In this document: positions 1-56,785 of the stretch, piece after piece | Layout: each line of letters starts with the position of its first letter | How positions within the stretch are numbered: the stretch's first letter is position 1 | Assembly (NCBI GenBank): GCA_029571225.1 | Contig: JAKPTF010000056.1 | Coordinates: forward strand, 1-56,785 | Direction: 5' to 3' | DNA: 56,785 nucleotides | Origin: Candidatus Omnitrophota bacterium | Lineage (GTDB): Bacteria; Omnitrophota; Gorgyraeia; Gygaellales; Profunditerraquicolaceae | Program-made: the position numbers and the translations under genes | Notes under the pieces: model-generated | What the model was told of the DNA's origin: nothing | What the model saw: only the letters and a program-made list of their open reading frames with translations | The model's database searches: none

Positions 1-1111
1 TCCTGTCTCGGTCGACGGCGCCGGGAAAACCTTTGACGATATCGGCGGCATGCGCCGCGATCTTCGAGGCAATCACGCCTTCGCGCACGTCTTCGACCGA
101 AGGATGGCGCAGATGCTCCGAGGGAGTAAGATAACACAGAAAATCAGCCCCCGCTCCCGCTGCAATGGCCCCGCCTATTGCGCCTGTGATATGGTCATAC
201 CCCGCGGCTATATCGGTAACCAGCGGGCCGAGCACGTAAAAAGGCGCGCCATGGCAATATTTCTTTTCAAGCCTGATGTTCTTCTCTATCTGGTCGAGCG
301 GCACGTGTCCGGGACCTTCGATCATAACCTGGACGCCCGCTTTTCTGGCGCGCAGCGCAAGCTCACCGAGTATCTTCAGCTCCGATATCTGACCGGGATC
401 CGTTGCATCCAGTATTGACCCGGGCCGCAGCCCGTCGCCCAGGCTTAACGTCACGTCATACCTGTGCGCGATATCCAGGACCCTGTCAAAATGTTCGTAA
501 AACGGGTTTTCTTTGTTATTGCGCCTGATCCAGCTGGCCAGTATCGCGCCGCCGCGGGAAACGATGCCCAAAACGCGTTTACGGCTCTTGAGCGCAGCAA
601 GACTCCTGCGCGTCACGCCCGCGTGTATGGTAAAGAAATCGACTCCTTCCTGCGCCTGGCGCTCGAGCGTCCCCAGCGCGTCATCGGCAGTGAACCCGAG
701 CATGCCGCGCTTTCTTTTGAGCGCGTCGACCGCGATCTCGTATATCGGCACTGTCCCCAGGGGCACAGGGCACCTTTTAAGGATGGCTTTCCTGACTGCA
801 GGCAGATCTCCGCCCACGCTCAGATCCATGACCGCATCAGCCCCGTAACGGACCGATACTTCCAGCTTCTCTATCTCGTCGGCAACGGCGGTCTCGTCCG
901 TTGATGTGCCGATGTTCGCGTTGACCTTTGTCGAAAGCCCCGCGCCGATGGCGCACGGCATCGCCAGCGACCGGGTATTGTTATGGGGCACCACGATGGT
1001 GCCGCGGCGCAAGCCCTCGCATAACCGCAGGGGCTTTACCCCTTCCCGCAGGGCAACCCTGCGCATCAATCCGCTGATCGTGCCTTGTTTCGCCAGGTCT
1101 AACAGAGTCAT
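1..1111 (-). CDS. thiC: Phosphomethylpyrimidine synthase ThiC (C-terminus cut by window edge)
   Basis: ThiC converts aminoimidazole ribotide to HMP phosphate in thiamine synthesis, using SAM and a 4Fe-4S cluster. The minus-strand frame is open from the ATG at 1111 to the window edge, about 370 codons. Visible family motifs in order are [56 protein letters not shown] and TPSEHL. It lacks the long N-terminal extension of proteobacterial ThiC and resembles the short form of about 430 residues. The C-terminal CX2CX4C cluster motif should lie just outside the window. The start codon overlaps the stop of the upstream ThiD2 gene (ATGA), so translational coupling in a thiamine unit is likely. Confidence 0.96.
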
Positions 1112-1548
1112 CTATATCTTGATCCTATGGCTTTCGCGGCGCGTTGTTCAATCTCGTACACGCGGTACCTTAATTCCTTGAAACCTAACGCGCATTTTGT
1201 ATCCGTCAGTTTTGAGAATTCTTCCAGCACGCGTATTGATTCCTTCACCCTCTGAATATTCGCGGCGAACAGGTCGCTGACGCCCGACCGTTTCAATTCC
1301 GGGCGTGTATGCAGCGACCGGCCGGTATCCCGCGCCGAATTCCGCGCGGCAAGCCTCCGGTTGCGGCAGGCAAGCGCAGCCGCCAGCACGTCGGCTTGAT
1401 GCCGTATGCCCTTCAACAGCCGGGTTATCCGCCTGTCCTCGACGATGAACCGGAAGATCTCCTCGCAGACGCGCAGGCCTTCTTTGAGGCGGTTGGTGTT
1501 CGCGTCAATGATGCGGTATATGCCGTTTGCAGCCTTATGAGAGAGCAT
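1108..1548 (-). CDS. ThiD2-family HMP-phosphate kinase-like protein
   Basis: This 146-residue protein has the signature [21 protein letters not shown] followed by a second conserved stretch near residues 98-135 ([13 protein letters not shown]). That pattern is the ThiD2 domain, known both as a stand-alone protein and fused to the N-terminus of ThiE in some phyla. ThiD2 is linked to phosphorylation of HMP-P, the product of ThiC, and thiC directly follows with an ATGA overlap, which fits. No ThiE domain is fused here. It overlaps the end of rfaE2 by 14 nt. Family assignment is by motif recall, and the exact reaction is an inference from family and context. Confidence 0.8.
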
Positions 1549-2041
1549 GCGATATCTTCCTGATCAGGGACGTTGTGGACAACCCCTTGACGAATTTGAT
1601 GCTGCATACGTGGCCGCCGTTTTCCAGCACGAACCGGCTGCCGACGATATCCTTGATCTTCCAATCGCCGCCTTTGACCAGCACGTCCGGTCGAAGCGCC
1701 AGGATCAGGCGTTCAGGCGTATCTTCGGGGAAGATGACGACATAATCGACCGACTCCAGCGCCGCGACTACCTCCGCCCGCCGAGCCTGGGACACGACAG
1801 GGCGACGGCGCCCCTTCAGGCGCCTGACCGAGCTGTCGCTATTGATCCCGACGACAAGGACATCGCCTTTATTGCGGGCCGATTCAAGATACGACACATG
1901 GCCTGCGTGCAGGATGTCGAAACAGCCGTTGGTGAAAACAACGCGCCTGCCGCGGCGGCGCAGGGAACGGACAATCCTGACCAGGGAGCTGGCACTCTTT
2001 ATCTTGGATTTGAAGCAAAATAATCTTCGACGACTTCGCAT
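1535..2041 (-). CDS. rfaE2: D-glycero-beta-D-manno-heptose 1-phosphate adenylyltransferase
   Basis: It is a stand-alone nucleotidyltransferase of the HldE C-terminal type. TNGCFD lies at residues 37-42, with the nucleotide-binding HAGH at 45-48, and the protein ends with the family motif STTSLIRKI. It makes ADP-heptose for the LPS inner core in the cytoplasm. The separate kinase domain (RfaE1) is not in the window. The reading frame starts inside gmhA, a 43-nt overlap. No later ATG, GTG or TTG precedes the TNGCFD motif, so the long overlap looks real. With gmhA it argues for an LPS-bearing outer membrane. Confidence 0.93.
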
Positions 2042-2577
2042 ATGATATGTCCGACCGCTATGTGCGCTTCCTGGATGCGCGCGGTGACCTTTGACGGCAC
2101 GACCAGGGATACATCGGCCATCTTGGCGATCTCGCCTCCGTCGCCGCCGGTGAACACGATCGTCTTTATGCCCATCTTTTTTGCCTGTTTGATCCCCGCA
2201 GCGACGTTCTTGGCCTTTCCGCTGGTGGAAATGCCGATGACGATGTCGTTCTTCTCTCCCAGCGCCTCCACCTGCTTTGCGAACACCGCTTCATAGCCGT
2301 AGTCATTGGCGATCGCCGTCAGGATCGAGGTGTTGGTCGTCAGGGCAATGGCAGGCAATCCCTGCCTGTCCTTTTGATACCTGCCTACCAGCTCCGCGGC
2401 GATATGCTGGCTGTCCGAGGCGCTGCCGCCGTTGCCGAACAGCATGACCTTGCCGCCTTTTTTCAGGGATTCGATCACCATATTGCTCAAATCGATGATC
2501 TGGTCGATACGGGTGTGCAAAAGATCTTCCTTGATCTGGATGCTCTGAAGCAGGATATCTTTGATATGGTCACGCAT
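1999..2577 (-). CDS. gmhA: Phosphoheptose isomerase (SIS domain)
   Basis: This 192-residue protein is full length for GmhA, which converts sedoheptulose 7-phosphate to D-glycero-D-manno-heptose 7-phosphate. Typical motifs are [17 protein letters not shown] near residue 48, [18 protein letters not shown] near 80, [11 protein letters not shown] near 115, and [13 protein letters not shown] near the C-terminus, which carries the catalytic Glu/His pair. It lies 28 nt downstream of the phosphofructokinase gene and overlaps rfaE2, forming a two-gene heptose unit. Confidence 0.96.
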
Positions 2578-2605
2578 AGGCGCTCCTTTGCCGCAGGGAC
2601 TGCGG

Positions 2606-3634
2606 TTAGCCGAAAAACACTTCCGCGACTTCGTATAATTCCTTGTCTACGGTTTTTAATTCCTTGACCGCGTCCGACAGCGGGACATCGACGATCTGAT
2701 TCCCGCGCAGGGCAGCCATCTGCCCGAATTTCTTCTTGACGATGAGCTCGACCGCCTTGACGCCGAACCGCGTGCCCAGGATCCTGTCAAACGCGGTGGG
2801 AGAGCCGCCGCGCTGTATGTGGCCGAACACGCTCACGCGGGTCTCAAAACCCGTGCGTTTCTCGATCTCTTTTGCAAGCATCTCGCCGATGCCGCCGAGC
2901 CGCACATGGCCGAACTCGTCGAGCGCCTGGTCCTGGGTGACATCCTTTGAGGCGAATTTGGCGCCTTCCGCCACCACGATAATACTGAAAAGCTTGCCGC
3001 GCGCGTGGCGCGACTGTATCGCCTTGCACACCGCGTCTATATCGATAGGCTTCTCCGGGATCAGGATGAAATCCGCGCCGCCCGCCATGCCCGCCTCAAG
3101 CGCGATCCAACCGGCGTGCCTTCCCATGACTTCTGCTACGAGGATACGGTGATGCGACTCAGCCGTCGTGTGCAGCCGGTCTATGCATTCCATGGCGATA
3201 TTAATCGCCGTATCGAAACCGAACGTGTAATCGGTGCAGCCCAGGTCATTGTCTATGGTCTTGGGAACGCCTACGATGTTGGGCACGCCGTCCCTGACAA
3301 GCTTCGATGCGACGCCGAGCGTATCCTCGCCGCCCGTAGCCACAAGGGCGTACAGCCCCATCTTCTTGAAATTCTCCCTGACCTTCTCGACGCCGCCTTC
3401 CTTCTTATACGGATTTGTCCGGCTCGTGCCGAGGATCGTGCCGCCCCGCTGGAGTATGCCTGACACCGAATTGATATCAAGAGGCATCGTGTCGTTCTCG
3501 ATCATGCCCTTCCAGCCGTTCTTGATGCCGAGGACAGTATAGCCCTCACGTAACGCCTTTCTTACCACCGCCCTGATGACCGGGTTCAATCCCGGGCAAT
3601 CGCCGCCGCCTGTCAGAATACCTATCGTTGCCAT
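2606..3634 (-). CDS. pfp: 6-phosphofructokinase, pyrophosphate-type active site
   Basis: It is a PFK-A superfamily enzyme of 342 residues that phosphorylates fructose 6-phosphate. Motifs are GGGDCPGLN at residues 9-17, GGEDTLG at 101-107 and PKTIDND at 124-130. ATP-dependent enzymes have Gly at the fourth position of the GGDGS motif and PGTIDND. Here these are Asp104 and Lys125, the pair that marks PPi-dependent enzymes. By established family rules the likely phosphoryl donor is pyrophosphate, making the step reversible. The overall sequence resembles the actinobacterial and thermophile group III form. Sequence alone cannot exclude mixed donor use. Confidence 0.93.
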   Translation of the reverse strand: MATIGILTGGGDCPGLNPVIRAVVRKALREGYTVLGIKNGWKGMIENDTMPLDINSVSGILQRGGTILGTSRTNPYKKEGGVEKVRENFKKMGLYALVATGGEDTLGVASKLVRDGVPNIVGVPKTIDNDLGCTDYTFGFDTAINIAMECIDRLHTTAESHHRILVAEVMGRHAGWIALEAGMAGGADFILIPEKPIDIDAVCKAIQSRHARGKLFSIIVVAEGAKFASKDVTQDQALDEFGHVRLGGIGEMLAKEIEKRTGFETRVSVFGHIQRGGSPTAFDRILGTRFGVKAVELIVKKKFGQMAALRGNQIVDVPLSDAVKELKTVDKELYEVAEVFFG

Positions 3635-3658
3635 TACCGCGTTCCTCCTGTTATTTGA

Positions 3659-4264
3659 TTAGACCCGTCCGAAACCTCCGAACGGGATAGCCGGTTCTTC
3701 TTTGACCGAGTCCTTGCGCCGCCTGTCCTTGTCCTCGCGCTGGACGATCTTGGATATGTGGATCTTGATGATAATCGCCTCCTCAAGCCCCAGGACCTCC
3801 TGAATCTTGTTTCTGGTTATCTCCTGCAGGCGCGCCGTGAGCTCCGGAAGGTTAGCTTCCGAGCGCAACGTCACGCGCATATTAACCACAATGCCCTTTT
3901 TGTTCGCGATGACGTCCGAATTCAGATCCCTGATCTCCGGGATATTATAGCCTGAGTGCTTGATGAGGTCCTCGATCGCGGAAAGTGCGATGGTCACCTC
4001 GCCCGATGCGGTCGTGAACGCAATCGTCTTCTCCCTCTGCATCCTGCCCAGGATCAGCTGCGCGAACGAATAACTTATGATGATCACCAGAAGCCCGGAC
4101 AGCCGAACTGCCCAGCGGTTAAACTGATTGGCAAGCATGTAGTCGTTAAGGGCCATGATATGTTCGGGCAAAAGCAGGTTGAACGAAAGGGCGATAAGGC
4201 CGATGCCGATCAGGATGATGACCCCTGCGTAGAACGTGATAGCCAGCATATGGAATATCCGCAT
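3659..4264 (-). CDS. amaP: Alkaline shock membrane anchor protein AmaP-like
   Basis: The 201-residue protein has two hydrophobic segments near residues 8-32 and 53-75. An Asp23-like cytoplasmic domain follows (GEVTIALSAIEDLI, then a conserved VVNMRVTLR stretch), and the tail is charged. This is the AmaP layout: a membrane anchor for Asp23. The Asp23 gene is immediately upstream in transcription, 15 nt away. The pair is best known from Firmicutes, so its presence beside LPS heptose genes is notable. The role, envelope stress or membrane association, is inferred from the family. Confidence 0.85.
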   Translation of the reverse strand: MRIFHMLAITFYAGVIILIGIGLIALSFNLLLPEHIMALNDYMLANQFNRWAVRLSGLLVIIISYSFAQLILGRMQREKTIAFTTASGEVTIALSAIEDLIKHSGYNIPEIRDLNSDVIANKKGIVVNMRVTLRSEANLPELTARLQEITRNKIQEVLGLEEAIIIKIHISKIVQREDKDRRRKDSVKEEPAIPFGGFGRV

Positions 4265-4279
4265 ATCGTGCCCTCCTCG

Positions 4280-4633
4280 TTATGGCCTTTCGATGGATCT
4301 TATACTGATATTGATGTCCCTGACAGAAAGGTTCGTCGCCTTCTCGACAGCATGGCGCACGTTCTCCTGAACCTTATTGGCGACGTCCGGGGCGTGATAG
4401 CCGTACTTGATGACAAGCGGCAGGTCGACGTACACGTTCGAATGCCGGTCGATCTCGACCTTTATCCTGTTAACCTTTGCTCCCCAGAGCTCAAGGAACC
4501 TGATCCAGGCGCCGCGGCTGACGCCTTTGACCCCATCCACCTCAGCAGCGGCGATCGAGACCAAAGAGGCGATCGCGCTTTTATATATCTTGATCGCGCC
4601 CAGATCGGACCGTGTTTCCTCGCCGAATACCAT
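4280..4633 (-). CDS. Asp23/Gls24 family envelope stress protein
   Basis: A small 117-residue protein with the Asp23 pattern: IYKSAIASLVSIAAAEVDGV near residues 17-36, a VDLPLVIKYG strand segment near 69, and VQENVRHAVE near 88. It has no signal peptide or membrane segment and probably binds the AmaP-like protein encoded next. It sits 10 nt after accC and is likely transcribed with it. Asp23 proteins next to biotin carboxylase are also seen in Firmicutes gene orders. Confidence 0.88.
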   Translation of the reverse strand: MVFGEETRSDLGAIKIYKSAIASLVSIAAAEVDGVKGVSRGAWIRFLELWGAKVNRIKVEIDRHSNVYVDLPLVIKYGYHAPDVANKVQENVRHAVEKATNLSVRDINISIRSIERP

Positions 4634-4643
4634 TTCACGCTCC

Positions 4644-6011
4644 TTAATTTTCGACTGCGGTTTCAGCCGCAGGCGCTATCATTTCCTGAACAAAATGCGT
4701 GGAAACGTCCCCCTTGATGAAGGACGCGTTTTCCAGAAGCCTCAGATGGAACGGGATCGTCGTTTTGATTGGGCCGATGTTGAATTCGTTAAGCGCCCTT
4801 CTCATCACGTTGATCGCATCGAGCCTTGTCGCGCCCGAGGTGATGACCTTGGCAAGGAGCGAATCATAAGTCGGCGGCACTTCGTATCCCTGGTAGATAT
4901 GCGTATCGACCCGCACATGCGGGCCGCCCGGCAGGTTCAAAAGGTCGATCCGCCCTGGCGAAGGCATGAAATTGTTTTCCGGGTCCTCGGCATTGATACG
5001 GCATTCGATCACATGGCCCGAAGGCTGGATGTCCTCCTGGCGAACTTCGAGCCTTTCCCCCGCAGCGATCCTGATCTGCTCCTTGATGAGGTCGATTCCG
5101 GTGGCCATCTCGGTAACCGGATGCTCTACCTGGATGCGGGTGTTCATCTCCATGAAATAAAAATTATGGTTTTTGTCAATCAGGAACTCAATGGTGCCGG
5201 CGCCGACGTAATTGACGGCCTTGACGGCCTTGACCGCGAGCTCGCAGATTCGCTTTCGGGTCTTATTGTCCAGAGCAGGAGACGGCGATTCCTCAAGAAG
5301 CTTCTGATGCCTGCGCTGTATGCTGCAATCCCGCTCCCCCAGATGGATCGCGTGGCCGTGGGTGTCGGCGAGAATCTGGACTTCGACATGGCGAGGTTTT
5401 TCTACATAGCGCTCGATATATACGGCCGGATTGCCGAAATTCACCTCCGCCTCCGACTGCGCTGTCATGAACGAGGATGCAAGCTTGATGTCGTTATGGC
5501 AGATGCGCATTCCTTTGCCGCCGCCGCCGGCCGCAGCCTTGATGATGACCGGGTAACCGATGCGCTTGGAGGTCTTGAGTGCCTCTTCCTTGGTCTTGAC
5601 CGTGGAATCGCTCCCCGGCACGAGCGGCAGGCCGACCTTGTGCATCGATGTCTTTGCCGCCATCTTGTCACCCATAAGCCTTATGTTCTCCGGCGTCGGG
5701 CCGATGAACTTGATATGGCAGGATTCACAGACCTCGGCGAAATGGGCATTCTCAGCCAGGAATCCATATCCGGGATGGATCGCCTCGACATCGGTGATTT
5801 CCGCGGCGCTGATGATGGCCGGGATGTTCAGGTAGCTTTTTGCGCTGGGCGCCTGGCCTATGCATATCGCCTCGTCCGCAAAACGAACGTGAAGCGAGTT
5901 GCGATCTATTTCAGAATAAACCGCGACAGTGCGTATGCCGAGTTCCCGGCACGCGCGTATTATGCGCAGGGCTATTTCGCCGCGGTTGGCGATGAGTATT
6001 TTTGAGAACAT
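4644..6011 (-). CDS. accC: Acetyl-CoA carboxylase biotin carboxylase subunit
   Basis: AccC carboxylates biotin on AccB with ATP and bicarbonate, the first step of fatty acid synthesis. I chose the ATG at 6011, giving 455 residues beginning with the canonical [16 protein letters not shown]. The longer open frame upstream only reads through accB. Motifs are [10 protein letters not shown] near 75, the ATP-grasp loop [10 protein letters not shown] near 160, and [13 protein letters not shown] near 285. The start overlaps the accB stop by one base (TAATG), so the two are translationally coupled. The carboxyltransferase subunits AccA and AccD are not in the window. Confidence 0.97.
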
Positions 6012-6478
6012 TACAGGGGCTCTATGATGAACATGGATTGGCCGAATTCCACCGGTTCTGCGTTCTCGACAAGGACTTCGAGGACCTTGCCCCGGATCTC
6101 GGATTTGATCTCGTTCATGAGCTTCATGGCCTCGATTATGCAAACGACCTGCCCCGGTTCGACCACCTGGCCGGCTTCCACATACGGCGGGGATTCAGGC
6201 GACGGCGCACGGTAGAATGTACCGACCATGGGCGCCTTGATCTCGACTGTCTTGGCCGCAGGCTTTTCGGCGCCTGCCTGCGCCAGAGCCGATTCGGCGT
6301 GTCGGACGGCGCCTCCGGCAGACTTTTCCCGCTCTATTACGATTGGGCCGGTGTACTGCTCGCTGCCAGGAGCCGATTTTTTAAGCCTGATCTTGGTGCC
6401 GTCTTTCTCGATCTCAAGCTCCACAAGATCGTTATCCGCCATCAGAGCAAGCATCTCTTTGATCTCTTTGATATTCAC
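6011..6478 (-). CDS. accB: Biotin carboxyl carrier protein of acetyl-CoA carboxylase
   Basis: The 155-residue protein has an N-terminal helical segment (EIKEMLALM), an Ala/Pro-rich linker around residues 55-80, and a C-terminal biotinyl domain. The domain contains [14 protein letters not shown] near 82 and the biotinylation motif EAMKLMN, with Lys119 as the attachment site. The length and layout are standard. It lies between efp and accC, the common efp-accB-accC order. Confidence 0.97.
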
Positions 6479-6491
6479 CTGGGGTGCCTCC

Positions 6492-7061
6492 TTATGCGCC
6501 GGTTGCCCGCTCGAGGTATGTGCCGGTCCGGGTATCTACCTTGATGAAATCGCCTTCGTTCACGAACAATGGCACCTGAATAACCGCGCCGGTCTCGATC
6601 TTCGCGGGTTTTGTCCCAGCCTTGGCAGTGTCGCCCTTGACGCCCGGCTCGGAGCTGGTGATCCTGTAAACTACGAAATTAGGCAGATTGACGGTAAGGA
6701 TATCATCCTTGTAGGAAAGCGCCGTAACCTCGATATTGTCCTTGAGGTAATTGACCTTGTCTCCGAGCACGTCCCGGCTGATCGCCTTTTCGTCGTAATT
6801 CTCCAGGTCCATGAAATAGAACATGTCCCCGGAATTATACTGGTACTGCAGTTTTGATTCCTCAATGAACGCCTCTTCGATCTTTTCGTCGCCCCTGAAC
6901 GTTTGTTCAAGGATATTGCCGGTCTTCATATTGCGCATCTTGCAGCGTGTGAACGCCGCGCCCTTGCCGGGCTTGACGAATTGCGAATCCAGGATCATGT
7001 ACGGAGAACCGTCCACAAGAATTGTTAATCCGTTTTTGAGATCATTTATTGAGAGAGCCAC
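6492..7061 (-). CDS. efp: Translation elongation factor P
   Basis: EF-P relieves ribosome stalling at polyproline stretches. The 189-residue protein has the three-domain EF-P layout. The modification-loop motif KPGKGAAF near the N-terminus places Lys33 where E. coli EF-P is beta-lysylated, so a modified-Lys type of EF-P is plausible. No modification enzymes (EpmA, EpmB) are visible here. The C-terminal VPLFVNEGDFIKVDTRTG signature is intact. It overlaps the end of the upstream aminopeptidase gene by 20 nt, a common pepP-efp pairing. Confidence 0.97.
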   Translation of the reverse strand: MALSINDLKNGLTILVDGSPYMILDSQFVKPGKGAAFTRCKMRNMKTGNILEQTFRGDEKIEEAFIEESKLQYQYNSGDMFYFMDLENYDEKAISRDVLGDKVNYLKDNIEVTALSYKDDILTVNLPNFVVYRITSSEPGVKGDTAKAGTKPAKIETGAVIQVPLFVNEGDFIKVDTRTGTYLERATGA

Positions 7062-8094
7062 TTAACACCTCGCATCCTTTGTTTGTTACGAGAACCATGT
7101 CCTCGATACGTATTCCGAACTTTCCGGGGATGTAAATGCCCGGTTCAATGGTAAAGACCTGCCCCGGCCTTAATACCCGCTCCACTTTGGCCGAAATGGA
7201 AGGCGCTTCGTGGACCTCAATCCCCACTCCATGGCCAAGAGAATGCACGAAGTATTTTCCAAAGCCGCTGCTGGAAATATAGCCCCGCGCAGCCCGGTCG
7301 ATGCTGCTGATCAGCGTGCCTGGCCTGATTGCTGCCAGAGCTTTTGCCTGCGCGCTACGCACGATCCCGTACACTCTGTTAACAAGGGTATTTATTTTAC
7401 CCACAAAGAATACCCTTGTCAAGTCTGATTTGTACCCCCGGTATTCGACACCCATATCTATCAAAACCGCTTCTGCCGCTTGGAGTTTACGCTCTCCTGT
7501 CTGATAATGAGGCAACGCAGAGTTCGGCCCTGATGCGACGATTATATCGAAAGAGGCGCACGATGCGCCTTCGAACCGGATAAAACGCTCAATCTCACCC
7601 GCAAGCTCTATCTCCTTGATGCCCGGCTTAATGATATCCTTTATATACCCGTATGCCTTGACTGCGATCCGGGTCGCGCTGCGGATCTTGCCGATCTCTC
7701 CTGCATCCTTGACCTCCCGAAACGCCTCAATAATCCCTGAGCGGGGCACAAGCCTGGCACTCAATGCATGCGACAGCTTCCTGTAAAAACCGTGCGTCAT
7801 ATGCGTATCTTCGAAACCGAGACGGGAAATCTTGCTGCCTTTGCATAACCTTTCAAGCACGTCAGAAAACGATGGTTTAATATCGATGATACGGAACCCG
7901 GACAGATTGCGCTTCATTTCCTGAATATATCGCCCGTCCGTGATATACAGAGCATGATCCGGCGTTACCAGAAGATAGCCATCGCGGCATTTATAATCCG
8001 CAAGATATGATATATTATGCGGGTCCGTGACCAGGAGGCCATCGAGCGGCAGTTTCGCAAGCTTCGATTGTAATTTTTTAATACGGCTGTTCAT
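7042..8094 (-). CDS. pepP: M24-family Xaa-Pro aminopeptidase
   Basis: A 350-residue protein with an N-terminal creatinase-like domain (about 1-125) and a C-terminal pita-bread metallopeptidase fold. The dinuclear metal ligands can be placed: Asp in VLIDMGVEYRGYKSDLTR (two Asp), His in HSLGHGVGIEVHE, and two Glu in FTIEPGIY and IRIEDM. It removes N-terminal residues preceding proline. It is followed by efp with an overlap and preceded by aroQ at 2 nt. PepQ/YpdF-like naming is equally possible. Confidence 0.92.
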   Translation of the reverse strand: MNSRIKKLQSKLAKLPLDGLLVTDPHNISYLADYKCRDGYLLVTPDHALYITDGRYIQEMKRNLSGFRIIDIKPSFSDVLERLCKGSKISRLGFEDTHMTHGFYRKLSHALSARLVPRSGIIEAFREVKDAGEIGKIRSATRIAVKAYGYIKDIIKPGIKEIELAGEIERFIRFEGASCASFDIIVASGPNSALPHYQTGERKLQAAEAVLIDMGVEYRGYKSDLTRVFFVGKINTLVNRVYGIVRSAQAKALAAIRPGTLISSIDRAARGYISSSGFGKYFVHSLGHGVGIEVHEAPSISAKVERVLRPGQVFTIEPGIYIPGKFGIRIEDMVLVTNKGCEVLSGSLNK

Positions 8095-8096
8095 AG

Positions 8097-8531
8097 TCAG
8101 GAAAGCAGTTCGATGAGCGCTTCAAGGCCTAAATAGTAGCTGTGGGGCCCGAACCCCATGATGGTTCCCTTGACAACCGGGCTGATGAGAGATGTGTGCC
8201 TGAATTCTTCGCGGGTATGTGTATTGGAAAGGTGTACTTCAACCGCAGGCAGCGCGACCGCTGACAGCGCGTCGCGGATTGCGACACTCGTATGGGTGTA
8301 CGCAGCGGGGTTGATGAGGATCGCGTCAAACCTGCCACGCGCCTTGCCGATCGCATCCACGATGGCGCCTTCGACATTTGACTGCATGACGCTCAACCGC
8401 ACCTTCCTCTTTGCCGCCAATTTCTTCAAATGCGCGTTGATCGAGGACAGGGTCGCGGTGCCGTAAATGCCGGGTTCGCGCGTGCCGAGCAGATGCAGGT
8501 TGGGGCCGTGAATGACGAGTATTCTTTTCAT
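8097..8531 (-). CDS. aroQ: Type II 3-dehydroquinate dehydratase
   Basis: AroQ dehydrates 3-dehydroquinate in the shikimate pathway. I chose the ATG at 8531, giving [16 protein letters not shown], the canonical start, 144 residues. An earlier in-frame ATG at 8552 would overlap the upstream small gene. Motifs are [13 protein letters not shown] (catalytic Tyr), NPAAYTHTS and VEVHLSNTH (catalytic His). Confidence 0.96.
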
Positions 8532-8538
8532 GGCAGGA

Positions 8539-8691
8539 TTATTCAGCCTCATCGATCAACATGACCGGTATGCCGTCCTTGATGGGATACCTCCTGCCGC
8601 ATTTTTTGCACACGATCTTTTCACCATTTAATTCCACGTCGCCTTTGCAGGCAGGACAGGCCAGTATCTCCAGCAGTTCCTTATCAATCAT
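8539..8691 (-). CDS. Trm112/YcaR-like zinc-ribbon protein
   Basis: A 50-residue protein beginning [17 protein letters not shown], with a second pair [15 protein letters not shown] and an acidic end. This is the Trm112-like (UPF0434/YcaR) pattern: two CXXC knuckles binding zinc and a conserved YPIxDGIPVML tail. Family members act as small partners or activators of methyltransferases and other enzymes, but the partner here is unknown. Its ATG overlaps the stop of the DUF1844 gene (ATGA). Confidence 0.9.
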
Positions 8692-8966
8692 ATCTGCCCC
8701 TCTTTTTTCCGGTTCGAAGTATTTTCGGCGTATTTTTTGCGCAGTTCATAAAGGAATTTATCCAGAAGGCTGTCTTCATCGGTGGTAAGATTTCCCGTTG
8801 TCTTTTCCTTAAGCATTGCGAGCGTATCTATGATAAGCCGGGCATGGGAAAGGTTCGTTTCGGTCCTGTTGGTAATTGGATGAGCCATGATTCCGAGAGC
8901 AATAGACGCCTGCATGGCAAGCGAGCTTATAAAAAAAGAAAAATCCGTGCCTTCTGTCCTGTCCAT
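8688..8966 (-). CDS. DUF1844 family protein
   Basis: The 92-residue protein matches the DUF1844 pattern: FFISSLAMQASIALG near residues 11-25, then LSHARLIIDTLAMLKEKTTGNLT, then LLDKFLYELRKKY. The function of the family is unknown. It is predicted to be helical and cytoplasmic or peripherally membrane-bound. It is coupled by ATGA to the Trm112-like gene and lies 8 nt after the Memo-like gene. Confidence 0.88.
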   Translation of the reverse strand: MDRTEGTDFSFFISSLAMQASIALGIMAHPITNRTETNLSHARLIIDTLAMLKEKTTGNLTTDEDSLLDKFLYELRKKYAENTSNRKKEGQI

Positions 8967-8974
8967 GGCTCCCC

Positions 8975-9796
8975 CTAATAAACGATCACGCCCGCATAGC
9001 CGACAACGCTCGAATTATCTCCTGTTACGTCGCCGCTGGTGGCGTATGCTACTAACTCGGCCTTTGTTGCGCCGAGCTCCCTGGCAGCCGTAATCATGAC
9101 GATAACAGGCATATAACCGCACATCGTGATGCCCCGGCCCCGCACGGTCTGCCACAGGCCTCTGGCGTCAAGGGCGAGCAAGGCATGCAGAGCGGCGTCG
9201 TCCTTCCTGCGCGCGGCATCGGCCGGCTCGTAATGCGTCATGTCGCTGCTTGCGACAAGCAGCGCGGACTTCTCTCTGTTGAGGCGTTTCAGGGCGGCTG
9301 ACACTGCCCTGCCGGTATCAGCCAGCGCTTCAAAATCATCGCTTGCGAAAGCGATCGGAACGATCCTGAAATCCTTCCTGAAATATTGCAGGATGGGAAT
9401 CTCGACTTCCAGAGAATGCTCTCGGATATGGGCCATCTCATCCTGCTCCAGATACGATGACCCCTCGATCATGGCGCGAGCAAGTTCCTCATCTATCCCC
9501 ACATCGCCCATCGGCGTCTGCCACAAGCCTGAAGCCATGATGCTGAAGGCCGACCCCATGCCGGTATGGTTGGGGCCGAGAAGAACCGCCGTATCCTTGA
9601 CGATGAGGCGTGAAACTGTCCGGGCAGCGACCATGCCCGAATACATATAGCCGGCATGCGGGAGCATGCAGCCTATGCAATCTTTAACTTTCTCTGCCGG
9701 AGGCAAAAAACCGTCAAGCTGTTTTCGTATGGAATTCGCCGTGGCAGGATAAAATTGGCCGGCAACCGCCGGTTTGCGCACTGATATTCTACCCAT
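8975..9796 (-). CDS. Memo-like protein (AmmeMemoRadiSam system protein B), cytoplasmic copy
   Basis: A 273-residue single-domain Memo protein of the dioxygenase-like fold. The metal-site residues known from Memo1 are all present: His47 in LPHAGYMYSG, His77 in GPNHTG, His188 in SSDMTHY and Cys226 in MCGYMPV. Unlike the second copy at 17811-19292 it has no signal peptide and no AMMECR1 domain. It overlaps the TIM-barrel gene by 8 nt within the rpsU-led run. The biochemical role of bacterial Memo is not settled; iron binding and redox chemistry are discussed for the human protein. Confidence 0.93.
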   Translation of the reverse strand: MGRISVRKPAVAGQFYPATANSIRKQLDGFLPPAEKVKDCIGCMLPHAGYMYSGMVAARTVSRLIVKDTAVLLGPNHTGMGSAFSIMASGLWQTPMGDVGIDEELARAMIEGSSYLEQDEMAHIREHSLEVEIPILQYFRKDFRIVPIAFASDDFEALADTGRAVSAALKRLNREKSALLVASSDMTHYEPADAARRKDDAALHALLALDARGLWQTVRGRGITMCGYMPVIVMITAARELGATKAELVAYATSGDVTGDNSSVVGYAGVIVY

Positions 9797-10709
9797 TGAA
9801 TATGCCGCGCAGGAATTCCCGCGCTTTTATCAACTGGCCCGCCTCTGCCGGATGATGCGCCTCGATGACCGTGAGGGTGCCCGGGCCTATGTAGGGTTTG
9901 ATCTTAGCGAAATCGAGCTCGCCGGCACCAGGCGGCTGATGATCTGAACAACCGGTTATATCGTGCAGATGGATGCCCAGCATCCGGCCGGCATATTTGC
10001 GCAGGAGATCCTCATGGTCTTTAAGGAATCCGAGGTTCTGCATCAATTGCGCGTGCCCAGTATCGTGCCAGTAAAAAACAGCCGAATCCCTGAATTTATC
10101 CAGTATGACGCCCGTTTCTTCGAAAAAAGGTATTTCCCGGAAATAGTATCTGTTCTCCACGCCGAGCTTCACTTTCCGATGGAGGGCATACCGGTTCAAT
10201 TCATCCATGCTGCGCAGAGTATTATCGAGAAACGGCTGTTTGAACCGCGCGCGCTCGCGTATGATATCATCGCGCAGAGAGGTGAATTCAGGGTTTGCGG
10301 CAAGGCCTTTGTTGAACAGCGCGATCAGCTCAACGGTCCTGTCCGGTATCTCCACCCTGCCGCAATGTAAAACGACCGCGGATGCGTTCAGCCGCACGGC
10401 AGTATCTATTGTGCCCCTGGTCAATTCCACCGCCCTCCTGCGCTGTCCTTCATCCCGCGAGGACATCGCGTAACAGTCGGGCAGAGCCTTTGAGCGCTCA
10501 ATATCAGGCGGGATCGGGCAATAATTATGGACGCTGGTTACAGAGATTCGGCCGTCTTTGACCGCCTGCTCGACAGCGTCAACCATCTGAGAGGTCAGGT
10601 TAAAGCTCAACTCGACCTCGTTGAAACCCAGCTTTTCTATTTCGTCTATAAGTGAATTCCCGTCGGTATGGCGGAAGGCGTTCCAGGAAGTAGACAAAGC
10701 CAAAACCAT
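9789..10709 (-). CDS. TIM-barrel sugar isomerase/epimerase-like protein
   Basis: 306 residues of the xylose isomerase-like TIM barrel (AP endonuclease 2) superfamily. Recognisable pieces are the N-terminal GFNEVELSFNLTS, VVLHCGRVEI near 135, a VENRYYFREIP segment with the metal-binding Glu near 205, the HDTGHAQ motif, and GIHLHDITG near 250. The His/Asp/Glu set fits a divalent metal site. The substrate cannot be told from sequence. It starts 3 nt after the rpsU stop. Confidence 0.85.
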   Translation of the reverse strand: MVLALSTSWNAFRHTDGNSLIDEIEKLGFNEVELSFNLTSQMVDAVEQAVKDGRISVTSVHNYCPIPPDIERSKALPDCYAMSSRDEGQRRRAVELTRGTIDTAVRLNASAVVLHCGRVEIPDRTVELIALFNKGLAANPEFTSLRDDIIRERARFKQPFLDNTLRSMDELNRYALHRKVKLGVENRYYFREIPFFEETGVILDKFRDSAVFYWHDTGHAQLMQNLGFLKDHEDLLRKYAGRMLGIHLHDITGCSDHQPPGAGELDFAKIKPYIGPGTLTVIEAHHPAEAGQLIKAREFLRGIFNG

Positions 10710-10712
10710 CGG

Positions 10713-10874
10713 TTATCTTCTTTCCCGCATTTTCTTTCTTTTCTTTTCGCTGGGTTTCTGGTAATGCTTGCGGTCCCTGACCTCCTTCAGTATCCCCTCC
10801 TGCTCGATCTGCTTCTTAAACTTGCGCATGGCGGATTCGAAGGATTCACCCTCACGAATTTCGATCTTCGGCAA
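10713..10874 (-). CDS. rpsU: Small ribosomal subunit protein bS21
   Basis: A 53-residue basic protein, too short for many ORF finders and using a TTG start. It begins PKIEIREGESFESAMRKFKK and continues with HYQKPSEKKRKK, the bS21 pattern. The start is decided by an AGGAG box 8 nt upstream of TTG and by the conserved N-terminus. It is the first gene behind a near-consensus promoter and probably heads a long operon toward thiC. bS21 helps mRNA binding on the 30S subunit. Confidence 0.95.
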   Translation of the reverse strand: MPKIEIREGESFESAMRKFKKQIEQEGILKEVRDRKHYQKPSEKKRKKMRERR

Positions 10875-10917
10875 TGTAATCAACTCCTTTCAAATTTTAA
10901 TGGTTTTTGAGCACTTT

Positions 10918-10946
10918 AATATATCATCCTTTAACGGGTATGTCAA
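10918..10946 (-). promoter_or_regulatory. Sigma70-type promoter of rpsU
   Basis: On the minus strand the -35 box TTGACA (10941-10946) and the -10 box TATATT (10918-10923) are separated by 17 nt. The predicted start of transcription is near 10911, giving a leader of about 37 nt with AGGAG before the rpsU TTG start. Confidence 0.85.
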
Positions 10947-10959
10947 CGAAAAACGGGGC

Positions 10960-10997
10960 AAAAAAAGGGCGGTTCTCAAAAATCTCAAGAACCGCCC
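10960..10997 (-). terminator. Rho-independent terminator of the giant secreted protein gene
   Basis: On the minus strand a perfect 10-bp stem, GGGCGGTTCT pairing with AGAACCGCCC (10967-10976 and 10988-10997), with an 11-nt loop is followed by seven T (10960-10966). It lies 40 nt after the stop of the 11037-14978 gene and separates it from the rpsU promoter. Confidence 0.92.
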
Positions 10998-11036
10998 CAG
11001 ACACATCCCCGGAGTCGGGGTCCGGGAACATGTTTT

Positions 11037-14000
11037 TTAACCCAGTATGGCCAGCACTTCTTTCAATTCAGATGCGGTCTCTACAGCTGCCGCTTCCTCA
11101 AGCTTGAGCAAGCCCGCAATATAGGCAATAAATTTCCCGCGTTGGTCAACCGCATCTTTGTTCCCGCAGCAGGCAATGGCGTGCGCTTTGAGCTTATCAT
11201 ACGGCACAGGCCCTGATTTGATAGATTTCTCGATGCCCTGCCATTGCTCATCTAACTCCTGCGTTGTCATCTGCAGGGAATCAATACCCGGCACTGCAAC
11301 AGAAAGCATTGCTGTACCAGCCGGTTGGCTGACCGGAAGGGCACGCATATCAATGCCACCGACCGTGGCCTGCTCACTGCGCTCTGATATATTATCCGGC
11401 AAAGATTCCTCCAGAAATTTTATGGCATCCGAGATTATCCCTCTCTGTTCCGGGCTCATTTCCCGGGCATCATATTCTTTAAGCATCGGCAATGCATCTG
11501 TTCCCATTTCCACAAGGGCTGCTGCGGCCAGAATCCTTATTCTTGCGGCCTCATCTTCCGGCTCTTCATAGAGCAATTGCTGTGTCCGCTCCATAATATG
11601 GGAAATCCGAGCCCTCACCCTATCCTGCGTCCCCATGCCGCCGTCTTTTGCAACACCGGACACAAAGCGTTCGCCCGTCTCTGGATCTGCCAGCGTATAC
11701 ACGCCGCGCTGTGTCCAATCAAGCAGGAACATGTGTTCCCCTGCCTTGACAACGATCTCTGTGTGGACCTGGTCAACTTCAACGATCGAGACAGGCTTAT
11801 TGTTAACCTTCTCAAACCGCTCAAGTAATACCGTTGCAGCCCACTCAGGCAAATGGCTGCCTGATACTGACAGGACCATAACCCTTCCGGCTGTCAACTG
11901 TGAAAGGATACGGTTCATATGCTCAATCTTTGCCTGCTGAAAACCGTCTGAATTATCCAGTAGAGGAATCGCCTGCCCGAGGTCACCCGTTAGAGCATAG
12001 ACCCTGCCATTGGTTGCGTCAAGGGTAACGAGGTCTCCGGTCCGAAGCGGCCTGTTCTCAAGCATAATTTCCCGCACATCAGTAACCACCGGTATTTCCA
12101 TCTCATTGCAGAACATATACCCATGGCTGTTCACATTTCCCTGGGCCTGGATCACGCCGTCAGCAAGTGCCATCAGCGGGTCATATAACGGATTGGCCTG
12201 CTGGATATAAACGATCACCGGAATAGACGAGCCGCGCTCCTGCGAATATTTATCCGGGTCAATGCCTCGTTTCCGAAGATCGATCTGTTCCTGAACGGTG
12301 AACGTGCCTCGCTTGAACTGCCGTATATGTTGCACATATGCCGCAAGGTCAGCATCAGGTTCGACTACAAAAACATACCCGTGCAATGCCCCCATGCCTG
12401 GTACCCCGGTTGCAATGGGCATAATATCGTGATCCTCGATATACTTCTGGTCCAGCATGTAACGGCTGAACGAGCCGCCGTCCATCATCTTTATCACCTG
12501 CGCCAGATTCGACATCTGGTCATAATCCATCTTCATCTCACCGAACAGCGGGACGATCCCATAAACCATCTCGTCATGGTCCTTGTCATTCGTCACGACC
12601 GAAAGCAGGGTGTCGAAAACACGGTGATCATCCTGCACGAGCATCATGAGCCTTGTAACATTCTGCCGCAGCACGGTATCCTGATCCATGTCCTTGACAA
12701 AATCGCTCAATACCGGCATGTTTGATCTCAGGGCATTGCGGATATCTTCCGTCATGGCGCGTCGCGGATCATCGAGGTCTTCCTGAACCTGTCGGTGCAC
12801 GGACATGAACCGGGTTATGCGCTCAGTTATGGATCTGCTGATCTCCCGGTCCCCGCGCAATCCCTTCAGGTCAGCCGCAATGCTGCTCACAAACCTGCCT
12901 GAATACAGCTTATCGGTTCCGCCGTCACGGAGTGCCGCGCCTGTTTTTTCGACGCTCACTGATATCTCTCCCGGTACATTGATGTTAAAATCAACGATGA
13001 AAATATCATCGAAGACATTAAGCATCTGCCATCTGGCAAGGCCGAGCCGCGTTGTCCTGATGACATTGTGGTCCAAAGCGAGCTTCAGGCTGACCTGATC
13101 GTAAAATTCAAGCAGGTAGTATGGATCATGCAGTATCTCGGTAATGACTTCATTGCGATCCGCGTCCTTCTTCAGCAAATGAACGCCATCGACATAATGT
13201 TCAAACTCGGTCTTGATGAAACGTTCCAGCGCAAGAGCCCTTTTGTCTGCCTTCGTCTCAAATTCCGTCGTCACTCCGCCGTCCTTGCGCGCCTGCCGGA
13301 TTGCCATGTCGCGAACCGCAAGCGGAATTTCCGTCTTCTCATTACCGCGGACAATGATACTGTTGACAATACCCGCTCTCCGGGCACGATTGAGCCTGTC
13401 TGCTGCAGGCGCATCCTTACCATCGACAAAATAAAACAACTCTGTATGGCTGTTCCTCTCTTTGATGCGTTCAGCCAGCCATATGTCCTGTACGCCCCCG
13501 TTAACAGAAATTACGTCGAACGTTGTCGCTTCCCATGCATGAAACGCTTCAGCAGGGCTCGTAACAACGGAAACGGTAAACCCGAGTTTTCGAAAGATCT
13601 CTGCGTTTTCATTGCGGCTGTTGTCGCTTGCATCTACCACAAGCGCTTTCCTGCCTGCAGCGGTATAATCTTTAATCTCCTCTGCCACATATTCTACAAT
13701 CTTTGCAGCGGGAAGAACGGACAAGAAGTCAGTAATGTAACTGCCGCCGTCTTTGGCAGCGCTATATTCATGCATGATTTCAGGCGCCGCATCACGGTCA
13801 CTCTGCGGACTGTCCCCATCCAGAGATTCCGGATTAACGATCCGGGTAGAATGAGTAACCGGATCTATTGTTACCCCGATATTTTTAGGCCTGTTGACAG
13901 CCTGAACATACAAGACAAAACCGTCGATCTTCGGGACATAAATCTTGATTCCGCCGCTGAAGTATCTCCGGATCGTCAAACCTCCTGGGCCGGGGACCGT

Positions 14001-14978
14001 CTCTTCCTTGTTATATTCGCCCTGTTCGAAAGATTTTTTGTACGCCTGGTAATACGCCTGTTTTGACCATTGTTGTTTCGAGGTAAGGCCGTCAAGATTT
14101 CTGCTATCGATCGTGGCAACAGCCGGTTTGGGGGTCTTCTGCTTGTACCATTGCGCCAATATTAAGGAATAGTATGCCTGCCTCAAGCCCGCATACCGCC
14201 TTGCCGAATTGACCTGTCTTGTAAGCTTTGGAAGGATCTCTTCCCTGATGATCCGCGATGAATATTCGTTGAGTTCCTTGAACCGGGCGTCGTTGGGATT
14301 AAATTGGGGCGCGTCTTTGAGATAATCCTGTTCGAGCATGACCCTGAGCGTTGCTTTATACACATACGCGCTGTCCTGCGACTGTGCCATGATGATCTCG
14401 CCCGGAACAATCCAGGGACGGGTTACGGTCGGTATCTCCAGGTCTGACTGGCCAAACAGCTCTTCGGCTTTTGCGTATAACCTGTTCCAATAGGCCTTGC
14501 CCTCCTTGGTATCAGGAGACGTACGTGCAGCCATATCCTTTTTCAGTTGAAGATCAGCTTCAAGCAAAACCCTGCCTAAATCCGTCTTCTCCAGATAGGG
14601 ATCGATTATATGCGCGGGATCGTCGGGGCGCAGGTTGACCCAGAACATGCTGTTGGGCAGGTTAAGGCCGATCTGGAAGTATTGAAAAAGCTGTCGGGTT
14701 GTTTCTTCAAGCTGGCTGGGCTGCAACTTCTTCACATCGCCTTTATCAACAAGAAGATTAAAATTATGAGTGGTTTGGTCAAATGAGATGCTGCGAAGAT
14801 GGACAGGCCTGAAACGGTCCGGAGAAAGATATCCTGCCAGATACGCAGGGATATTGATCTGAGGAGCTACTTGAGCAAATCCGCTTTGTTCGAATACAAG
14901 GCAGAATACTACAAGAAACGCGGTTATTTTTCTGAACATTTTAAACCCCGACTTTTGAAGTGCTTTAATAAAGCTCAT
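11037..14978 (-). CDS. Giant secreted multidomain protein with [KR]DGG linkers and a PEP-utilizer mobile-like domain
   Basis: A 1,313-residue protein with an N-terminal signal peptide: hydrophobic ITAFLVVFCLVFE near residues 18-30, probable cleavage after FAQ-type residues near 36. A shorter start at Met14 (14939) gives an equally good signal. Residues 40-290 are a helical region I cannot assign. Residues 443-545 look like a receiver fold (KALVVDAS, then a FDVISVNGG strand). Residues about 915-1000 look like the mobile domain of PEP-utilising enzymes (VNSHGYMFCNEMEIPVV, then GDLVTLDATNGRVY) with His952 at the swivelling-His position. [KR]DGG occurs at 409, 565, 684 and 1111, at likely domain borders. 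The C-terminus is helical. I do not know the function. It looks like an Omnitrophota-type large secreted protein and has its own terminator. Confidence 0.85.
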   Translation of the reverse strand: MSFIKALQKSGFKMFRKITAFLVVFCLVFEQSGFAQVAPQINIPAYLAGYLSPDRFRPVHLRSISFDQTTHNFNLLVDKGDVKKLQPSQLEETTRQLFQYFQIGLNLPNSMFWVNLRPDDPAHIIDPYLEKTDLGRVLLEADLQLKKDMAARTSPDTKEGKAYWNRLYAKAEELFGQSDLEIPTVTRPWIVPGEIIMAQSQDSAYVYKATLRVMLEQDYLKDAPQFNPNDARFKELNEYSSRIIREEILPKLTRQVNSARRYAGLRQAYYSLILAQWYKQKTPKPAVATIDSRNLDGLTSKQQWSKQAYYQAYKKSFEQGEYNKEETVPGPGGLTIRRYFSGGIKIYVPKIDGFVLYVQAVNRPKNIGVTIDPVTHSTRIVNPESLDGDSPQSDRDAAPEIMHEYSAAKDGGSYITDFLSVLPAAKIVEYVAEEIKDYTAAGRKALVVDASDNSRNENAEIFRKLGFTVSVVTSPAEAFHAWEATTFDVISVNGGVQDIWLAERIKERNSHTELFYFVDGKDAPAADRLNRARRAGIVNSIIVRGNEKTEIPLAVRDMAIRQARKDGGVTTEFETKADKRALALERFIKTEFEHYVDGVHLLKKDADRNEVITEILHDPYYLLEFYDQVSLKLALDHNVIRTTRLGLARWQMLNVFDDIFIVDFNINVPGEISVSVEKTGAALRDGGTDKLYSGRFVSSIAADLKGLRGDREISRSITERITRFMSVHRQVQEDLDDPRRAMTEDIRNALRSNMPVLSDFVKDMDQDTVLRQNVTRLMMLVQDDHRVFDTLLSVVTNDKDHDEMVYGIVPLFGEMKMDYDQMSNLAQVIKMMDGGSFSRYMLDQKYIEDHDIMPIATGVPGMGALHGYVFVVEPDADLAAYVQHIRQFKRGTFTVQEQIDLRKRGIDPDKYSQERGSSIPVIVYIQQANPLYDPLMALADGVIQAQGNVNSHGYMFCNEMEIPVVTDVREIMLENRPLRTGDLVTLDATNGRVYALTGDLGQAIPLLDNSDGFQQAKIEHMNRILSQLTAGRVMVLSVSGSHLPEWAATVLLERFEKVNNKPVSIVEVDQVHTEIVVKAGEHMFLLDWTQRGVYTLADPETGERFVSGVAKDGGMGTQDRVRARISHIMERTQQLLYEEPEDEAARIRILAAAALVEMGTDALPMLKEYDAREMSPEQRGIISDAIKFLEESLPDNISERSEQATVGGIDMRALPVSQPAGTAMLSVAVPGIDSLQMTTQELDEQWQGIEKSIKSGPVPYDKLKAHAIACCGNKDAVDQRGKFIAYIAGLLKLEEAAAVETASELKEVLAILG

Positions 14979-14987
14979 TTCTTATGG

Positions 14988-15036
14988 AAAAACAAAAAAC
15001 CACGTTTCAAAAGACAGCATGTCTTTAGAACCGTGG
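14988..15036 (-). terminator. Rho-independent terminator after mtaB, abutting the next start codon
   Basis: On the minus strand a 17-bp stem with two mismatches (15000-15036, loop TGC) is followed by TTTTTTGTTTTT (14988-14999). It lies 34 nt after the mtaB stop. The T tract ends only 9 nt before the first possible start of the 1,313-residue gene, so it could also act as a leader attenuator for that gene. A smaller hairpin, GTGCTA with TAGCAC arms, lies just upstream at about 15038-15055. Confidence 0.88.
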
Positions 15037-15069
15037 CGTGCTAAAAGTATAGCACATGATCTTTTATTT

Positions 15070-16332
15070 TCAAGGCAAAACGGCCATAATTTTATTACCG
15101 ATAAGCTTCTTTAAACGCAGGCTGATAATGTTGTTCGAAAGCCTTTTTCGTGACCTGAACACAACTTTCATATAGGTGTCCGTATATCCCTCCCACTCGC
15201 CAGGATGATCCTTGGAGGGAGTTTCCATAAGCACATCCATGACAGAAGACAGGCGTTTTTGTTGATAGTTCCGCGCGCAGTCATCGGCAGCTTCGGACAT
15301 CCGCTTCAAACGGTCCCTGACAATATCCAGGGCAACGGCCTTACGTAAAGCATACGCTTTTGTGTTCGGCCTCGGGCTATACGGAAAAATATGTGTCCGC
15401 AACGGCTCGATGCGCCTGACAAGGTCGAGGGTATTGAGAAAATTGCGCTCTTCCTCGCCGGGAAACCCCACCAGCACGTCTGTCGTAATGGCGATATCCG
15501 GGCAGGCTTTTTTGAGCCGAGCGATCAGGTCAAGATAATCCCGGCGTGTGTATCTGCGGTCCATGGCCGCCAGGATATCGTCGTCCCCGCTCTGAATGGG
15601 AATATGCATATGGCGGCACAGTTTGCCCGGCCATCGCAGGCATCGAATCAGGCCATCATCAACATCCTTTGCCTCTATGGAACTAATCCTGATCCTCTTG
15701 AGCCCGGGCAATTCCTGCATACGTTCAATAACCCCGGCCAGAGACATCCCCCGTTTCAAATCCCTGCCGTATGCGCCAAGGCAGATTCCGGTCAGGACTA
15801 TCTCGCGGTAACCGTTGGCAATAAGCCGCCTGGACTCCTCCAGAATCTGTAGCACGGGTTTGCTTCTGGAAGAACCGCGCACATGCGGCACGATACAATA
15901 ACTGCAGAAATTATTACACCCGTCCTGGACCTTCAGGAACGCCCGCGTGCGGCCCTCGAAAAAAGAAATGCCTTTTCCTGAGGGCAGAAAATCTTTGATG
16001 ATACGGGCCGAGATCTTTGCCTTATCACGGTTCTTTATTACCATGCGGACGCCAGGTTCTTTCCTTAATATTCCCGCGCCGAATTCAGCCATGCAGCCGG
16101 TCGCAACGATCGACGCGCCGGGATCTTCGCGATGGCTGCGGCGTATAGCGTACAAAGAATCCTTATCCGCCTTGCGCGTGACCGTGCAGGTATTGACAAT
16201 ATAGAGGTCTGCCTTGCGTCCGGGAGCAGCCTCGCGCATGCCGGCCTCCAGCAGCCGCTCGCGTATCTCCTGCGACTCATACTGGTTCACCTTGCACCCA
16301 AGCGTGTGTATTCTAAAAAAGGGATCAGACAC
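15070..16332 (-). CDS. mtaB: tRNA t6A37 methylthiotransferase MtaB
   Basis: A radical SAM methylthiotransferase of 420 residues that converts t6A37 to ms2t6A in tRNA. The N-terminal UPF0004 domain has TLGCKVNQYESQ near 10, NTCTVT near 47 and ATGCMAEF near 77. The radical SAM motif CNNFCSYC (CX3CX2C) is near 138, followed by PHVRGSSRS, typical of MtaB rather than MiaB or RimO. A C-terminal TRAM domain follows. The start codon is GTG, and its first codons (GTG TCT GAT CCC) lie inside the REP-like repeat at 16321-16360, so the repeat seems to supply the start of the gene. Confidence 0.93.
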   Translation of the reverse strand: MSDPFFRIHTLGCKVNQYESQEIRERLLEAGMREAAPGRKADLYIVNTCTVTRKADKDSLYAIRRSHREDPGASIVATGCMAEFGAGILRKEPGVRMVIKNRDKAKISARIIKDFLPSGKGISFFEGRTRAFLKVQDGCNNFCSYCIVPHVRGSSRSKPVLQILEESRRLIANGYREIVLTGICLGAYGRDLKRGMSLAGVIERMQELPGLKRIRISSIEAKDVDDGLIRCLRWPGKLCRHMHIPIQSGDDDILAAMDRRYTRRDYLDLIARLKKACPDIAITTDVLVGFPGEEERNFLNTLDLVRRIEPLRTHIFPYSPRPNTKAYALRKAVALDIVRDRLKRMSEAADDCARNYQQKRLSSVMDVLMETPSKDHPGEWEGYTDTYMKVVFRSRKRLSNNIISLRLKKLIGNKIMAVLP

Positions 16333-16360
16333 GATTAAAAATGGATAACTCTGTGGATAA
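16321..16360. repeat. 40-bp inverted repeat, copy A (REP-like)
   Basis: Matches the reverse complement of 17770-17809 at 35 of 40 positions. The shared core is GGGRTCAGACAC at one end and CTCTGTGGATAA at the other, the latter containing TTATCCACA on the opposite strand. The copy lies directly against the rsmE stop codon and covers the mtaB start. The GGGGTCAGAC core recurs in the palindrome at 50380-50437. Confidence 0.88.
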
Positions 16361-17089
16361 TTAATAGGCGTAGTTCAGAACACTGGCAATATAAACGCAT
16401 GCTGTTTCTACACGGAATACAAAATCCCCGAAGGAGACAGGGACAAACCCGGCCTTTTGCGCCAGTGCTGTCTCTCCCGGAGTAAAATCCCCCTCAGGGC
16501 CTATGAGGACCAGAATATGTTTTGGCCTGGCGCTGTTCAATACATCCTTGAGCTGTGTGCGGTCGCCTGGCAGCGTGGGAATGAGCTTCAGGTCGTAATC
16601 TCCGGACAATTTAATCACATCCGTGACATTTGTGATCTCGTCCACCGCAGGCACGGTATTACGCTGGCTCTGCTTGCTTGCCGCCAATGCGATCTTGAGC
16701 CATCGGACGCGCCGCTCTGCACGCTTTGCCCTGTCGAGCCGGACAACAACCCTTTCAGTCATCATAGGAATGATCCTGGTAACGCCGATCTGCGTTAATG
16801 TGTCGATGATATCGTCGATCTTGGAATGTCTAGGGATCGCGCAGGCGACAGTGATCTCCGGGCGGCCTTCACGCTTCGGTTGTATCCGTTGCCTGATGGC
16901 GAATACAACCTGCGCGAGCGTAATCCTGTCTATGACACAGTCAAATTCATGCGCCTTATCGTCAAACACAAAAACGCGCTCCCCTTCCTTGAGCCTGATC
17001 ACATCCCTGATATGATGCACCTGCCCTTTGTCTTTAATGATGATCGAATCTCCGGACACATCGCTGCTAGAGCAATAAAACCTGTTCAT
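16361..17089 (-). CDS. rsmE: 16S rRNA (uracil1498-N3)-methyltransferase
   Basis: RsmE methylates U1498 of 16S rRNA. I chose the ATG at 17089 (242 residues, MNRFYCSSSDV), which overlaps the upstream stop by one base (TGATG). The longer frame is not needed. Features are an N-terminal PUA-like part (GQVHHIRDVIRLKEGE), the SPOUT-knot stretch VLIGPEGDFTPGE near 198, and the ending VFRVETACVYIASVLNY, which corresponds to the conserved LRxETA motif. It sits inside the 40-bp inverted repeat pair with the DsbD-like gene. Confidence 0.94.
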   Translation of the reverse strand: MNRFYCSSSDVSGDSIIIKDKGQVHHIRDVIRLKEGERVFVFDDKAHEFDCVIDRITLAQVVFAIRQRIQPKREGRPEITVACAIPRHSKIDDIIDTLTQIGVTRIIPMMTERVVVRLDRAKRAERRVRWLKIALAASKQSQRNTVPAVDEITNVTDVIKLSGDYDLKLIPTLPGDRTQLKDVLNSARPKHILVLIGPEGDFTPGETALAQKAGFVPVSFGDFVFRVETACVYIASVLNYAY

Positions 17090-17742
17090 CAAAAAGCCCT
17101 CCGCACAAGCTGGCTGCCCATGAATACCATAATTGCGCCGCACAACATGCGCACGATCCTCGCAATAAGGCCGTCATTGTTCTTTATGACAGCGGGAACA
17201 GCTCCTGCCGCAAGCGAAACAAGAAGCAACGGCGACACGAACGTCCCTGCGCCGAACAACACGGCGTATATAATATTCTCCGCGGCGTTGCGTGACACTA
17301 AACCGATATAAGTCAGCACTCCGAGAAACGGCGCGCACGGCAGAAAACCATACGCAAGCCCCAAAAGCACGATATTTTTCGTATCGCCCCTGATGATGTG
17401 CCGGTAAATAAGGTTGAAAGGCTTGATCTCCATGCGTTTGCCGAGCATAAAATAAACGCCCAGAAGTATCAGGAAAAAACCCGCGAGGATGAACAGGTAA
17501 TCCGCATAATCCGCAACGATATTCTCAAGTCCCATGCGGCCGATAAAAAAAACGCAGAGGCTCAAAAAAACATATACTGCAACGCGCGAAAGGGAAAAAA
17601 GCGTATATGCATTAAGGCTTTCCCGCGCTTTTTTCTGAGTCCCGCAGATATACGATATAAGGACCGGGCCGCAGCTTACCAGGCACGGGCCGGCGCCAAA
17701 AAGTACCCCTGTCAGGAATAAACTTACGATTATGACCGCCAT
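17089..17742 (-). CDS. DsbD/CcdA-like membrane protein (TauE/SafE-annotated family)
   Basis: A 217-residue integral membrane protein with about six hydrophobic segments. Cysteines sit in the first segment (GPCLVSCGP near 18-26) and in the fourth (FLPCAPF near 133-139), the positions where CcdA/DsbD transporters keep their redox pair. That makes thiol electron transport across the membrane plausible. Databases often call such proteins sulfite exporter or DsbD_2. It lies 68 nt downstream of the exported Memo-AMMECR1 gene and is coupled to rsmE by TGATG. The electron-transfer role is an inference. Confidence 0.82.
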   Translation of the reverse strand: MAVIIVSLFLTGVLFGAGPCLVSCGPVLISYICGTQKKARESLNAYTLFSLSRVAVYVFLSLCVFFIGRMGLENIVADYADYLFILAGFFLILLGVYFMLGKRMEIKPFNLIYRHIIRGDTKNIVLLGLAYGFLPCAPFLGVLTYIGLVSRNAAENIIYAVLFGAGTFVSPLLLVSLAAGAVPAVIKNNDGLIARIVRMLCGAIMVFMGSQLVRRAF

Positions 17743-17769
17743 AAATTACCCCGTTTGCCCAATATAATG

Positions 17770-17809
17770 TTATCCACAGAGCTATCCACTTTTAAATGTG
17801 TCTGACCCC
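17770..17809. repeat. 40-bp inverted repeat, copy B (REP-like)
   Basis: Inverted partner of 16321-16360 (35 of 40 identical). It starts with TTATCCACAGAG and ends with GTGTCTGACCCC on the plus strand, one base short of the Memo-AMMECR1 stop codon. The pair encloses rsmE and the DsbD-like gene, about 1.4 kb. Confidence 0.88.
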
Positions 17810-17810
17810 T

Positions 17811-19292
17811 TTATTTGAAGACTTCGGCAGTGAAGATATAGAGTTCCGTGTTTTTGTCCTTCCACGCATCAGCCGGCAGGCCGGCTTTCTGGCTGCAGAG
17901 TTGTGAGAGGAACTCCTCCTTGCTCCATCCCGTTTCGGTCGCTACCTGCGGCAAAAAGACCCCGCTGTTGAAACCGCGGCGCACCAGCACACCGTGAACG
18001 CCCATTTCGATCTTATCCGCCGAAGAAACGCGCTCCAGGGGGGACAAAACCGATATCTCAATATCGATATCCTTTAATTCGCCAGCCCTTACCGGAGGGA
18101 AGCGGGGGTCGCCCGTAGCCGCTTCAACCGCCATATCCCTTATGGTCAAATACAGAGGCTGCCTGCCGACCATATTGCCGATGCAACCTCGAAGATTGCC
18201 CTTTTCGTGCAGGGTCACGAACGCGCCCATTTCTTTGTTCAGAACCGGATCATTCTCGGTGACCTGCAACTTCTTTCCCGTTTTCAAATAAGTCTCGATG
18301 GATCTGCGCGCCAGATCGAGCATCTTGGCACGCTGCTGCTGATTAAGTAACATATGCCCCTCTCCTTGTTGGCGGTCTATGATTATGCTTGAATATCCCA
18401 CTGTCCATACGCCCTTTCTCATGGTCCCGGTCACGATAGCGGAATTCGACTGGGCCATTACAATGGCCTTATCGTGGCCGAGGCTCTTTGCCAGCGCAAG
18501 CAGCGTGACGACGGGCAGTCCTCCGCATAACTGCGCAAAGCCGTCTCGCAGGCCCCTGTAGAGGCCTTCCTCATCCATGTGTTTGATATAAGCAAGCGTT
18601 GCGCTGTCCGTTCGGCTGCATTCGTCATAATCGTATCCGTGATACATGTCAGTCGAAGCTACGACAAGCACGTCGGTGCGGCTGCCGATAGCGGTCTTTA
18701 ACGCGGCAGCGAGCCTGCGGCACACGGACAGGTCGCAATCTCCCATCATGATCGGCACTATGCGAAAATCCTTCAGGACCTTTTGCAGAAAAGGAAGCTG
18801 GACTTCTATCGAATGTTCTTTTTCGAAGACGCGCGGCTCGAAGGCGGCGCACGGCTCCAGCGCTAGCACCTGGCCAGCAAACACCCGGTCTATCTCGATA
18901 TTACCAAGCGGCGTCTTGAACGCGCCGCGCGGATATACGGACACGCCGTTAAATCGCATCGAATGGTTGGGGCCTATAATAACGACAGTTTTGTAATCGC
19001 GGCCCTGCAGACGGCTGTAGGCGCGCGCAGCGATCGGCCCGGAATATTCATACCCTGCGTGCGGACTGATCAAACCGAATATCTCTCCCTCAATGCGTCC
19101 CGAGTCCGAATAAACAGCATCCTTAAGATACCCGTCTATCAGGCGCGCTAACTCGCCGGGTTCAGCGGGATAGAACGCGCCGGCGACATCTGGCTGTTTT
19201 ATGGAAGGCTGCGCCAGAACGCAGGCGTCATGCGCAGCTACGAAGGCCATAGCGCACACAATGAGGACGATCCGCATCAATCGAGGTTTCAT
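17811..19292 (-). CDS. Exported Memo-AMMECR1 fusion (AmmeMemoRadiSam proteins B and A)
   Basis: From the ATG at 19292, which overlaps the radical SAM stop (ATGA), the protein has 493 residues. Residues 1-28 form a Sec signal peptide with a hydrophobic core near 7-20 and a VLA cleavage site. Residues 33-305 are a Memo domain with His78 (SPHAGYEYSG), His110 (GPNHSM), His218 (STDMYHG) and Cys256 (CGGLP). Residues about 314-493 are an AMMECR1 domain with the invariant LRGCIG motif. The fusion itself fits the known three-part AmmeMemoRadiSam family, but export of both domains is unusual. The partner radical SAM gene upstream also has a signal peptide. Function unknown. Confidence 0.93.
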   Translation of the reverse strand: MKPRLMRIVLIVCAMAFVAAHDACVLAQPSIKQPDVAGAFYPAEPGELARLIDGYLKDAVYSDSGRIEGEIFGLISPHAGYEYSGPIAARAYSRLQGRDYKTVVIIGPNHSMRFNGVSVYPRGAFKTPLGNIEIDRVFAGQVLALEPCAAFEPRVFEKEHSIEVQLPFLQKVLKDFRIVPIMMGDCDLSVCRRLAAALKTAIGSRTDVLVVASTDMYHGYDYDECSRTDSATLAYIKHMDEEGLYRGLRDGFAQLCGGLPVVTLLALAKSLGHDKAIVMAQSNSAIVTGTMRKGVWTVGYSSIIIDRQQGEGHMLLNQQQRAKMLDLARRSIETYLKTGKKLQVTENDPVLNKEMGAFVTLHEKGNLRGCIGNMVGRQPLYLTIRDMAVEAATGDPRFPPVRAGELKDIDIEISVLSPLERVSSADKIEMGVHGVLVRRGFNSGVFLPQVATETGWSKEEFLSQLCSQKAGLPADAWKDKNTELYIFTAEVFK

Positions 19293-20374
19293 TGCCACAC
19301 CCCCTTGATCTGTTCCCCGCAGGAACCGCATCGGCCGTTCACAAGGCCGATATCCGAAACAATATACCCTGTCCTCCTGATCACAGGCCTACGGCATTTC
19401 GGGCAATACGTATTTTCGGCCTCATGCCCGGGGATATTGCCTATATAAACATACAAGAGGCCTGTCTCAAGCGCAATGGCGCGCGCCTCTTCAAGCCTGG
19501 CCACCGGCGTGGGTATAAGCGACAGCAATTTATACATAGGATAAAATCTTGAAAAATGGAGCGGTGTATCAGGCCCTAGCTTATCCCTGATCCACGCACA
19601 CATATCCCTTATCAGCCGGGGATCGTCATTATATCCGGAAAGGACCAGATTTGTTATCTCAACGTGCACGCCTTCGTTTTTAAGGACCTCGAGGCTGCGA
19701 AGGACCGGCGCAAGGCTTCCCTCGCAGATTCTGGAGTAATATTCCTGTGAAAATCCTTTCAGGTCGATATTTGCCGCATCGAGATATTTGCACAGCCGGC
19801 GAAGCGGTTCCTCATTTATGAATCCGTTCGAATGCATCGTAACCCGCAATCCGGAGGCCTTGGCAAGGCGCGCGATATCGATCATATATTCATAGAACAC
19901 CGTGGGTTCGGTATAGGTGAAAGCTATGCTCTGAGCCCCGCTTTTGCGGGCCTGCTCTACAAGCTCTTCGGGCAGGATGCTGCGGGGCCTTACGTCTTCG
20001 GGCTTTGCCTGTGATATCTCCCAGTTCTGACAGAACGCGCAGTTCAGGTTACAACCAACCGTGGCTACCGAGAACGCTACGCTACCCGGCAAAAAATGGA
20101 AAAATGGTTTTTTTTCAATCGGGTCGATGTGGATGGCAACCGGCTGGCCGTAGGATAACGCATGCAGGATCCCCTTGCGGTTCTCCCGCACCCGGCAATA
20201 ACCCCGTTTGCCTTCAGAAATAACGCATTCCCGCGGACACAAACGGCAGCGGACAATATTGTTCTTCAGCCGTTCGTAAAACGATGCCACGGGTTGCGTC
20301 GTCTGCGCGCATGCGGCAGGCATCGGAAGGATAACAAGACAGGATAATACGGCCAGGAGGGTTTTGCTCATCAC
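19289..20374 (-). CDS. AmmeMemoRadiSam system radical SAM enzyme with signal peptide
   Basis: A PflA-like radical SAM protein of 361 residues. Residues 1-23 look like a Sec signal (hydrophobic TLLAVLSCLVILP, cleavage site ACA before Gln24). Extra cysteines at 43, 46, 50 and 60 form a CX2CX3CX9C set. The radical SAM motif is CNLNCAFC (Cys108, 112, 115). A C-terminal CPKC and CGSC pair probably binds zinc. The start is GTG at 20374 or ATG at 20371. A promoter lies immediately upstream, so the transcript is probably leaderless. A radical SAM enzyme needs SAM and low-potential electrons, so periplasmic placement is puzzling. Identity is sure; export is a prediction. Confidence 0.93.
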   Translation of the reverse strand: MMSKTLLAVLSCLVILPMPAACAQTTQPVASFYERLKNNIVRCRLCPRECVISEGKRGYCRVRENRKGILHALSYGQPVAIHIDPIEKKPFFHFLPGSVAFSVATVGCNLNCAFCQNWEISQAKPEDVRPRSILPEELVEQARKSGAQSIAFTYTEPTVFYEYMIDIARLAKASGLRVTMHSNGFINEEPLRRLCKYLDAANIDLKGFSQEYYSRICEGSLAPVLRSLEVLKNEGVHVEITNLVLSGYNDDPRLIRDMCAWIRDKLGPDTPLHFSRFYPMYKLLSLIPTPVARLEEARAIALETGLLYVYIGNIPGHEAENTYCPKCRRPVIRRTGYIVSDIGLVNGRCGSCGEQIKGVWQ

Positions 20375-20381
20375 ATGCAGT

Positions 20382-20411
20382 ATTATAACATTTCAGGCAG
20401 CAAAACGGCAA
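20382..20411 (-). promoter_or_regulatory. Promoter of the AmmeMemoRadiSam unit (leaderless)
   Basis: On the minus strand -35 TTGCCG (20406-20411) and -10 TATAAT (20382-20387) have an 18-nt spacer. The -10 ends 7 to 10 nt before the GTG/ATG start, so the transcript should begin at or next to the start codon with no room for a ribosome binding site. The promoter lies inside the decayed crcB frame. Confidence 0.75.
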
Positions 20412-20527
20412 GAATTACTTGTGGCGGTGTTTGACCGCCCTGGACGCCGATAGTCAAGGCCGCCGACAAGATACCGCGCAACGGTCTCGAGCGCCCCTCC
20501 CAGCGCAATAACAAAAAACCTCAACAT
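20393..20527 (-). pseudogene. crcB: Truncated fluoride channel gene crcB/fluC remnant
   Basis: A 44-codon frame begins [13 protein letters not shown] and continues to ARYLVGGL, which matches the first transmembrane segment of CrcB/FluC (typically MLRxxxxALGGALGxxxRYLL). After about residue 24 the similarity stops and the frame runs into unrelated polar residues and a stop. Full FluC is about 125 residues, so roughly 80% is missing. An AAGGAG ribosome binding site 9 nt upstream and a fluoride-riboswitch-like leader support the identity. It is best read as a relic left by a deletion or rearrangement. A functional 44-residue peptide cannot be excluded. Confidence 0.7.
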
Positions 20528-20534
20528 AGGATGC

Positions 20535-20600
20535 GACTCCTTTCGTCTTATAGGAGTCATCAGCCTCGTTGAGGCGGTTATCGGCGAACCCCAGCACCCC
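20535..20600 (-). promoter_or_regulatory. Fluoride riboswitch (crcB motif), possibly degenerate
   Basis: On the minus strand the aptamer shows GGGGTTCGCC, then AACCGCC, a 5-bp hairpin GCCTC-AAC-GAGGC (20563-20575), and GCTGATGACTCCTA, which match the crcB consensus in order and spacing. GGGGT can form the pseudoknot with ACTCC (one G-U pair). Downstream, GACTCCT can pair instead with AGGAGTC, which contains the ribosome binding site of crcB: a translational on-switch. One conserved base deviates: the GAUG of the 5' stem is GCUG here. It starts only 8 nt after the tRNA-Ala CCA end. Confidence 0.8.
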
Positions 20601-20608
20601 GGCGTACT

Positions 20609-20684
20609 TGGTGGAGCTGAGGAGGATCGAACTCCTGACCTCTTCGTTGCGAACGAAGCGCTCTCCCAGCTGAGCTACAGCCCC
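20609..20684 (-). tRNA. tRNA-Ala (anticodon CGC)
   Basis: A full cloverleaf of 76 nt on the minus strand: acceptor GGGGCTG with CAGCTCC (one G-U pair), D-arm GCTC...GAGC, anticodon stem CTTCG with CGAAG around loop TTCGCAA (anticodon CGC), T-arm AGGAG-TTCGATC-CTCCT, discriminator A and an encoded CCA. It decodes GCG. Confidence 0.97.
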
Positions 20685-20706
20685 AAAGCCGAATTAAATA
20701 TCATTA

Positions 20707-20735
20707 ATTATATCCGCTTTTTGTATCGCTGTAAA
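20707..20735 (-). promoter_or_regulatory. Promoter of tRNA-Ala
   Basis: On the minus strand -35 TTTACA (20730-20735) and -10 TATAAT (20707-20712) are 17 nt apart. Predicted transcription start is near 20700, 16 nt upstream of the mature tRNA. It may also drive the riboswitch and crcB remnant, because no promoter fits in the 8 nt between them. Confidence 0.85.
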
Positions 20736-20760
20736 GAATGTTTTTATTCAATGGAGAAAA

Positions 20761-20769
20761 TGCTATAAT
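20761..20769 (+). promoter_or_regulatory. Extended -10 promoter of the plus-strand glycosyltransferase
   Basis: TGCTATAAT is an extended -10 element (TGNTATAAT). The -35 region 17 nt upstream is only TTTTTA. The -10 box ends 6 nt before the ATG at 20776, which again predicts a leaderless transcript. It is divergent to the tRNA promoter. Confidence 0.72.
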
Positions 20770-20775
20770 AAGGCC

Positions 20776-21789
20776 ATGGATACCGATACGGCTATCATCG
20801 TCATAAACCGCAACGGGAAACAGCATCTCGAAGAATGTTTCTCGTCTCTCCAAAATCAGACGTTCGGCCCTCTTCGCCTGTATCTGGTGGATAACGCCTC
20901 GACTGACGGGTCCGTCGAATTTGTTCGGGCGCATTTTCCCGATGTAACGATACTCGCCATGAATAAAGGATTCGGATTCGCGGGCGGTTACAATCGGGGC
21001 ATCGCGCTGGTAGCCCAGGAATTCATCGGTCTTATCAGCAACGATACGGTCGTCGATCGCCGGTGGACTGAATACATGAGGCAGGCTCTTGACACGGATC
21101 CGCGTATCGCCGTTGCGGGCAGCAAAATACTTTTATACGACCAGCCGGGCCGAATAAACAGCGCCGGGCAGAGAATCACCCCTGTCGGCATCGGATACGA
21201 GGTCGGCCTCGGAGAAAATGACGGACCTGCGTTCAACCAGGCGCGCGATTTTTCTGCTGTCTGCGGCGCGGGCATGATGGTGCGAAGGTCGTTATTCATT
21301 AAATTAGGCGGTTTCGACGACAGCTATTTTCTGCTCTGTGAAGACACGGATCTATGCTGGCGGGCATGGATGGCGGGATACCGCGTAGTGTATGAGCCTC
21401 GCGCATTCCTCTTCCACAAGTTCGGCGCGACGATAGGGCGCAGGGAAACCCCCTTGCGCGTATATCAGATCCAGCGAAACAGCATTGCCTCCGTGATAAA
21501 GAACCGGCAGGGTTTATATCTTGGGTTTGCCCTCGCAGGCTGCCTCTTGTATGCCTGTTCCCGTGCAGCCGTCCTTTTAATCACGTGCCGGACAAAGCTC
21601 CTTTCGGCTCAGCTGTCGGGGCTGGGGGCATTGATCATGATGCTGCCTGATCTTGCGAAAAAGCGACGCCGCCTGCAGGCACAACGGGTACTGTCGGATA
21701 GCCAGATGAGACGGCGCGGGCTATTTGCATCCTGGTCGGAAACCATCAGGGAATATATCAGGATTCAGAAAACCGGCATGGCCGGCTGA
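20776..21789 (+). CDS. Family 2 glycosyltransferase (rhamnosyltransferase-like)
   Basis: The only plus-strand gene in the window, 337 residues. It has the GT2 GT-A fold: IIVINRNG near 7, VDNASTDGS near 38, MNKGFGFAGGYNRGI near 62, the DxD-type SNDTVVD near 89, CGAGMMVRR near 157, and EDTDLCWR near 189. This layout is typical of WbbL/RfbF-like rhamnosyl or N-acetylglucosaminyl transferases that extend surface polysaccharide. A hydrophobic segment follows near 255-275. Its 3' end overlaps the converging minus-strand GT2 gene by 32 nt. Confidence 0.93.
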   Translation: MDTDTAIIVINRNGKQHLEECFSSLQNQTFGPLRLYLVDNASTDGSVEFVRAHFPDVTILAMNKGFGFAGGYNRGIALVAQEFIGLISNDTVVDRRWTEYMRQALDTDPRIAVAGSKILLYDQPGRINSAGQRITPVGIGYEVGLGENDGPAFNQARDFSAVCGAGMMVRRSLFIKLGGFDDSYFLLCEDTDLCWRAWMAGYRVVYEPRAFLFHKFGATIGRRETPLRVYQIQRNSIASVIKNRQGLYLGFALAGCLLYACSRAAVLLITCRTKLLSAQLSGLGALIMMLPDLAKKRRRLQAQRVLSDSQMRRRGLFASWSETIREYIRIQKTGMAG

Positions 21790-22687
21790 TTCCTTTCAGA
21801 TACCCGGCGAGCCAAAAAAAGGCTGCGGGGAAAAACAGCAGGATCGAGGAAGCGCTCCACCGGCACGCTGCCATATAGATGAATAAAGCAAGAGCAGCCG
21901 CGGGAATGACAGCCGGGAATCGAAGCGCGATGCACAGCAGAAGGATAAGGGCCAGCGGGGCATACTGGACCGGCCGGAAAAAACCGTGTAACCTCACCAG
22001 AACTCCCTGCGCCCAGCCGTAGCGTTCCATCATACGCATAAACCCTGCTTGATCTCCGGGACGATAGTGAAAAACAACCGCCTTTGAAGTATATACGATG
22101 CGCCCACCGCGTTTTCTGACGCGATAATCGAACTCGACGTCCTCCCCGGGCCAAAGCCCTGGCAGAAACCCGGGCATCTGCTTAAAAAGCTCCGCCCGGT
22201 ACATGACATTGCAGGTCGGATTGTGGGTAACCAGCCGCACACCCTTTGCCTGACGCGCGTAATCGCTCAAAAATCCTGCCTGTGCAAGGAATTCCTGCAC
22301 TCGCCTGCCGTATGCAGTCTCATCCGCCGGGCTCAATTGCCTGCCTCCCGCGGACATGATATCATCGCGGTCAAAACATTCCACTAATCTGCTTAACCAG
22401 TCTTTTGCGACAATGCAATCGCTGTCCGTAAACGCGATAAAGGCGCCTGACGAACGGGCGATGCCCTCATTGCGGGCGCGCGACGGGCCTCTGCGTTCTC
22501 CGCTGATAACATTCACCCGTGGTGCATACGAACGGGCTATCTCTGCCGTCCGATCGGTCGAGCCGTCATCTACGACAATGACCTCGAAATCGCGCCGGTC
22601 CTGAGCAAGACACGAATCGATGCATTGCCTTAGCGTCTTTTCAGCATTATGTGCGCAGATGACCACGGAAATCAGGGGTTTATCCAT
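21758..22687 (-). CDS. Family 2 glycosyltransferase with C-terminal membrane segments
   Basis: A 309-residue GT2 enzyme: VVICAHNAEKTL near 8, VVDDGSTD near 36, the donor-site TDSDC near 88, and PGEDVEFDYRVRKRG near 180. Two hydrophobic segments near 240-270 and 280-300 suggest membrane attachment. It is the last gene of the long minus-strand unit that contains the pilins, the oligosaccharyltransferase and the other glycosyltransferases, 9 nt after the radical SAM gene, and it overlaps the converging gene on the plus strand. Confidence 0.92.
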   Translation of the reverse strand: MDKPLISVVICAHNAEKTLRQCIDSCLAQDRRDFEVIVVDDGSTDRTAEIARSYAPRVNVISGERRGPSRARNEGIARSSGAFIAFTDSDCIVAKDWLSRLVECFDRDDIMSAGGRQLSPADETAYGRRVQEFLAQAGFLSDYARQAKGVRLVTHNPTCNVMYRAELFKQMPGFLPGLWPGEDVEFDYRVRKRGGRIVYTSKAVVFHYRPGDQAGFMRMMERYGWAQGVLVRLHGFFRPVQYAPLALILLLCIALRFPAVIPAAALALFIYMAACRWSASSILLFFPAAFFWLAGYLKGISRPCRFSES

Positions 22688-22696
22688 AAGGTAAGG

Positions 22697-24121
22697 TCAG
22701 GATCGAATTAGATACGATAAGAAATTCAGGCCGCCGCGAACCTTGCGGTATACATCGAAAATATTGCGGTTCTTAAACAGGAACTTTACCACGAATTCCG
22801 GCCGAAGATAGAACGCACGAAGTCCGCGGTCCACCATGCGGTTGATCGCATCAATGGAAAGACCCGGATAATCTACGACTGCCCCCTGCTCGCCTCCGTC
22901 AAGCCAATCCTCCCAGGACTTGGTTTTAAGCAATCCCCGGTCGCGGCAAAATTCGAAATATTCGGATCCGGGCAGGGGCACTGCCGCGGAGAATTGAATC
23001 GTATCCAGTTTCAAGCTCAGCGCAAAATCTATGGTCTTCTGCGCGGTCCCGACCGTTTCGCCTGGAAGGCCGAGTACGAAACAGCCGTGAACCTCGATAC
23101 CCGCCTGATGCGCAATATCCACAAACCTGCGCGACTGTTCAATGGTCACGCCCTTCTTGATCGTATCGAGGATCTCCTGGTCGCCTGATTCAAAACCGAC
23201 CAGGAACTGGCGGCATCCGCTTATCTTCATCTGCCTGAACAAATCAAGATCGCAAATATCAGGGCGGGCATTCACCGACCAGGTGACCTTTAATCCGCGG
23301 CGGGCGATCTGGCCGCATATAGAAAGCGCCCGTTCTTTGTTCACCGTGAAGGTATCGTCCTCGAAAAAGAATTCCCCGTATTTCAGCATCGGGAACATCC
23401 GAAGGTCATATTCGATCTCATCCACGACATGGCCGGCGGATCGAAAACGATATGCATGGCCGAACATCAATTGGGGCCACTGACAGAATATACAGCGATA
23501 CGGGCACCCCCTGCCCCCGATGATATTGATATACGGATACAGCCTGCCCGCGTCGAAATACCTCCTCAAATCGATAAACTCCCAGCTGGGAAACGGCAGA
23601 GAATCCAGGTCCGCGATCAGCGGACGCCGTGCGGTATGAACCGGTTTTCCGTCGCGCAGGAAACATACTCCGGGAATCGATTCAAAGGCGCGCCCCTGAC
23701 GTATAATATCCCGCACCGTATAATCGTATTCACCCAGAGCGATGAGATCGACTGCGCCGTTCGCCGCTGCGAGCGTATCGCCGGGAAGGGCGCTGGCATG
23801 CGTGCCGACCATGATCACTTTTGCGCCCGCGTCTTTGCAGATACGCGCGCACTCAATATCCGAGAAAATCGACGGAGTGGTAGAATCGAGTACGGCCCAT
23901 TCAGGCCGTTCCCGGCGGACAAACGCGGCCAGGCGCGTTTTGTCCCAGTTCATGGCGGTACAATCGATCAGGCGGGCGTCAAAACCGTCCCTGCGCAATA
24001 CTGCAGTCGCATACGCAAGCCAGTCCGGGGGGCGCAACGCCCTGCCGCGCGTCCGTGCAGGCCAGCGCTGGGTGCGGCAGAAATCCTTTATGAACGGCTC
24101 ACTTATGACCAGTATTTTCAT
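22697..24121 (-). CDS. B12-binding-domain radical SAM protein
   Basis: A 474-residue protein with an N-terminal cobalamin-binding-like Rossmann part (strand MKILVISEP, then VIMVGTHASALP near 100), and a radical SAM core with CPYRCIFCQW (CX3CX2C) near residue 205. Later conserved pieces are FFEDDTFT, VGFESGDQEILDTIKKG and FVLGLPGET. This is the class B layout used for methylations, cyclisations and lipid changes such as hopanoid or bacteriochlorophyll steps. Its place inside the glycan locus suggests it modifies a sugar or a lipid carrier, which is inference only. It overlaps the upstream GT2 gene by 23 nt. Confidence 0.88.
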   Translation of the reverse strand: MKILVISEPFIKDFCRTQRWPARTRGRALRPPDWLAYATAVLRRDGFDARLIDCTAMNWDKTRLAAFVRRERPEWAVLDSTTPSIFSDIECARICKDAGAKVIMVGTHASALPGDTLAAANGAVDLIALGEYDYTVRDIIRQGRAFESIPGVCFLRDGKPVHTARRPLIADLDSLPFPSWEFIDLRRYFDAGRLYPYINIIGGRGCPYRCIFCQWPQLMFGHAYRFRSAGHVVDEIEYDLRMFPMLKYGEFFFEDDTFTVNKERALSICGQIARRGLKVTWSVNARPDICDLDLFRQMKISGCRQFLVGFESGDQEILDTIKKGVTIEQSRRFVDIAHQAGIEVHGCFVLGLPGETVGTAQKTIDFALSLKLDTIQFSAAVPLPGSEYFEFCRDRGLLKTKSWEDWLDGGEQGAVVDYPGLSIDAINRMVDRGLRAFYLRPEFVVKFLFKNRNIFDVYRKVRGGLNFLSYLIRS

Positions 24122-24866
24122 TCGGCAGACGGCGATAATCGCCCCGGCTCAACACTTTCTCAAGCCAAAGGTAGATAATAATGAACAGGTACCTCGACCC
24201 CATCTCTTTGATCTTCCATTTGGAAAGGCCTTTTTCCCTTCCTGTCCAGCCGGTCGGTATAACAGTCCAGCGGTATCCGCGTATGATGGCCTTGAGCGGC
24301 ATCTCCACTGTAAGGTTGAAATGGCATGAAATCAACGGCTGCATGCCGCGGATCGCGGTTCGCGAATAGCATTTGAAGGCGTTTGTGACATCATTATAGG
24401 GTATCCAGAAGATAGTCCTGATAAAAAGATTGCCCAGGCGGTTCAAAATCAGCTTGTGCAACGGATACCCTGACACGCGGGCCTGGGGGCAGAAACGGTC
24501 CCCGAACACGCACTCATACCCTTGGAGCATCCTGCGGTAATAGGCGACGATATCCTCCGGATCGTCAGACCCGTCTGCCATGACGATCACGGCCATATCT
24601 CCCTTGAAACGCTCAAGGCCTTTGACGACTGCAAAACCGTATCCGGGCCTGTTGTCATTGTCCACCAGGCGTACGCGCGGATTGCGCCGGGCGCACTCCA
24701 GCACGGCCTGACGGGTGGAATCCTGGCTGTGATCGTCAATGATGATGATTTCATACGGAATGCGGTCCCTTTCCAGGATCGACTCGATATCGGATACCAC
24801 CCGGGAGACATTCTGGCTCTCATTGCGAGCCGGAATTAATACTGATAAAAGCGCCGGATCGCTCAT
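24099..24866 (-). CDS. Dolichol-phosphate-sugar-synthase-like GT2
   Basis: A 255-residue GT2 protein with VLIPARNESQNV near 10, IIIDDHSQDST near 40, GYGFAVVKGL near 74, and the donor-site MADGSDDPEDI near 95. This is the DPM1-like pattern of enzymes that load a single sugar on polyprenyl phosphate. No clear C-terminal membrane domain is present. It is coupled to the upstream GT-C gene by ATGA. Polyprenyl-phosphate sugars are the usual donors for GT-C enzymes, so the two genes probably work together. Confidence 0.9.
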   Translation of the reverse strand: MSDPALLSVLIPARNESQNVSRVVSDIESILERDRIPYEIIIIDDHSQDSTRQAVLECARRNPRVRLVDNDNRPGYGFAVVKGLERFKGDMAVIVMADGSDDPEDIVAYYRRMLQGYECVFGDRFCPQARVSGYPLHKLILNRLGNLFIRTIFWIPYNDVTNAFKCYSRTAIRGMQPLISCHFNLTVEMPLKAIIRGYRWTVIPTGWTGREKGLSKWKIKEMGSRYLFIIIYLWLEKVLSRGDYRRLPNENTGHK

Positions 24867-26515
24867 TTGTCTGTCCTGCCGGCAGTTATCATGAAGAAAG
24901 GTATATCGCCCTGCAAGGTCCTGTACACGGTATCCATCTTTGCGTTTCGGATATTATCCCTGATAAAGGCGTCGATATCGGCCGTACCGCCTTTTTTGAG
25001 GACGACAGCCTGCGGCAGGACCCTATCTCCTGCGGCAACGAAACCCAGGGAATCTACATGGTATGAACCCATGATGTATTCTTTCATGTCAGGCGGCATG
25101 GCCCTGATGAATCCGAACGGATACACGACCGCGTACCGGATATGCTCTTGCGCTTCGATACGCTTAAGCTGCCCAAGGCTGTCAGGCCAGCCGCAGCGCT
25201 TACGCGCGTACACGCAAGGCGCATATCCCTGGCTGGTGGTGTATATTAAGAACTTCTCTTCTGGCTCCATGACCTTGGCCAGGTATATCCCAACTGCATC
25301 AGCGCCAGGGAATATCACGCCGAAATGCCCCCTGACAGCGGAAAAAATCCCAGGGACCGCGACAGCAAACGCGGTAAAAAATGCTATTGCGAACACATGG
25401 GTCTGGCGGATGCTGCGAAGGAACGAGGCTGATGCGCGGCTGATACTCTCGAGGCAATAGACGCAGGCAAAAACGGCCAGCCCCAGAAACGGCATCTGGT
25501 AATAATTGTGCTGGTTTATGTAATCGTTAAAGACCATGATATACGGTATAATCAAAACGCTCCAGATGCGTATATAGGCAGCTAACATACTGCGGTCTGT
25601 CCGGATTCGTACCCATGCCAAGATCATGCCTGCTGCAGCCAATACCGAATATATGAACGTGAAGTTTTCATTGATCGCATAATGGCGGATGATGGGGCCG
25701 AACTGACGCCAGTAGGCAAGGGTAAAGGGCCGCCACAGCATGACACGGCCTTCTGTGCTGCTGAACGACGTCTGTCCGGTAAGATAACAGTATATTATGA
25801 AAACTGCCAGCGGAATTCCCAGGATGGCCATATCCTCTGCGATCCCGCAAGCCCTGCGGCTGCGGGCATACTGTCTGAAAGGCACCAGAAAGAAAACTGC
25901 CGCAAACCCTATCAAAAACGCTATCTTATACGCCGCAGTCAAAGCAAGCGAAAGCGAGAACAGGATAAGATATATTTTTTTTCCGCTCCGGATAAAATGC
26001 AGGCCCATTACGGACCCGCAGCACATGGCAAAGAACGCGCCGCTCTCTGCCTGGAGATTCCTAGCGAAGAACACTCCCAGCGGCATGACCGCGAGCAAAA
26101 AAAGAACCGCAAGCCGAAGCGCCAGCGAAAGCCCCAATAAACCGGCGATCCGGTAGAGGCACAAAAAAGCAGCAAGCATCAGCAGAATATTTATCAGTCT
26201 CGGGAACCACAGGGTGTCGCCGAACAGTTTATACCCGGCAAGGATCTGATATGAAACGAACGGGATTTGCGGATACAGGTTGAAATCGCTGTTTTCAGAA
26301 AAGGCGTTGTAAAAATAAACGTGCCGTCCGATCAGATCTCCGGTCTTTAGCATGTGCTGCGCCATGCTGATGTATTCATTTTCTTTCATGTTGTGATAAC
26401 CGATGGAAGGAAAATCAAGCTGCGGAAGTCGCAAAAGGAGCGCTCCTGCCATGATCGCGCCTATGATCAAGATTCTTGGCGCAAAACCTCTTCGTTTTAC
26501 CGTTCTCTCTTCCAT
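24863..26515 (-). CDS. GT-C fold membrane glycosyltransferase (ArnT/GT39-like)
   Basis: A 550-residue polytopic membrane protein with about 11 hydrophobic segments. The N-terminal loop has [27 protein letters not shown] near 30-56, the acidic first periplasmic loop expected of GT-C enzymes that use polyprenyl-phosphate sugars. The C-terminal about 120 residues are a soluble, probably periplasmic part. It is coupled to the following DPM-like gene by ATGA. Acceptor unknown. It probably adds a sugar on the periplasmic face to the same glycan that the STT3 protein transfers. Confidence 0.82.
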
Positions 26516-27570
26516 TTATTGACGTTCGCCTTGAAGATATCTTCGAGTATGCCGCGTATATCCATGGTAAGGCCCCAGCGGGGATAATGCGCCCTGAATT
26601 TTGACACGTCGCTAATCCACCATATGTGGTCCCCGATGCGGTTGCCGGGTACATACCTGGTCTTGAGGGCATTGCCGGTGATTTTCTCGCACAACTTCAC
26701 CGCCTCCAGCAGAGAACAATTGCTGAACCTGCTCCCTCCCATATTATAGACTTCCGCGATGCGGGGGCGTTTGTAAAAATGGTAGAACGCGCTTACCAGG
26801 TCCCGGCTGTGGATATTGTCCCTGACCTGCTTGCCCTTGTAACCGAATATCCTGTATTCGCGGCCGATCACCGCACACTTGAGCAGGTATGCAAGGAACC
26901 CGTGAAGCTCTACTCCCGAATGACCAGGGCCTGTAAGACATCCGCACCGGAATACCCCCGTTTTCATTCCGAAATACCTGCCGTATTCCTGGACGAGCAC
27001 ATCGGCGGCAAGCTTCGAGGCGCCGAACAGCGAATGCTTGCACTGATCGACCGACATTGATTCATCGATACCATTGCGGTAATACGGATGGCACCTGCTG
27101 ACCTCCCAGCGAGAGGGCATTTCCACCAGCGGCAGTCTGTTGGGCTTATCCCCGTAAACCTTGTTCGTTGAGGTAAAAATGAATACCGCATCCGGGCAAT
27201 GCCGCCTCGCCGCTTCCAGAAGGTTCAGCGTCCCGCCGGCATTGACGGAGAAATCAGTAAACGGCTCGCGCGCAGCCCAATCATGGGAAGGCTGTGCCGC
27301 GGTATGAATGATAAGCTTTATGTCTTTGCCGTAGAGAGAGAATACCCGGGCAAGGGCATTGCTGTCCCTTATATCAATGCTTTTATTCACGAAACCGGGG
27401 CATTCATCGAGCAATCCTCGAAGCGACAACCGGGTAGAAGCCTCCGGCCCGAAGAAATACCGGCGCATATCGTTATCGATGCCGACAACCTTGAATTTCT
27501 TCGCGAAAAAAAAACGCACTGCCTCGGACCCGATCAGGCCCGCCGCTCCTGTGATAAGCGCTATGTTCAT
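26497..27570 (-). CDS. NAD-dependent sugar epimerase, CDP-paratose 2-epimerase-like
   Basis: I chose the ATG at 27570 (357 residues, [16 protein letters not shown]), which overlaps the upstream stop (ATGA). It is an extended short-chain dehydrogenase: GAAGLIG near 8, [12 protein letters not shown] near 89, STNKVYGD near 134, and [13 protein letters not shown] near 238. STNKVYGD resembles CDP-tyvelose/paratose epimerases. At the catalytic YxxxK position the sequence reads LFGASK, so the Tyr is Phe182 while Lys186 is kept. From memory this HSLFGASK form recurs in a subfamily, so it may be a family trait and not damage. Confidence 0.88.
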
Positions 27571-28637
27571 AAATTCACCCTGAATAGCCTTTGCGCGAGC
27601 GCGTGATTGCTTTTTAGCCAGCCGTAGATATCGACCAGGGTCTGCTCTGCCTCGCGCCGGGGATGCCACGCGAATTCCTGCTCTGTCTGCCGGTTATCGG
27701 TGATGTACCATTTGATATCCGCCGGCCGGTTGCGCCGTACGCTTCCTATCGGCACGGTATTGCCCGTGATACTGCGGCACAATTCCGTTGCCTGGCGCAA
27801 AGACAGCGCGGCGCGGGCCCCTCCGCCCGCATTGAAAACCTCTCCGCGGTATTTGTGGATCACCTTGATCTGGGCATCAATGAGGCATATCAGATCGTCA
27901 ATATGAAGGATATCCCTGACCTGTTTGCCCGTGCCCCCGAATCCGATATACGCAAGCCTGCGCCTGAAATAGTGGCTGACCATCCAATGCGTGAACACCC
28001 CCTGATCTGCCCTGCCTAACTGCCAGGGCCCGGCGATTACGCCGCACCTGTCTATGACGGCAGGAATATTGTAATTCATGCTGTATTCCCTCAGGATGAA
28101 TTCTGCTGCGAGCTTCGTGGCGCCGTACAAAGAGCGGTAACCGTCAAGCGGAAAATCGGGACGGATCCCGGATCCGCTCACACCTTTACTCCTGCTTGCC
28201 AGGCGGAACAATCGCGGCAGTTCGTCATACCGCAGCGCATTGATCCTGTCATACGGATACACGCGGGAGGTTGACAGGAAGATAACGGCAACGCTGCGCT
28301 TGCGGCACCATTCAAAACAATTGACCGAGCCTGTCAGGTTATTGTGCACCACATACAAGGCATCCCGGCCGTCAGAACCGGCCAGAACCGACGGCTCGGC
28401 GCTCGCGTCGATCAAAAGCGAAAAATCGCCCTTGCACTTTTTGAGGTCGTCCGGAGCCCGGATATCCCCGCGCACGAACGCGCAGCCGTGTTCCTGCACG
28501 CGCCTGCACAAAAGCCCGGATCCCGGACGGCTGAGATTGTCAAAACAGGTAACGCGGTCGCCGCGGGTCCTGAAGGCGATAGCGATATTAGAGCCTACAA
28601 AACCGCAACCTCCGGTTATCAGGATGCTTCGAGCCAT
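27567..28637 (-). CDS. NAD-dependent sugar epimerase/dehydratase
   Basis: A 356-residue extended short-chain dehydrogenase, paralogous in layout to the next gene. The nucleotide-binding motif is GGCGFVGSN near 9, [10 protein letters not shown] near 131 carries the Ser, and [11 protein letters not shown] near 183 carries the catalytic Tyr and Lys. [13 protein letters not shown] is near 247. It resembles CDP-paratose 2-epimerases. The substrate is probably a nucleotide-activated sugar for the linked glycan. It is coupled to the following epimerase (ATGA) and lies 9 nt after the GT2 stop. Confidence 0.9.
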
Positions 28638-28646
28638 GGCGCCCCT

Positions 28647-29795
28647 TTATGCTTTTCTGCGTAATGACAGCAGGCTTATAAAAAACGACGAGAACAGCGT
28701 CTGCAGGCCAATCACGAGCAGGGTCATTGCAAGGATCGATTCGCGGATACGGTACAGGGCCCCGAAACGGTTGTGAAACCATTCGGCAAAGATCAGGATA
28801 TTAATGCACAGGCCGATGAAAAAGAGCAGCAGGCCGGCCAGTATCCCACGCTCCAGATTGAAATGGCGCTGAAAGAAAGTGATGAACGCGTCTTTTTTCA
28901 GGAACCCCTGCTCGACCGCGAAGGTGTGCGCGTAAATGCCCAGATGAAGCAGTTGATAGGAAAGGATGGACAGGACCGCGGCAAAAACCATGGGGTGCAT
29001 GTCCCAGAGATGTCCGAGGAAAAAAACAGGGCCTCCGGACAGAATCAAAAGGACCAGCATGCCGGATGTAAAGCCAGCGATCCCGGGTATGAAATAAAGC
29101 CAGACAGGGCAAAACAGGAGCATGAAGCGGATATGCCGCCAGGCATCGGAGAATGACTTGAGCTTGGATACCCCTTCGCGTTTGAAATAGTTGATGGGGA
29201 CCTCGTGAATCTTAAGGTCGTTATTGATCGCTGCGACCACCATTTCCGTGGCGAATTCCATACCAACCATCTGAAGCCGCATGGCATCGAACGCCGTGCG
29301 GCTGAACGCCCGAAGTCCGCAATGTATGTCGGAAAGCCTGGTATGGAAAAAAAGCCGAGTCATGCCCGAAAGCACCGGATTTCCGATATACCTGTGGGCC
29401 CAGGGCATGGCGCCTTTATGGATAGTGCCTTTGAAGCGGGATCCTATGACGAAATCATATCCCTGGCGCAGGTGCTCGAGAAACCGCGGGATGTCATTGA
29501 AATCATAGGTATTATCGCTGTCGCCGATGATAATATACCTGCCGGCGGCATGGCGTATGCCGCACAGATACGCTGCCCCATACCCTCTGAGGGGCTCGAA
29601 CACGACATGCGCGCCTTCATCTCTGGCTATCCGGGCTGACCGATCTGTCGAGCCGTTGTCTGCGACAATTATCTCGCCGCGGATATCCTCGCGCGCGAAA
29701 ACATCCCTGATCGTGCGGATGCACCGGGCAACGCCATTTTCTTCATTCAGACATGGCATTACCACCGACACTTCGACAGCGCTCTCACCGTCCAT
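28647..29795 (-). CDS. GT2 polyprenyl-phosphate glycosyltransferase with C-terminal membrane domain
   Basis: A 382-residue protein. Residues 1-235 are a DPM1-like GT2 domain: VVMPCLNEENGV near 11, VADNGSTDRS near 44, GYGAAYLCGI near 71, and the donor motif GDSDNTYDF near 90. Residues about 235-375 form four hydrophobic segments. The layout matches enzymes that build polyprenyl-phosphate-hexose. It follows directly on the oligosaccharyltransferase gene with an 11-nt overlap, so it is likely to supply or start its lipid-linked glycan. Confidence 0.9.
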   Translation of the reverse strand: MDGESAVEVSVVMPCLNEENGVARCIRTIRDVFAREDIRGEIIVADNGSTDRSARIARDEGAHVVFEPLRGYGAAYLCGIRHAAGRYIIIGDSDNTYDFNDIPRFLEHLRQGYDFVIGSRFKGTIHKGAMPWAHRYIGNPVLSGMTRLFFHTRLSDIHCGLRAFSRTAFDAMRLQMVGMEFATEMVVAAINNDLKIHEVPINYFKREGVSKLKSFSDAWRHIRFMLLFCPVWLYFIPGIAGFTSGMLVLLILSGGPVFFLGHLWDMHPMVFAAVLSILSYQLLHLGIYAHTFAVEQGFLKKDAFITFFQRHFNLERGILAGLLLFFIGLCINILIFAEWFHNRFGALYRIRESILAMTLLVIGLQTLFSSFFISLLSLRRKA

Positions 29796-32313
29796 TACCC
29801 GTCCAGTCTATTTCGAAGACGCCGATATGATGCTGCGGGTCGTTGTTATGCGTAAACGGTTTGAAATACCGCATCCCTTTGCCTTTAAGGAAATAAAGGC
29901 GGGAGAACAAAGATCCGGCAAGCTCCCTGTCCAACTCTACGATCCGATACTCGCCTCCGTCCTCCAGGAGCAAAGCCGAGAACGAAAGGTTGTTTTCAAC
30001 ATATTGATGCTCCTGAAGACGGCCGTCCTCCACATAAAAAAGGCTTCTGGGAATGAGGAACTTCCCGTCATAGGCGTTAAAGATGAACAGGGAACGGTCT
30101 TTCGGATTATAAACAAGGCCGTTGTCGAAGAGAAGGATATCGCCCTGCTTCTTTCCAGGAATAGCCCCGGTCACAAAACGCCAGTAATGCGAAATCCACT
30201 GTTTATACTGCCCCGGATGCAGGAGCCTGGCGTCGGAATACAAGGCCTCTGCCGTCTTTCCATCAATCCCCCATGATTCCAGCCGGGACACTATCTCCTC
30301 CTTGCTACTGCGGTCCATGTTCTTGACAACGTACAGCCGCAGGATATCCCAGTTGCCAAGATACGAGATCGGGAACATTTTTCCGATCATTGTATAATCT
30401 ACGATGAAATACGCGCTCTGCGGCGTTCCGGTCAGGATAGGTATCAGCGCGGCCACGGTATCTGGCGGCAGGTTCTCTGAAAGGAGGCGCTTGGCGTCCA
30501 CGGGCGAAGCGACTAACGCCCTTTCAAGAAGAAGCAATGAGCGGAACGGGTCCTTTAATACGGCCTGTATCAGCTCGAACGCGCGGTTCCCGCCGTTATT
30601 GAGCATACGCAGCACACGCACCGCGTATTCCTCGGAATCCGCCAGCAAAACTCTTGCCATCCAGTATCCCCTGGGGCTGTTCTGGCTCTGGCCGTCGAAA
30701 ATGACCCTTCTGTTGGCGACAGCTTTGAACCAATCGCCGAAATCCCACCATGAGTTCAAAACGGAATCCTCAGGAGTATTCTGCCTGATATTGGTCAGTA
30801 GCTTATACCACGAATCGTCCATCATCGGGAACAGTCCCCGGGCGGTACGGTCCCCGTTCCAGATAAAAACTCCGATGAGAAGGCCTGCGACTACGAGCGC
30901 TCCGGGAAGCAAATATTTCTTCTTTTTCCTGCGCCGCATGGCATAATTAAACGCCTCTCGCATGCCCCACCCCAGGAATATGCCCATCGGGATCAGCAGG
31001 AACACAATCAGCCGCGTGCCTTTATAACAGATGGCGAATATGATGGTGAACCATAATACCAGAAGGAATATAGACTCGCGCTTGGGGCCGCGGTAACGCT
31101 TGTTGCGCAATACCAGGACAAGCATGCAGGTCAGGCAAGCAAGGAACAGAGGCGTGCCTCCGACGAATTTAGATATATGGTTGAACGTCGGACGGGTCAG
31201 CTCTCCTACCGTAGCGAAGACATTCGGCCAGATAGAGGCGTTGATGGGGTCATTCAGAGTCAACGCGTCTATGGCCTGGCCCGCGAGTATCCGCACCGGT
31301 CCGGCCCCTCCCAGCAGAAACACCGCTGCCGCGCACGCTGGCAGGAAGAATGCCACCGACGTCAGGTGGCGCCGCATCGAAACTCCGATCGCTTTCTTGT
31401 ACTGGATCTTCTCGCAAAGCTGATCAAGCACGGAATACAGCTCATACCCCAGAATCACTACTACTATAAACCACCAGTATACCCATGTATAGGCGAAAAG
31501 CCCGACGAAAAGCGCCGAAAGGCCTATCCATAAAAAACGTTTGACCGGACCGACCCTGCCATAGGACATCAGATACGAAAACGCTACCGCCAGCGGGAAC
31601 AACTGGTTAAGGATGTCCATGTCGAACCATCCGGCGCAGCTCCGCGGCATGAAGATAGGAGCGCACCCGATGAACAGCACGCACATGAAGGCCGCCAGTG
31701 CCCCGTAAAATCGCCAGCAGATTAAGTATAACGCTCCAAGAAAAACGATGATAAACAACAAAGGCAGGTAGAACAAGAACGCGTACAGAGGCATTGATAC
31801 GAAAACACCAGCCGTCTTATAGAGGAAGGCGCTGACATAATATAACAGCATGTTATAGGAAACAGCCATGCCGTCAGGATGGTTCATGAGTGTATCCCAC
31901 TCCCTGCCGTTTTTGACGATATCCCCCGGATGTCCTGAACGGACCGTGTTCTCGACGTAACGCGCCCAATGCCAGCAATCAAGCTCGAAAAGATACGTCT
32001 GCCCGGCAGGGTCCTGATATTTATCCTTGAGCCGGGCATATTCATCGGCGGTATCCCGGGCCAGCTTTGCCGCATTCTGGCCCGCATATTCCTTCTCGGC
32101 AACCTTGATGAGGGCTTCACGCGCCATCGAAGACAGGTTGGAATAATTGCGGTTGATAAGTTCTGCGGAACGCTGATGCATAAGGGATTCGACGCGGCTG
32201 CGCGCCTCTGACGCTAATTGCGGGAATTGAGCGGGGAATGACCTAAAAAAAACATTGATACCTATGGCCAGGCCAAGACCCAGTAATGGCAGGAACGGAT
32301 ATCTTTTATTCAT
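29785..32313 (-). CDS. STT3/PglB/AglB-type oligosaccharyltransferase
   Basis: An 842-residue protein with about 13 membrane segments followed by a soluble periplasmic domain from about residue 485. The hallmark catalytic motif WWDFG is at 522-526. Other OST signatures fit: LFELDCWHW near 108 with Asp112 (first-loop acidic residue), GWFDMDILN near 229 with Asp231/Asp233, and ATVGEL near 367 with Glu371 (the SVSE-type motif). Residues 30-100 are a helical insertion in the first loop with its own NYS and NLS sites. It would move a lipid-linked glycan to Asn of N-X-S/T. Its ATG overlaps the stop of a prepilin gene (ATGA), and glycosyltransferases follow. Confidence 0.88.
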   Translation of the reverse strand: MNKRYPFLPLLGLGLAIGINVFFRSFPAQFPQLASEARSRVESLMHQRSAELINRNYSNLSSMAREALIKVAEKEYAGQNAAKLARDTADEYARLKDKYQDPAGQTYLFELDCWHWARYVENTVRSGHPGDIVKNGREWDTLMNHPDGMAVSYNMLLYYVSAFLYKTAGVFVSMPLYAFLFYLPLLFIIVFLGALYLICWRFYGALAAFMCVLFIGCAPIFMPRSCAGWFDMDILNQLFPLAVAFSYLMSYGRVGPVKRFLWIGLSALFVGLFAYTWVYWWFIVVVILGYELYSVLDQLCEKIQYKKAIGVSMRRHLTSVAFFLPACAAAVFLLGGAGPVRILAGQAIDALTLNDPINASIWPNVFATVGELTRPTFNHISKFVGGTPLFLACLTCMLVLVLRNKRYRGPKRESIFLLVLWFTIIFAICYKGTRLIVFLLIPMGIFLGWGMREAFNYAMRRRKKKKYLLPGALVVAGLLIGVFIWNGDRTARGLFPMMDDSWYKLLTNIRQNTPEDSVLNSWWDFGDWFKAVANRRVIFDGQSQNSPRGYWMARVLLADSEEYAVRVLRMLNNGGNRAFELIQAVLKDPFRSLLLLERALVASPVDAKRLLSENLPPDTVAALIPILTGTPQSAYFIVDYTMIGKMFPISYLGNWDILRLYVVKNMDRSSKEEIVSRLESWGIDGKTAEALYSDARLLHPGQYKQWISHYWRFVTGAIPGKKQGDILLFDNGLVYNPKDRSLFIFNAYDGKFLIPRSLFYVEDGRLQEHQYVENNLSFSALLLEDGGEYRIVELDRELAGSLFSRLYFLKGKGMRYFKPFTHNNDPQHHIGVFEIDWTGNGR

Positions 32314-32921
32314 AATGGAGTAGCGTTGGCTGATACCGCAGGCATGCTGATACGGGTATCCAGCTTGATACGGGGATTATCGACACTTCCGCACTCTGTG
32401 GTGGCATTCCAGCACACAGTCACTGTCGCGTTAACATAGGCCTGGTGCGAATCGAACATCGCGTCCCACTCATACACGTTGCGCGAGAGAGTCTCCTTCG
32501 AATGGTCCTCGCTAACCAGATCCGGCCATGTCCGTATGCGCGGATAGAACGTCACGGTGTGTGCTGTATTATTGAAACAATATGCGATCTCCCGGTCCGC
32601 TGCGGCCTTGCCGGGTTCCGAAAGATTGACCTTGGTCCAGACGCGCACAAAACGGTCGCATCCTCCGATGGCAGGCGATACGCTGACCGGATAATCGCTC
32701 CCGTCTCCGATCGCGTTGCCGATGAATTTGCTCATATGCTCCAGAATATATGTCGCTTCGTTAGTAACCTTTGTCTTGCGGTCAGTGCTCATGAATGCGT
32801 GCCTGCAGAAGATCTCAAGGTTGGTGATGCCCAATATGATCATGGACAACAGGACCAGCGCAATTATCAACTCCATGAGCGTCATGCCGTACCGGCTATT
32901 GCGGTTCGGTCCAGTTGACAT
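32310..32921 (-). CDS. Prepilin-like protein with five N-glycosylation sequons
   Basis: I chose the ATG at 32921 (203 residues), preceded by AAAGGTGG, over the longer frame to 32978. The N-terminus has the prepilin peptidase site G/MTLMELIIALVLL with Glu5 of the mature helix. The body is polar and has several Cys. Sequons are NLS, NNT, NAT, NAT and NAT, the last at the C-terminal end. The size and helix resemble GspJ-like minor pseudopilins. It overlaps the upstream prepilin by 26 nt and the oligosaccharyltransferase start by ATGA. Confidence 0.85.
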   Translation of the reverse strand: MSTGPNRNSRYGMTLMELIIALVLLSMIILGITNLEIFCRHAFMSTDRKTKVTNEATYILEHMSKFIGNAIGDGSDYPVSVSPAIGGCDRFVRVWTKVNLSEPGKAAADREIAYCFNNTAHTVTFYPRIRTWPDLVSEDHSKETLSRNVYEWDAMFDSHQAYVNATVTVCWNATTECGSVDNPRIKLDTRISMPAVSANATPL

Positions 32922-33258
32922 TGACGACCACCTTTCGCAACGTCGTACCCGTGACATTAGAGGTCTTATATGAGACATTAAACAGGATGTTGTTCAGGGT
33001 ATAGTTGGTATCAACGCACAGCGATTCGTTGTAGAGGCAGTTTTTACCCGGCGGGCCGTACTCATCCGCGCTCACTGACAGACCAGGGTCCTCAAAGAAG
33101 AACTTCCCCACTTCCATACTCACCACGCGCGATCCGCTGTGATAAACGAACCGTTTGCTGACCGTGAATAAGCTCACGAAACCGTACATAACCAAAGACA
33201 GGATAAGCATGGCTACGATGATTTCAAGTAGCGATACGCCTATCCTGTCTTTTGTCAT
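32896..33258 (-). CDS. Prepilin-like protein with five sequons (GspI-like)
   Basis: A 120-residue protein with prepilin site G/VSLLEIIVAMLILSL near residue 7. The small globular part has Cys pairs and the sequons NES, NYT, NVS, NVT and NWT, one every 24 residues. The short size resembles GspI/PilV-type minor pilins. It lies 27 nt after the previous prepilin and overlaps the next. Confidence 0.85.
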   Translation of the reverse strand: MTKDRIGVSLLEIIVAMLILSLVMYGFVSLFTVSKRFVYHSGSRVVSMEVGKFFFEDPGLSVSADEYGPPGKNCLYNESLCVDTNYTLNNILFNVSYKTSNVTGTTLRKVVVNVNWTEPQ

Positions 33259-33285
33259 GATGGACCTGATATCAGCCGTATATAA

Positions 33286-33684
33286 TTAATTCGGCTCTTC
33301 TAATGTCTCGTTGATGAAATACGTCCTGATATCCGACCCCCGGGTGCGCGTTGCCGTAGCATTGAACGTCGTTGCGGTCGCCTCTGTCACCTTATAGTTC
33401 CAGTTCTTGGAGTCGGCTTTCTGCGGCAACATGAGCCGTAACCGCTGATTGATCTCAGTCTCGTCAGCTGCGGTCACGTATGAGCCGGTCTCCATGCGGT
33501 ATATCTTCTGAGCAGCTGCAATTAGCTTCAGATTCGCCTTGGCCTCTTTCGTAAGCGACTGCTCTTTCGGCCCTGTGAACTGCACTATGGATAGGGTCGC
33601 GAGTATCCCGATGATGATCACCACGACCATTAACTCCAGAAGGGAAAATGCCGATGCCGCCCAAAGGGGCTCAGAATAACGCAT
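33286..33684 (-). CDS. Prepilin-like protein with Ala at the cleavage site
   Basis: A 132-residue protein whose leader (MRYSEPLWAASA) ends in Ala before FSLLELMVVVIIIGIL, so the peptidase would cut after Ala and not Gly. The mature helix has the conserved Glu5. The mature part is rich in Thr and Ala. Sequons are NAT and NET, near the C-terminus. It lies 12 nt after the preceding prepilin gene. Confidence 0.86.
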   Translation of the reverse strand: MRYSEPLWAASAFSLLELMVVVIIIGILATLSIVQFTGPKEQSLTKEAKANLKLIAAAQKIYRMETGSYVTAADETEINQRLRLMLPQKADSKNWNYKVTEATATTFNATATRTRGSDIRTYFINETLEEPN

Positions 33685-33696
33685 GGCGCTTTGGGA

Positions 33697-34122
33697 TTAG
33701 TATTTGTTCGTCGAGAACACGTTTTCACCCGTCGTGAAGGTCGAGTTCAGGCTGATATACCAGTTCGATCCCGCAGGGGCTCCCGGATTCTTTGAGGTTG
33801 CGCCCTCGCAACGGGTCGCGTTGATCAGCGTACCGTTATTCAGGGGGGTCAAAGAATACCTGAACCAGTGTGACGCGCCGCACGACGTGGGCACGCCAGC
33901 CGGAGTCGTGATATTTGTCGCGTCGCAATAATTCGTGGTCCCGCCGTATTCCATCCACATTGCCGCGCACTGCGTGCTCAGGGAGCCAAGTATCGACTTT
34001 GCCTCTGCGCCCCTTGATTTCTCAACAGCTGCCTGATACTGGACGATACCGATTGTGGCAAGAATACCGATGATAATGATGACAATCATCAGTTCGATCA
34101 GGGTAAAACCCTTAATTTTCAT
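33697..34122 (-). CDS. Type IV pilin-like major prepilin with four sequons
   Basis: A 141-residue protein with a short leader MKIKG and the canonical FTLIELMIVIIIIGILATIG helix. Four Cys could form two disulfides. Sequons are NIT, NGT, NAT and NST. The short leader, length and place second behind the strong promoter make it a good candidate for the main pilus subunit. It lies 23 nt after the first prepilin gene. Confidence 0.88.
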   Translation of the reverse strand: MKIKGFTLIELMIVIIIIGILATIGIVQYQAAVEKSRGAEAKSILGSLSTQCAAMWMEYGGTTNYCDATNITTPAGVPTSCGASHWFRYSLTPLNNGTLINATRCEGATSKNPGAPAGSNWYISLNSTFTTGENVFSTNKY

Positions 34123-34145
34123 GACCCGCTCCTTTCATTAGATGA

Positions 34146-34577
34146 TTAATAAATACCCTGCGACGACAGGACCTGCGTGTTGTTCAAATAATCTACGGTC
34201 AGGGTAATGGAACCCGGTTGTTTTGCGTCCGGAGGCCTGCCGTATTTCATGCACCGGGTTGCGGTAAAGACCATGACGTCCTCGAACGACGGGGATTCCT
34301 CCGCGCTGTAATTAAAGTAATGGGACCTGCAGCATTCAGACGGGATCATGCCCTCTTCCATGCCTATGTTCAAAGCCTTCGGGGTGCATTTTAGAACGCT
34401 CCTATCCCGGTCATAGATAACCGCGCATCCCTTGCGCAGATTGCCCAGGATATCCCTGGCTTCTGCCGCGCGCGCCCTCTCGACTGCAATAAAATACTGG
34501 ATCACGGCTACCACTGCGAGGACGCCGACAATGATGACCACGATCATCAACTCTATGAGCGTGAATGCCTTCTTCAT
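34146..34577 (-). CDS. Type IV prepilin-like protein, first of the pilin cluster
   Basis: I chose the ATG at 34577 (143 residues, MKKA/FTLIELMIVV), preceded by GGAGAG 6 nt upstream. The longer frame upstream covers the promoter. The residue before the cut is Ala. The mature part has several Cys and the sequons NYS and NNT. It is 30 nt downstream of the predicted transcription start of a strong promoter. Confidence 0.87.
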   Translation of the reverse strand: MKKAFTLIELMIVVIIVGVLAVVAVIQYFIAVERARAAEARDILGNLRKGCAVIYDRDRSVLKCTPKALNIGMEEGMIPSECCRSHYFNYSAEESPSFEDVMVFTATRCMKYGRPPDAKQPGSITLTVDYLNNTQVLSSQGIY

Positions 34578-34613
34578 ATTCTCTCCGCACGTGATAAAGC
34601 GCATGTTATATGT

Positions 34614-34641
34614 ATTATATACCTCCGCACGCATTTGTCAA
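34614..34641 (-). promoter_or_regulatory. Strong promoter of the pilin-oligosaccharyltransferase-glycan cluster
   Basis: On the minus strand a consensus -35 TTGACA (34636-34641) and a consensus -10 TATAAT (34614-34619) are 16 nt apart. The predicted start is near 34607. It sits directly behind the gspF stop and would raise pilin expression over the assembly genes upstream. Confidence 0.88.
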
Positions 34642-34646
34642 GCGCG

Positions 34647-35891
34647 TTACGAACCTCCGATCTTGGTCATCTGGAATATGGGCAGGAACATCCCGACGAC
34701 CATCATGCCGACCACAAGGCCCATGAAAATCAGCATCATGGGCTCAAAAAGCGTCAGGATCCTCGCAAGGAAAGTGCTGACGTACTCCTGATAGAACGCG
34801 TTGATACGCTTGAACATCTGTGACAGTTCGCCTATCTCTTCTCCGATCGTGACCATCTGGACGACCATGGGCTCGAAGAACTGGCTCTGCTCCATGGGAA
34901 CGCTCAGGGGCTTTCCTGAACGGACGTCTTCCTTGATCTGGTGCACAATCTCTCCCAGGATCACGGAGCCGACGCTTTTCTCAGTAATTTCCAGCGAATA
35001 AAGAATGGGCACACCGCTTTCGACCAGCGTGGACATCTCGGACGAAAACCGCTCCACGCACAATGCCCTGAAAAAATCCCCGAACAGGGGCAGGCGGAAC
35101 AGGAAATGTTCCCACTGCCTCTGTCCCTCATGCGTGTGGATGTATTTGCGGAATAGATAAATAGCCACGATGATGCCAGCGCAGATCAGAATGATGAATT
35201 TCCTGATGAATTCGCTTACCGACATGAGGACCTTGGTAGGGCCCGGCAGGTCAAGGTCAAAGCCGCGGAACACCTCTGCAAAGGTCGGAACAATCTTGAT
35301 GGTCAGGAATAATAACGCGCCCAGCGATCCGGCCAGGAGAATGGACGGGTAGATCAGCGCTGATATCAATTTGCGCCTGAATTCGGCGTTGCGCTCAAGA
35401 TACATGGCAAGACGGTCAAGGACCACCGCGAGGTTGCCCGAAGCTTCGCCTGATTCGACAAGGTTAATCCACAACTCAGAAAAAATATCTTTATGCTTTT
35501 CAAGCGCTTCATGGAAACTCAACCCCTGTTCCATCTCCTTCTGAAGGTTTTTGATAACGGCGTAGAGCCGGGTGCTCGTTACCTGTTTGCCTATAGTCTC
35601 AAGGCTTGCGAGGATGGTGACTCCGGAGCCCAGCAGCGTCGCCAGTTGCCTGCAGAAAAGCACCAGGTCGTTTGCATTGACGCCGAAATGCCGTTTGAGC
35701 GCGAAACTCGGCCTACCCGTTGCTTCTCTCATGGCCGTGCCCAATTCCACGTTACCTGCGCTCATGATGCTGACGACCGTCAGCTCCATATTCTGCAATC
35801 GGCCGATCAATTCCTCTTCGTTGGTGCCTTCTTCGACGCCCGTAACCTTCTTGCCGTCTCTGTTCCGGGCTATATACATGAACCGTGGCAT
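34647..35891 (-). CDS. gspF: Type II secretion / type IV pilus inner-membrane platform protein
   Basis: I chose the ATG at 35891 (414 residues, MPRFMYIARNRDGKKV), overlapping the gspE stop by one base (TAATG). The protein has two repeated GspF domains, seen as SGEASGNLAVVLDRLA near 150 and IGEEIGELSQMFKRI near 355, and about three membrane segments near 165-190, 215-240 and 385-405. It anchors the assembly ATPase in the inner membrane. PilC is the pilus name of the same family. Confidence 0.94.
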   Translation of the reverse strand: MPRFMYIARNRDGKKVTGVEEGTNEEELIGRLQNMELTVVSIMSAGNVELGTAMREATGRPSFALKRHFGVNANDLVLFCRQLATLLGSGVTILASLETIGKQVTSTRLYAVIKNLQKEMEQGLSFHEALEKHKDIFSELWINLVESGEASGNLAVVLDRLAMYLERNAEFRRKLISALIYPSILLAGSLGALLFLTIKIVPTFAEVFRGFDLDLPGPTKVLMSVSEFIRKFIILICAGIIVAIYLFRKYIHTHEGQRQWEHFLFRLPLFGDFFRALCVERFSSEMSTLVESGVPILYSLEITEKSVGSVILGEIVHQIKEDVRSGKPLSVPMEQSQFFEPMVVQMVTIGEEIGELSQMFKRINAFYQEYVSTFLARILTLFEPMMLIFMGLVVGMMVVGMFLPIFQMTKIGGS

Positions 35892-37612
35892 TATCCTGCT
35901 CCTATGGTGACTGAAAGGGCCTCTTCGAACGAGGTAACCCCTGCCTCGACTTTGCGAATGGCCGACTCGAACAATGTCTGCATGCCCCCAGCGACCGCAA
36001 CCTCGCGTATTTTCAGGAACGACGCGCGCTGATTGATCAGCTCCCGTATCTGCTCGTTGATGACGAGGACCTCTCCGATAGCGATCCTGCCGCGGTATCC
36101 GATCTGGTTGCACTTAGGGCAGCCTTTTGGCCTGAACAACAGGTCGGCCTTAACCTTGACTGACCCGAGTTCCTCGGCGGTCGGCTCGTAAGCCTCCTTG
36201 CAATCAGGGCAGAGCCTACGTATCAAACGCTGCGCCACTACAAGTATGAGCGTCGGGGATATAAGATAAGGTTCGACGCCGATATCTATCAGCCGATTGA
36301 CGGCAGACGGCGCGTCGTTGGTATGCAGTGTGCTCAAGACCAGATGGCCGGTTAAGGATGACCGCAGGCAGATTTCCGCGGTCTCCAGGTCGCGGACCTC
36401 ACCGACGAGCATGACATCGGGGTCTTGGCGCAAAAACGAGCGCAGTGCCGCGGCGAACGTCAGGCCAATCTCCGGTTTGACCTGCACCTGGTTGACGCCG
36501 TCAAGCTTGAATTCGACCGGGTCCTCGACCGTGACGATGTTCCTCGAAGGGCTCTTGATTTCGTTGAGCATGGCATACAGGGAGGTGGACTTGCCGCTTC
36601 CCGTAGGTCCGGTTACGAAAATCAGGCCATAGGGCATCTGTATTGCTCGCCTGATCTCTTCAAGCTGTTTGGGTTCATAGCCCATCTGGCTCAGGGACAA
36701 AAGCGTAGATCCTTTGTCAAGGATCCTCAGGACTGCTTTTTCACCCCAAATCGTCGGAACTGTCGAAACGCGCAGGTCTATGACCCGGTCATCCAGCTTG
36801 ACCACAATCGCTCCGTCCTGCGGCAACCTTTTTTCAGCGATATCTAGTTTGGCTAGTATCTTGACGCGCGACACAAGCGCAAGGTTCAGATGCTTTGCCG
36901 GAGGCGGGATCTCGTAAAGCTTACCGTCTATCCTGTAACGGAGGCTGATGCGGTCCTTGAAAGGCTCGATGTGTATATCCGATGCCCGCTCGTTGATCGC
37001 CTGCCTGATTATCAGGTCCACAAGCTTTACCACCGGGGCCTCTTCGGCGCGGGCAACGAGCTTATCAAGGCTCAATTCCTCTTCATGGGATTCAATTGTA
37101 GCAGCCGGCTCTTCGGCTTCGCTCTTTTCGTATGACGCGCTGACGGCGGATTTGAGCATGCTCGATTTGCCGTAAAAGTCATCCATCGCCTTAAGAATAT
37201 CCGATCTCGTGGCTATAACGGGATTGATCTCGCAGCCGGTCAGTTTGCGCAGGTTGTCGATGAGGATCAGATCAAGCGGATCAGCCATCGCTACGGTCAG
37301 GGATTTGAGCGTGTGCGACAAAGGAAGGACGAAATTCTTTATTGCGAATTCATGGGGTATAAACTGATCGAGCTTTTGATCGATCGCGGGCTTGAGCATG
37401 CCTGCGGAAAAAGAAAAAAAAGCCAGCCCCAGCTGTTTGCCCACAACCTTGACAATCTGTTCCTCGGTCACGATCCCAAGTTTTACGAGGACCTCTCCGA
37501 GCCTTCCACCTTCTTTACGCTGATGATTGATCGCCTTATCAAGGTCGGAAGGGGTGATCAACCCCTCGGTAATAAGCAGCTCTCCCAATTTGAAATATTT
37601 TTCTGTCGCCAT
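35891..37612 (-). CDS. gspE: Type II secretion / type IV pilus assembly ATPase
   Basis: A 573-residue cytoplasmic ATPase of the GspE/PilB family. An N-terminal MshEN-type region (LGELLITEGLITPSDLDKA and a second helix repeat) is followed by the ATPase core: Walker A GPTGSGKST near 345, Asp box VTVEDPVEF, Walker B DPDVMLVGEVRD, and the zinc-binding CPDC and CPKC pair near 475-510. It powers pilin addition. It has no N-X-S/T sequon in 573 residues, a useful control for the pilins. Confidence 0.96.
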   Translation of the reverse strand: MATEKYFKLGELLITEGLITPSDLDKAINHQRKEGGRLGEVLVKLGIVTEEQIVKVVGKQLGLAFFSFSAGMLKPAIDQKLDQFIPHEFAIKNFVLPLSHTLKSLTVAMADPLDLILIDNLRKLTGCEINPVIATRSDILKAMDDFYGKSSMLKSAVSASYEKSEAEEPAATIESHEEELSLDKLVARAEEAPVVKLVDLIIRQAINERASDIHIEPFKDRISLRYRIDGKLYEIPPPAKHLNLALVSRVKILAKLDIAEKRLPQDGAIVVKLDDRVIDLRVSTVPTIWGEKAVLRILDKGSTLLSLSQMGYEPKQLEEIRRAIQMPYGLIFVTGPTGSGKSTSLYAMLNEIKSPSRNIVTVEDPVEFKLDGVNQVQVKPEIGLTFAAALRSFLRQDPDVMLVGEVRDLETAEICLRSSLTGHLVLSTLHTNDAPSAVNRLIDIGVEPYLISPTLILVVAQRLIRRLCPDCKEAYEPTAEELGSVKVKADLLFRPKGCPKCNQIGYRGRIAIGEVLVINEQIRELINQRASFLKIREVAVAGGMQTLFESAIRKVEAGVTSFEEALSVTIGAG

Positions 37613-37633
37613 TATGGGTTACGTTCAATCGTA

Positions 37634-39235
37634 TTAACGGTCAAAATTATTCAACGCGGTATTCACTGCTTCGTGGCGCGTGAACAGCGTGACCTTGTTG
37701 GCCTGGGACCGCTGCCTGTTGGCGCCGGTAGGCGCCCTGGGGCCCCGTCTTTGCGACAACGGGGCTGCCTGATCTTTGACGATATGCGGGGTTATGAAAA
37801 CAAGAAGCTCCCGTTCTTCGTTCTGACTCTGGTCCTTGCCCCTGAACGCCATTCCCAGTATCGGAATGTCGCCAAGCACAGGGATTTTGGTTTTGATGAC
37901 CTCCTTTTCAAGTTTGATGAGCCCTCCGATAACAACGGTTTCCCCGTCTTTAATCTTTATAATGGATTTGGACGCGCGGACCTCCGGGTCGAGATTATAT
38001 TCTACCGAGCCGGCGCTCTGGCTGGTCGTGCTCGACTTGGGATTAACAACAAGCACGATCTCTCCCGTATCTTCGTTTATCATGGGGGTCACGCGCAGGA
38101 ATACGCCGATACCCTCGGGCGTAAGCGACAGGGATGAGGCGCGTTCATAGGTATATGTCCGGTCGCCTGTTTCTTCGTCTATCTCTTCCGTGCGCGACAC
38201 GATCTCGTCTTTTGTGATGCCGATCTCCGCTGTTTCGTGATTAAGGGTCATGATCCTGGGGCGCGCCAGGAGCTTTGTCGAGGTATCCTTTTTCAACAGG
38301 TCAAATGACACTGACCACATATTGCTTCCCGAATAAAAATCAAGGTTTCCCGCTGTCCGGGCCAGGGTCCCGCCGGAACCCTTGAAAGACGCCGTTGAGA
38401 AGGGGAATGCGATATTCTTGCTCCCAAGGGTCAATCCGAGGTTCATGATCGGATTATTGCCGAAGTTGAAACCAAGCTTGTCAACCAAATCTTTTCTGAC
38501 GTCGAGCATTTCAACATCAAGCATGACCTGCGACTGCGGCACGTCAAGGGCGGCGATGAGCGACCTGATCTGCGGGAACCTGTTCGGGACATCGGTGACT
38601 ATAATGCTGTTTGTCTTGTTGTCCTCGGAAACTTTTCCCACTGCGCTTAACATCTGCTGGATCATGGATTTAACGTCGGATATATCAGCCGCGGCCGTTT
38701 CTGCCTGCCCCCCCCCTTGCGTGCTCGTCAAGCCGCCGGTAAACATACCTGTCCTCTGCTTTTCCATGTTCGATGTCGATACTGAACGGTGTTTGAGCCT
38801 GAATACTTCGGTGACGAGGTCAGCATCCTCTTCCTTGCCCCGTACCACGAATATGCCCGCGTCCTCGTCGAACTCATAGGTCAGTTTGTTCGTGTCAAAG
38901 AGCTTGTCCATTGCCAGTTTAATCGGGACCTTGTCAAGGTACAACGTGATCTTCTTGTTTTCCACAGCTTCAGACGCGATGAAATTAAGGCCTGACTGGA
39001 TGGAGAAAATTTTCAGGATATCGCGAAGGTTCGCCTCCTGCAGGTCCATGGATATGGTCTGCTCAGGCGATATCGTTTCGTCAAATACCGCCTCGCTCTG
39101 CATAGGCATACCAACAGCGACGCCTGGCCCCCCACCCCTGCCCAGAGAAGCGCTGTCCTGCGCGCGCAGCGCGATCGGGAATAGGCTGAATGCCGCGGTC
39201 AATAACAAAACCGATAATCTTGTGAATTTATGCAT
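37634..39235 (-). CDS. gspD: Secretin (GspD/PilQ family)
   Basis: A 533-residue outer-membrane secretin with a signal peptide (MHKFTRLSVLLLTAAFSLFPIALRA, cut near 25). An STN/N0-like region is at about 45-125, an N1 domain with TNSIIVTDVPNRFPQIR near 195, and the C-terminal secretin barrel with VVIGGLIKLE and VPVLGDIP-type motif (here IPVLGDIPILG) and ELLVFITPHIV near 490. The last 40 residues are a basic, disordered tail. It forms the outer-membrane pore for the pilus or secreted protein. Confidence 0.94.
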   Translation of the reverse strand: MHKFTRLSVLLLTAAFSLFPIALRAQDSASLGRGGGPGVAVGMPMQSEAVFDETISPEQTISMDLQEANLRDILKIFSIQSGLNFIASEAVENKKITLYLDKVPIKLAMDKLFDTNKLTYEFDEDAGIFVVRGKEEDADLVTEVFRLKHRSVSTSNMEKQRTGMFTGGLTSTQGGGQAETAAADISDVKSMIQQMLSAVGKVSEDNKTNSIIVTDVPNRFPQIRSLIAALDVPQSQVMLDVEMLDVRKDLVDKLGFNFGNNPIMNLGLTLGSKNIAFPFSTASFKGSGGTLARTAGNLDFYSGSNMWSVSFDLLKKDTSTKLLARPRIMTLNHETAEIGITKDEIVSRTEEIDEETGDRTYTYERASSLSLTPEGIGVFLRVTPMINEDTGEIVLVVNPKSSTTSQSAGSVEYNLDPEVRASKSIIKIKDGETVVIGGLIKLEKEVIKTKIPVLGDIPILGMAFRGKDQSQNEERELLVFITPHIVKDQAAPLSQRRGPRAPTGANRQRSQANKVTLFTRHEAVNTALNNFDR

Positions 39236-39257
39236 GATAAACCTCCTTTAGCCGCCC

Positions 39258-39716
39258 TTACGGCGCGTTCTGGCCTGATTGCTGCCGGCCCTTGCTCATT
39301 CCCGGAGCAGGCACGCTGAACCTCTGATTTTTATACGACAGGACCAATCCTTCCTTAGAAATGGATATAACCTGGACTTCGTCTATAATGTCGCCGGCCC
39401 GCACGACCTTACCGTTGACGATCGCCTGAGGAAAACTGCTCCCCCAGGTGATGCCCGAAACAGCTATAGGCGGCGGGACGAAATTCTCTTCGGCTATAAG
39501 CTGGGTAACCGGAAGCGGAACCTCTTCCTTCCTGATATATGCCTCAAATGGGTCCCGGAGGTTTTCCGACGTATACGGGACCGTTTTGACATATTCCGAT
39601 TGTACAGCAATAGCGGGTTCTTCCTGGCAAAGTGCAGTCGAGGCGATGGAACACACGATTATCGCGCTTGCCACGAACGCGAAACCCGTCCTCTTATTCC
39701 TCATAGTCCTGTTCAT
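39258..39716 (-). CDS. PilP/GspC-like periplasmic linker protein
   Basis: A 152-residue protein with an N-terminal signal or anchor near 12-30. The LRDPFEAYIRKEE stretch near 57 is the hallmark of PilP/GspC-type proteins, and a small beta domain follows (AVSGITWGSSFPQAIVNGKVVRAGD) like the homology-region or PilP fold. Such proteins link the inner-membrane PilMNO complex to the secretin, and the secretin gene comes next. Confidence 0.85.
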   Translation of the reverse strand: MNRTMRNKRTGFAFVASAIIVCSIASTALCQEEPAIAVQSEYVKTVPYTSENLRDPFEAYIRKEEVPLPVTQLIAEENFVPPPIAVSGITWGSSFPQAIVNGKVVRAGDIIDEVQVISISKEGLVLSYKNQRFSVPAPGMSKGRQQSGQNAP

Positions 39717-39722
39717 ACACCC

Positions 39723-40250
39723 TCAATCTCGCAAAAGGATCGCACTGACTTCAAGCTCTGCCTGCAATTTATATCTCCTGGATTCCCGCGACGGATCAGG
39801 ATGGACGGACATTCTGTCTATCGAGAACATGAACGGGTGGCTCTCCAGGGCGCTGACGAATTTTCCGAACGCGTGATAATTATCCGCGGCGATGCTTATG
39901 GCGAACGGGTAGGTGCTGTATCCTGCGGCCCTTTGTTCGGAGGGCAGAGGTTTGATCACATTAATCTTTACCTGATGATCCCGCGCAATGGCGTTAAGCG
40001 TTGGCAGAAAGGCAGCCTCATCCTTATTATTTATCAGGCGGCGCAGGTTCTTGATTTTTTTCTCTGACTGGCTGATCTGGGTCAGGACAGCGCTCTTCTG
40101 CGACTCCATCTCGGTCTGGGCCTTGATGGCCTCTACCTGTTTCTGCTGGGCCGCGAAGATCTTATACGCGAAAATAACCATAACCCCCAGGACAGCTATA
40201 TTCAGGATGTTCTTCTGCAACTTTATGACCATATCGTCCATCAGCATCAT
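39723..40250 (-). CDS. PilO/GspM-like assembly protein
   Basis: A 175-residue protein with one membrane segment near 13-30, a coiled coil (residues about 35-75, KQVEAIKAQTEMESQKSA) and a small alpha-beta domain. The order PilMN-PilO-PilP-secretin in this cluster identifies it as the PilO/GspM member of the alignment complex. Sequence conservation of this family is low, so the call depends on position and layout. Confidence 0.78.
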   Translation of the reverse strand: MMLMDDMVIKLQKNILNIAVLGVMVIFAYKIFAAQQKQVEAIKAQTEMESQKSAVLTQISQSEKKIKNLRRLINNKDEAAFLPTLNAIARDHQVKINVIKPLPSEQRAAGYSTYPFAISIAADNYHAFGKFVSALESHPFMFSIDRMSVHPDPSRESRRYKLQAELEVSAILLRD

Positions 40251-40254
40251 ACGA

Positions 40255-41793
40255 TCACCGCGTCCCTTTGCACATTATGACAAAGCTCGTCACCGGGGTA
40301 TTATCAAGCTTTTCCTGCGTCGCCGAAGTCATCTTTATATCCCTGAAGACGACGGAGAATTTCTGGTTCTCCTTGAGCCGTGTCAAAAAATTGTTGATCG
40401 CCTCAAGCTCCCTGTTGCTGTCTTCCAGGTAGGCCCATCCGTATATGACCAGTTCAACCGTATTCTGCTTATCGGTGAAGGCGAAATCCCTGAACCACAC
40501 GCCTTCGGGAATGACCTGCGGGATGACGTCAAGCTCTTCTGTCAGAAATAAGCGTTTACGAAGCTGGGAATCGATATTCCGCAGCCTCTCGATATACTGG
40601 GCGTTCTTGGCATTAACCTCGTCAATGCTGGCGGATGGCGCGACGCCGGCAACGCGAGGCTGCGAACTAATCGCCATATCCCTTTCCCGTTCTGCCGGAA
40701 CCCGTTTATATAGCCCCCAGCCGAATACCACGCCGCACAGCAAAAGGCCCCACAGAACATACTTCATGGAAAAGTTGAACTGCGGCATCTTAAGCGCATG
40801 CGCCATGGGCCGGGCATGCGCTGTTTTTGTCTTCATCGTAACGGCCAGCAGATCAACCTTGACCTTCGGAACAACGGCTTTGGTCTGCGATGCGGCATAG
40901 GCCTTGTAAAACCCAAGCGAGAACGCGCCTGGCCGGTCAACGAGGCCGCTCAATTCGACAAATCGCGATGCCAGGGCCCGGTCCTTCACAAAATTTTCGA
41001 GTTCAACGCGATATTCCGGAGGCGCAACGAATATCAGCTTTTTGATATTCCTGGTAGGAAATTTCCTTAAATAATAATCCAGAGAAACTCGGACTTCGAT
41101 CTTAAGCTTCTCTATTTTATCCGCAAGGGCGAGTTTTTCTATCTTGACACTGCCTTCATCTGTATATCCGGAAAGCACGATATCCCTGCTGAATAACGGA
41201 AAACCGTCCTCAAGCACGACGAAATTCACCTCATCGTCCTCGGCAGGGTCTGCATAGACGACCGCGCAGGTATCCTTTTCCCTGATATTTGCCTGCTGAA
41301 GAAGACGGATAGCGGAAAAACCGGCATATTCGACCGAATCGACCTTCAAATTCGATTCAATGGCCATTGCCGTGTATTTTGCCAGGATGTCCTTCTTGAT
41401 TCCGACAAACAAAATCAGGTTTTTTTTGTTAGGCTTGTCAAAGAACGTCCTGAAATCTGCGGCCAGTTCTTCCACCTTGAACGGGATATACTTCTTTGCC
41501 TCAAATCGGACGGCGTCGTGAAGCTCGTTCTGCGGCAGCACGGGCATGTGGAAGGTGCGGATAATAAAATCCTTCCCGGGAATAACCATGTTCACAGACT
41601 TGGATTCAACGGGATTCTTCCTGAGCTGCTCGGACAGCATCTGGGCGATCTTGACGTCCTCCGAAGCCTTGTCATCCAGAATATTGGTCTCGCTCTTGGG
41701 CACGGGGAACTGGATGACCTTGCTGATCTTCTTTCCGTCAGCTTCTATAAGATGTATGTTGCGTGGGCCGAAATATAGCCCTAATGATTTCAT
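40255..41793 (-). CDS. PilM-PilN fusion (GspL-like)
   Basis: A 512-residue protein. Residues 1-330 are an actin-like PilM domain (MKSLGLYFGPRNIHLIEAD, then VNMVIPGKDFIIRTFHMP near 70 and AVVYADPAEDDEVNFVVLEDG near 180). A membrane segment is near 350-370 (KYVLWGLLLCGVVFGWGLY) and the end is PilN-like (ERLRNIDSQLRKRLFLTEELD with a small domain). The fusion is the GspL layout. It is coupled to the HTH gene by ATGA. Only one N-X-S sequon occurs, at the membrane border. Confidence 0.86.
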   Translation of the reverse strand: MKSLGLYFGPRNIHLIEADGKKISKVIQFPVPKSETNILDDKASEDVKIAQMLSEQLRKNPVESKSVNMVIPGKDFIIRTFHMPVLPQNELHDAVRFEAKKYIPFKVEELAADFRTFFDKPNKKNLILFVGIKKDILAKYTAMAIESNLKVDSVEYAGFSAIRLLQQANIREKDTCAVVYADPAEDDEVNFVVLEDGFPLFSRDIVLSGYTDEGSVKIEKLALADKIEKLKIEVRVSLDYYLRKFPTRNIKKLIFVAPPEYRVELENFVKDRALASRFVELSGLVDRPGAFSLGFYKAYAASQTKAVVPKVKVDLLAVTMKTKTAHARPMAHALKMPQFNFSMKYVLWGLLLCGVVFGWGLYKRVPAERERDMAISSQPRVAGVAPSASIDEVNAKNAQYIERLRNIDSQLRKRLFLTEELDVIPQVIPEGVWFRDFAFTDKQNTVELVIYGWAYLEDSNRELEAINNFLTRLKENQKFSVVFRDIKMTSATQEKLDNTPVTSFVIMCKGTR

Positions 41794-41981
41794 TGGTTGA
41801 CTCCCGGCTTGGGCATCCTGCGCCTGCTTTTCAACCAGGCATCTATATCCTTACGGTCAAAACGCCAGACGCCTCCGACCTTTATACCGGATATCTTGCC
41901 CTGGTATAACCAGTTATAAATGGTCTGTTTTTGTATTCTAAGATAATCTGCCAGTTCTTCAATATTTATTAGTCTAGTCAT
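41790..41981 (-). CDS. Small HTH DNA-binding protein (excisionase/HTH_17 type)
   Basis: A 63-residue protein: INIEELADYLRIQKQTIYNWLYQGKI followed by GIKVGGVWRFDRKDIDAWL, the winged HTH of the MerR/excisionase class. It is the first gene behind the promoter at 42022-42050 and is coupled by ATGA to the PilMN gene, so it probably regulates the assembly operon, perhaps by binding the AT-rich region just upstream. A role in DNA excision is less likely, with no integrase nearby. Confidence 0.87.
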   Translation of the reverse strand: MTRLINIEELADYLRIQKQTIYNWLYQGKISGIKVGGVWRFDRKDIDAWLKSRRRMPKPGVNQ

Positions 41982-42021
41982 GATATATTTATCTTAATAT
42001 GATTGAGAGTTATCAAAAAAG

Positions 42022-42050
42022 ATTAAACCATGTAAATACTTTTTTGTCAA
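42022..42050 (-). promoter_or_regulatory. Promoter of the HTH-pilus assembly operon
   Basis: On the minus strand -35 TTGACA (42045-42050) and -10 TTTAAT (42022-42027) have a 17-nt spacer. The predicted start is near 42015, about 35 nt before the HTH gene. Confidence 0.85.
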
Positions 42051-42493
42051 GAGTTATTTTTCAAAATTGTTTTTATAAATCAATTTTGTATGTTATTTAA
42101 ATAAATTTTGTTTTATTGTTACCTGAACTTAATTAAAATTACTCGATTAATAGCAGTAAGTACATAGCATCACCCGGTCATAGCGTCTGCAAATCTGATC
42201 GCCATGAAAATAATTTTTAATTGCTGCACATAGAGCGATTATGCATCTATAATTATATATATTTACAATAAATAAATAATATAAAAGTTATTATAAATTT
42301 ACTTATCATTTATTTAATATGTAATAATTCAATATTAATATAATAAAATTAGAATTAATAAAATTATTATAATATTACTTAAACTTACTCTTAGCAAGCA
42401 TAAACTATTATCAATGATAAGCTTATTCGGATAGATTTATTACGATGAATTGTGAAGCTATGAGGTGAGGATTAAGGAATGGTCGGAAGGAGC
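42051..42493. other. AT-rich non-coding island
   Basis: About 440 bp with no credible gene between the assembly operon and the PilX-like gene. Base composition is far more AT-rich than the rest, especially 42230-42400, which is built of A/T runs such as AATAAATAAATAATATAAAAG. A less extreme stretch lies at about 42140-42240. A short TTATCA/TGATAA hairpin lies near 42410-42422. It could be a regulatory region for the HTH protein or a silenced or curved segment. Confidence 0.6.
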
Positions 42494-42880
42494 TTATTTA
42501 TTCGGATCGTATTCGTAACGAACAACGATATCAAGTTTCCTTGTGCCGTTCAGACCTGAGCCTGGATCACCGATACTAACAGTTATATTATTTATTGAAC
42601 CAGGCAGATCAGGCTCATCTTTTGTGCATCCTAATCGGCATATAGTGTAGTTGCCAGGAGTTGACCATGTCGTGTCGTTTTGAGAAAGCATTTCTATCGC
42701 ATAATTCATAGCAAGTTTGGCAGCGTAATATGCCTGCATACGGCTTACGCTGTGATGCGTAAGCCTGCTCTGGCTCAATACGAGGTTCAGGGACATACCT
42801 GCAATGATGGCTGTCACTATCAACACCGCCAGCACCAGGTACAGCGCCATACCAGTTCGCCGGCGCAGATACGATCGCAT
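42494..42880 (-). CDS. PilX-like minor pilin with four sequons
   Basis: From the ATG at 42880, overlapping the upstream stop (TGATG), the protein has 128 residues. The N-terminus RRRTG/MALYLVLAVLIVTAIIAG followed by YYAAKLAMNYAIE matches the PilX/GspK-type minor pilins, which lack Glu5. Sequons NDT, NYT, NIT and NGT lie in the small globular part. It is separate from the main pilin cluster but shares its sequon richness. Confidence 0.82.
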   Translation of the reverse strand: MRSYLRRRTGMALYLVLAVLIVTAIIAGMSLNLVLSQSRLTHHSVSRMQAYYAAKLAMNYAIEMLSQNDTTWSTPGNYTICRLGCTKDEPDLPGSINNITVSIGDPGSGLNGTRKLDIVVRYEYDPNK

Positions 42881-43086
42881 CAATCGTTCTTGCGTAAGCA
42901 TGCTTTATAATCGCCGTTTATATCCTGCAGGATCACGTGTCCCTCCCTGGCGAGCCATCCCAGTGACATGAGCACGGTATCACGCGGCTTATCGATCCCC
43001 TTCACCAGATCCGAAACCGTAGCTTCTCCATGCTTGTCGAGATGATGCCAGATCTCTCCCGCAACTATGCCGATTGTTGTGATCAT
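42880..43086 (-). CDS. Small winged-helix protein (DUF2582-like)
   Basis: From the ATG at 43086 (68 residues), chosen for the strong AAGGAGG box 5 nt upstream and the promoter just before it. The sequence IGIVAGEIWHHLDKHGEATVSDLVKGI, then a VLMSLGWLAREGHV recognition-helix region and a KACLRKND end, fits a winged helix of the DUF2582 type. The function is unknown, possibly regulatory. It is coupled to the PilX-like gene by TGATG. Confidence 0.85.
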   Translation of the reverse strand: MITTIGIVAGEIWHHLDKHGEATVSDLVKGIDKPRDTVLMSLGWLAREGHVILQDINGDYKACLRKND

Positions 43087-43105
43087 TGTAACCTCCTTGA
43101 CATAA

Positions 43106-43134
43106 ATTGTATGGACAATAGAACCTGGTGTCAA
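43106..43134 (-). promoter_or_regulatory. Promoter of the winged-helix/PilX-like pair
   Basis: On the minus strand -35 TTGACA (43129-43134) and -10 TACAAT (43106-43111) are 17 nt apart, with the predicted start near 43099 and an AAGGAGG box before the gene. The -35 box overlaps the end of the zinc-ribbon gene. Confidence 0.85.
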
Positions 43135-43352
43135 GCCTTTTTGTTGTATGCACCGCATCGCGGGCAACACGAGATGACATCATCCTTTGTATTAATATAG
43201 GTATAGGTGCACACCGTGCAGAACCAGATATGTTTCGGGTCGAGAAAGAGCTCTTTTTTGCGCAGCGGCCTTTGAAGCCACCACATTGTAAAACCCCATG
43301 CGACCGCTGCCGTCTCTATACAGGCCAGAAAAACCACCAGGTCAATGTTCAT
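43131..43352 (-). CDS. Small membrane-anchored zinc-ribbon protein
   Basis: A 73-residue protein with one N-terminal membrane segment (residues 4-26) and a cytoplasmic zinc-ribbon-like tail: CTVC near 45-48 and CPRC near 63-66, with a basic end. I know no function for it. It overlaps the end of the TonB-like gene by 11 nt and is the last gene of the ExbB/ExbD/TonB-like run. Confidence 0.75.
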   Translation of the reverse strand: MNIDLVVFLACIETAAVAWGFTMWWLQRPLRKKELFLDPKHIWFCTVCTYTYINTKDDVISCCPRCGAYNKKA

Positions 43353-43977
43353 AATCGCGCGTATTGGGAGAGAACTCTATCTTTACGGGCTGCCAGACGC
43401 CTAAGGAAAACCTGGCCTGTTGAATAAAAAGATAATGCCCGATATACCGCATGCTTAAAAGATCAGCCTCAAGGTTTCCTGAAGAGATTTTCCGGCGCAG
43501 AGAAACGAAGTTACGTGAATCCGACCTTGTCACAGAAAACTCAAGCTCAATATGGACCTGCTGCCTGTCCTTGAAATAAAGGTCGAACCGGTATGGCAAT
43601 AACGGATGCAGCGTAAAAGCAGGTTCCGGATAACGCGGGATCCCTGATATAACAGGAGGGCTCTTCAAGGGCTCCCGGGCAGTGCTGTACGGCGCTTCTA
43701 ACGGCGGCCTGAAAGGACAATCCAGCGGCACAGGTTCAACGGAAATGCCCTGCGGCACATACGGAACAATCCCCGGCCCGGCGCCAGCCAGAGGCTGACG
43801 GATCAGGATCGCCTGAGGCGCCTCCAAGGGCATGATGCCGCAGTATACGGCAGGACGAAAAAAAGTGTTCACGGGGGCACTCGCAAGGGAAAAGTTCGCC
43901 AGCGCCAAGGCCGAGAAAGCAACCAAATGGCCGGCACAGGATGAAGCGAGGAATATTTTCAGGCCGTGTGTCTGCAT
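43342..43977 (-). CDS. TonB-like energy-coupling protein
   Basis: From the ATG at 43977, overlapping the ExbD stop (TAATG), it has 211 residues. It has a membrane segment near 7-25, a Pro-rich middle (about 60-125, with repeated PPLEAP and EPLKSPP-like pieces) and a C-terminal beta domain. This is the TonB layout, and the ExbB and ExbD genes directly precede it. Sequence similarity to classical TonB is weak. It should link inner-membrane proton flow to an outer-membrane partner. Confidence 0.75.
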   Translation of the reverse strand: MQTHGLKIFLASSCAGHLVAFSALALANFSLASAPVNTFFRPAVYCGIMPLEAPQAILIRQPLAGAGPGIVPYVPQGISVEPVPLDCPFRPPLEAPYSTAREPLKSPPVISGIPRYPEPAFTLHPLLPYRFDLYFKDRQQVHIELEFSVTRSDSRNFVSLRRKISSGNLEADLLSMRYIGHYLFIQQARFSLGVWQPVKIEFSPNTRDYEH

Positions 43978-44378
43978 TATGGATTCGTAGCCATGACGCA
44001 ATCTGCAAGTCCGCTGGCGCGTATTGCCTCCCATACTGCTACGACATATTTCCATGGAGCTCGGCTGTCCGCGTTGATCACTACGGTCTGCCGCCTGTCA
44101 GCGGTCAGTTTCAGAAATTCCATAAACTGACCTATGGTAAGCTCCTGCCCGTTTAAACGCATGGATCCGTTGTCCAGAACAGAAACCTGGACGATTGGGC
44201 CCTGTATCGCCCTGCTCGTCATGGCGCGAGGCAGCTGCACTTCCATCCCTGCAGGGAGGATGAGGTACTTCAACCAGAAGCCTGCACACACCATGACAAG
44301 GAACACGACATTAACCAGAGGCACTGCGATCATTGGCTGGAGACCGCCGGCGTATTCAGCGTATTTTTTGAACCGCAT
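43977..44378 (-). CDS. exbD: ExbD/TolR biopolymer transport protein
   Basis: A 133-residue protein with a membrane segment near 17-40 (PLVNVVFLVMVCAGFWL) and a periplasmic domain (VQVSVLDNGSMRLNGQEL, then VVINADSRAPWKYVV). In ExbD/TolR an Asp in the membrane segment (DV.FLLL) carries protons. Here that position reads PLVNVVF, with Asn where Asp is usual, which may matter for proton use. Encoded 20 nt after exbB. Confidence 0.88.
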   Translation of the reverse strand: MRFKKYAEYAGGLQPMIAVPLVNVVFLVMVCAGFWLKYLILPAGMEVQLPRAMTSRAIQGPIVQVSVLDNGSMRLNGQELTIGQFMEFLKLTADRRQTVVINADSRAPWKYVVAVWEAIRASGLADCVMATNP

Positions 44379-44398
44379 CGCCCGAGCTTTCCTTTCCC

Positions 44399-45031
44399 CT
44401 ATTCGGACAGAAAATTAACAAGCTCCGTAGCCGATTGTTCCATTTCAAGGATGAACGAATTTATCCTGCTGACAAGGAAATTATACGCGATGAACACTGG
44501 AATCGCTATCATCAATCCCGCAACCGTAGCCAGAAGCGCTTGCATGATACCGTTTGAGATATCCGCCGCTGTAACGGGCACCATAGCTACGCCTCTGGCG
44601 CGGATAACCCCGAATATTTTCACGAGACCCAGCGCGGTACCAAGAAACCCGATAAGCGGCGCCACGTTTGCGAGAGTTAAAAGCGCTGCCAGATTCTTGT
44701 GAAGCTTGGGAATTTCGTATAACGCTGCGTCCTCCATGGCTTCTTTGATCTGGGAACGGGGCCGGTCGTATTTGACTATCGCCGCCTTGAGGATGTTGGC
44801 TACGGGGTTATGCGCGGAATCGCACAATTGCACCGCTTCCTTGATCTGATGATGCTTGATCCTGTCCAGGAGCATGTCGAGAAAATGCGCCAAATCGATC
44901 CTGAGATGTTTCAAAAACCAGAGCCGTTCTAAAATGATCGCTGCGCTAAAAATCGAAACGACTGCCAGCGGCCACATCATGGGGCCGCCTGATTGCCATA
45001 ACTGCCATATGCTCAAAGCCGATACGTCCAT
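44399..45031 (-). CDS. exbB: ExbB/TolQ/MotA-family proton channel protein
   Basis: A 210-residue protein with three membrane segments near 17-35, 115-140 and 160-182. The family motif LANVAPLIGFLGTALGLVKIF is near 120, and the third segment has IMQALLATVAGLMIAIPVFIAYN. The layout is that of ExbB. It forms the inner-membrane motor with ExbD and the TonB-like protein encoded downstream, and follows the TPR gene by 28 nt. Confidence 0.94.
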   Translation of the reverse strand: MDVSALSIWQLWQSGGPMMWPLAVVSIFSAAIILERLWFLKHLRIDLAHFLDMLLDRIKHHQIKEAVQLCDSAHNPVANILKAAIVKYDRPRSQIKEAMEDAALYEIPKLHKNLAALLTLANVAPLIGFLGTALGLVKIFGVIRARGVAMVPVTAADISNGIMQALLATVAGLMIAIPVFIAYNFLVSRINSFILEMEQSATELVNFLSE

Positions 45032-45059
45032 GCGTGTTCCTCCCTGCGTGGCGCGCCTG

Positions 45060-47537
45060 TCACTTCTTAAGCGCCTCTATGCGCTCCCGTGCAAACCCGG
45101 CCTCGGGCACGTCCATTGCGCCGATCTTTTCATACACGCGTACCGCCTCGGGTATATTTTCCGTATCCTCATGGATCCTGGCGACACGCAGCAGCGCTTT
45201 CACTTCAAGAGGCCTGTTGCCGGAATACAAATAAACGACCTTTAAATATTCTTCGACAGCCTCCGAGGTTTTGCCTTGCGTCTGGAACACCTCGGCGACC
45301 TTAAACTGGATATCCGCCATCTGGCGCAGAGGCACGATGGTCAACGATTTCTTGTATAAGGAAAGGGCGTCGTCGTATCTGCCCTGCTGAAAATGTATGT
45401 CCGCGATCTTCGGATATATCAGATGTGCCATTTCCGGATGCTCCCTGACTTTGTCCTGGTACATGGCTATCGCCTTGTCCGGCTCACCCTGGCGCACGAA
45501 AAGATCCGCGATCGCAATCGCGGCCTGCGCCGCAAGATCTGACTTGCCGGATGCCATGACCCTGCTGAACTCGTCCTGTGCCTCTGAGAACTTACCCTCT
45601 TCCGAATAGATGGATCCGAGCGCGTAATGGGCGTCGAGCACCAGGTTGCTGCCGGGAAAATCCTGAATAAGCGACGTGAAATACCGCACCGCCATTCCCA
45701 GATCGTTCTGCCGGTAATAGTATTCTCCGAGCCACCACATTATCTCCGCAGTCAGGCTCGTATCAGGGTATTTTGCGCGCAGGGCATTGAACCTGGCCAG
45801 CGCCTCCTTTTCATTGCCCATGCGGTAATAACAGTCGGCAATCTCGAACTCGGCTTTCTGCGCAAGCTGTGAATCCTGGCCGTAGAGGCGCGCGACGCTT
45901 TTGAAAACCTCGGCTGCGCCGGCGAAATCCGCAAGGTTATAGAGGCTCGTCCCCAGCAAATACATTGCCTGAGGCATCAGGGATGACCCCTTATATTCCC
46001 GGAGGAACTGTTCGAATATCCTGCGGGAAGAGGCATAGTCCTGTTTCTGGAAATATGCAAGGCCCAGCGCATAGCCCGCTTCATCGAGCATCTTGGAATT
46101 GGGGAAATTATTCTTGATGCTCATAAAACTCGCTATGGCGCCGTCGTAGTTCTGGGTCTTAATCTGCACAAGGCCGAGCTGGTACTGCACGTAGTCGGTG
46201 TAAAAGCTATCCGGATAATCCCGAAGAATCGTATCATACGCCTCGACCGCCTTTTCGAATTCGCCTGAATCCTGGTAGGCATCTCCGATCTGGCAGAGGG
46301 CGCTGACCTTGAAGATTTTGTCCTCCGTCGAACGGACGATCTTCTTGAATTCGGCAATTGCCTCTTTGAACTCGCCTTCCTTCAGATACGCCCACGCCAG
46401 CCCGTAATGCAGTTTATCGATGATGTCCGACGGAACGCCGTCCAGGGATCCGGAGGCGGCCTTGCGGTATGTTTCAACCGCGGCCCTGTAATCTCCCAGG
46501 TTGTATAGCGCGTCGGCTTTGCCGATGTACGCCTGCAGCAAAGTCAAGGGATCCTGCGTCGCCCTGATCAGTTCGTCATACACAACCTGCGCCTGGCTAT
46601 AGCGGGATGTTTGCGAAAAAACGGCGGCCTTGCCCAGATACAGGACGTCCAGGCTTTTTTTCTCAAGGGACTCCGGGTTGATCTGGTCGAACGCCTGCTG
46701 CGCCTTTTGATAATCCTTGAGCTTAAGATACGCCCATCCCGTACCGAGTCTCGAAAGCGATTCCAGTTTCGGGTCGCGGGTGCTTGAAATCACCCTGGAA
46801 TACGCTTCGATCGCAGCCTGCAAATTATCGAGGTAATACTCCGATTCGGCTATATAGAAATTCAGATACGCGGATTTTGTGATATCCTTGCTGAAGGCCT
46901 TGAGATAACCCCGCGCAGAGTCCCGCAATCCCCCATAATCCTTAAGGTTATACAAACATTCCAGGATCTTGAACGAGGCCTCCTGCGTCTGGGAATGCTT
47001 CGGGAATTTTTCCTCCATCTTGCGGAAATAATCGAGGGCTTCTTTATACTTCTGCTCCTGGAACATGCACCAGCCGAGAGAATAATACGAGCTTGCAGCG
47101 TAATATGAATCCGGGTAGCCCGTAATGATCGCTTTGTAATACTCCGCCGCCTTGGCGAAATTATTCCCCCTGAAATGCACCTCCGCGGCCCAGTAATACC
47201 CCGCATCCTTGTTGTTTTTCGCCGGCCCCTGTATTAAGTCCTCAAACTTCTTTAACGCCTCGAAAAAACGGGAGAGATGGAAATAACACTGGCCCATGAG
47301 AAGGTTCGCATCATGGATGCGCCCTGAATTCGGGTAGCTCTGCACAAAACGTTCTAGAAGGTTCAAGGCCACGTCATAAAATCCGTCGTCGAACGCCTTT
47401 TGCGCGACGAAGAGGGATTCTTCCTGGCGCGACTGGTCTGCTTCCTGCGCCTGAACGGGCGCGGCCGACCGGGCAAAGGAAAAGGCACAGATAAGAGCAA
47501 AACAGAAATACAGCCTGAACAGTGTGGTATTTATCAT
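45060..47537 (-). CDS. Periplasmic tetratricopeptide repeat protein
   Basis: An 825-residue protein with a signal peptide (hydrophobic [14 protein letters not shown] near 9-22, cut near 30) and about 20 TPR units over the whole mature part, each with the typical W/L-G-Y-A-F-A-P spacing, such as [21 protein letters not shown] near 155. It resembles YbgF/BamD-like scaffold proteins of Tol-type systems. The mature part has no N-X-S/T sequon, a good exported control. It is coupled to uvrA by ATGA and followed by exbB. Confidence 0.9.
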
Positions 47538-50341
47538 TTATCCCCCAACACATCTCTAAGGTATTGTCCGGTAAAAGAACCTTTGACCGCCATGACATCC
47601 TCCGGGCTGCCGCAGGCAACAACACTGCCGCCCTTGTCCCCGCCTTCAGGTCCGAGGTCGATTATATAATCGCTGCATTTGATAACCTCAAGATTATGTT
47701 CAATCACGATTACCGTATTGCCCCGGTCGACGAGACGTTGCAGCACCGAAATAAGTTTTTCCACATCCGCGAAATGCAGGCCCGTCGTCGGCTCATCGAG
47801 GATATATACGGTCCTGCCCGTTGCCCTGCGGCTTAGCTCCGAAGATAATTTGATGCGCTGCGCCTCTCCTCCGGAAAGAGTGGTTGCGGGCTGCCCGAGC
47901 TGGATGTATCCGAGCCCCACGTCATACAGCGTCATGAGGGTATTCCTGATCGCGGGGATGCTCTCAAAAAGGTCAAGCCCTTCTTCCACGGTCATATTCA
48001 GGACGTCCGCGATAGACTTTCCCTTATACTGGACCTCGAGCGTCGCCTCATTGAAACGCCTGCCCTTGCATACGTCGCAGACCACATAGACGTCAGGAAG
48101 AAAATGCATCTCTATCTTTTTGATGCCGTCCCCGCCGCACGCCTCGCACCTGCCACCCTTGACGTTAAAAGAGAACCTGCCGGGCCGATACCCCCTGCTG
48201 CGGCTGTCCGGAAGCTTGCTGAATATGTCGCGCACAGGAGAATATACCCCTGTGTATGTCGCCGGGTTCGAGCGAGGAGTTCTGCCTATGGGTTCCTGGT
48301 CAACAAGGATAACTTTATCAATGAGATCCAGGCCGGTTATTTTCTTATGCGCGCCGGGTTTATCCTTTGCCTGGTATAAATGCCGCGCCATTGCCTTATA
48401 AAGGATATCGTTGACCAACGTGGATTTGCCAGACCCTGATACGCCGGTCACGCAGATGAATACGCCCAGCGGGAATTGAACGTCGATATTTTTAAGATTA
48501 TGCTCGGATGCGGCGTGGACCGTGACCGCCCTTGCCCCTGACCATTTCCTGCGCGCCTGCGGTATGGGGATACTGACCTCATTGCGCAAATATCTGCCGG
48601 TCAGGGAAACCGGCGATTTTAAAAGTTCCTGAAGGCTGCCGTTAAAGATGACCTCGCCCCCGTGCCTACCTGCTCCCGGGCCCAGGTCCACTACATGGTC
48701 CGAAGACATCATCACCGAAGCGTCATGCTCGACAACAATGAGCGTGTTGCCCAGATCGCGCAGGGCCTTTAGCGTATTGATGAGCCGCGCCGTGTCGCGC
48801 GGATGCAGGCCGATGCTCGGCTCATCGAGGATATATAAAACGCCCACAAGGCCTGAACCGACCTGCGTGGCAAGCCGCACCCGCTGAGCCTCTCCTCCGG
48901 AAAGCGTGGCGCTTTTGCGCTCAAGCGTCAGGTAATCAAGGCCGACGTCAACGCAGAAACCGAGCCTCAGGATGATCTCCTTGAGCACCTGATGGCTGAT
49001 TGCCTTCTGTCGTTCGGTCAATACAAGCGACCTGAAAAACTCGCGCGCGCCTCTGATCGAAAGCGCCGTGACCTCGGATATGTTTTTGCCGTTGATTGTT
49101 ACCGCGAGCGCTTCTTTTTTCAAACGGCTGCCGCGGCATTCGGGGCAATCGAGGCTTGCCATGAATTTCGATATCTCGGTCTTAAGGTATTCGCTGTCTG
49201 AGGTGTGGAACAGCCGCTCAAGATGCGGGATCACGCCTTCATAGGGCTTGCTGCCGTATAAAACCTCGTCGCAGCCGTACAGGATGGATCTCTGTATATC
49301 TTTGGGCAATTTATTGAACGGCGTGTCGAGGTCGAACTTGAGCCTGCGGGACAGTTCCCTGATAAGCCAGCGGTAGTACATGATATATCCCCTGCCGCCT
49401 CGCCTCCATGCGGCAATAGCGCCCTCATTGATGGACTTTGTCCGGTCAGGGATGACAAGGTCAGGGTCGAATTCAAGCTTTATCCCCAAGCCGTTGCACG
49501 CGGGACAGGCGCCGAAAGGCGAATTAAATGAAAAAAGACGGGGTTCGACTTCAGGGATGCTGATACCGCATGAGCTGCAGGCGAACTGTTCGCTGAAAAC
49601 CTCATCAACGGTGCCGGAGCCCTGGATCCGGGCAACCACCGCCGTGCCTTTCCCGACCTTCAAAGCGGTTTCCACGGAATCGGTGAGCCTTTTCTTGTTC
49701 TCCGGCTTCACGGTCAGGCGGTCCACTACGACCTCGATGATGTGCACTTTATACCTGTCGAGTTTAACCGGCGGATGAGGCAATTCATAGACCACGCCGT
49801 CAATGCGGCAGCGCACAAAACCTGCCTTCTGAATCGAAGCGAAGATATCCTTGTATTCGCCCTTTCTGCCTTTGACCATGGGCGCGAGGATCTGTATGGC
49901 AGTGCCGGCGGGATACGCCATGATCTTCTCGACTATCTCCTGGCTGGTCTGGCGCTCGATGGGTTTACCGCATTTATAACATGATAGTGTGCCTATGCGG
50001 CTGAACAGAAGCCGCAGGTAATCATATATCTCTGTCTGGGTGCCCACGGTCGAACGCGGATTGCCGCCTGCAGTGCGCTGTTCTATGGCAATCGCGGGGG
50101 AAAGTCCTTCGATGTACTCGACATCTGGCTTTTGCAACTGCTCGAGGAACTGCCGGGCGTAGCTCGAGAGGCTTTCGACATACCTGCGCTGTCCTTCCGC
50201 GTAGATCGTATCGAACGCAAGGCTTGACTTGCCTGACCCGGAAAGGCCGGTCACAACGATCAGCTTATTGCGCGGTAATTTTACGTCGATATTCTTGAGG
50301 TTGTGCTGGCGAGCGCCTTTGACAAAGATTAAGTTTTCCAA
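47534..50341 (-). CDS. uvrA: Excinuclease ABC subunit A
   Basis: A 935-residue DNA-repair ATPase, full length. It starts with TTG at 50341 ([20 protein letters not shown]). It has two ABC ATPase halves: Walker [13 protein letters not shown] near 33 and [11 protein letters not shown] near 635, ABC signatures [11 protein letters not shown] near 480 and [10 protein letters not shown] near 825, and Walker [11 protein letters not shown] and [10 protein letters not shown]. Zinc fingers are present at CYKC, CSSC-CPAC and CEAC-CDVC. It detects bulky lesions with UvrB. Its stop overlaps the TPR gene start. Confidence 0.98.
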
Positions 50342-50379
50342 TTATTCGACCCCGGAAGGACGGTTATTTATATCGAGGT

Positions 50380-50437
50380 GGGGTCAGACCCCATTATTTC
50401 AAGGAACACATATCCGGAAATAATGGGGTCTGACCCC
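50380..50437. repeat. REP-like perfect 21-bp palindrome with nested palindromes
   Basis: Arms 50380-50400 and 50417-50437 are perfect reverse complements with a 16-nt loop. Each arm begins with GGGGTC-N-GACCCC, itself a palindrome. The AAATAA(A/T)GGGGTC(A/T)GAC core also occurs in the inverted repeat copies near 16.3 and 17.8 kb. In RNA it would be a very stable hairpin between the small basic protein gene and uvrA and could act as a terminator or mRNA stabiliser. Confidence 0.92.
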
Positions 50438-50453
50438 AACGTTCCACACCGTG

Positions 50454-50696
50454 CTATCTCTTCTTCTTTTTCTTACCGCCTCTTACCATCTTTGCGCAAG
50501 AGACGTCGCCCTGCTTGTCAATGAAATAGAGGTATCCCTCTTTTCTCTTGACGCCGACTTTCGCTACCTTCTTGGGCTTTCCGCCTTTTGACTTGCCTCT
50601 TGCCATCTTTGCGCAAGAAACATCGCCCTGTTTGTCAAGGTAATAAAGGAAACCCTTTACTCTCTTGACGCCGACTTTCGCAACTTTGGTTGCCAT
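50454..50696 (-). CDS. Small basic protein made of two tandem repeats
   Basis: An 80-residue protein with two nearly identical units of about 30 residues. Unit one has KVAKVGVKRVKGFLYYLDK then QGDVSCAKMARG. Unit two has KVAKVGVKRKEGYLYFIDK then QGDVSCAKMVRG. The end is GGKKKKKR. It is strongly basic with one Cys per unit and a beta-strand-like aromatic stretch. A GGGGGGTGA box precedes the ATG. I do not recognise a family. Nucleic acid binding is plausible from charge only. Confidence 0.8.
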   Translation of the reverse strand: MATKVAKVGVKRVKGFLYYLDKQGDVSCAKMARGKSKGGKPKKVAKVGVKRKEGYLYFIDKQGDVSCAKMVRGGKKKKKR

Positions 50697-50734
50697 TGTG
50701 TTTCACCCCCCTTCGCGGTTTAAAGGTGAGTCCT

Positions 50735-50764
50735 GGGACCGTTTCCCACCATGGAACGGATCCC
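50735..50764. other. Imperfect hairpin between the aspartate dehydrogenase gene and the small basic protein gene
   Basis: GGGACCGTTTCC and GGAACGGATCCC can pair with small bulges around a 6-nt loop. No T tract follows on the minus strand, so it is not a classical terminator. Confidence 0.4.
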
Positions 50765-50767
50765 GCA

Positions 50768-51592
50768 TCATGTTCCTATACGAGCCGGCTCGAGGATCTG
50801 CCTGATAAGGCCGGCAGCCGAAAGCACTGCCAGGTAACTTGTCTTGGGATTATCAGGGTGGATCACGTTCTCGGTCCGGGTGAAAATGGTTCCCGCGGTT
50901 GATTCAACGGCTATCTCATGGCTGTTGCGCTTAGCTCTGGGGCTTGCAACAATGCAAACCCTTGTCCTGCGGGGCCCTATGCCAGCGAGGCTTAATACGC
51001 CGGCTACATTGATATTCTGAGGGAAATATTTCATCGCCTGTTCCGCAGTGCCGGAAAATAAAACAGTGTCTTTGCGGATAGCTTCAAGATCGATCTTCTT
51101 TGCGGCGACATACGGCACAGACCTGAATGAATGCGGCGGTTTACGGGTCGTAAGCGTAACGGACCGGATACGGCCTATCCGAGCCGCCTTTAACGCGTCG
51201 ATGCCGCACACGGCGCCGCTGGGTATATACAAACGGGCATTATGCTTTTCCGCTAACCTTTTTAAAACATGGAATCTGCTCACCACTCCGCCTATGGACA
51301 TGACGATGATATTCTTGCCTGCTGACAGACAGCGGGATGCGATACCGTACGAATGGCTGGCCGACGCGGCCTCGATGATCAGGTCGCTGGCAGCAATCAC
51401 ACCTTCGAGGCCCGAGCAAACACAGCGCCTGTTCCCGGTTGTCCTGCGCGCAAGCGCCAAAGACCGCTGCGTGTCATAATCGTATATTGCTGCCAGGCGC
51501 GCCCGGGCTGCAAAATCCTTCACAATAATCTTTGCCAGCGACGTTCCGATCGCCCCGCAGCCGACAATGCCGATACAAAGTTTTTTTCTCAT
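50768..51592 (-). CDS. L-aspartate dehydrogenase-like protein
   Basis: A 274-residue protein with an N-terminal Rossmann fold (IGIVGCGAIGTSLA near 7) and the NadX-like middle: EAASASHSYG near 74, VMSIGGVV near 95, IPSGAVCGIDAL near 122 and NVAGVLSLAG near 194, the last holding the conserved NxN-type region. NadX oxidises aspartate to iminoaspartate for NAD synthesis. It is coupled to panC by ATGA, so a link to beta-alanine or pantothenate supply is also conceivable. NadA and NadC are not in view. Confidence 0.87.
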   Translation of the reverse strand: MRKKLCIGIVGCGAIGTSLAKIIVKDFAARARLAAIYDYDTQRSLALARRTTGNRRCVCSGLEGVIAASDLIIEAASASHSYGIASRCLSAGKNIIVMSIGGVVSRFHVLKRLAEKHNARLYIPSGAVCGIDALKAARIGRIRSVTLTTRKPPHSFRSVPYVAAKKIDLEAIRKDTVLFSGTAEQAMKYFPQNINVAGVLSLAGIGPRRTRVCIVASPRAKRNSHEIAVESTAGTIFTRTENVIHPDNPKTSYLAVLSAAGLIRQILEPARIGT

Positions 51593-52434
51593 GCACTGAT
51601 CACTGTGTTATCAATTAGCCTCGTCCCGCCGAACCAGGCCGCAACTGCAACAAGGCACGATCCTCGAATGACTCTCACCGGCTTAAGATGCTCGGTGGAT
51701 ACGATACTGATATAATCGATTTTTGCGGATTTTGCGGTATTGATAAGTGACGCCATTTTGCCGGTCACTCGTTCTGGATCGCGCACCCCCTGCCGTATAA
51801 GCTTTCGCGCCAGGCAGAGCGCACGGGAAAGCACCTGTGCGTCGCGTTTGAGGCTTTGGCTCAGATACGTGTTGCGCGAGCTCAACGCCAGCCCGCTTTT
51901 TTCCCGCACAATCGGCATGACTTTTACGGACACGGGAAAATTCAGGTCCTTTGCCATGCGCTGTATGATGATTGCCTGCTGGGCGTCTTTCCGGCCGAAA
52001 TACGCCCGGTCCGGCAGGCAGGCGTTGAACAGCTTGGCAACGACCGTGGTGACCCCGCGGAAATGGCCCGGCCTCGACGCGCCGCATAACACGCTGCCGA
52101 GCTCCAGCACATCCACATAGGTCTTGAACCCCGCGGGATACATTTCGCCCGCGGACGGACGGAAAATGAAATCAACTCCAGCTTCCCTGCACAGGGCTTC
52201 ATCCTGGCTGACAGGCCGGGGATACTGTTTGAAATCTTCAGAGGGGCCGAACTGGATGGGATTGACGAATATGCTGACGACCGTTATATCATTATCTTTC
52301 AGGCTTGCGCGGATCAAGCTGATGTGGCCTTCATGAAGAGCGCCCATGGTGGGGACCAGGCCGATGGAACTGCCTGCGCGCCTGGCTTTGCGGCAGATGT
52401 CCTGCATTTGTTTTACGCTGCGGATAACACGCAT
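51589..52434 (-). CDS. panC: Pantothenate synthetase
   Basis: A 281-residue enzyme joining pantoate and beta-alanine with ATP. The motifs are complete: VPTMGALHEGHISLI near 27 (HIGH-like), FVNPIQFGPSEDF near 56, YFGRKDAQQA near 148, and KSGLALSSRNTYLS near 180 (KMSKS-like). It begins 2 nt after folK ends, and its stop overlaps the aspartate dehydrogenase start. Confidence 0.97.
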   Translation of the reverse strand: MRVIRSVKQMQDICRKARRAGSSIGLVPTMGALHEGHISLIRASLKDNDITVVSIFVNPIQFGPSEDFKQYPRPVSQDEALCREAGVDFIFRPSAGEMYPAGFKTYVDVLELGSVLCGASRPGHFRGVTTVVAKLFNACLPDRAYFGRKDAQQAIIIQRMAKDLNFPVSVKVMPIVREKSGLALSSRNTYLSQSLKRDAQVLSRALCLARKLIRQGVRDPERVTGKMASLINTAKSAKIDYISIVSTEHLKPVRVIRGSCLVAVAAWFGGTRLIDNTVISA

Positions 52435-52436
52435 AG

Positions 52437-52976
52437 TTATTTAGTGCGTTTCCTGCGTTTCTGTTTCTTAACTGACAGCCGGAAGATCTTCTTTGCCGAT
52501 CTTTTTACAACCTTCTTTACTGCTTTTTTGACCGGTTTCTTAACCGAGAGTATTCTCTTAACCGCCTCGATTGCCTTAGGAGCAATCTCCTCCAACGGCA
52601 CCAGAACAAACTTCCGTTCGAGCATGCGCGGATGCGGAATACATAATGCTTCCTCGCGCATACGAATATCCCCGTATATCAGTATATCGAGGTCTATTGT
52701 ACGGGGCCCGTTGACCATTGTCCTGACACGGCCGAGTGAAGATTCAATATTCTGCAGCTCCGCAAGCAGCTGGTAAGGCCCCAGGTCTGTTTCGATCTCG
52801 GCTACCGCATTAAGATACGGCCCCTGGGGAGGGCCTCCCTCAGGAAGGGTCTCGATAACACCGGATATCTTGCGCACCTTGGTCCGCGTCAACAATTTCA
52901 TCTTCTTGAGCGCGGCATTGATGTAATGCCTCCGGTCTCCGAGATTAGAACCAAGGCCTATGTAACACACGACCAT
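52437..52976 (-). CDS. folK: HPPK (folate pathway kinase) with a lysine-rich tail
   Basis: A 179-residue protein. Residues 1-140 are a full 2-amino-4-hydroxy-6-hydroxymethyldihydropteridine diphosphokinase: IGLGSNLGDR near 6, GPYLNAVAEIET near 51, and GPRTIDLDILIYGD near 89. Residues about 141-179 are an added tail of KK/KV repeats ending KKQKRRKRTK, which the usual enzyme of about 160 residues lacks. The tail is in frame and probably disordered, perhaps an RNA- or membrane-contact tail. It lies 1 nt after dapL. Confidence 0.94.
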   Translation of the reverse strand: MVVCYIGLGSNLGDRRHYINAALKKMKLLTRTKVRKISGVIETLPEGGPPQGPYLNAVAEIETDLGPYQLLAELQNIESSLGRVRTMVNGPRTIDLDILIYGDIRMREEALCIPHPRMLERKFVLVPLEEIAPKAIEAVKRILSVKKPVKKAVKKVVKRSAKKIFRLSVKKQKRRKRTK

Positions 52977-52977
52977 A

Positions 52978-54141
52978 TCAGAGCACCTTCCTTAAACGCT
53001 CCAGTGCTTCGGTGATGCGCTCTTTTGGCACGGTTAGCGCAAAGCGCACATACCCTTCGCCTGATGCGCCGAAGCCGACGCCCGGGGTCACAACCAAATT
53101 CGCTTTTTCAAGGAGCATCGCCGCGAATTCTATCGAGCTTTGTTTTGACTGGACCTTTACCCATACGTAGAACGTGGCTTTGGGCTTATGCGCATCCCAT
53201 CCGAGATTATTCAACCCGTCAACGAGAACATCGCGGCGCTCCTGATACAGGCCGCGCATCTGCTGAACAAATTTCGGATCAGCGTCAAGCGCCGTAACAG
53301 CGCATACCTGGATCGCGGAGAAAATACCCGAGTCAATATTTGATTTGACTTTTGCAAGCCCTGCAACCAGTTTTTTGTTGCCGCATGCCCATCCCACGCG
53401 CCAGCCGGTCATATTGAAGGTTTTGGAATGCGAATGGAACTCGATCCCGACATCCCGTGCGCCTTCCACTTCAAGTAAGGACATCGGCTTGTATCCGTCA
53501 TAGGACATCTCGGAATAGGCAAGGTCCGAGAGAACGATAAGGTTATGCTTTTTGGCAAACGCGACAACACGCTCATAGAATGCCTTATCGGCAACAGCGC
53601 CGGTTGGATTGTTGGGATAATTTATGTAGATCACTTTCGCTTTTTTGAGCACATCAGCGGGGATCATTTTAAGATCTGGAAGAAAATCATTTTGCTCCAG
53701 AAGCGGCATGATATGCACATTCCCGCCGGCAAAGATAGTCCCCCCTTTGTACGGAGGATAACACGGGTCTGGAACGAGCGAATAATCACCGGGATTCAAA
53801 AAAGCCAGAGGAAAATGAGCAATGCCCTCTTTCGAACCGATCAAGGGAAGGATTTCCGTTTCCGTATCAAGAACCACATTGAACCTGTTCTTATACCATT
53901 TCGCGATCGATTGCCGCAGGACCGGCATTCCCTGGTCAAGCGCATATCGGTGGTTCGCGGGATCGTTCGCCGCCTTGTTCAAAGAGTCTATGATGTATTT
54001 CGGCGTCGGCTGGTCCGGATCTCCGATGCCGAAGTCGATGATATCCCTTCCTTCAGAACGCGCTTTTCGTTTCGCTTTATCTATCTCAAGGAATAAATAC
54101 GGCGGTAATGACTGCAGGCGTTTGGAAAACTCAAATTCCAT
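52978..54141 (-). CDS. dapL: LL-diaminopimelate aminotransferase
   Basis: A class I/II PLP aminotransferase of 387 residues from the ATG at 54141. An upstream in-frame TTG is too close to the AAAGGAG box. Features are YLFLEIDKAKRKA near 16, FGIGDPDQPTP near 37, INYPNNPTGAV near 173, and SHSKTFNMTGWRVGW near 237 with the PLP Lys. These are DapL traits. It makes LL-DAP directly from tetrahydrodipicolinate, the product of DapB, whose gene is two genes upstream. DapL is typical of PVC bacteria among others. Confidence 0.92.
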   Translation of the reverse strand: MEFEFSKRLQSLPPYLFLEIDKAKRKARSEGRDIIDFGIGDPDQPTPKYIIDSLNKAANDPANHRYALDQGMPVLRQSIAKWYKNRFNVVLDTETEILPLIGSKEGIAHFPLAFLNPGDYSLVPDPCYPPYKGGTIFAGGNVHIMPLLEQNDFLPDLKMIPADVLKKAKVIYINYPNNPTGAVADKAFYERVVAFAKKHNLIVLSDLAYSEMSYDGYKPMSLLEVEGARDVGIEFHSHSKTFNMTGWRVGWACGNKKLVAGLAKVKSNIDSGIFSAIQVCAVTALDADPKFVQQMRGLYQERRDVLVDGLNNLGWDAHKPKATFYVWVKVQSKQSSIEFAAMLLEKANLVVTPGVGFGASGEGYVRFALTVPKERITEALERLRKVL

Positions 54142-54167
54142 TGTACCCAATATCTCCTTTCATTAAG

Positions 54168-55199
54168 TTATTGTTTTGCCACTTTTTCAACAACTGCTTT
54201 TGTCAATTCAATAGCGGAATTCACATCTTCGATGCTGAACACGCCTGTGGGCGCGTGGACATATCGCGTCGGAATACTTAAAACCCCTGTCGGAATGCCT
54301 TCTCGGTTCATGTAAATGATCGCGCCGTCAGTCATGCCGCCTTCGATCACATCGAGCTGATATTTGATCTTGTTCTTTTTCGCAGCATCCATGAACAATT
54401 CCCTGACCTGTTCGCTGACAATGACCCCGCGGCCTGATGCCTCAAGCACGGTAATGGCAACGCCATTGCCCAATTTCAATGAGGATTCGGTTTCCTTAAT
54501 ACCCGGTGTGTCGCCGGCAACTGTGGTATCGATCGCAATTGCAAATTGAGGGTCGATCTTGAACGATGCGGTCCGTGCCCCTTTTAAACCTACTTCCTCC
54601 TGCACAGTGGCAACCGCAAAGACCTCTGCAGCCACGCGCAGCTTTTCCATGATCTTGATGAGCGCATAACAACCGATACGGTTATCGATCGCCTTGCCGT
54701 AATAGAGATTGCCGTGCAATTGGCCGCAGCCTGTGTCAAAAATCACCGCATCAGCGACAGCAACGCGTTTTTCTGCATCTTCTCTGGACCTGGCGCCGAT
54801 ATCGATGAACATATCCTCGTATTTAACCGTCTGTTTCCGTTCTTCATCGCGCTGCAGATGCGGCGGTTTAGAACCGATAATACCCTGGACGTCGCCATTC
54901 TTACCCTTAATGATCACTTTCTTGCCAAGCAGGATCCTGTCATCGATACCTCCGACCTTGATAAAGTTCAAATATCCGTCTTTGGTAATATATTTGACTA
55001 ACAGGCCTATCTCATCCATGTGCGCGGCAAGCATGATCTTTTTCTTGCCCTTGCCTTTTCGCGCGATCACATTGCCGAATATATCGGTCTCGACTTTATC
55101 GCAGACCTTGCCGAGTTCCGCCTTCATGATAGCGGCAATCTCTTTTTCATATCCGGAAATGCCCGATGCCTCAAGAATCTTTTTTAAAAGCGGATCCAT
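54168..55199 (-). CDS. M42-family metallopeptidase
   Basis: A 343-residue zinc peptidase of the glutamyl aminopeptidase/FrvX group. Metal and catalytic motifs are AAHMDEIGLL near 58 (His60, Asp62), AIDNRIGCYAL near 172, QEEVGLKGAR near 203, IAIDTTVAGD near 225 and YVHAPTGVFS near 318. The family forms large cytoplasmic tetrahedral particles that trim peptides. It sits between dapB and dapL and is likely transcribed with them. Confidence 0.94.
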   Translation of the reverse strand: MDPLLKKILEASGISGYEKEIAAIMKAELGKVCDKVETDIFGNVIARKGKGKKKIMLAAHMDEIGLLVKYITKDGYLNFIKVGGIDDRILLGKKVIIKGKNGDVQGIIGSKPPHLQRDEERKQTVKYEDMFIDIGARSREDAEKRVAVADAVIFDTGCGQLHGNLYYGKAIDNRIGCYALIKIMEKLRVAAEVFAVATVQEEVGLKGARTASFKIDPQFAIAIDTTVAGDTPGIKETESSLKLGNGVAITVLEASGRGVIVSEQVRELFMDAAKKNKIKYQLDVIEGGMTDGAIIYMNREGIPTGVLSIPTRYVHAPTGVFSIEDVNSAIELTKAVVEKVAKQ

Positions 55200-55208
55200 T
55201 TGTTCTCC

Positions 55209-55922
55209 TTATTTAAATAAAACATCCTGCATGGTGTACAGACCAGCCGGCTTATTAGCGATCCATTTTGCAGCGCGCAATGCGCCAACGACAAACAGGT
55301 CGCGCGTATGCGCCTGATGCTTGATCTCAATGCGCTCGGAATTGCCGCAGAAAGTCACGGTGTGGTCGCCGAATATATCGCCGAGCCGTATCGAATGCGT
55401 CGGGATCTCTTTATGAGTAACGTCTGCCACCACCTGCGCGAGCTTCTTTGCCGTGCCTGACGGCGCGTCCTTTTTCATCTTATGATGCGCTTCCACGATC
55501 TCAACGCTGTAATCAGGCCCCAGGATCTTTGCGATCTCGGGTAAAATCCTGAACAGCATATTCACGCCGATGGACATGTTCGGAGAAAAGACCACAGGGA
55601 CGAGCTTTGATACTTCCTCGACCTTTTTGACCTGTGCTTCGTCCAAACCGGTTGTTCCCAGGACAAGAGCCTTCTTGTATTGCGCCACATAATCCAGATG
55701 CGCATCGCTTGCCTCCGGGGTCGTGAAATCAACGAACACGTCGATCAAGAACATACCGTCAGGGCTTGAAGATATCTTGATCTTTCCCAGCTCCTTGCCG
55801 ATCTCCGGGATCCCCCGGCGTTCAAGCGCAAGCGCGATCTCGAATTCACTATCCTGGCGCGCAAGCTCGTATATCCTTCTGCCCATCTTGCCGCACACAC
55901 CCGCAATCCCGAGTTTGATCAT
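55209..55922 (-). CDS. dapB: 4-hydroxy-tetrahydrodipicolinate reductase
   Basis: A 237-residue NAD(P)H enzyme of the lysine/DAP pathway. The Rossmann motif GVCGKMGRRI is near 8, the middle has VDFTTPEAS and LGTTGLDE, and the catalytic signature EAHHKMKKDAPSGTAKKL is near 147. It is a short but complete form. It feeds the DapL enzyme encoded downstream. Confidence 0.96.
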   Translation of the reverse strand: MIKLGIAGVCGKMGRRIYELARQDSEFEIALALERRGIPEIGKELGKIKISSSPDGMFLIDVFVDFTTPEASDAHLDYVAQYKKALVLGTTGLDEAQVKKVEEVSKLVPVVFSPNMSIGVNMLFRILPEIAKILGPDYSVEIVEAHHKMKKDAPSGTAKKLAQVVADVTHKEIPTHSIRLGDIFGDHTVTFCGNSERIEIKHQAHTRDLFVVGALRAAKWIANKPAGLYTMQDVLFK

Positions 55923-55932
55923 ACAAGCTCCG

Positions 55933-56785
55933 TTATTTTTCCAAAGCGGTTACTCTTGCCTTTAACTCTTCGTTGTCTTTTTTAAGGACCTGAATAGCCT
56001 TTGTAAGGACGGCGATCAATTCATCCGTAGCAATGGACTTCATTTTCTGGTCATCGCTTGATTCCAATACCAGTTCCGGGAATACTTCTTCGACGTCCTG
56101 CGCAATAAATCCGTAATGTATCTTGTCTCCCTGCCAGGCTGTATCTTTCCAGCGGTATACAACAGGCCTGAGCTTCAGGAGATTATCAACTGCGGAAGTC
56201 TCAAGCTGGACTATATCTTTTTTCAGCCTTTTATCAGAACGCTGCATCAGACCGGTATAATATACCGAGGAACAACTTATATCCCAGGTGACAAGCCCCC
56301 CTCCCCAACCCGAGGGCCAGTCATTTCTATAATAATCTCCCTGTGCCGCGATCACAGCTGACGTCAGGCTATTACCCACCACATGGAGTCTGGCAGTCGG
56401 CGTCGTAGTCCCGATGCCGACGTTGCCCGTTGTGCTATTGATAAATAAACGATCAGTATTGTCGGTCCTAAACTGCAGATCGGTTGCGCCTGCAGTCCCT
56501 ATCACAGTCCGGGTTGCTTGGGACGTTATATATCCGTTGCTGCCGCCCGATTGCATGACGCGGAACATTGCGTCTCCGCCCGTTTTTGCCACCTCTAACT
56601 GGGCTGTCGGAGTCATGGTCCCGATGCCGACGTGTCCATCGGCATCAATAACCATCTTCGCGTTCGTCATTGGTCCGGTCGAATTCGTCCAGAATCCGAA
56701 TGTGTTGCTGGGATTGTCATAGATAATGCGCCCCTTGTAGCTGGTCCCCGGCGCAGTAAAATCTATGTGGGAGCCATTCGTTATG
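55933..56785 (-). CDS. Tail-fibre-like protein with C-terminal S74 chaperone domain (N-terminus outside window)
   Basis: The frame is open to the right edge, so only the last 283 residues are seen. Repeats of the VGIGTxTPTAxLxV type (two copies, about 35 residues apart in sense) are typical of bacterial adhesin or fibre stalks. The end holds a peptidase S74 intramolecular chaperone: RSDKRLKKDI with the Ser/Lys region, VVYRWKD, then HYGFIAQDVEEVFPELV and a terminal coiled coil. S74 domains trimerise the fibre and cut themselves off. Two NST sequons lie in the stalk. It ends 10 nt before dapB. Confidence 0.88.
   Translation of the reverse strand, partial: ITNGSHIDFTAPGTSYKGRIIYDNPSNTFGFWTNSTGPMTNAKMVIDADGHVGIGTMTPTAQLEVAKTGGDAMFRVMQSGGSNGYITSQATRTVIGTAGATDLQFRTDNTDRLFINSTTGNVGIGTTTPTARLHVVGNSLTSAVIAAQGDYYRNDWPSGWGGGLVTWDISCSSVYYTGLMQRSDKRLKKDIVQLETSAVDNLLKLRPVVYRWKDTAWQGDKIHYGFIAQDVEEVFPELVLESSDDQKMKSIATDELIAVLTKAIQVLKKDNEELKARVTALEK

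Follow-up and report, generated by a model that had tools for sequence, protein, structure and literature searches.

An STT3-type oligosaccharyltransferase encoded beside sequon-rich type IV prepilins in Candidatus Omnitrophota

Introduction

Oligosaccharyltransferases (OSTs), as well as archaeal pilins that carry N-glycans, are already known. Descriptions of OST-based N-glycosylation in bacteria come mainly from the Epsilonproteobacteria, Deltaproteobacteria, and Aquificae (PMC4894442). For the O-glycosylation of bacterial type IV pilins or other targets, the responsible enzyme (PglL and similar) is often encoded beside its target gene, as described in PMC3643930. PglL-type systems, however, are O-linked and employ WaaL-related enzymes, whereas the system presented here belongs to the STT3 family and would be N-linked. 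It is encoded within a 56,785-nucleotide stretch of DNA (GCA_029571225.1, contig JAKPTF010000056.1), the whole of which we refer to as the window. The host is a member of Candidatus Omnitrophota; the best named relative (74%) is a MAG from this phylum, which also supplies nearly all of the close matches. Within the window's order the OST family is patchily distributed, being found in 41 of 128 genomes and in 19 of the 59 most complete. An earlier sequence-only reading of this DNA had named Epsilon- and Deltaproteobacteria as the main bacteria known to have OSTs, and the host lineage does lie outside the classical list of Epsilonproteobacteria, Deltaproteobacteria, and Aquificae (PMC4894442). 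Type IV pili as well as epibiotic and predatory traits have been reported for the Omnitrophota in a paper whose main text makes no mention of an OST (PMC10066038). A search of the open-licence PMC literature did not yield an Omnitrophota OST, its sharing with DPANN archaea including the first-loop insert, or a connection between such an enzyme and the type IV pilins of bacteria.

The OST gene occupies a complete open reading frame on the minus strand (29785..32313, ATG start), and it is close to certain that its 842-aa product is a complete single-subunit STT3-type OST. The sequence-only reading had proposed this identity, and the STT3 profile, an OST-like model, and the conserved catalytic motifs all agree upon it. 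The STT3 Pfam model PF02516 matches with 92.5 bits (E=5.3e-26; cut-off 24.5) and found matches in only the 4 archaea among 14 control genomes, while the core-domain model PF21436 scores 22.7, just below its cut-off of 23.

When the enzyme is compared with the closest characterized OSTs, both parallels and clear distinctions are evident. Like the PglB proteins of Campylobacter and Desulfovibrio, it is a single subunit encoded by a bacterial host, and PglB is also its best structural match (5ogl). However, the two are only 13% identical, the transmembrane helix 1 (TM1) arginine and the catalytic aspartate are separated by 25 residues in C. lari PglB versus 88 in the window OST, and the DGGK and MxxI motifs of PglB correspond to DGQSQ and MxxK. 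Furthermore, proteobacterial PglB recognizes sequons with an acidic residue at position -2 (a rule relaxed in some), whereas the OST-adjacent pilins lack such a signal. With the AglB of Archaeoglobus fulgidus and the haloarchaea, the window OST shares its fold (3wak, 2.7e-13), its catalytic residues, and a short sequon, but the second DXD motif of A. fulgidus AglB (AfAglB) is DHH and the two are only about 14% identical in a structural alignment. Since the catalytic first-loop aspartate of AfAglB is already residue 47, that enzyme has no room for the first-loop insert found in the window OST.

The pilus cluster and its glycan genes

The OST gene follows one type IV pilus cluster, in which all genes are on the minus strand and which runs from PilM/N, PilO, secretin, PilB, and PilC to five prepilins. 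The cluster comprises a PilM+PilN fusion (40255-41793) and PilO (39723-40250), both recognized by Pfam matches in the 39723..41793 region (PF04350, PF11104, PF05137), a secretin (37634..39235; PF00263, 2.5e-36), and a PilB/GspE-type assembly ATPase (35891..37612), whose orthologues in the order are 61-75% identical. The PilC-like inner-membrane platform protein (34647..36113, true start about 35880) was assigned from its position and sequence after PilB, with the same order in relatives. The prepilins consist of two PilA-like proteins (34146..34634, likely start 34577, 2 sequons, PF07963 1.1e-6; and 33697..34122, 4 sequons, all NxT, PF07963 1.4e-7), a GspG/PilE-like protein (33286..33684, 2 sequons, TIGR01710 2e-12), a PilV-like minor prepilin with 5 sequons in 120 aa (32896..33258; PF07963, TIGR02523), and a PilW/PilJ-like minor prepilin (32310..32921, 5 sequons, PF07963 2.2e-5). 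The open reading frame of the last was listed as 32310-32978, and its likely start is the ATG at 32921 (MSTGPNRNSRYG^MTLMELI). A small PilX-like protein without a Pfam match (42494..42901, minus strand) contains 4 sequons, all NxT, and is a possible further substrate.

At 32310-32313, the stop codon TGA of the PilW/PilJ-like prepilin overlaps the OST start codon as ATGA. This overlap had been read as a translational coupling by which pilin and enzyme would be made in step; the overlap itself is present in the window genome, but it was found there only, and the pilin-OST gap in relatives ranges from 0 to >1000 nt. Any pilin-OST coupling is therefore local, and a conserved translational coupling of the pair, considered as a candidate, was rejected given junctions that vary from -4 to >1000 nt. 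What recurs in relatives is the gene order PilC-pilins-OST-GT2.

The GT2 glycosyltransferase, which has a C-terminal membrane part, is encoded directly downstream (28647..29795, minus strand), with an 11-nt overlap at the OST stop. In many loci, OST-GT2 junctions similarly overlap or nearly touch (-11, -11, -10, -10, -4, +3, and +8 nt) and, given the variable pilin-OST gap, it is therefore OST with GT2, and not pilin with OST, that exhibits conserved coupling. The GT2 matches the AglJ model TIGR04182 at 1.2e-42, although below the cut-off of that model, and its best PDB comparisons include ArnC (1.9e-13) and dolichol-phosphate-mannose synthase (DPMS, 1.6e-12). By sequence it resembles the polyprenyl-phosphate sugar synthases AglJ, ArnC, and DPMS. 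OST-adjacent GT2 proteins are 46-68% identical across the Omnitrophota, which is a higher conservation than that of the OST. Further downstream, the minus strand encodes a set of glycan genes (21758..28637) recognized by profile matches: two NAD-dependent sugar epimerase-family proteins (27567-28637 and 26497-27669), a PMT_2-like GT-C protein (24863-26515), two additional GT2s (24099-24866 and 21758-22687), and an HpnJ-like B12-binding radical SAM protein (22697-24121). A similar order is found in several OST loci. The genome also contains six flippase-family candidates over cut-off as well as lipid-initiating families.

Taken together with the sequon data below, we consider it probable that these ultra-small bacteria perform an archaeal-type N-glycosylation of type IV pilins using the adjoining OST. 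Presumably, the AglJ/DPMS-like GT2 would load either the initial sugar or a later one onto polyprenyl phosphate on the cytoplasmic side, after which the downstream enzymes would extend and complete the lipid-linked glycan. A flippase would turn this glycan outward. The OST, if active as its catalytic residues suggest, would then move the glycan to the asparagine of N-X-S/T sequons with no need for an acidic -2 residue. As acceptors, we predict those parts of the upstream-encoded type IV pilins that face outward, modified before or during assembly.

Sequon enrichment in the adjoining pilins

Expected sequon numbers were obtained from shuffles of each protein's own composition, and the pilin operons of relatives were located through their PilB. 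It had been claimed that the OST lies next to a sequon-rich prepilin, and this is borne out by all five window pilins together: their globular parts contain 18 N-X-S/T sequons versus 7.35 in shuffles, with 0 of 5000 shuffles as high. Individually, the enrichment is evident for the globular part of the PilW/PilJ-like prepilin (5 versus 1.65, p=0.013), the PilV-like prepilin (p=0.006), and the PilX-like protein (4 versus 1.3, p=0.022). Among the discovery loci, pilin sequons reached 2.18 times the expectation where an OST adjoins, 1.66 where an OST is found elsewhere in the genome, and 1.10 without an OST. The criterion of adjacency was chosen after this first set had been seen; in ten held-out loci with adjoining OST and pilins, every value exceeded 1 and the pooled value was 1.74 (p=0.002 in a rank test versus the OST-negative loci). 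Because the loci share ancestry, these sequon p-values are optimistic. In OST-adjacent loci, the genes other than pilins have 0.93 of the expected sequons.

A broader rule, that an OST anywhere in the genome predicts sequon-rich pilins, fits the first set and fails the rank test in the held-out genomes (p=0.67; pooled 1.49 versus 1.02). The link to enrichment is kept for adjacent loci only, because there the held-out loci agree. In these counts, three genomes (G004, G019, and G056) were OST-positive by Pfam and unconfirmed by the family profile, of which G004 and G019 were counted as negative. A Campylobacter-like sequon was rejected as well: D or E occupies position -2 of adjacent-pilin sequons in 6.4% of cases versus a background of 9.6%, and thus shows no preference. 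Since their likely targets show no acidic signal at -2, these OSTs are also candidates for glycoengineering.

The most serious alternative holds that the OST is active mainly upon other surface proteins, such as adhesins, giant proteins, or S-layer-like proteins, with its proximity to pilins being incidental. The genomic contexts of the family give this idea some substance. In many OST-positive genomes the gene lies away from pilins, several of these genomes lack pilin enrichment, and OST-positive genomes as a whole are bimodal in this respect. The OST of Velamenicoccia-type genomes, including the complete genome of Ca. Velamenicoccus archaeovorus LiM, is located within a queA-tgt-like operon, and the enrichment of Ca. 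V. archaeovorus pilins is suggestive (8 sequons versus 4.7, p=0.07). As the OST occurs in such unrelated contexts in other branches, the family must have substrates besides pilins, and the OST-pilin link holds in only part of it. However, an incidental proximity is difficult to reconcile with sequon counts above expectation in 16/16 loci with adjoining OST and pilins, or with the fact that two distinct branches (the L122/L130 type and the L162/L174 type) have the OST within a pilin operon or next to one. For the window OST, we regard other surface proteins as unlikely to be the main substrates.

Slightly less probable still is that the enrichment merely reflects how pilins are composed, or a local clustering of Asn with Ser/Thr, in which case the OST may be active on something else. 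The reversed motif [ST]xN is indeed mildly raised in adjacent pilins, and three OST-negative outlier genomes also encode sequon-rich pilins (G049, G050, and G054, which are 92, 80, and 65% complete); a search of these three with the family profile found no hidden OST. Nevertheless, the shuffles retain the composition of each protein, and forward sequons exceed reversed ones in adjacent pilins, with 87 versus 50 in the discovery set and 67 versus 52 in the held-out set (p=0.10). Pilins of OST-negative loci, in contrast, are at 1.07 of expectation, with 232 forward versus 266 reversed motifs. Pilin glycosylation by the adjoining OST remains our preferred reading.

Catalytic residues and fold

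The motif positions given by the sequence-only reading (ELD112, FD231MD233, T368VGE371, and W522WDFG526) are correct, and the full set in the window OST consists of E110xD112, D231xD233, T368VGE371, R434, WWDFG at 522-526, and M642xxK645xxxI649. The enzyme thus contains the two DXD-type metal motifs of EL1 and EL2 (E110xD112 and D231xD233) as well as a TIXE/SVSE-type EL5 motif (T368VGE371). All of its motifs are invariant or nearly so in an alignment with 19 homologues. In a wider set of 53 sequences, drawn from Omnitrophota, related bacteria, and DPANN, D112, D231, D233, T368, E371, R434, and WWD are invariant and WWDFG or WWDYG is present in every row. In alignments, D112 pairs with Asp47 and D231xD233 with the DHH motif of AfAglB, both of which have described catalytic roles (PMC8342417). 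In hhalign comparisons with C. lari PglB, D231/D233 pair with the DTD of YDTD, E371 of TVGE with TIME, WWDFG with WWDYG, and R434 with the arginine of GLRFT. The Ser/Thr-pocket motif M642xxK645xxxI649 is a mixture of the DK and MI motifs as defined in PMC8342417.

An AlphaFold model (AF2, from 19 homologues) has a mean pLDDT of 89.3 and a pTM of 0.84, and its helix layout and Foldseek matches reveal an OST fold with a multi-helix membrane part and a C-terminal soluble domain. Each of the 19 best Foldseek matches in the PDB is an OST; C. lari PglB (5ogl, 6.6e-20) ranks first, followed by A. fulgidus AglB and the yeast and human STT3 proteins. At the level of fold and alignment, the structure prediction that had been suggested as a check of the enzyme identity therefore agrees with it, since OST structures are the best matches and both WWDFG and the acidic residues fall on the known metal and sequon sites. 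That the protein is some different GT-C transferase without a role in protein N-glycosylation (a C-mannosyltransferase, an ArnT/PMT type, or a lipid/polysaccharide ligase) is exceedingly improbable: the fold is common to GT-C enzymes, and DPY19 (3e-8) and ArnT do appear lower in the fold search, but the enzyme has conserved versions of WWDFG, of the TIXE-type motif (TVGE), and of every acidic residue of the metal site, and the E-value of its best OST match is about 11 orders of magnitude better than that of the top DPY19 match.

Relationship to archaeal OSTs

After the Omnitrophota, the best matches of the window OST are from Woesearchaeota and Nanoarchaeota (25-29% identity over nearly full length), and the nearest non-Omnitrophota relatives in our scan are mostly DPANN, a group sampled by one pattern-based scan that may have missed other OSTs. 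Like the window enzyme, these AglB-like OSTs have the MxxK pocket motif together with the 88-residue spacing between R24 and D112, and a GT2 of broadly like type is commonly encoded directly downstream; the window GT2 is about 30% identical to such a DPANN neighbour. Unlike it, they have W in place of I at 649 and often A or G at 110, and no bacterial type IV pilus operon was seen beside them. The sequence-only reading contained neither this DPANN relationship, nor the fact that these archaea have kept the insert spacing, nor the GT2 partner, nor the restriction of the pilin link to part of the family.

In a tree of 56 enzymes, the window OST pairs with L120 (100/100), and both fall within a clade made up largely of Omnitrophota (87/98), to which a DPANN clade (99/99) is sister when the tree is rooted on AglB and PglB. 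C. lari PglB was the sequence compared, and a C. jejuni PglB sequence served as bait only. A phylogeny had been proposed to decide between an archaeal and a bacterial grouping. It supplies the DPANN sister clade, but a clade uniting Omnitrophota with C. lari PglB is neither rejected nor supported (p-AU 0.13) and the outgroup branches are long, so that the tree fixes neither where the root lies nor which way the gene moved. In either direction, an OST branch common to both groups implies gene transfer between domains. It is possible, if rather doubtful, that a module of OST plus GT2 was exchanged between DPANN archaea and the Omnitrophota, which are ultra-small and in part epibiotic, and that archaeal-style N-glycans now cover the type IV pili of these bacteria. 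If true, the result would be a bacterial type IV pilus carrying N-glycans, which might help the cells to attach to partners or prey or might disguise them from such cells. The shared OST branch also makes testable whether N-glycans occur on bacterial pili and how N-glycosylation modules move from one domain to the other.

The helical insertion in the first loop, which had been singled out as unusual, is real, with residues 31-97 modelled at a confidence of ~90 as three helices (31-56, 62-79, and 81-97). Omnitrophota and DPANN OSTs belong to one STT3-family branch marked by this insert, a branch that spans a nanobacterial phylum and DPANN archaea and has a genetic link to type IV pili. In sequence comparisons, the first-loop spacing is the strongest sign pointing to their common descent: from R24 in TM1 to the catalytic D112, it is 83-88 residues in Omnitrophota rows and 88 in DPANN rows versus 25 in C. 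lari PglB. The exceptions are L182, with a spacing of 100, and the Aminicenantes-binned L151, with 39.

Pilin genes and the oligosaccharyltransferase (OST) gene are arranged in more than one way among the loci compared. In one deep branch (L154, L167 and L174), pilin genes flank the OST gene on both sides; the type IV pilus/type II secretion operon to which they belong is of another kind and encodes a PilC-like protein upstream and a PilM-like protein downstream of the OST. This arrangement is a pilin-OST association separate from the other one. In Velamenicoccus-type and some other genomes, queA- and tgt-like genes adjoin the OST gene in a housekeeping operon (loci L165, L170, L176 and L180; also genomes G029, G038, G039 and G045), and pilin genes are distant from the OST in loci of this type.

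Additional OST copies were encountered in two genomes: a divergent second copy in tandem in G029 (C21:12186-13853) and a decayed second copy with several stops in G069 (C141:37631-40064). The OST of L178, from a 3.4 kb Aminicenantes contig, falls within the DPANN clade, and the contig is possibly mis-binned archaeal DNA. In the likewise Aminicenantes-binned L151, the first-loop insert is shortened.

Among the pilins, four similar major pilins of 144 aa each are encoded in tandem at L070 (genome G034, 1586-3361) and differ in their sequon counts. Three genomes (G049, G050 and G054) encode sequon-rich pilins, yet have no detectable OST, which is present in the other members of their family.

A gene for an HpnJ-like B12-binding radical SAM protein (window 22697-24121, minus strand; TIGR03471, 363 bits, below cut-off) recurs in the OST/glycan cluster, being found in the window as well as in L031, L041, L049 and L050.
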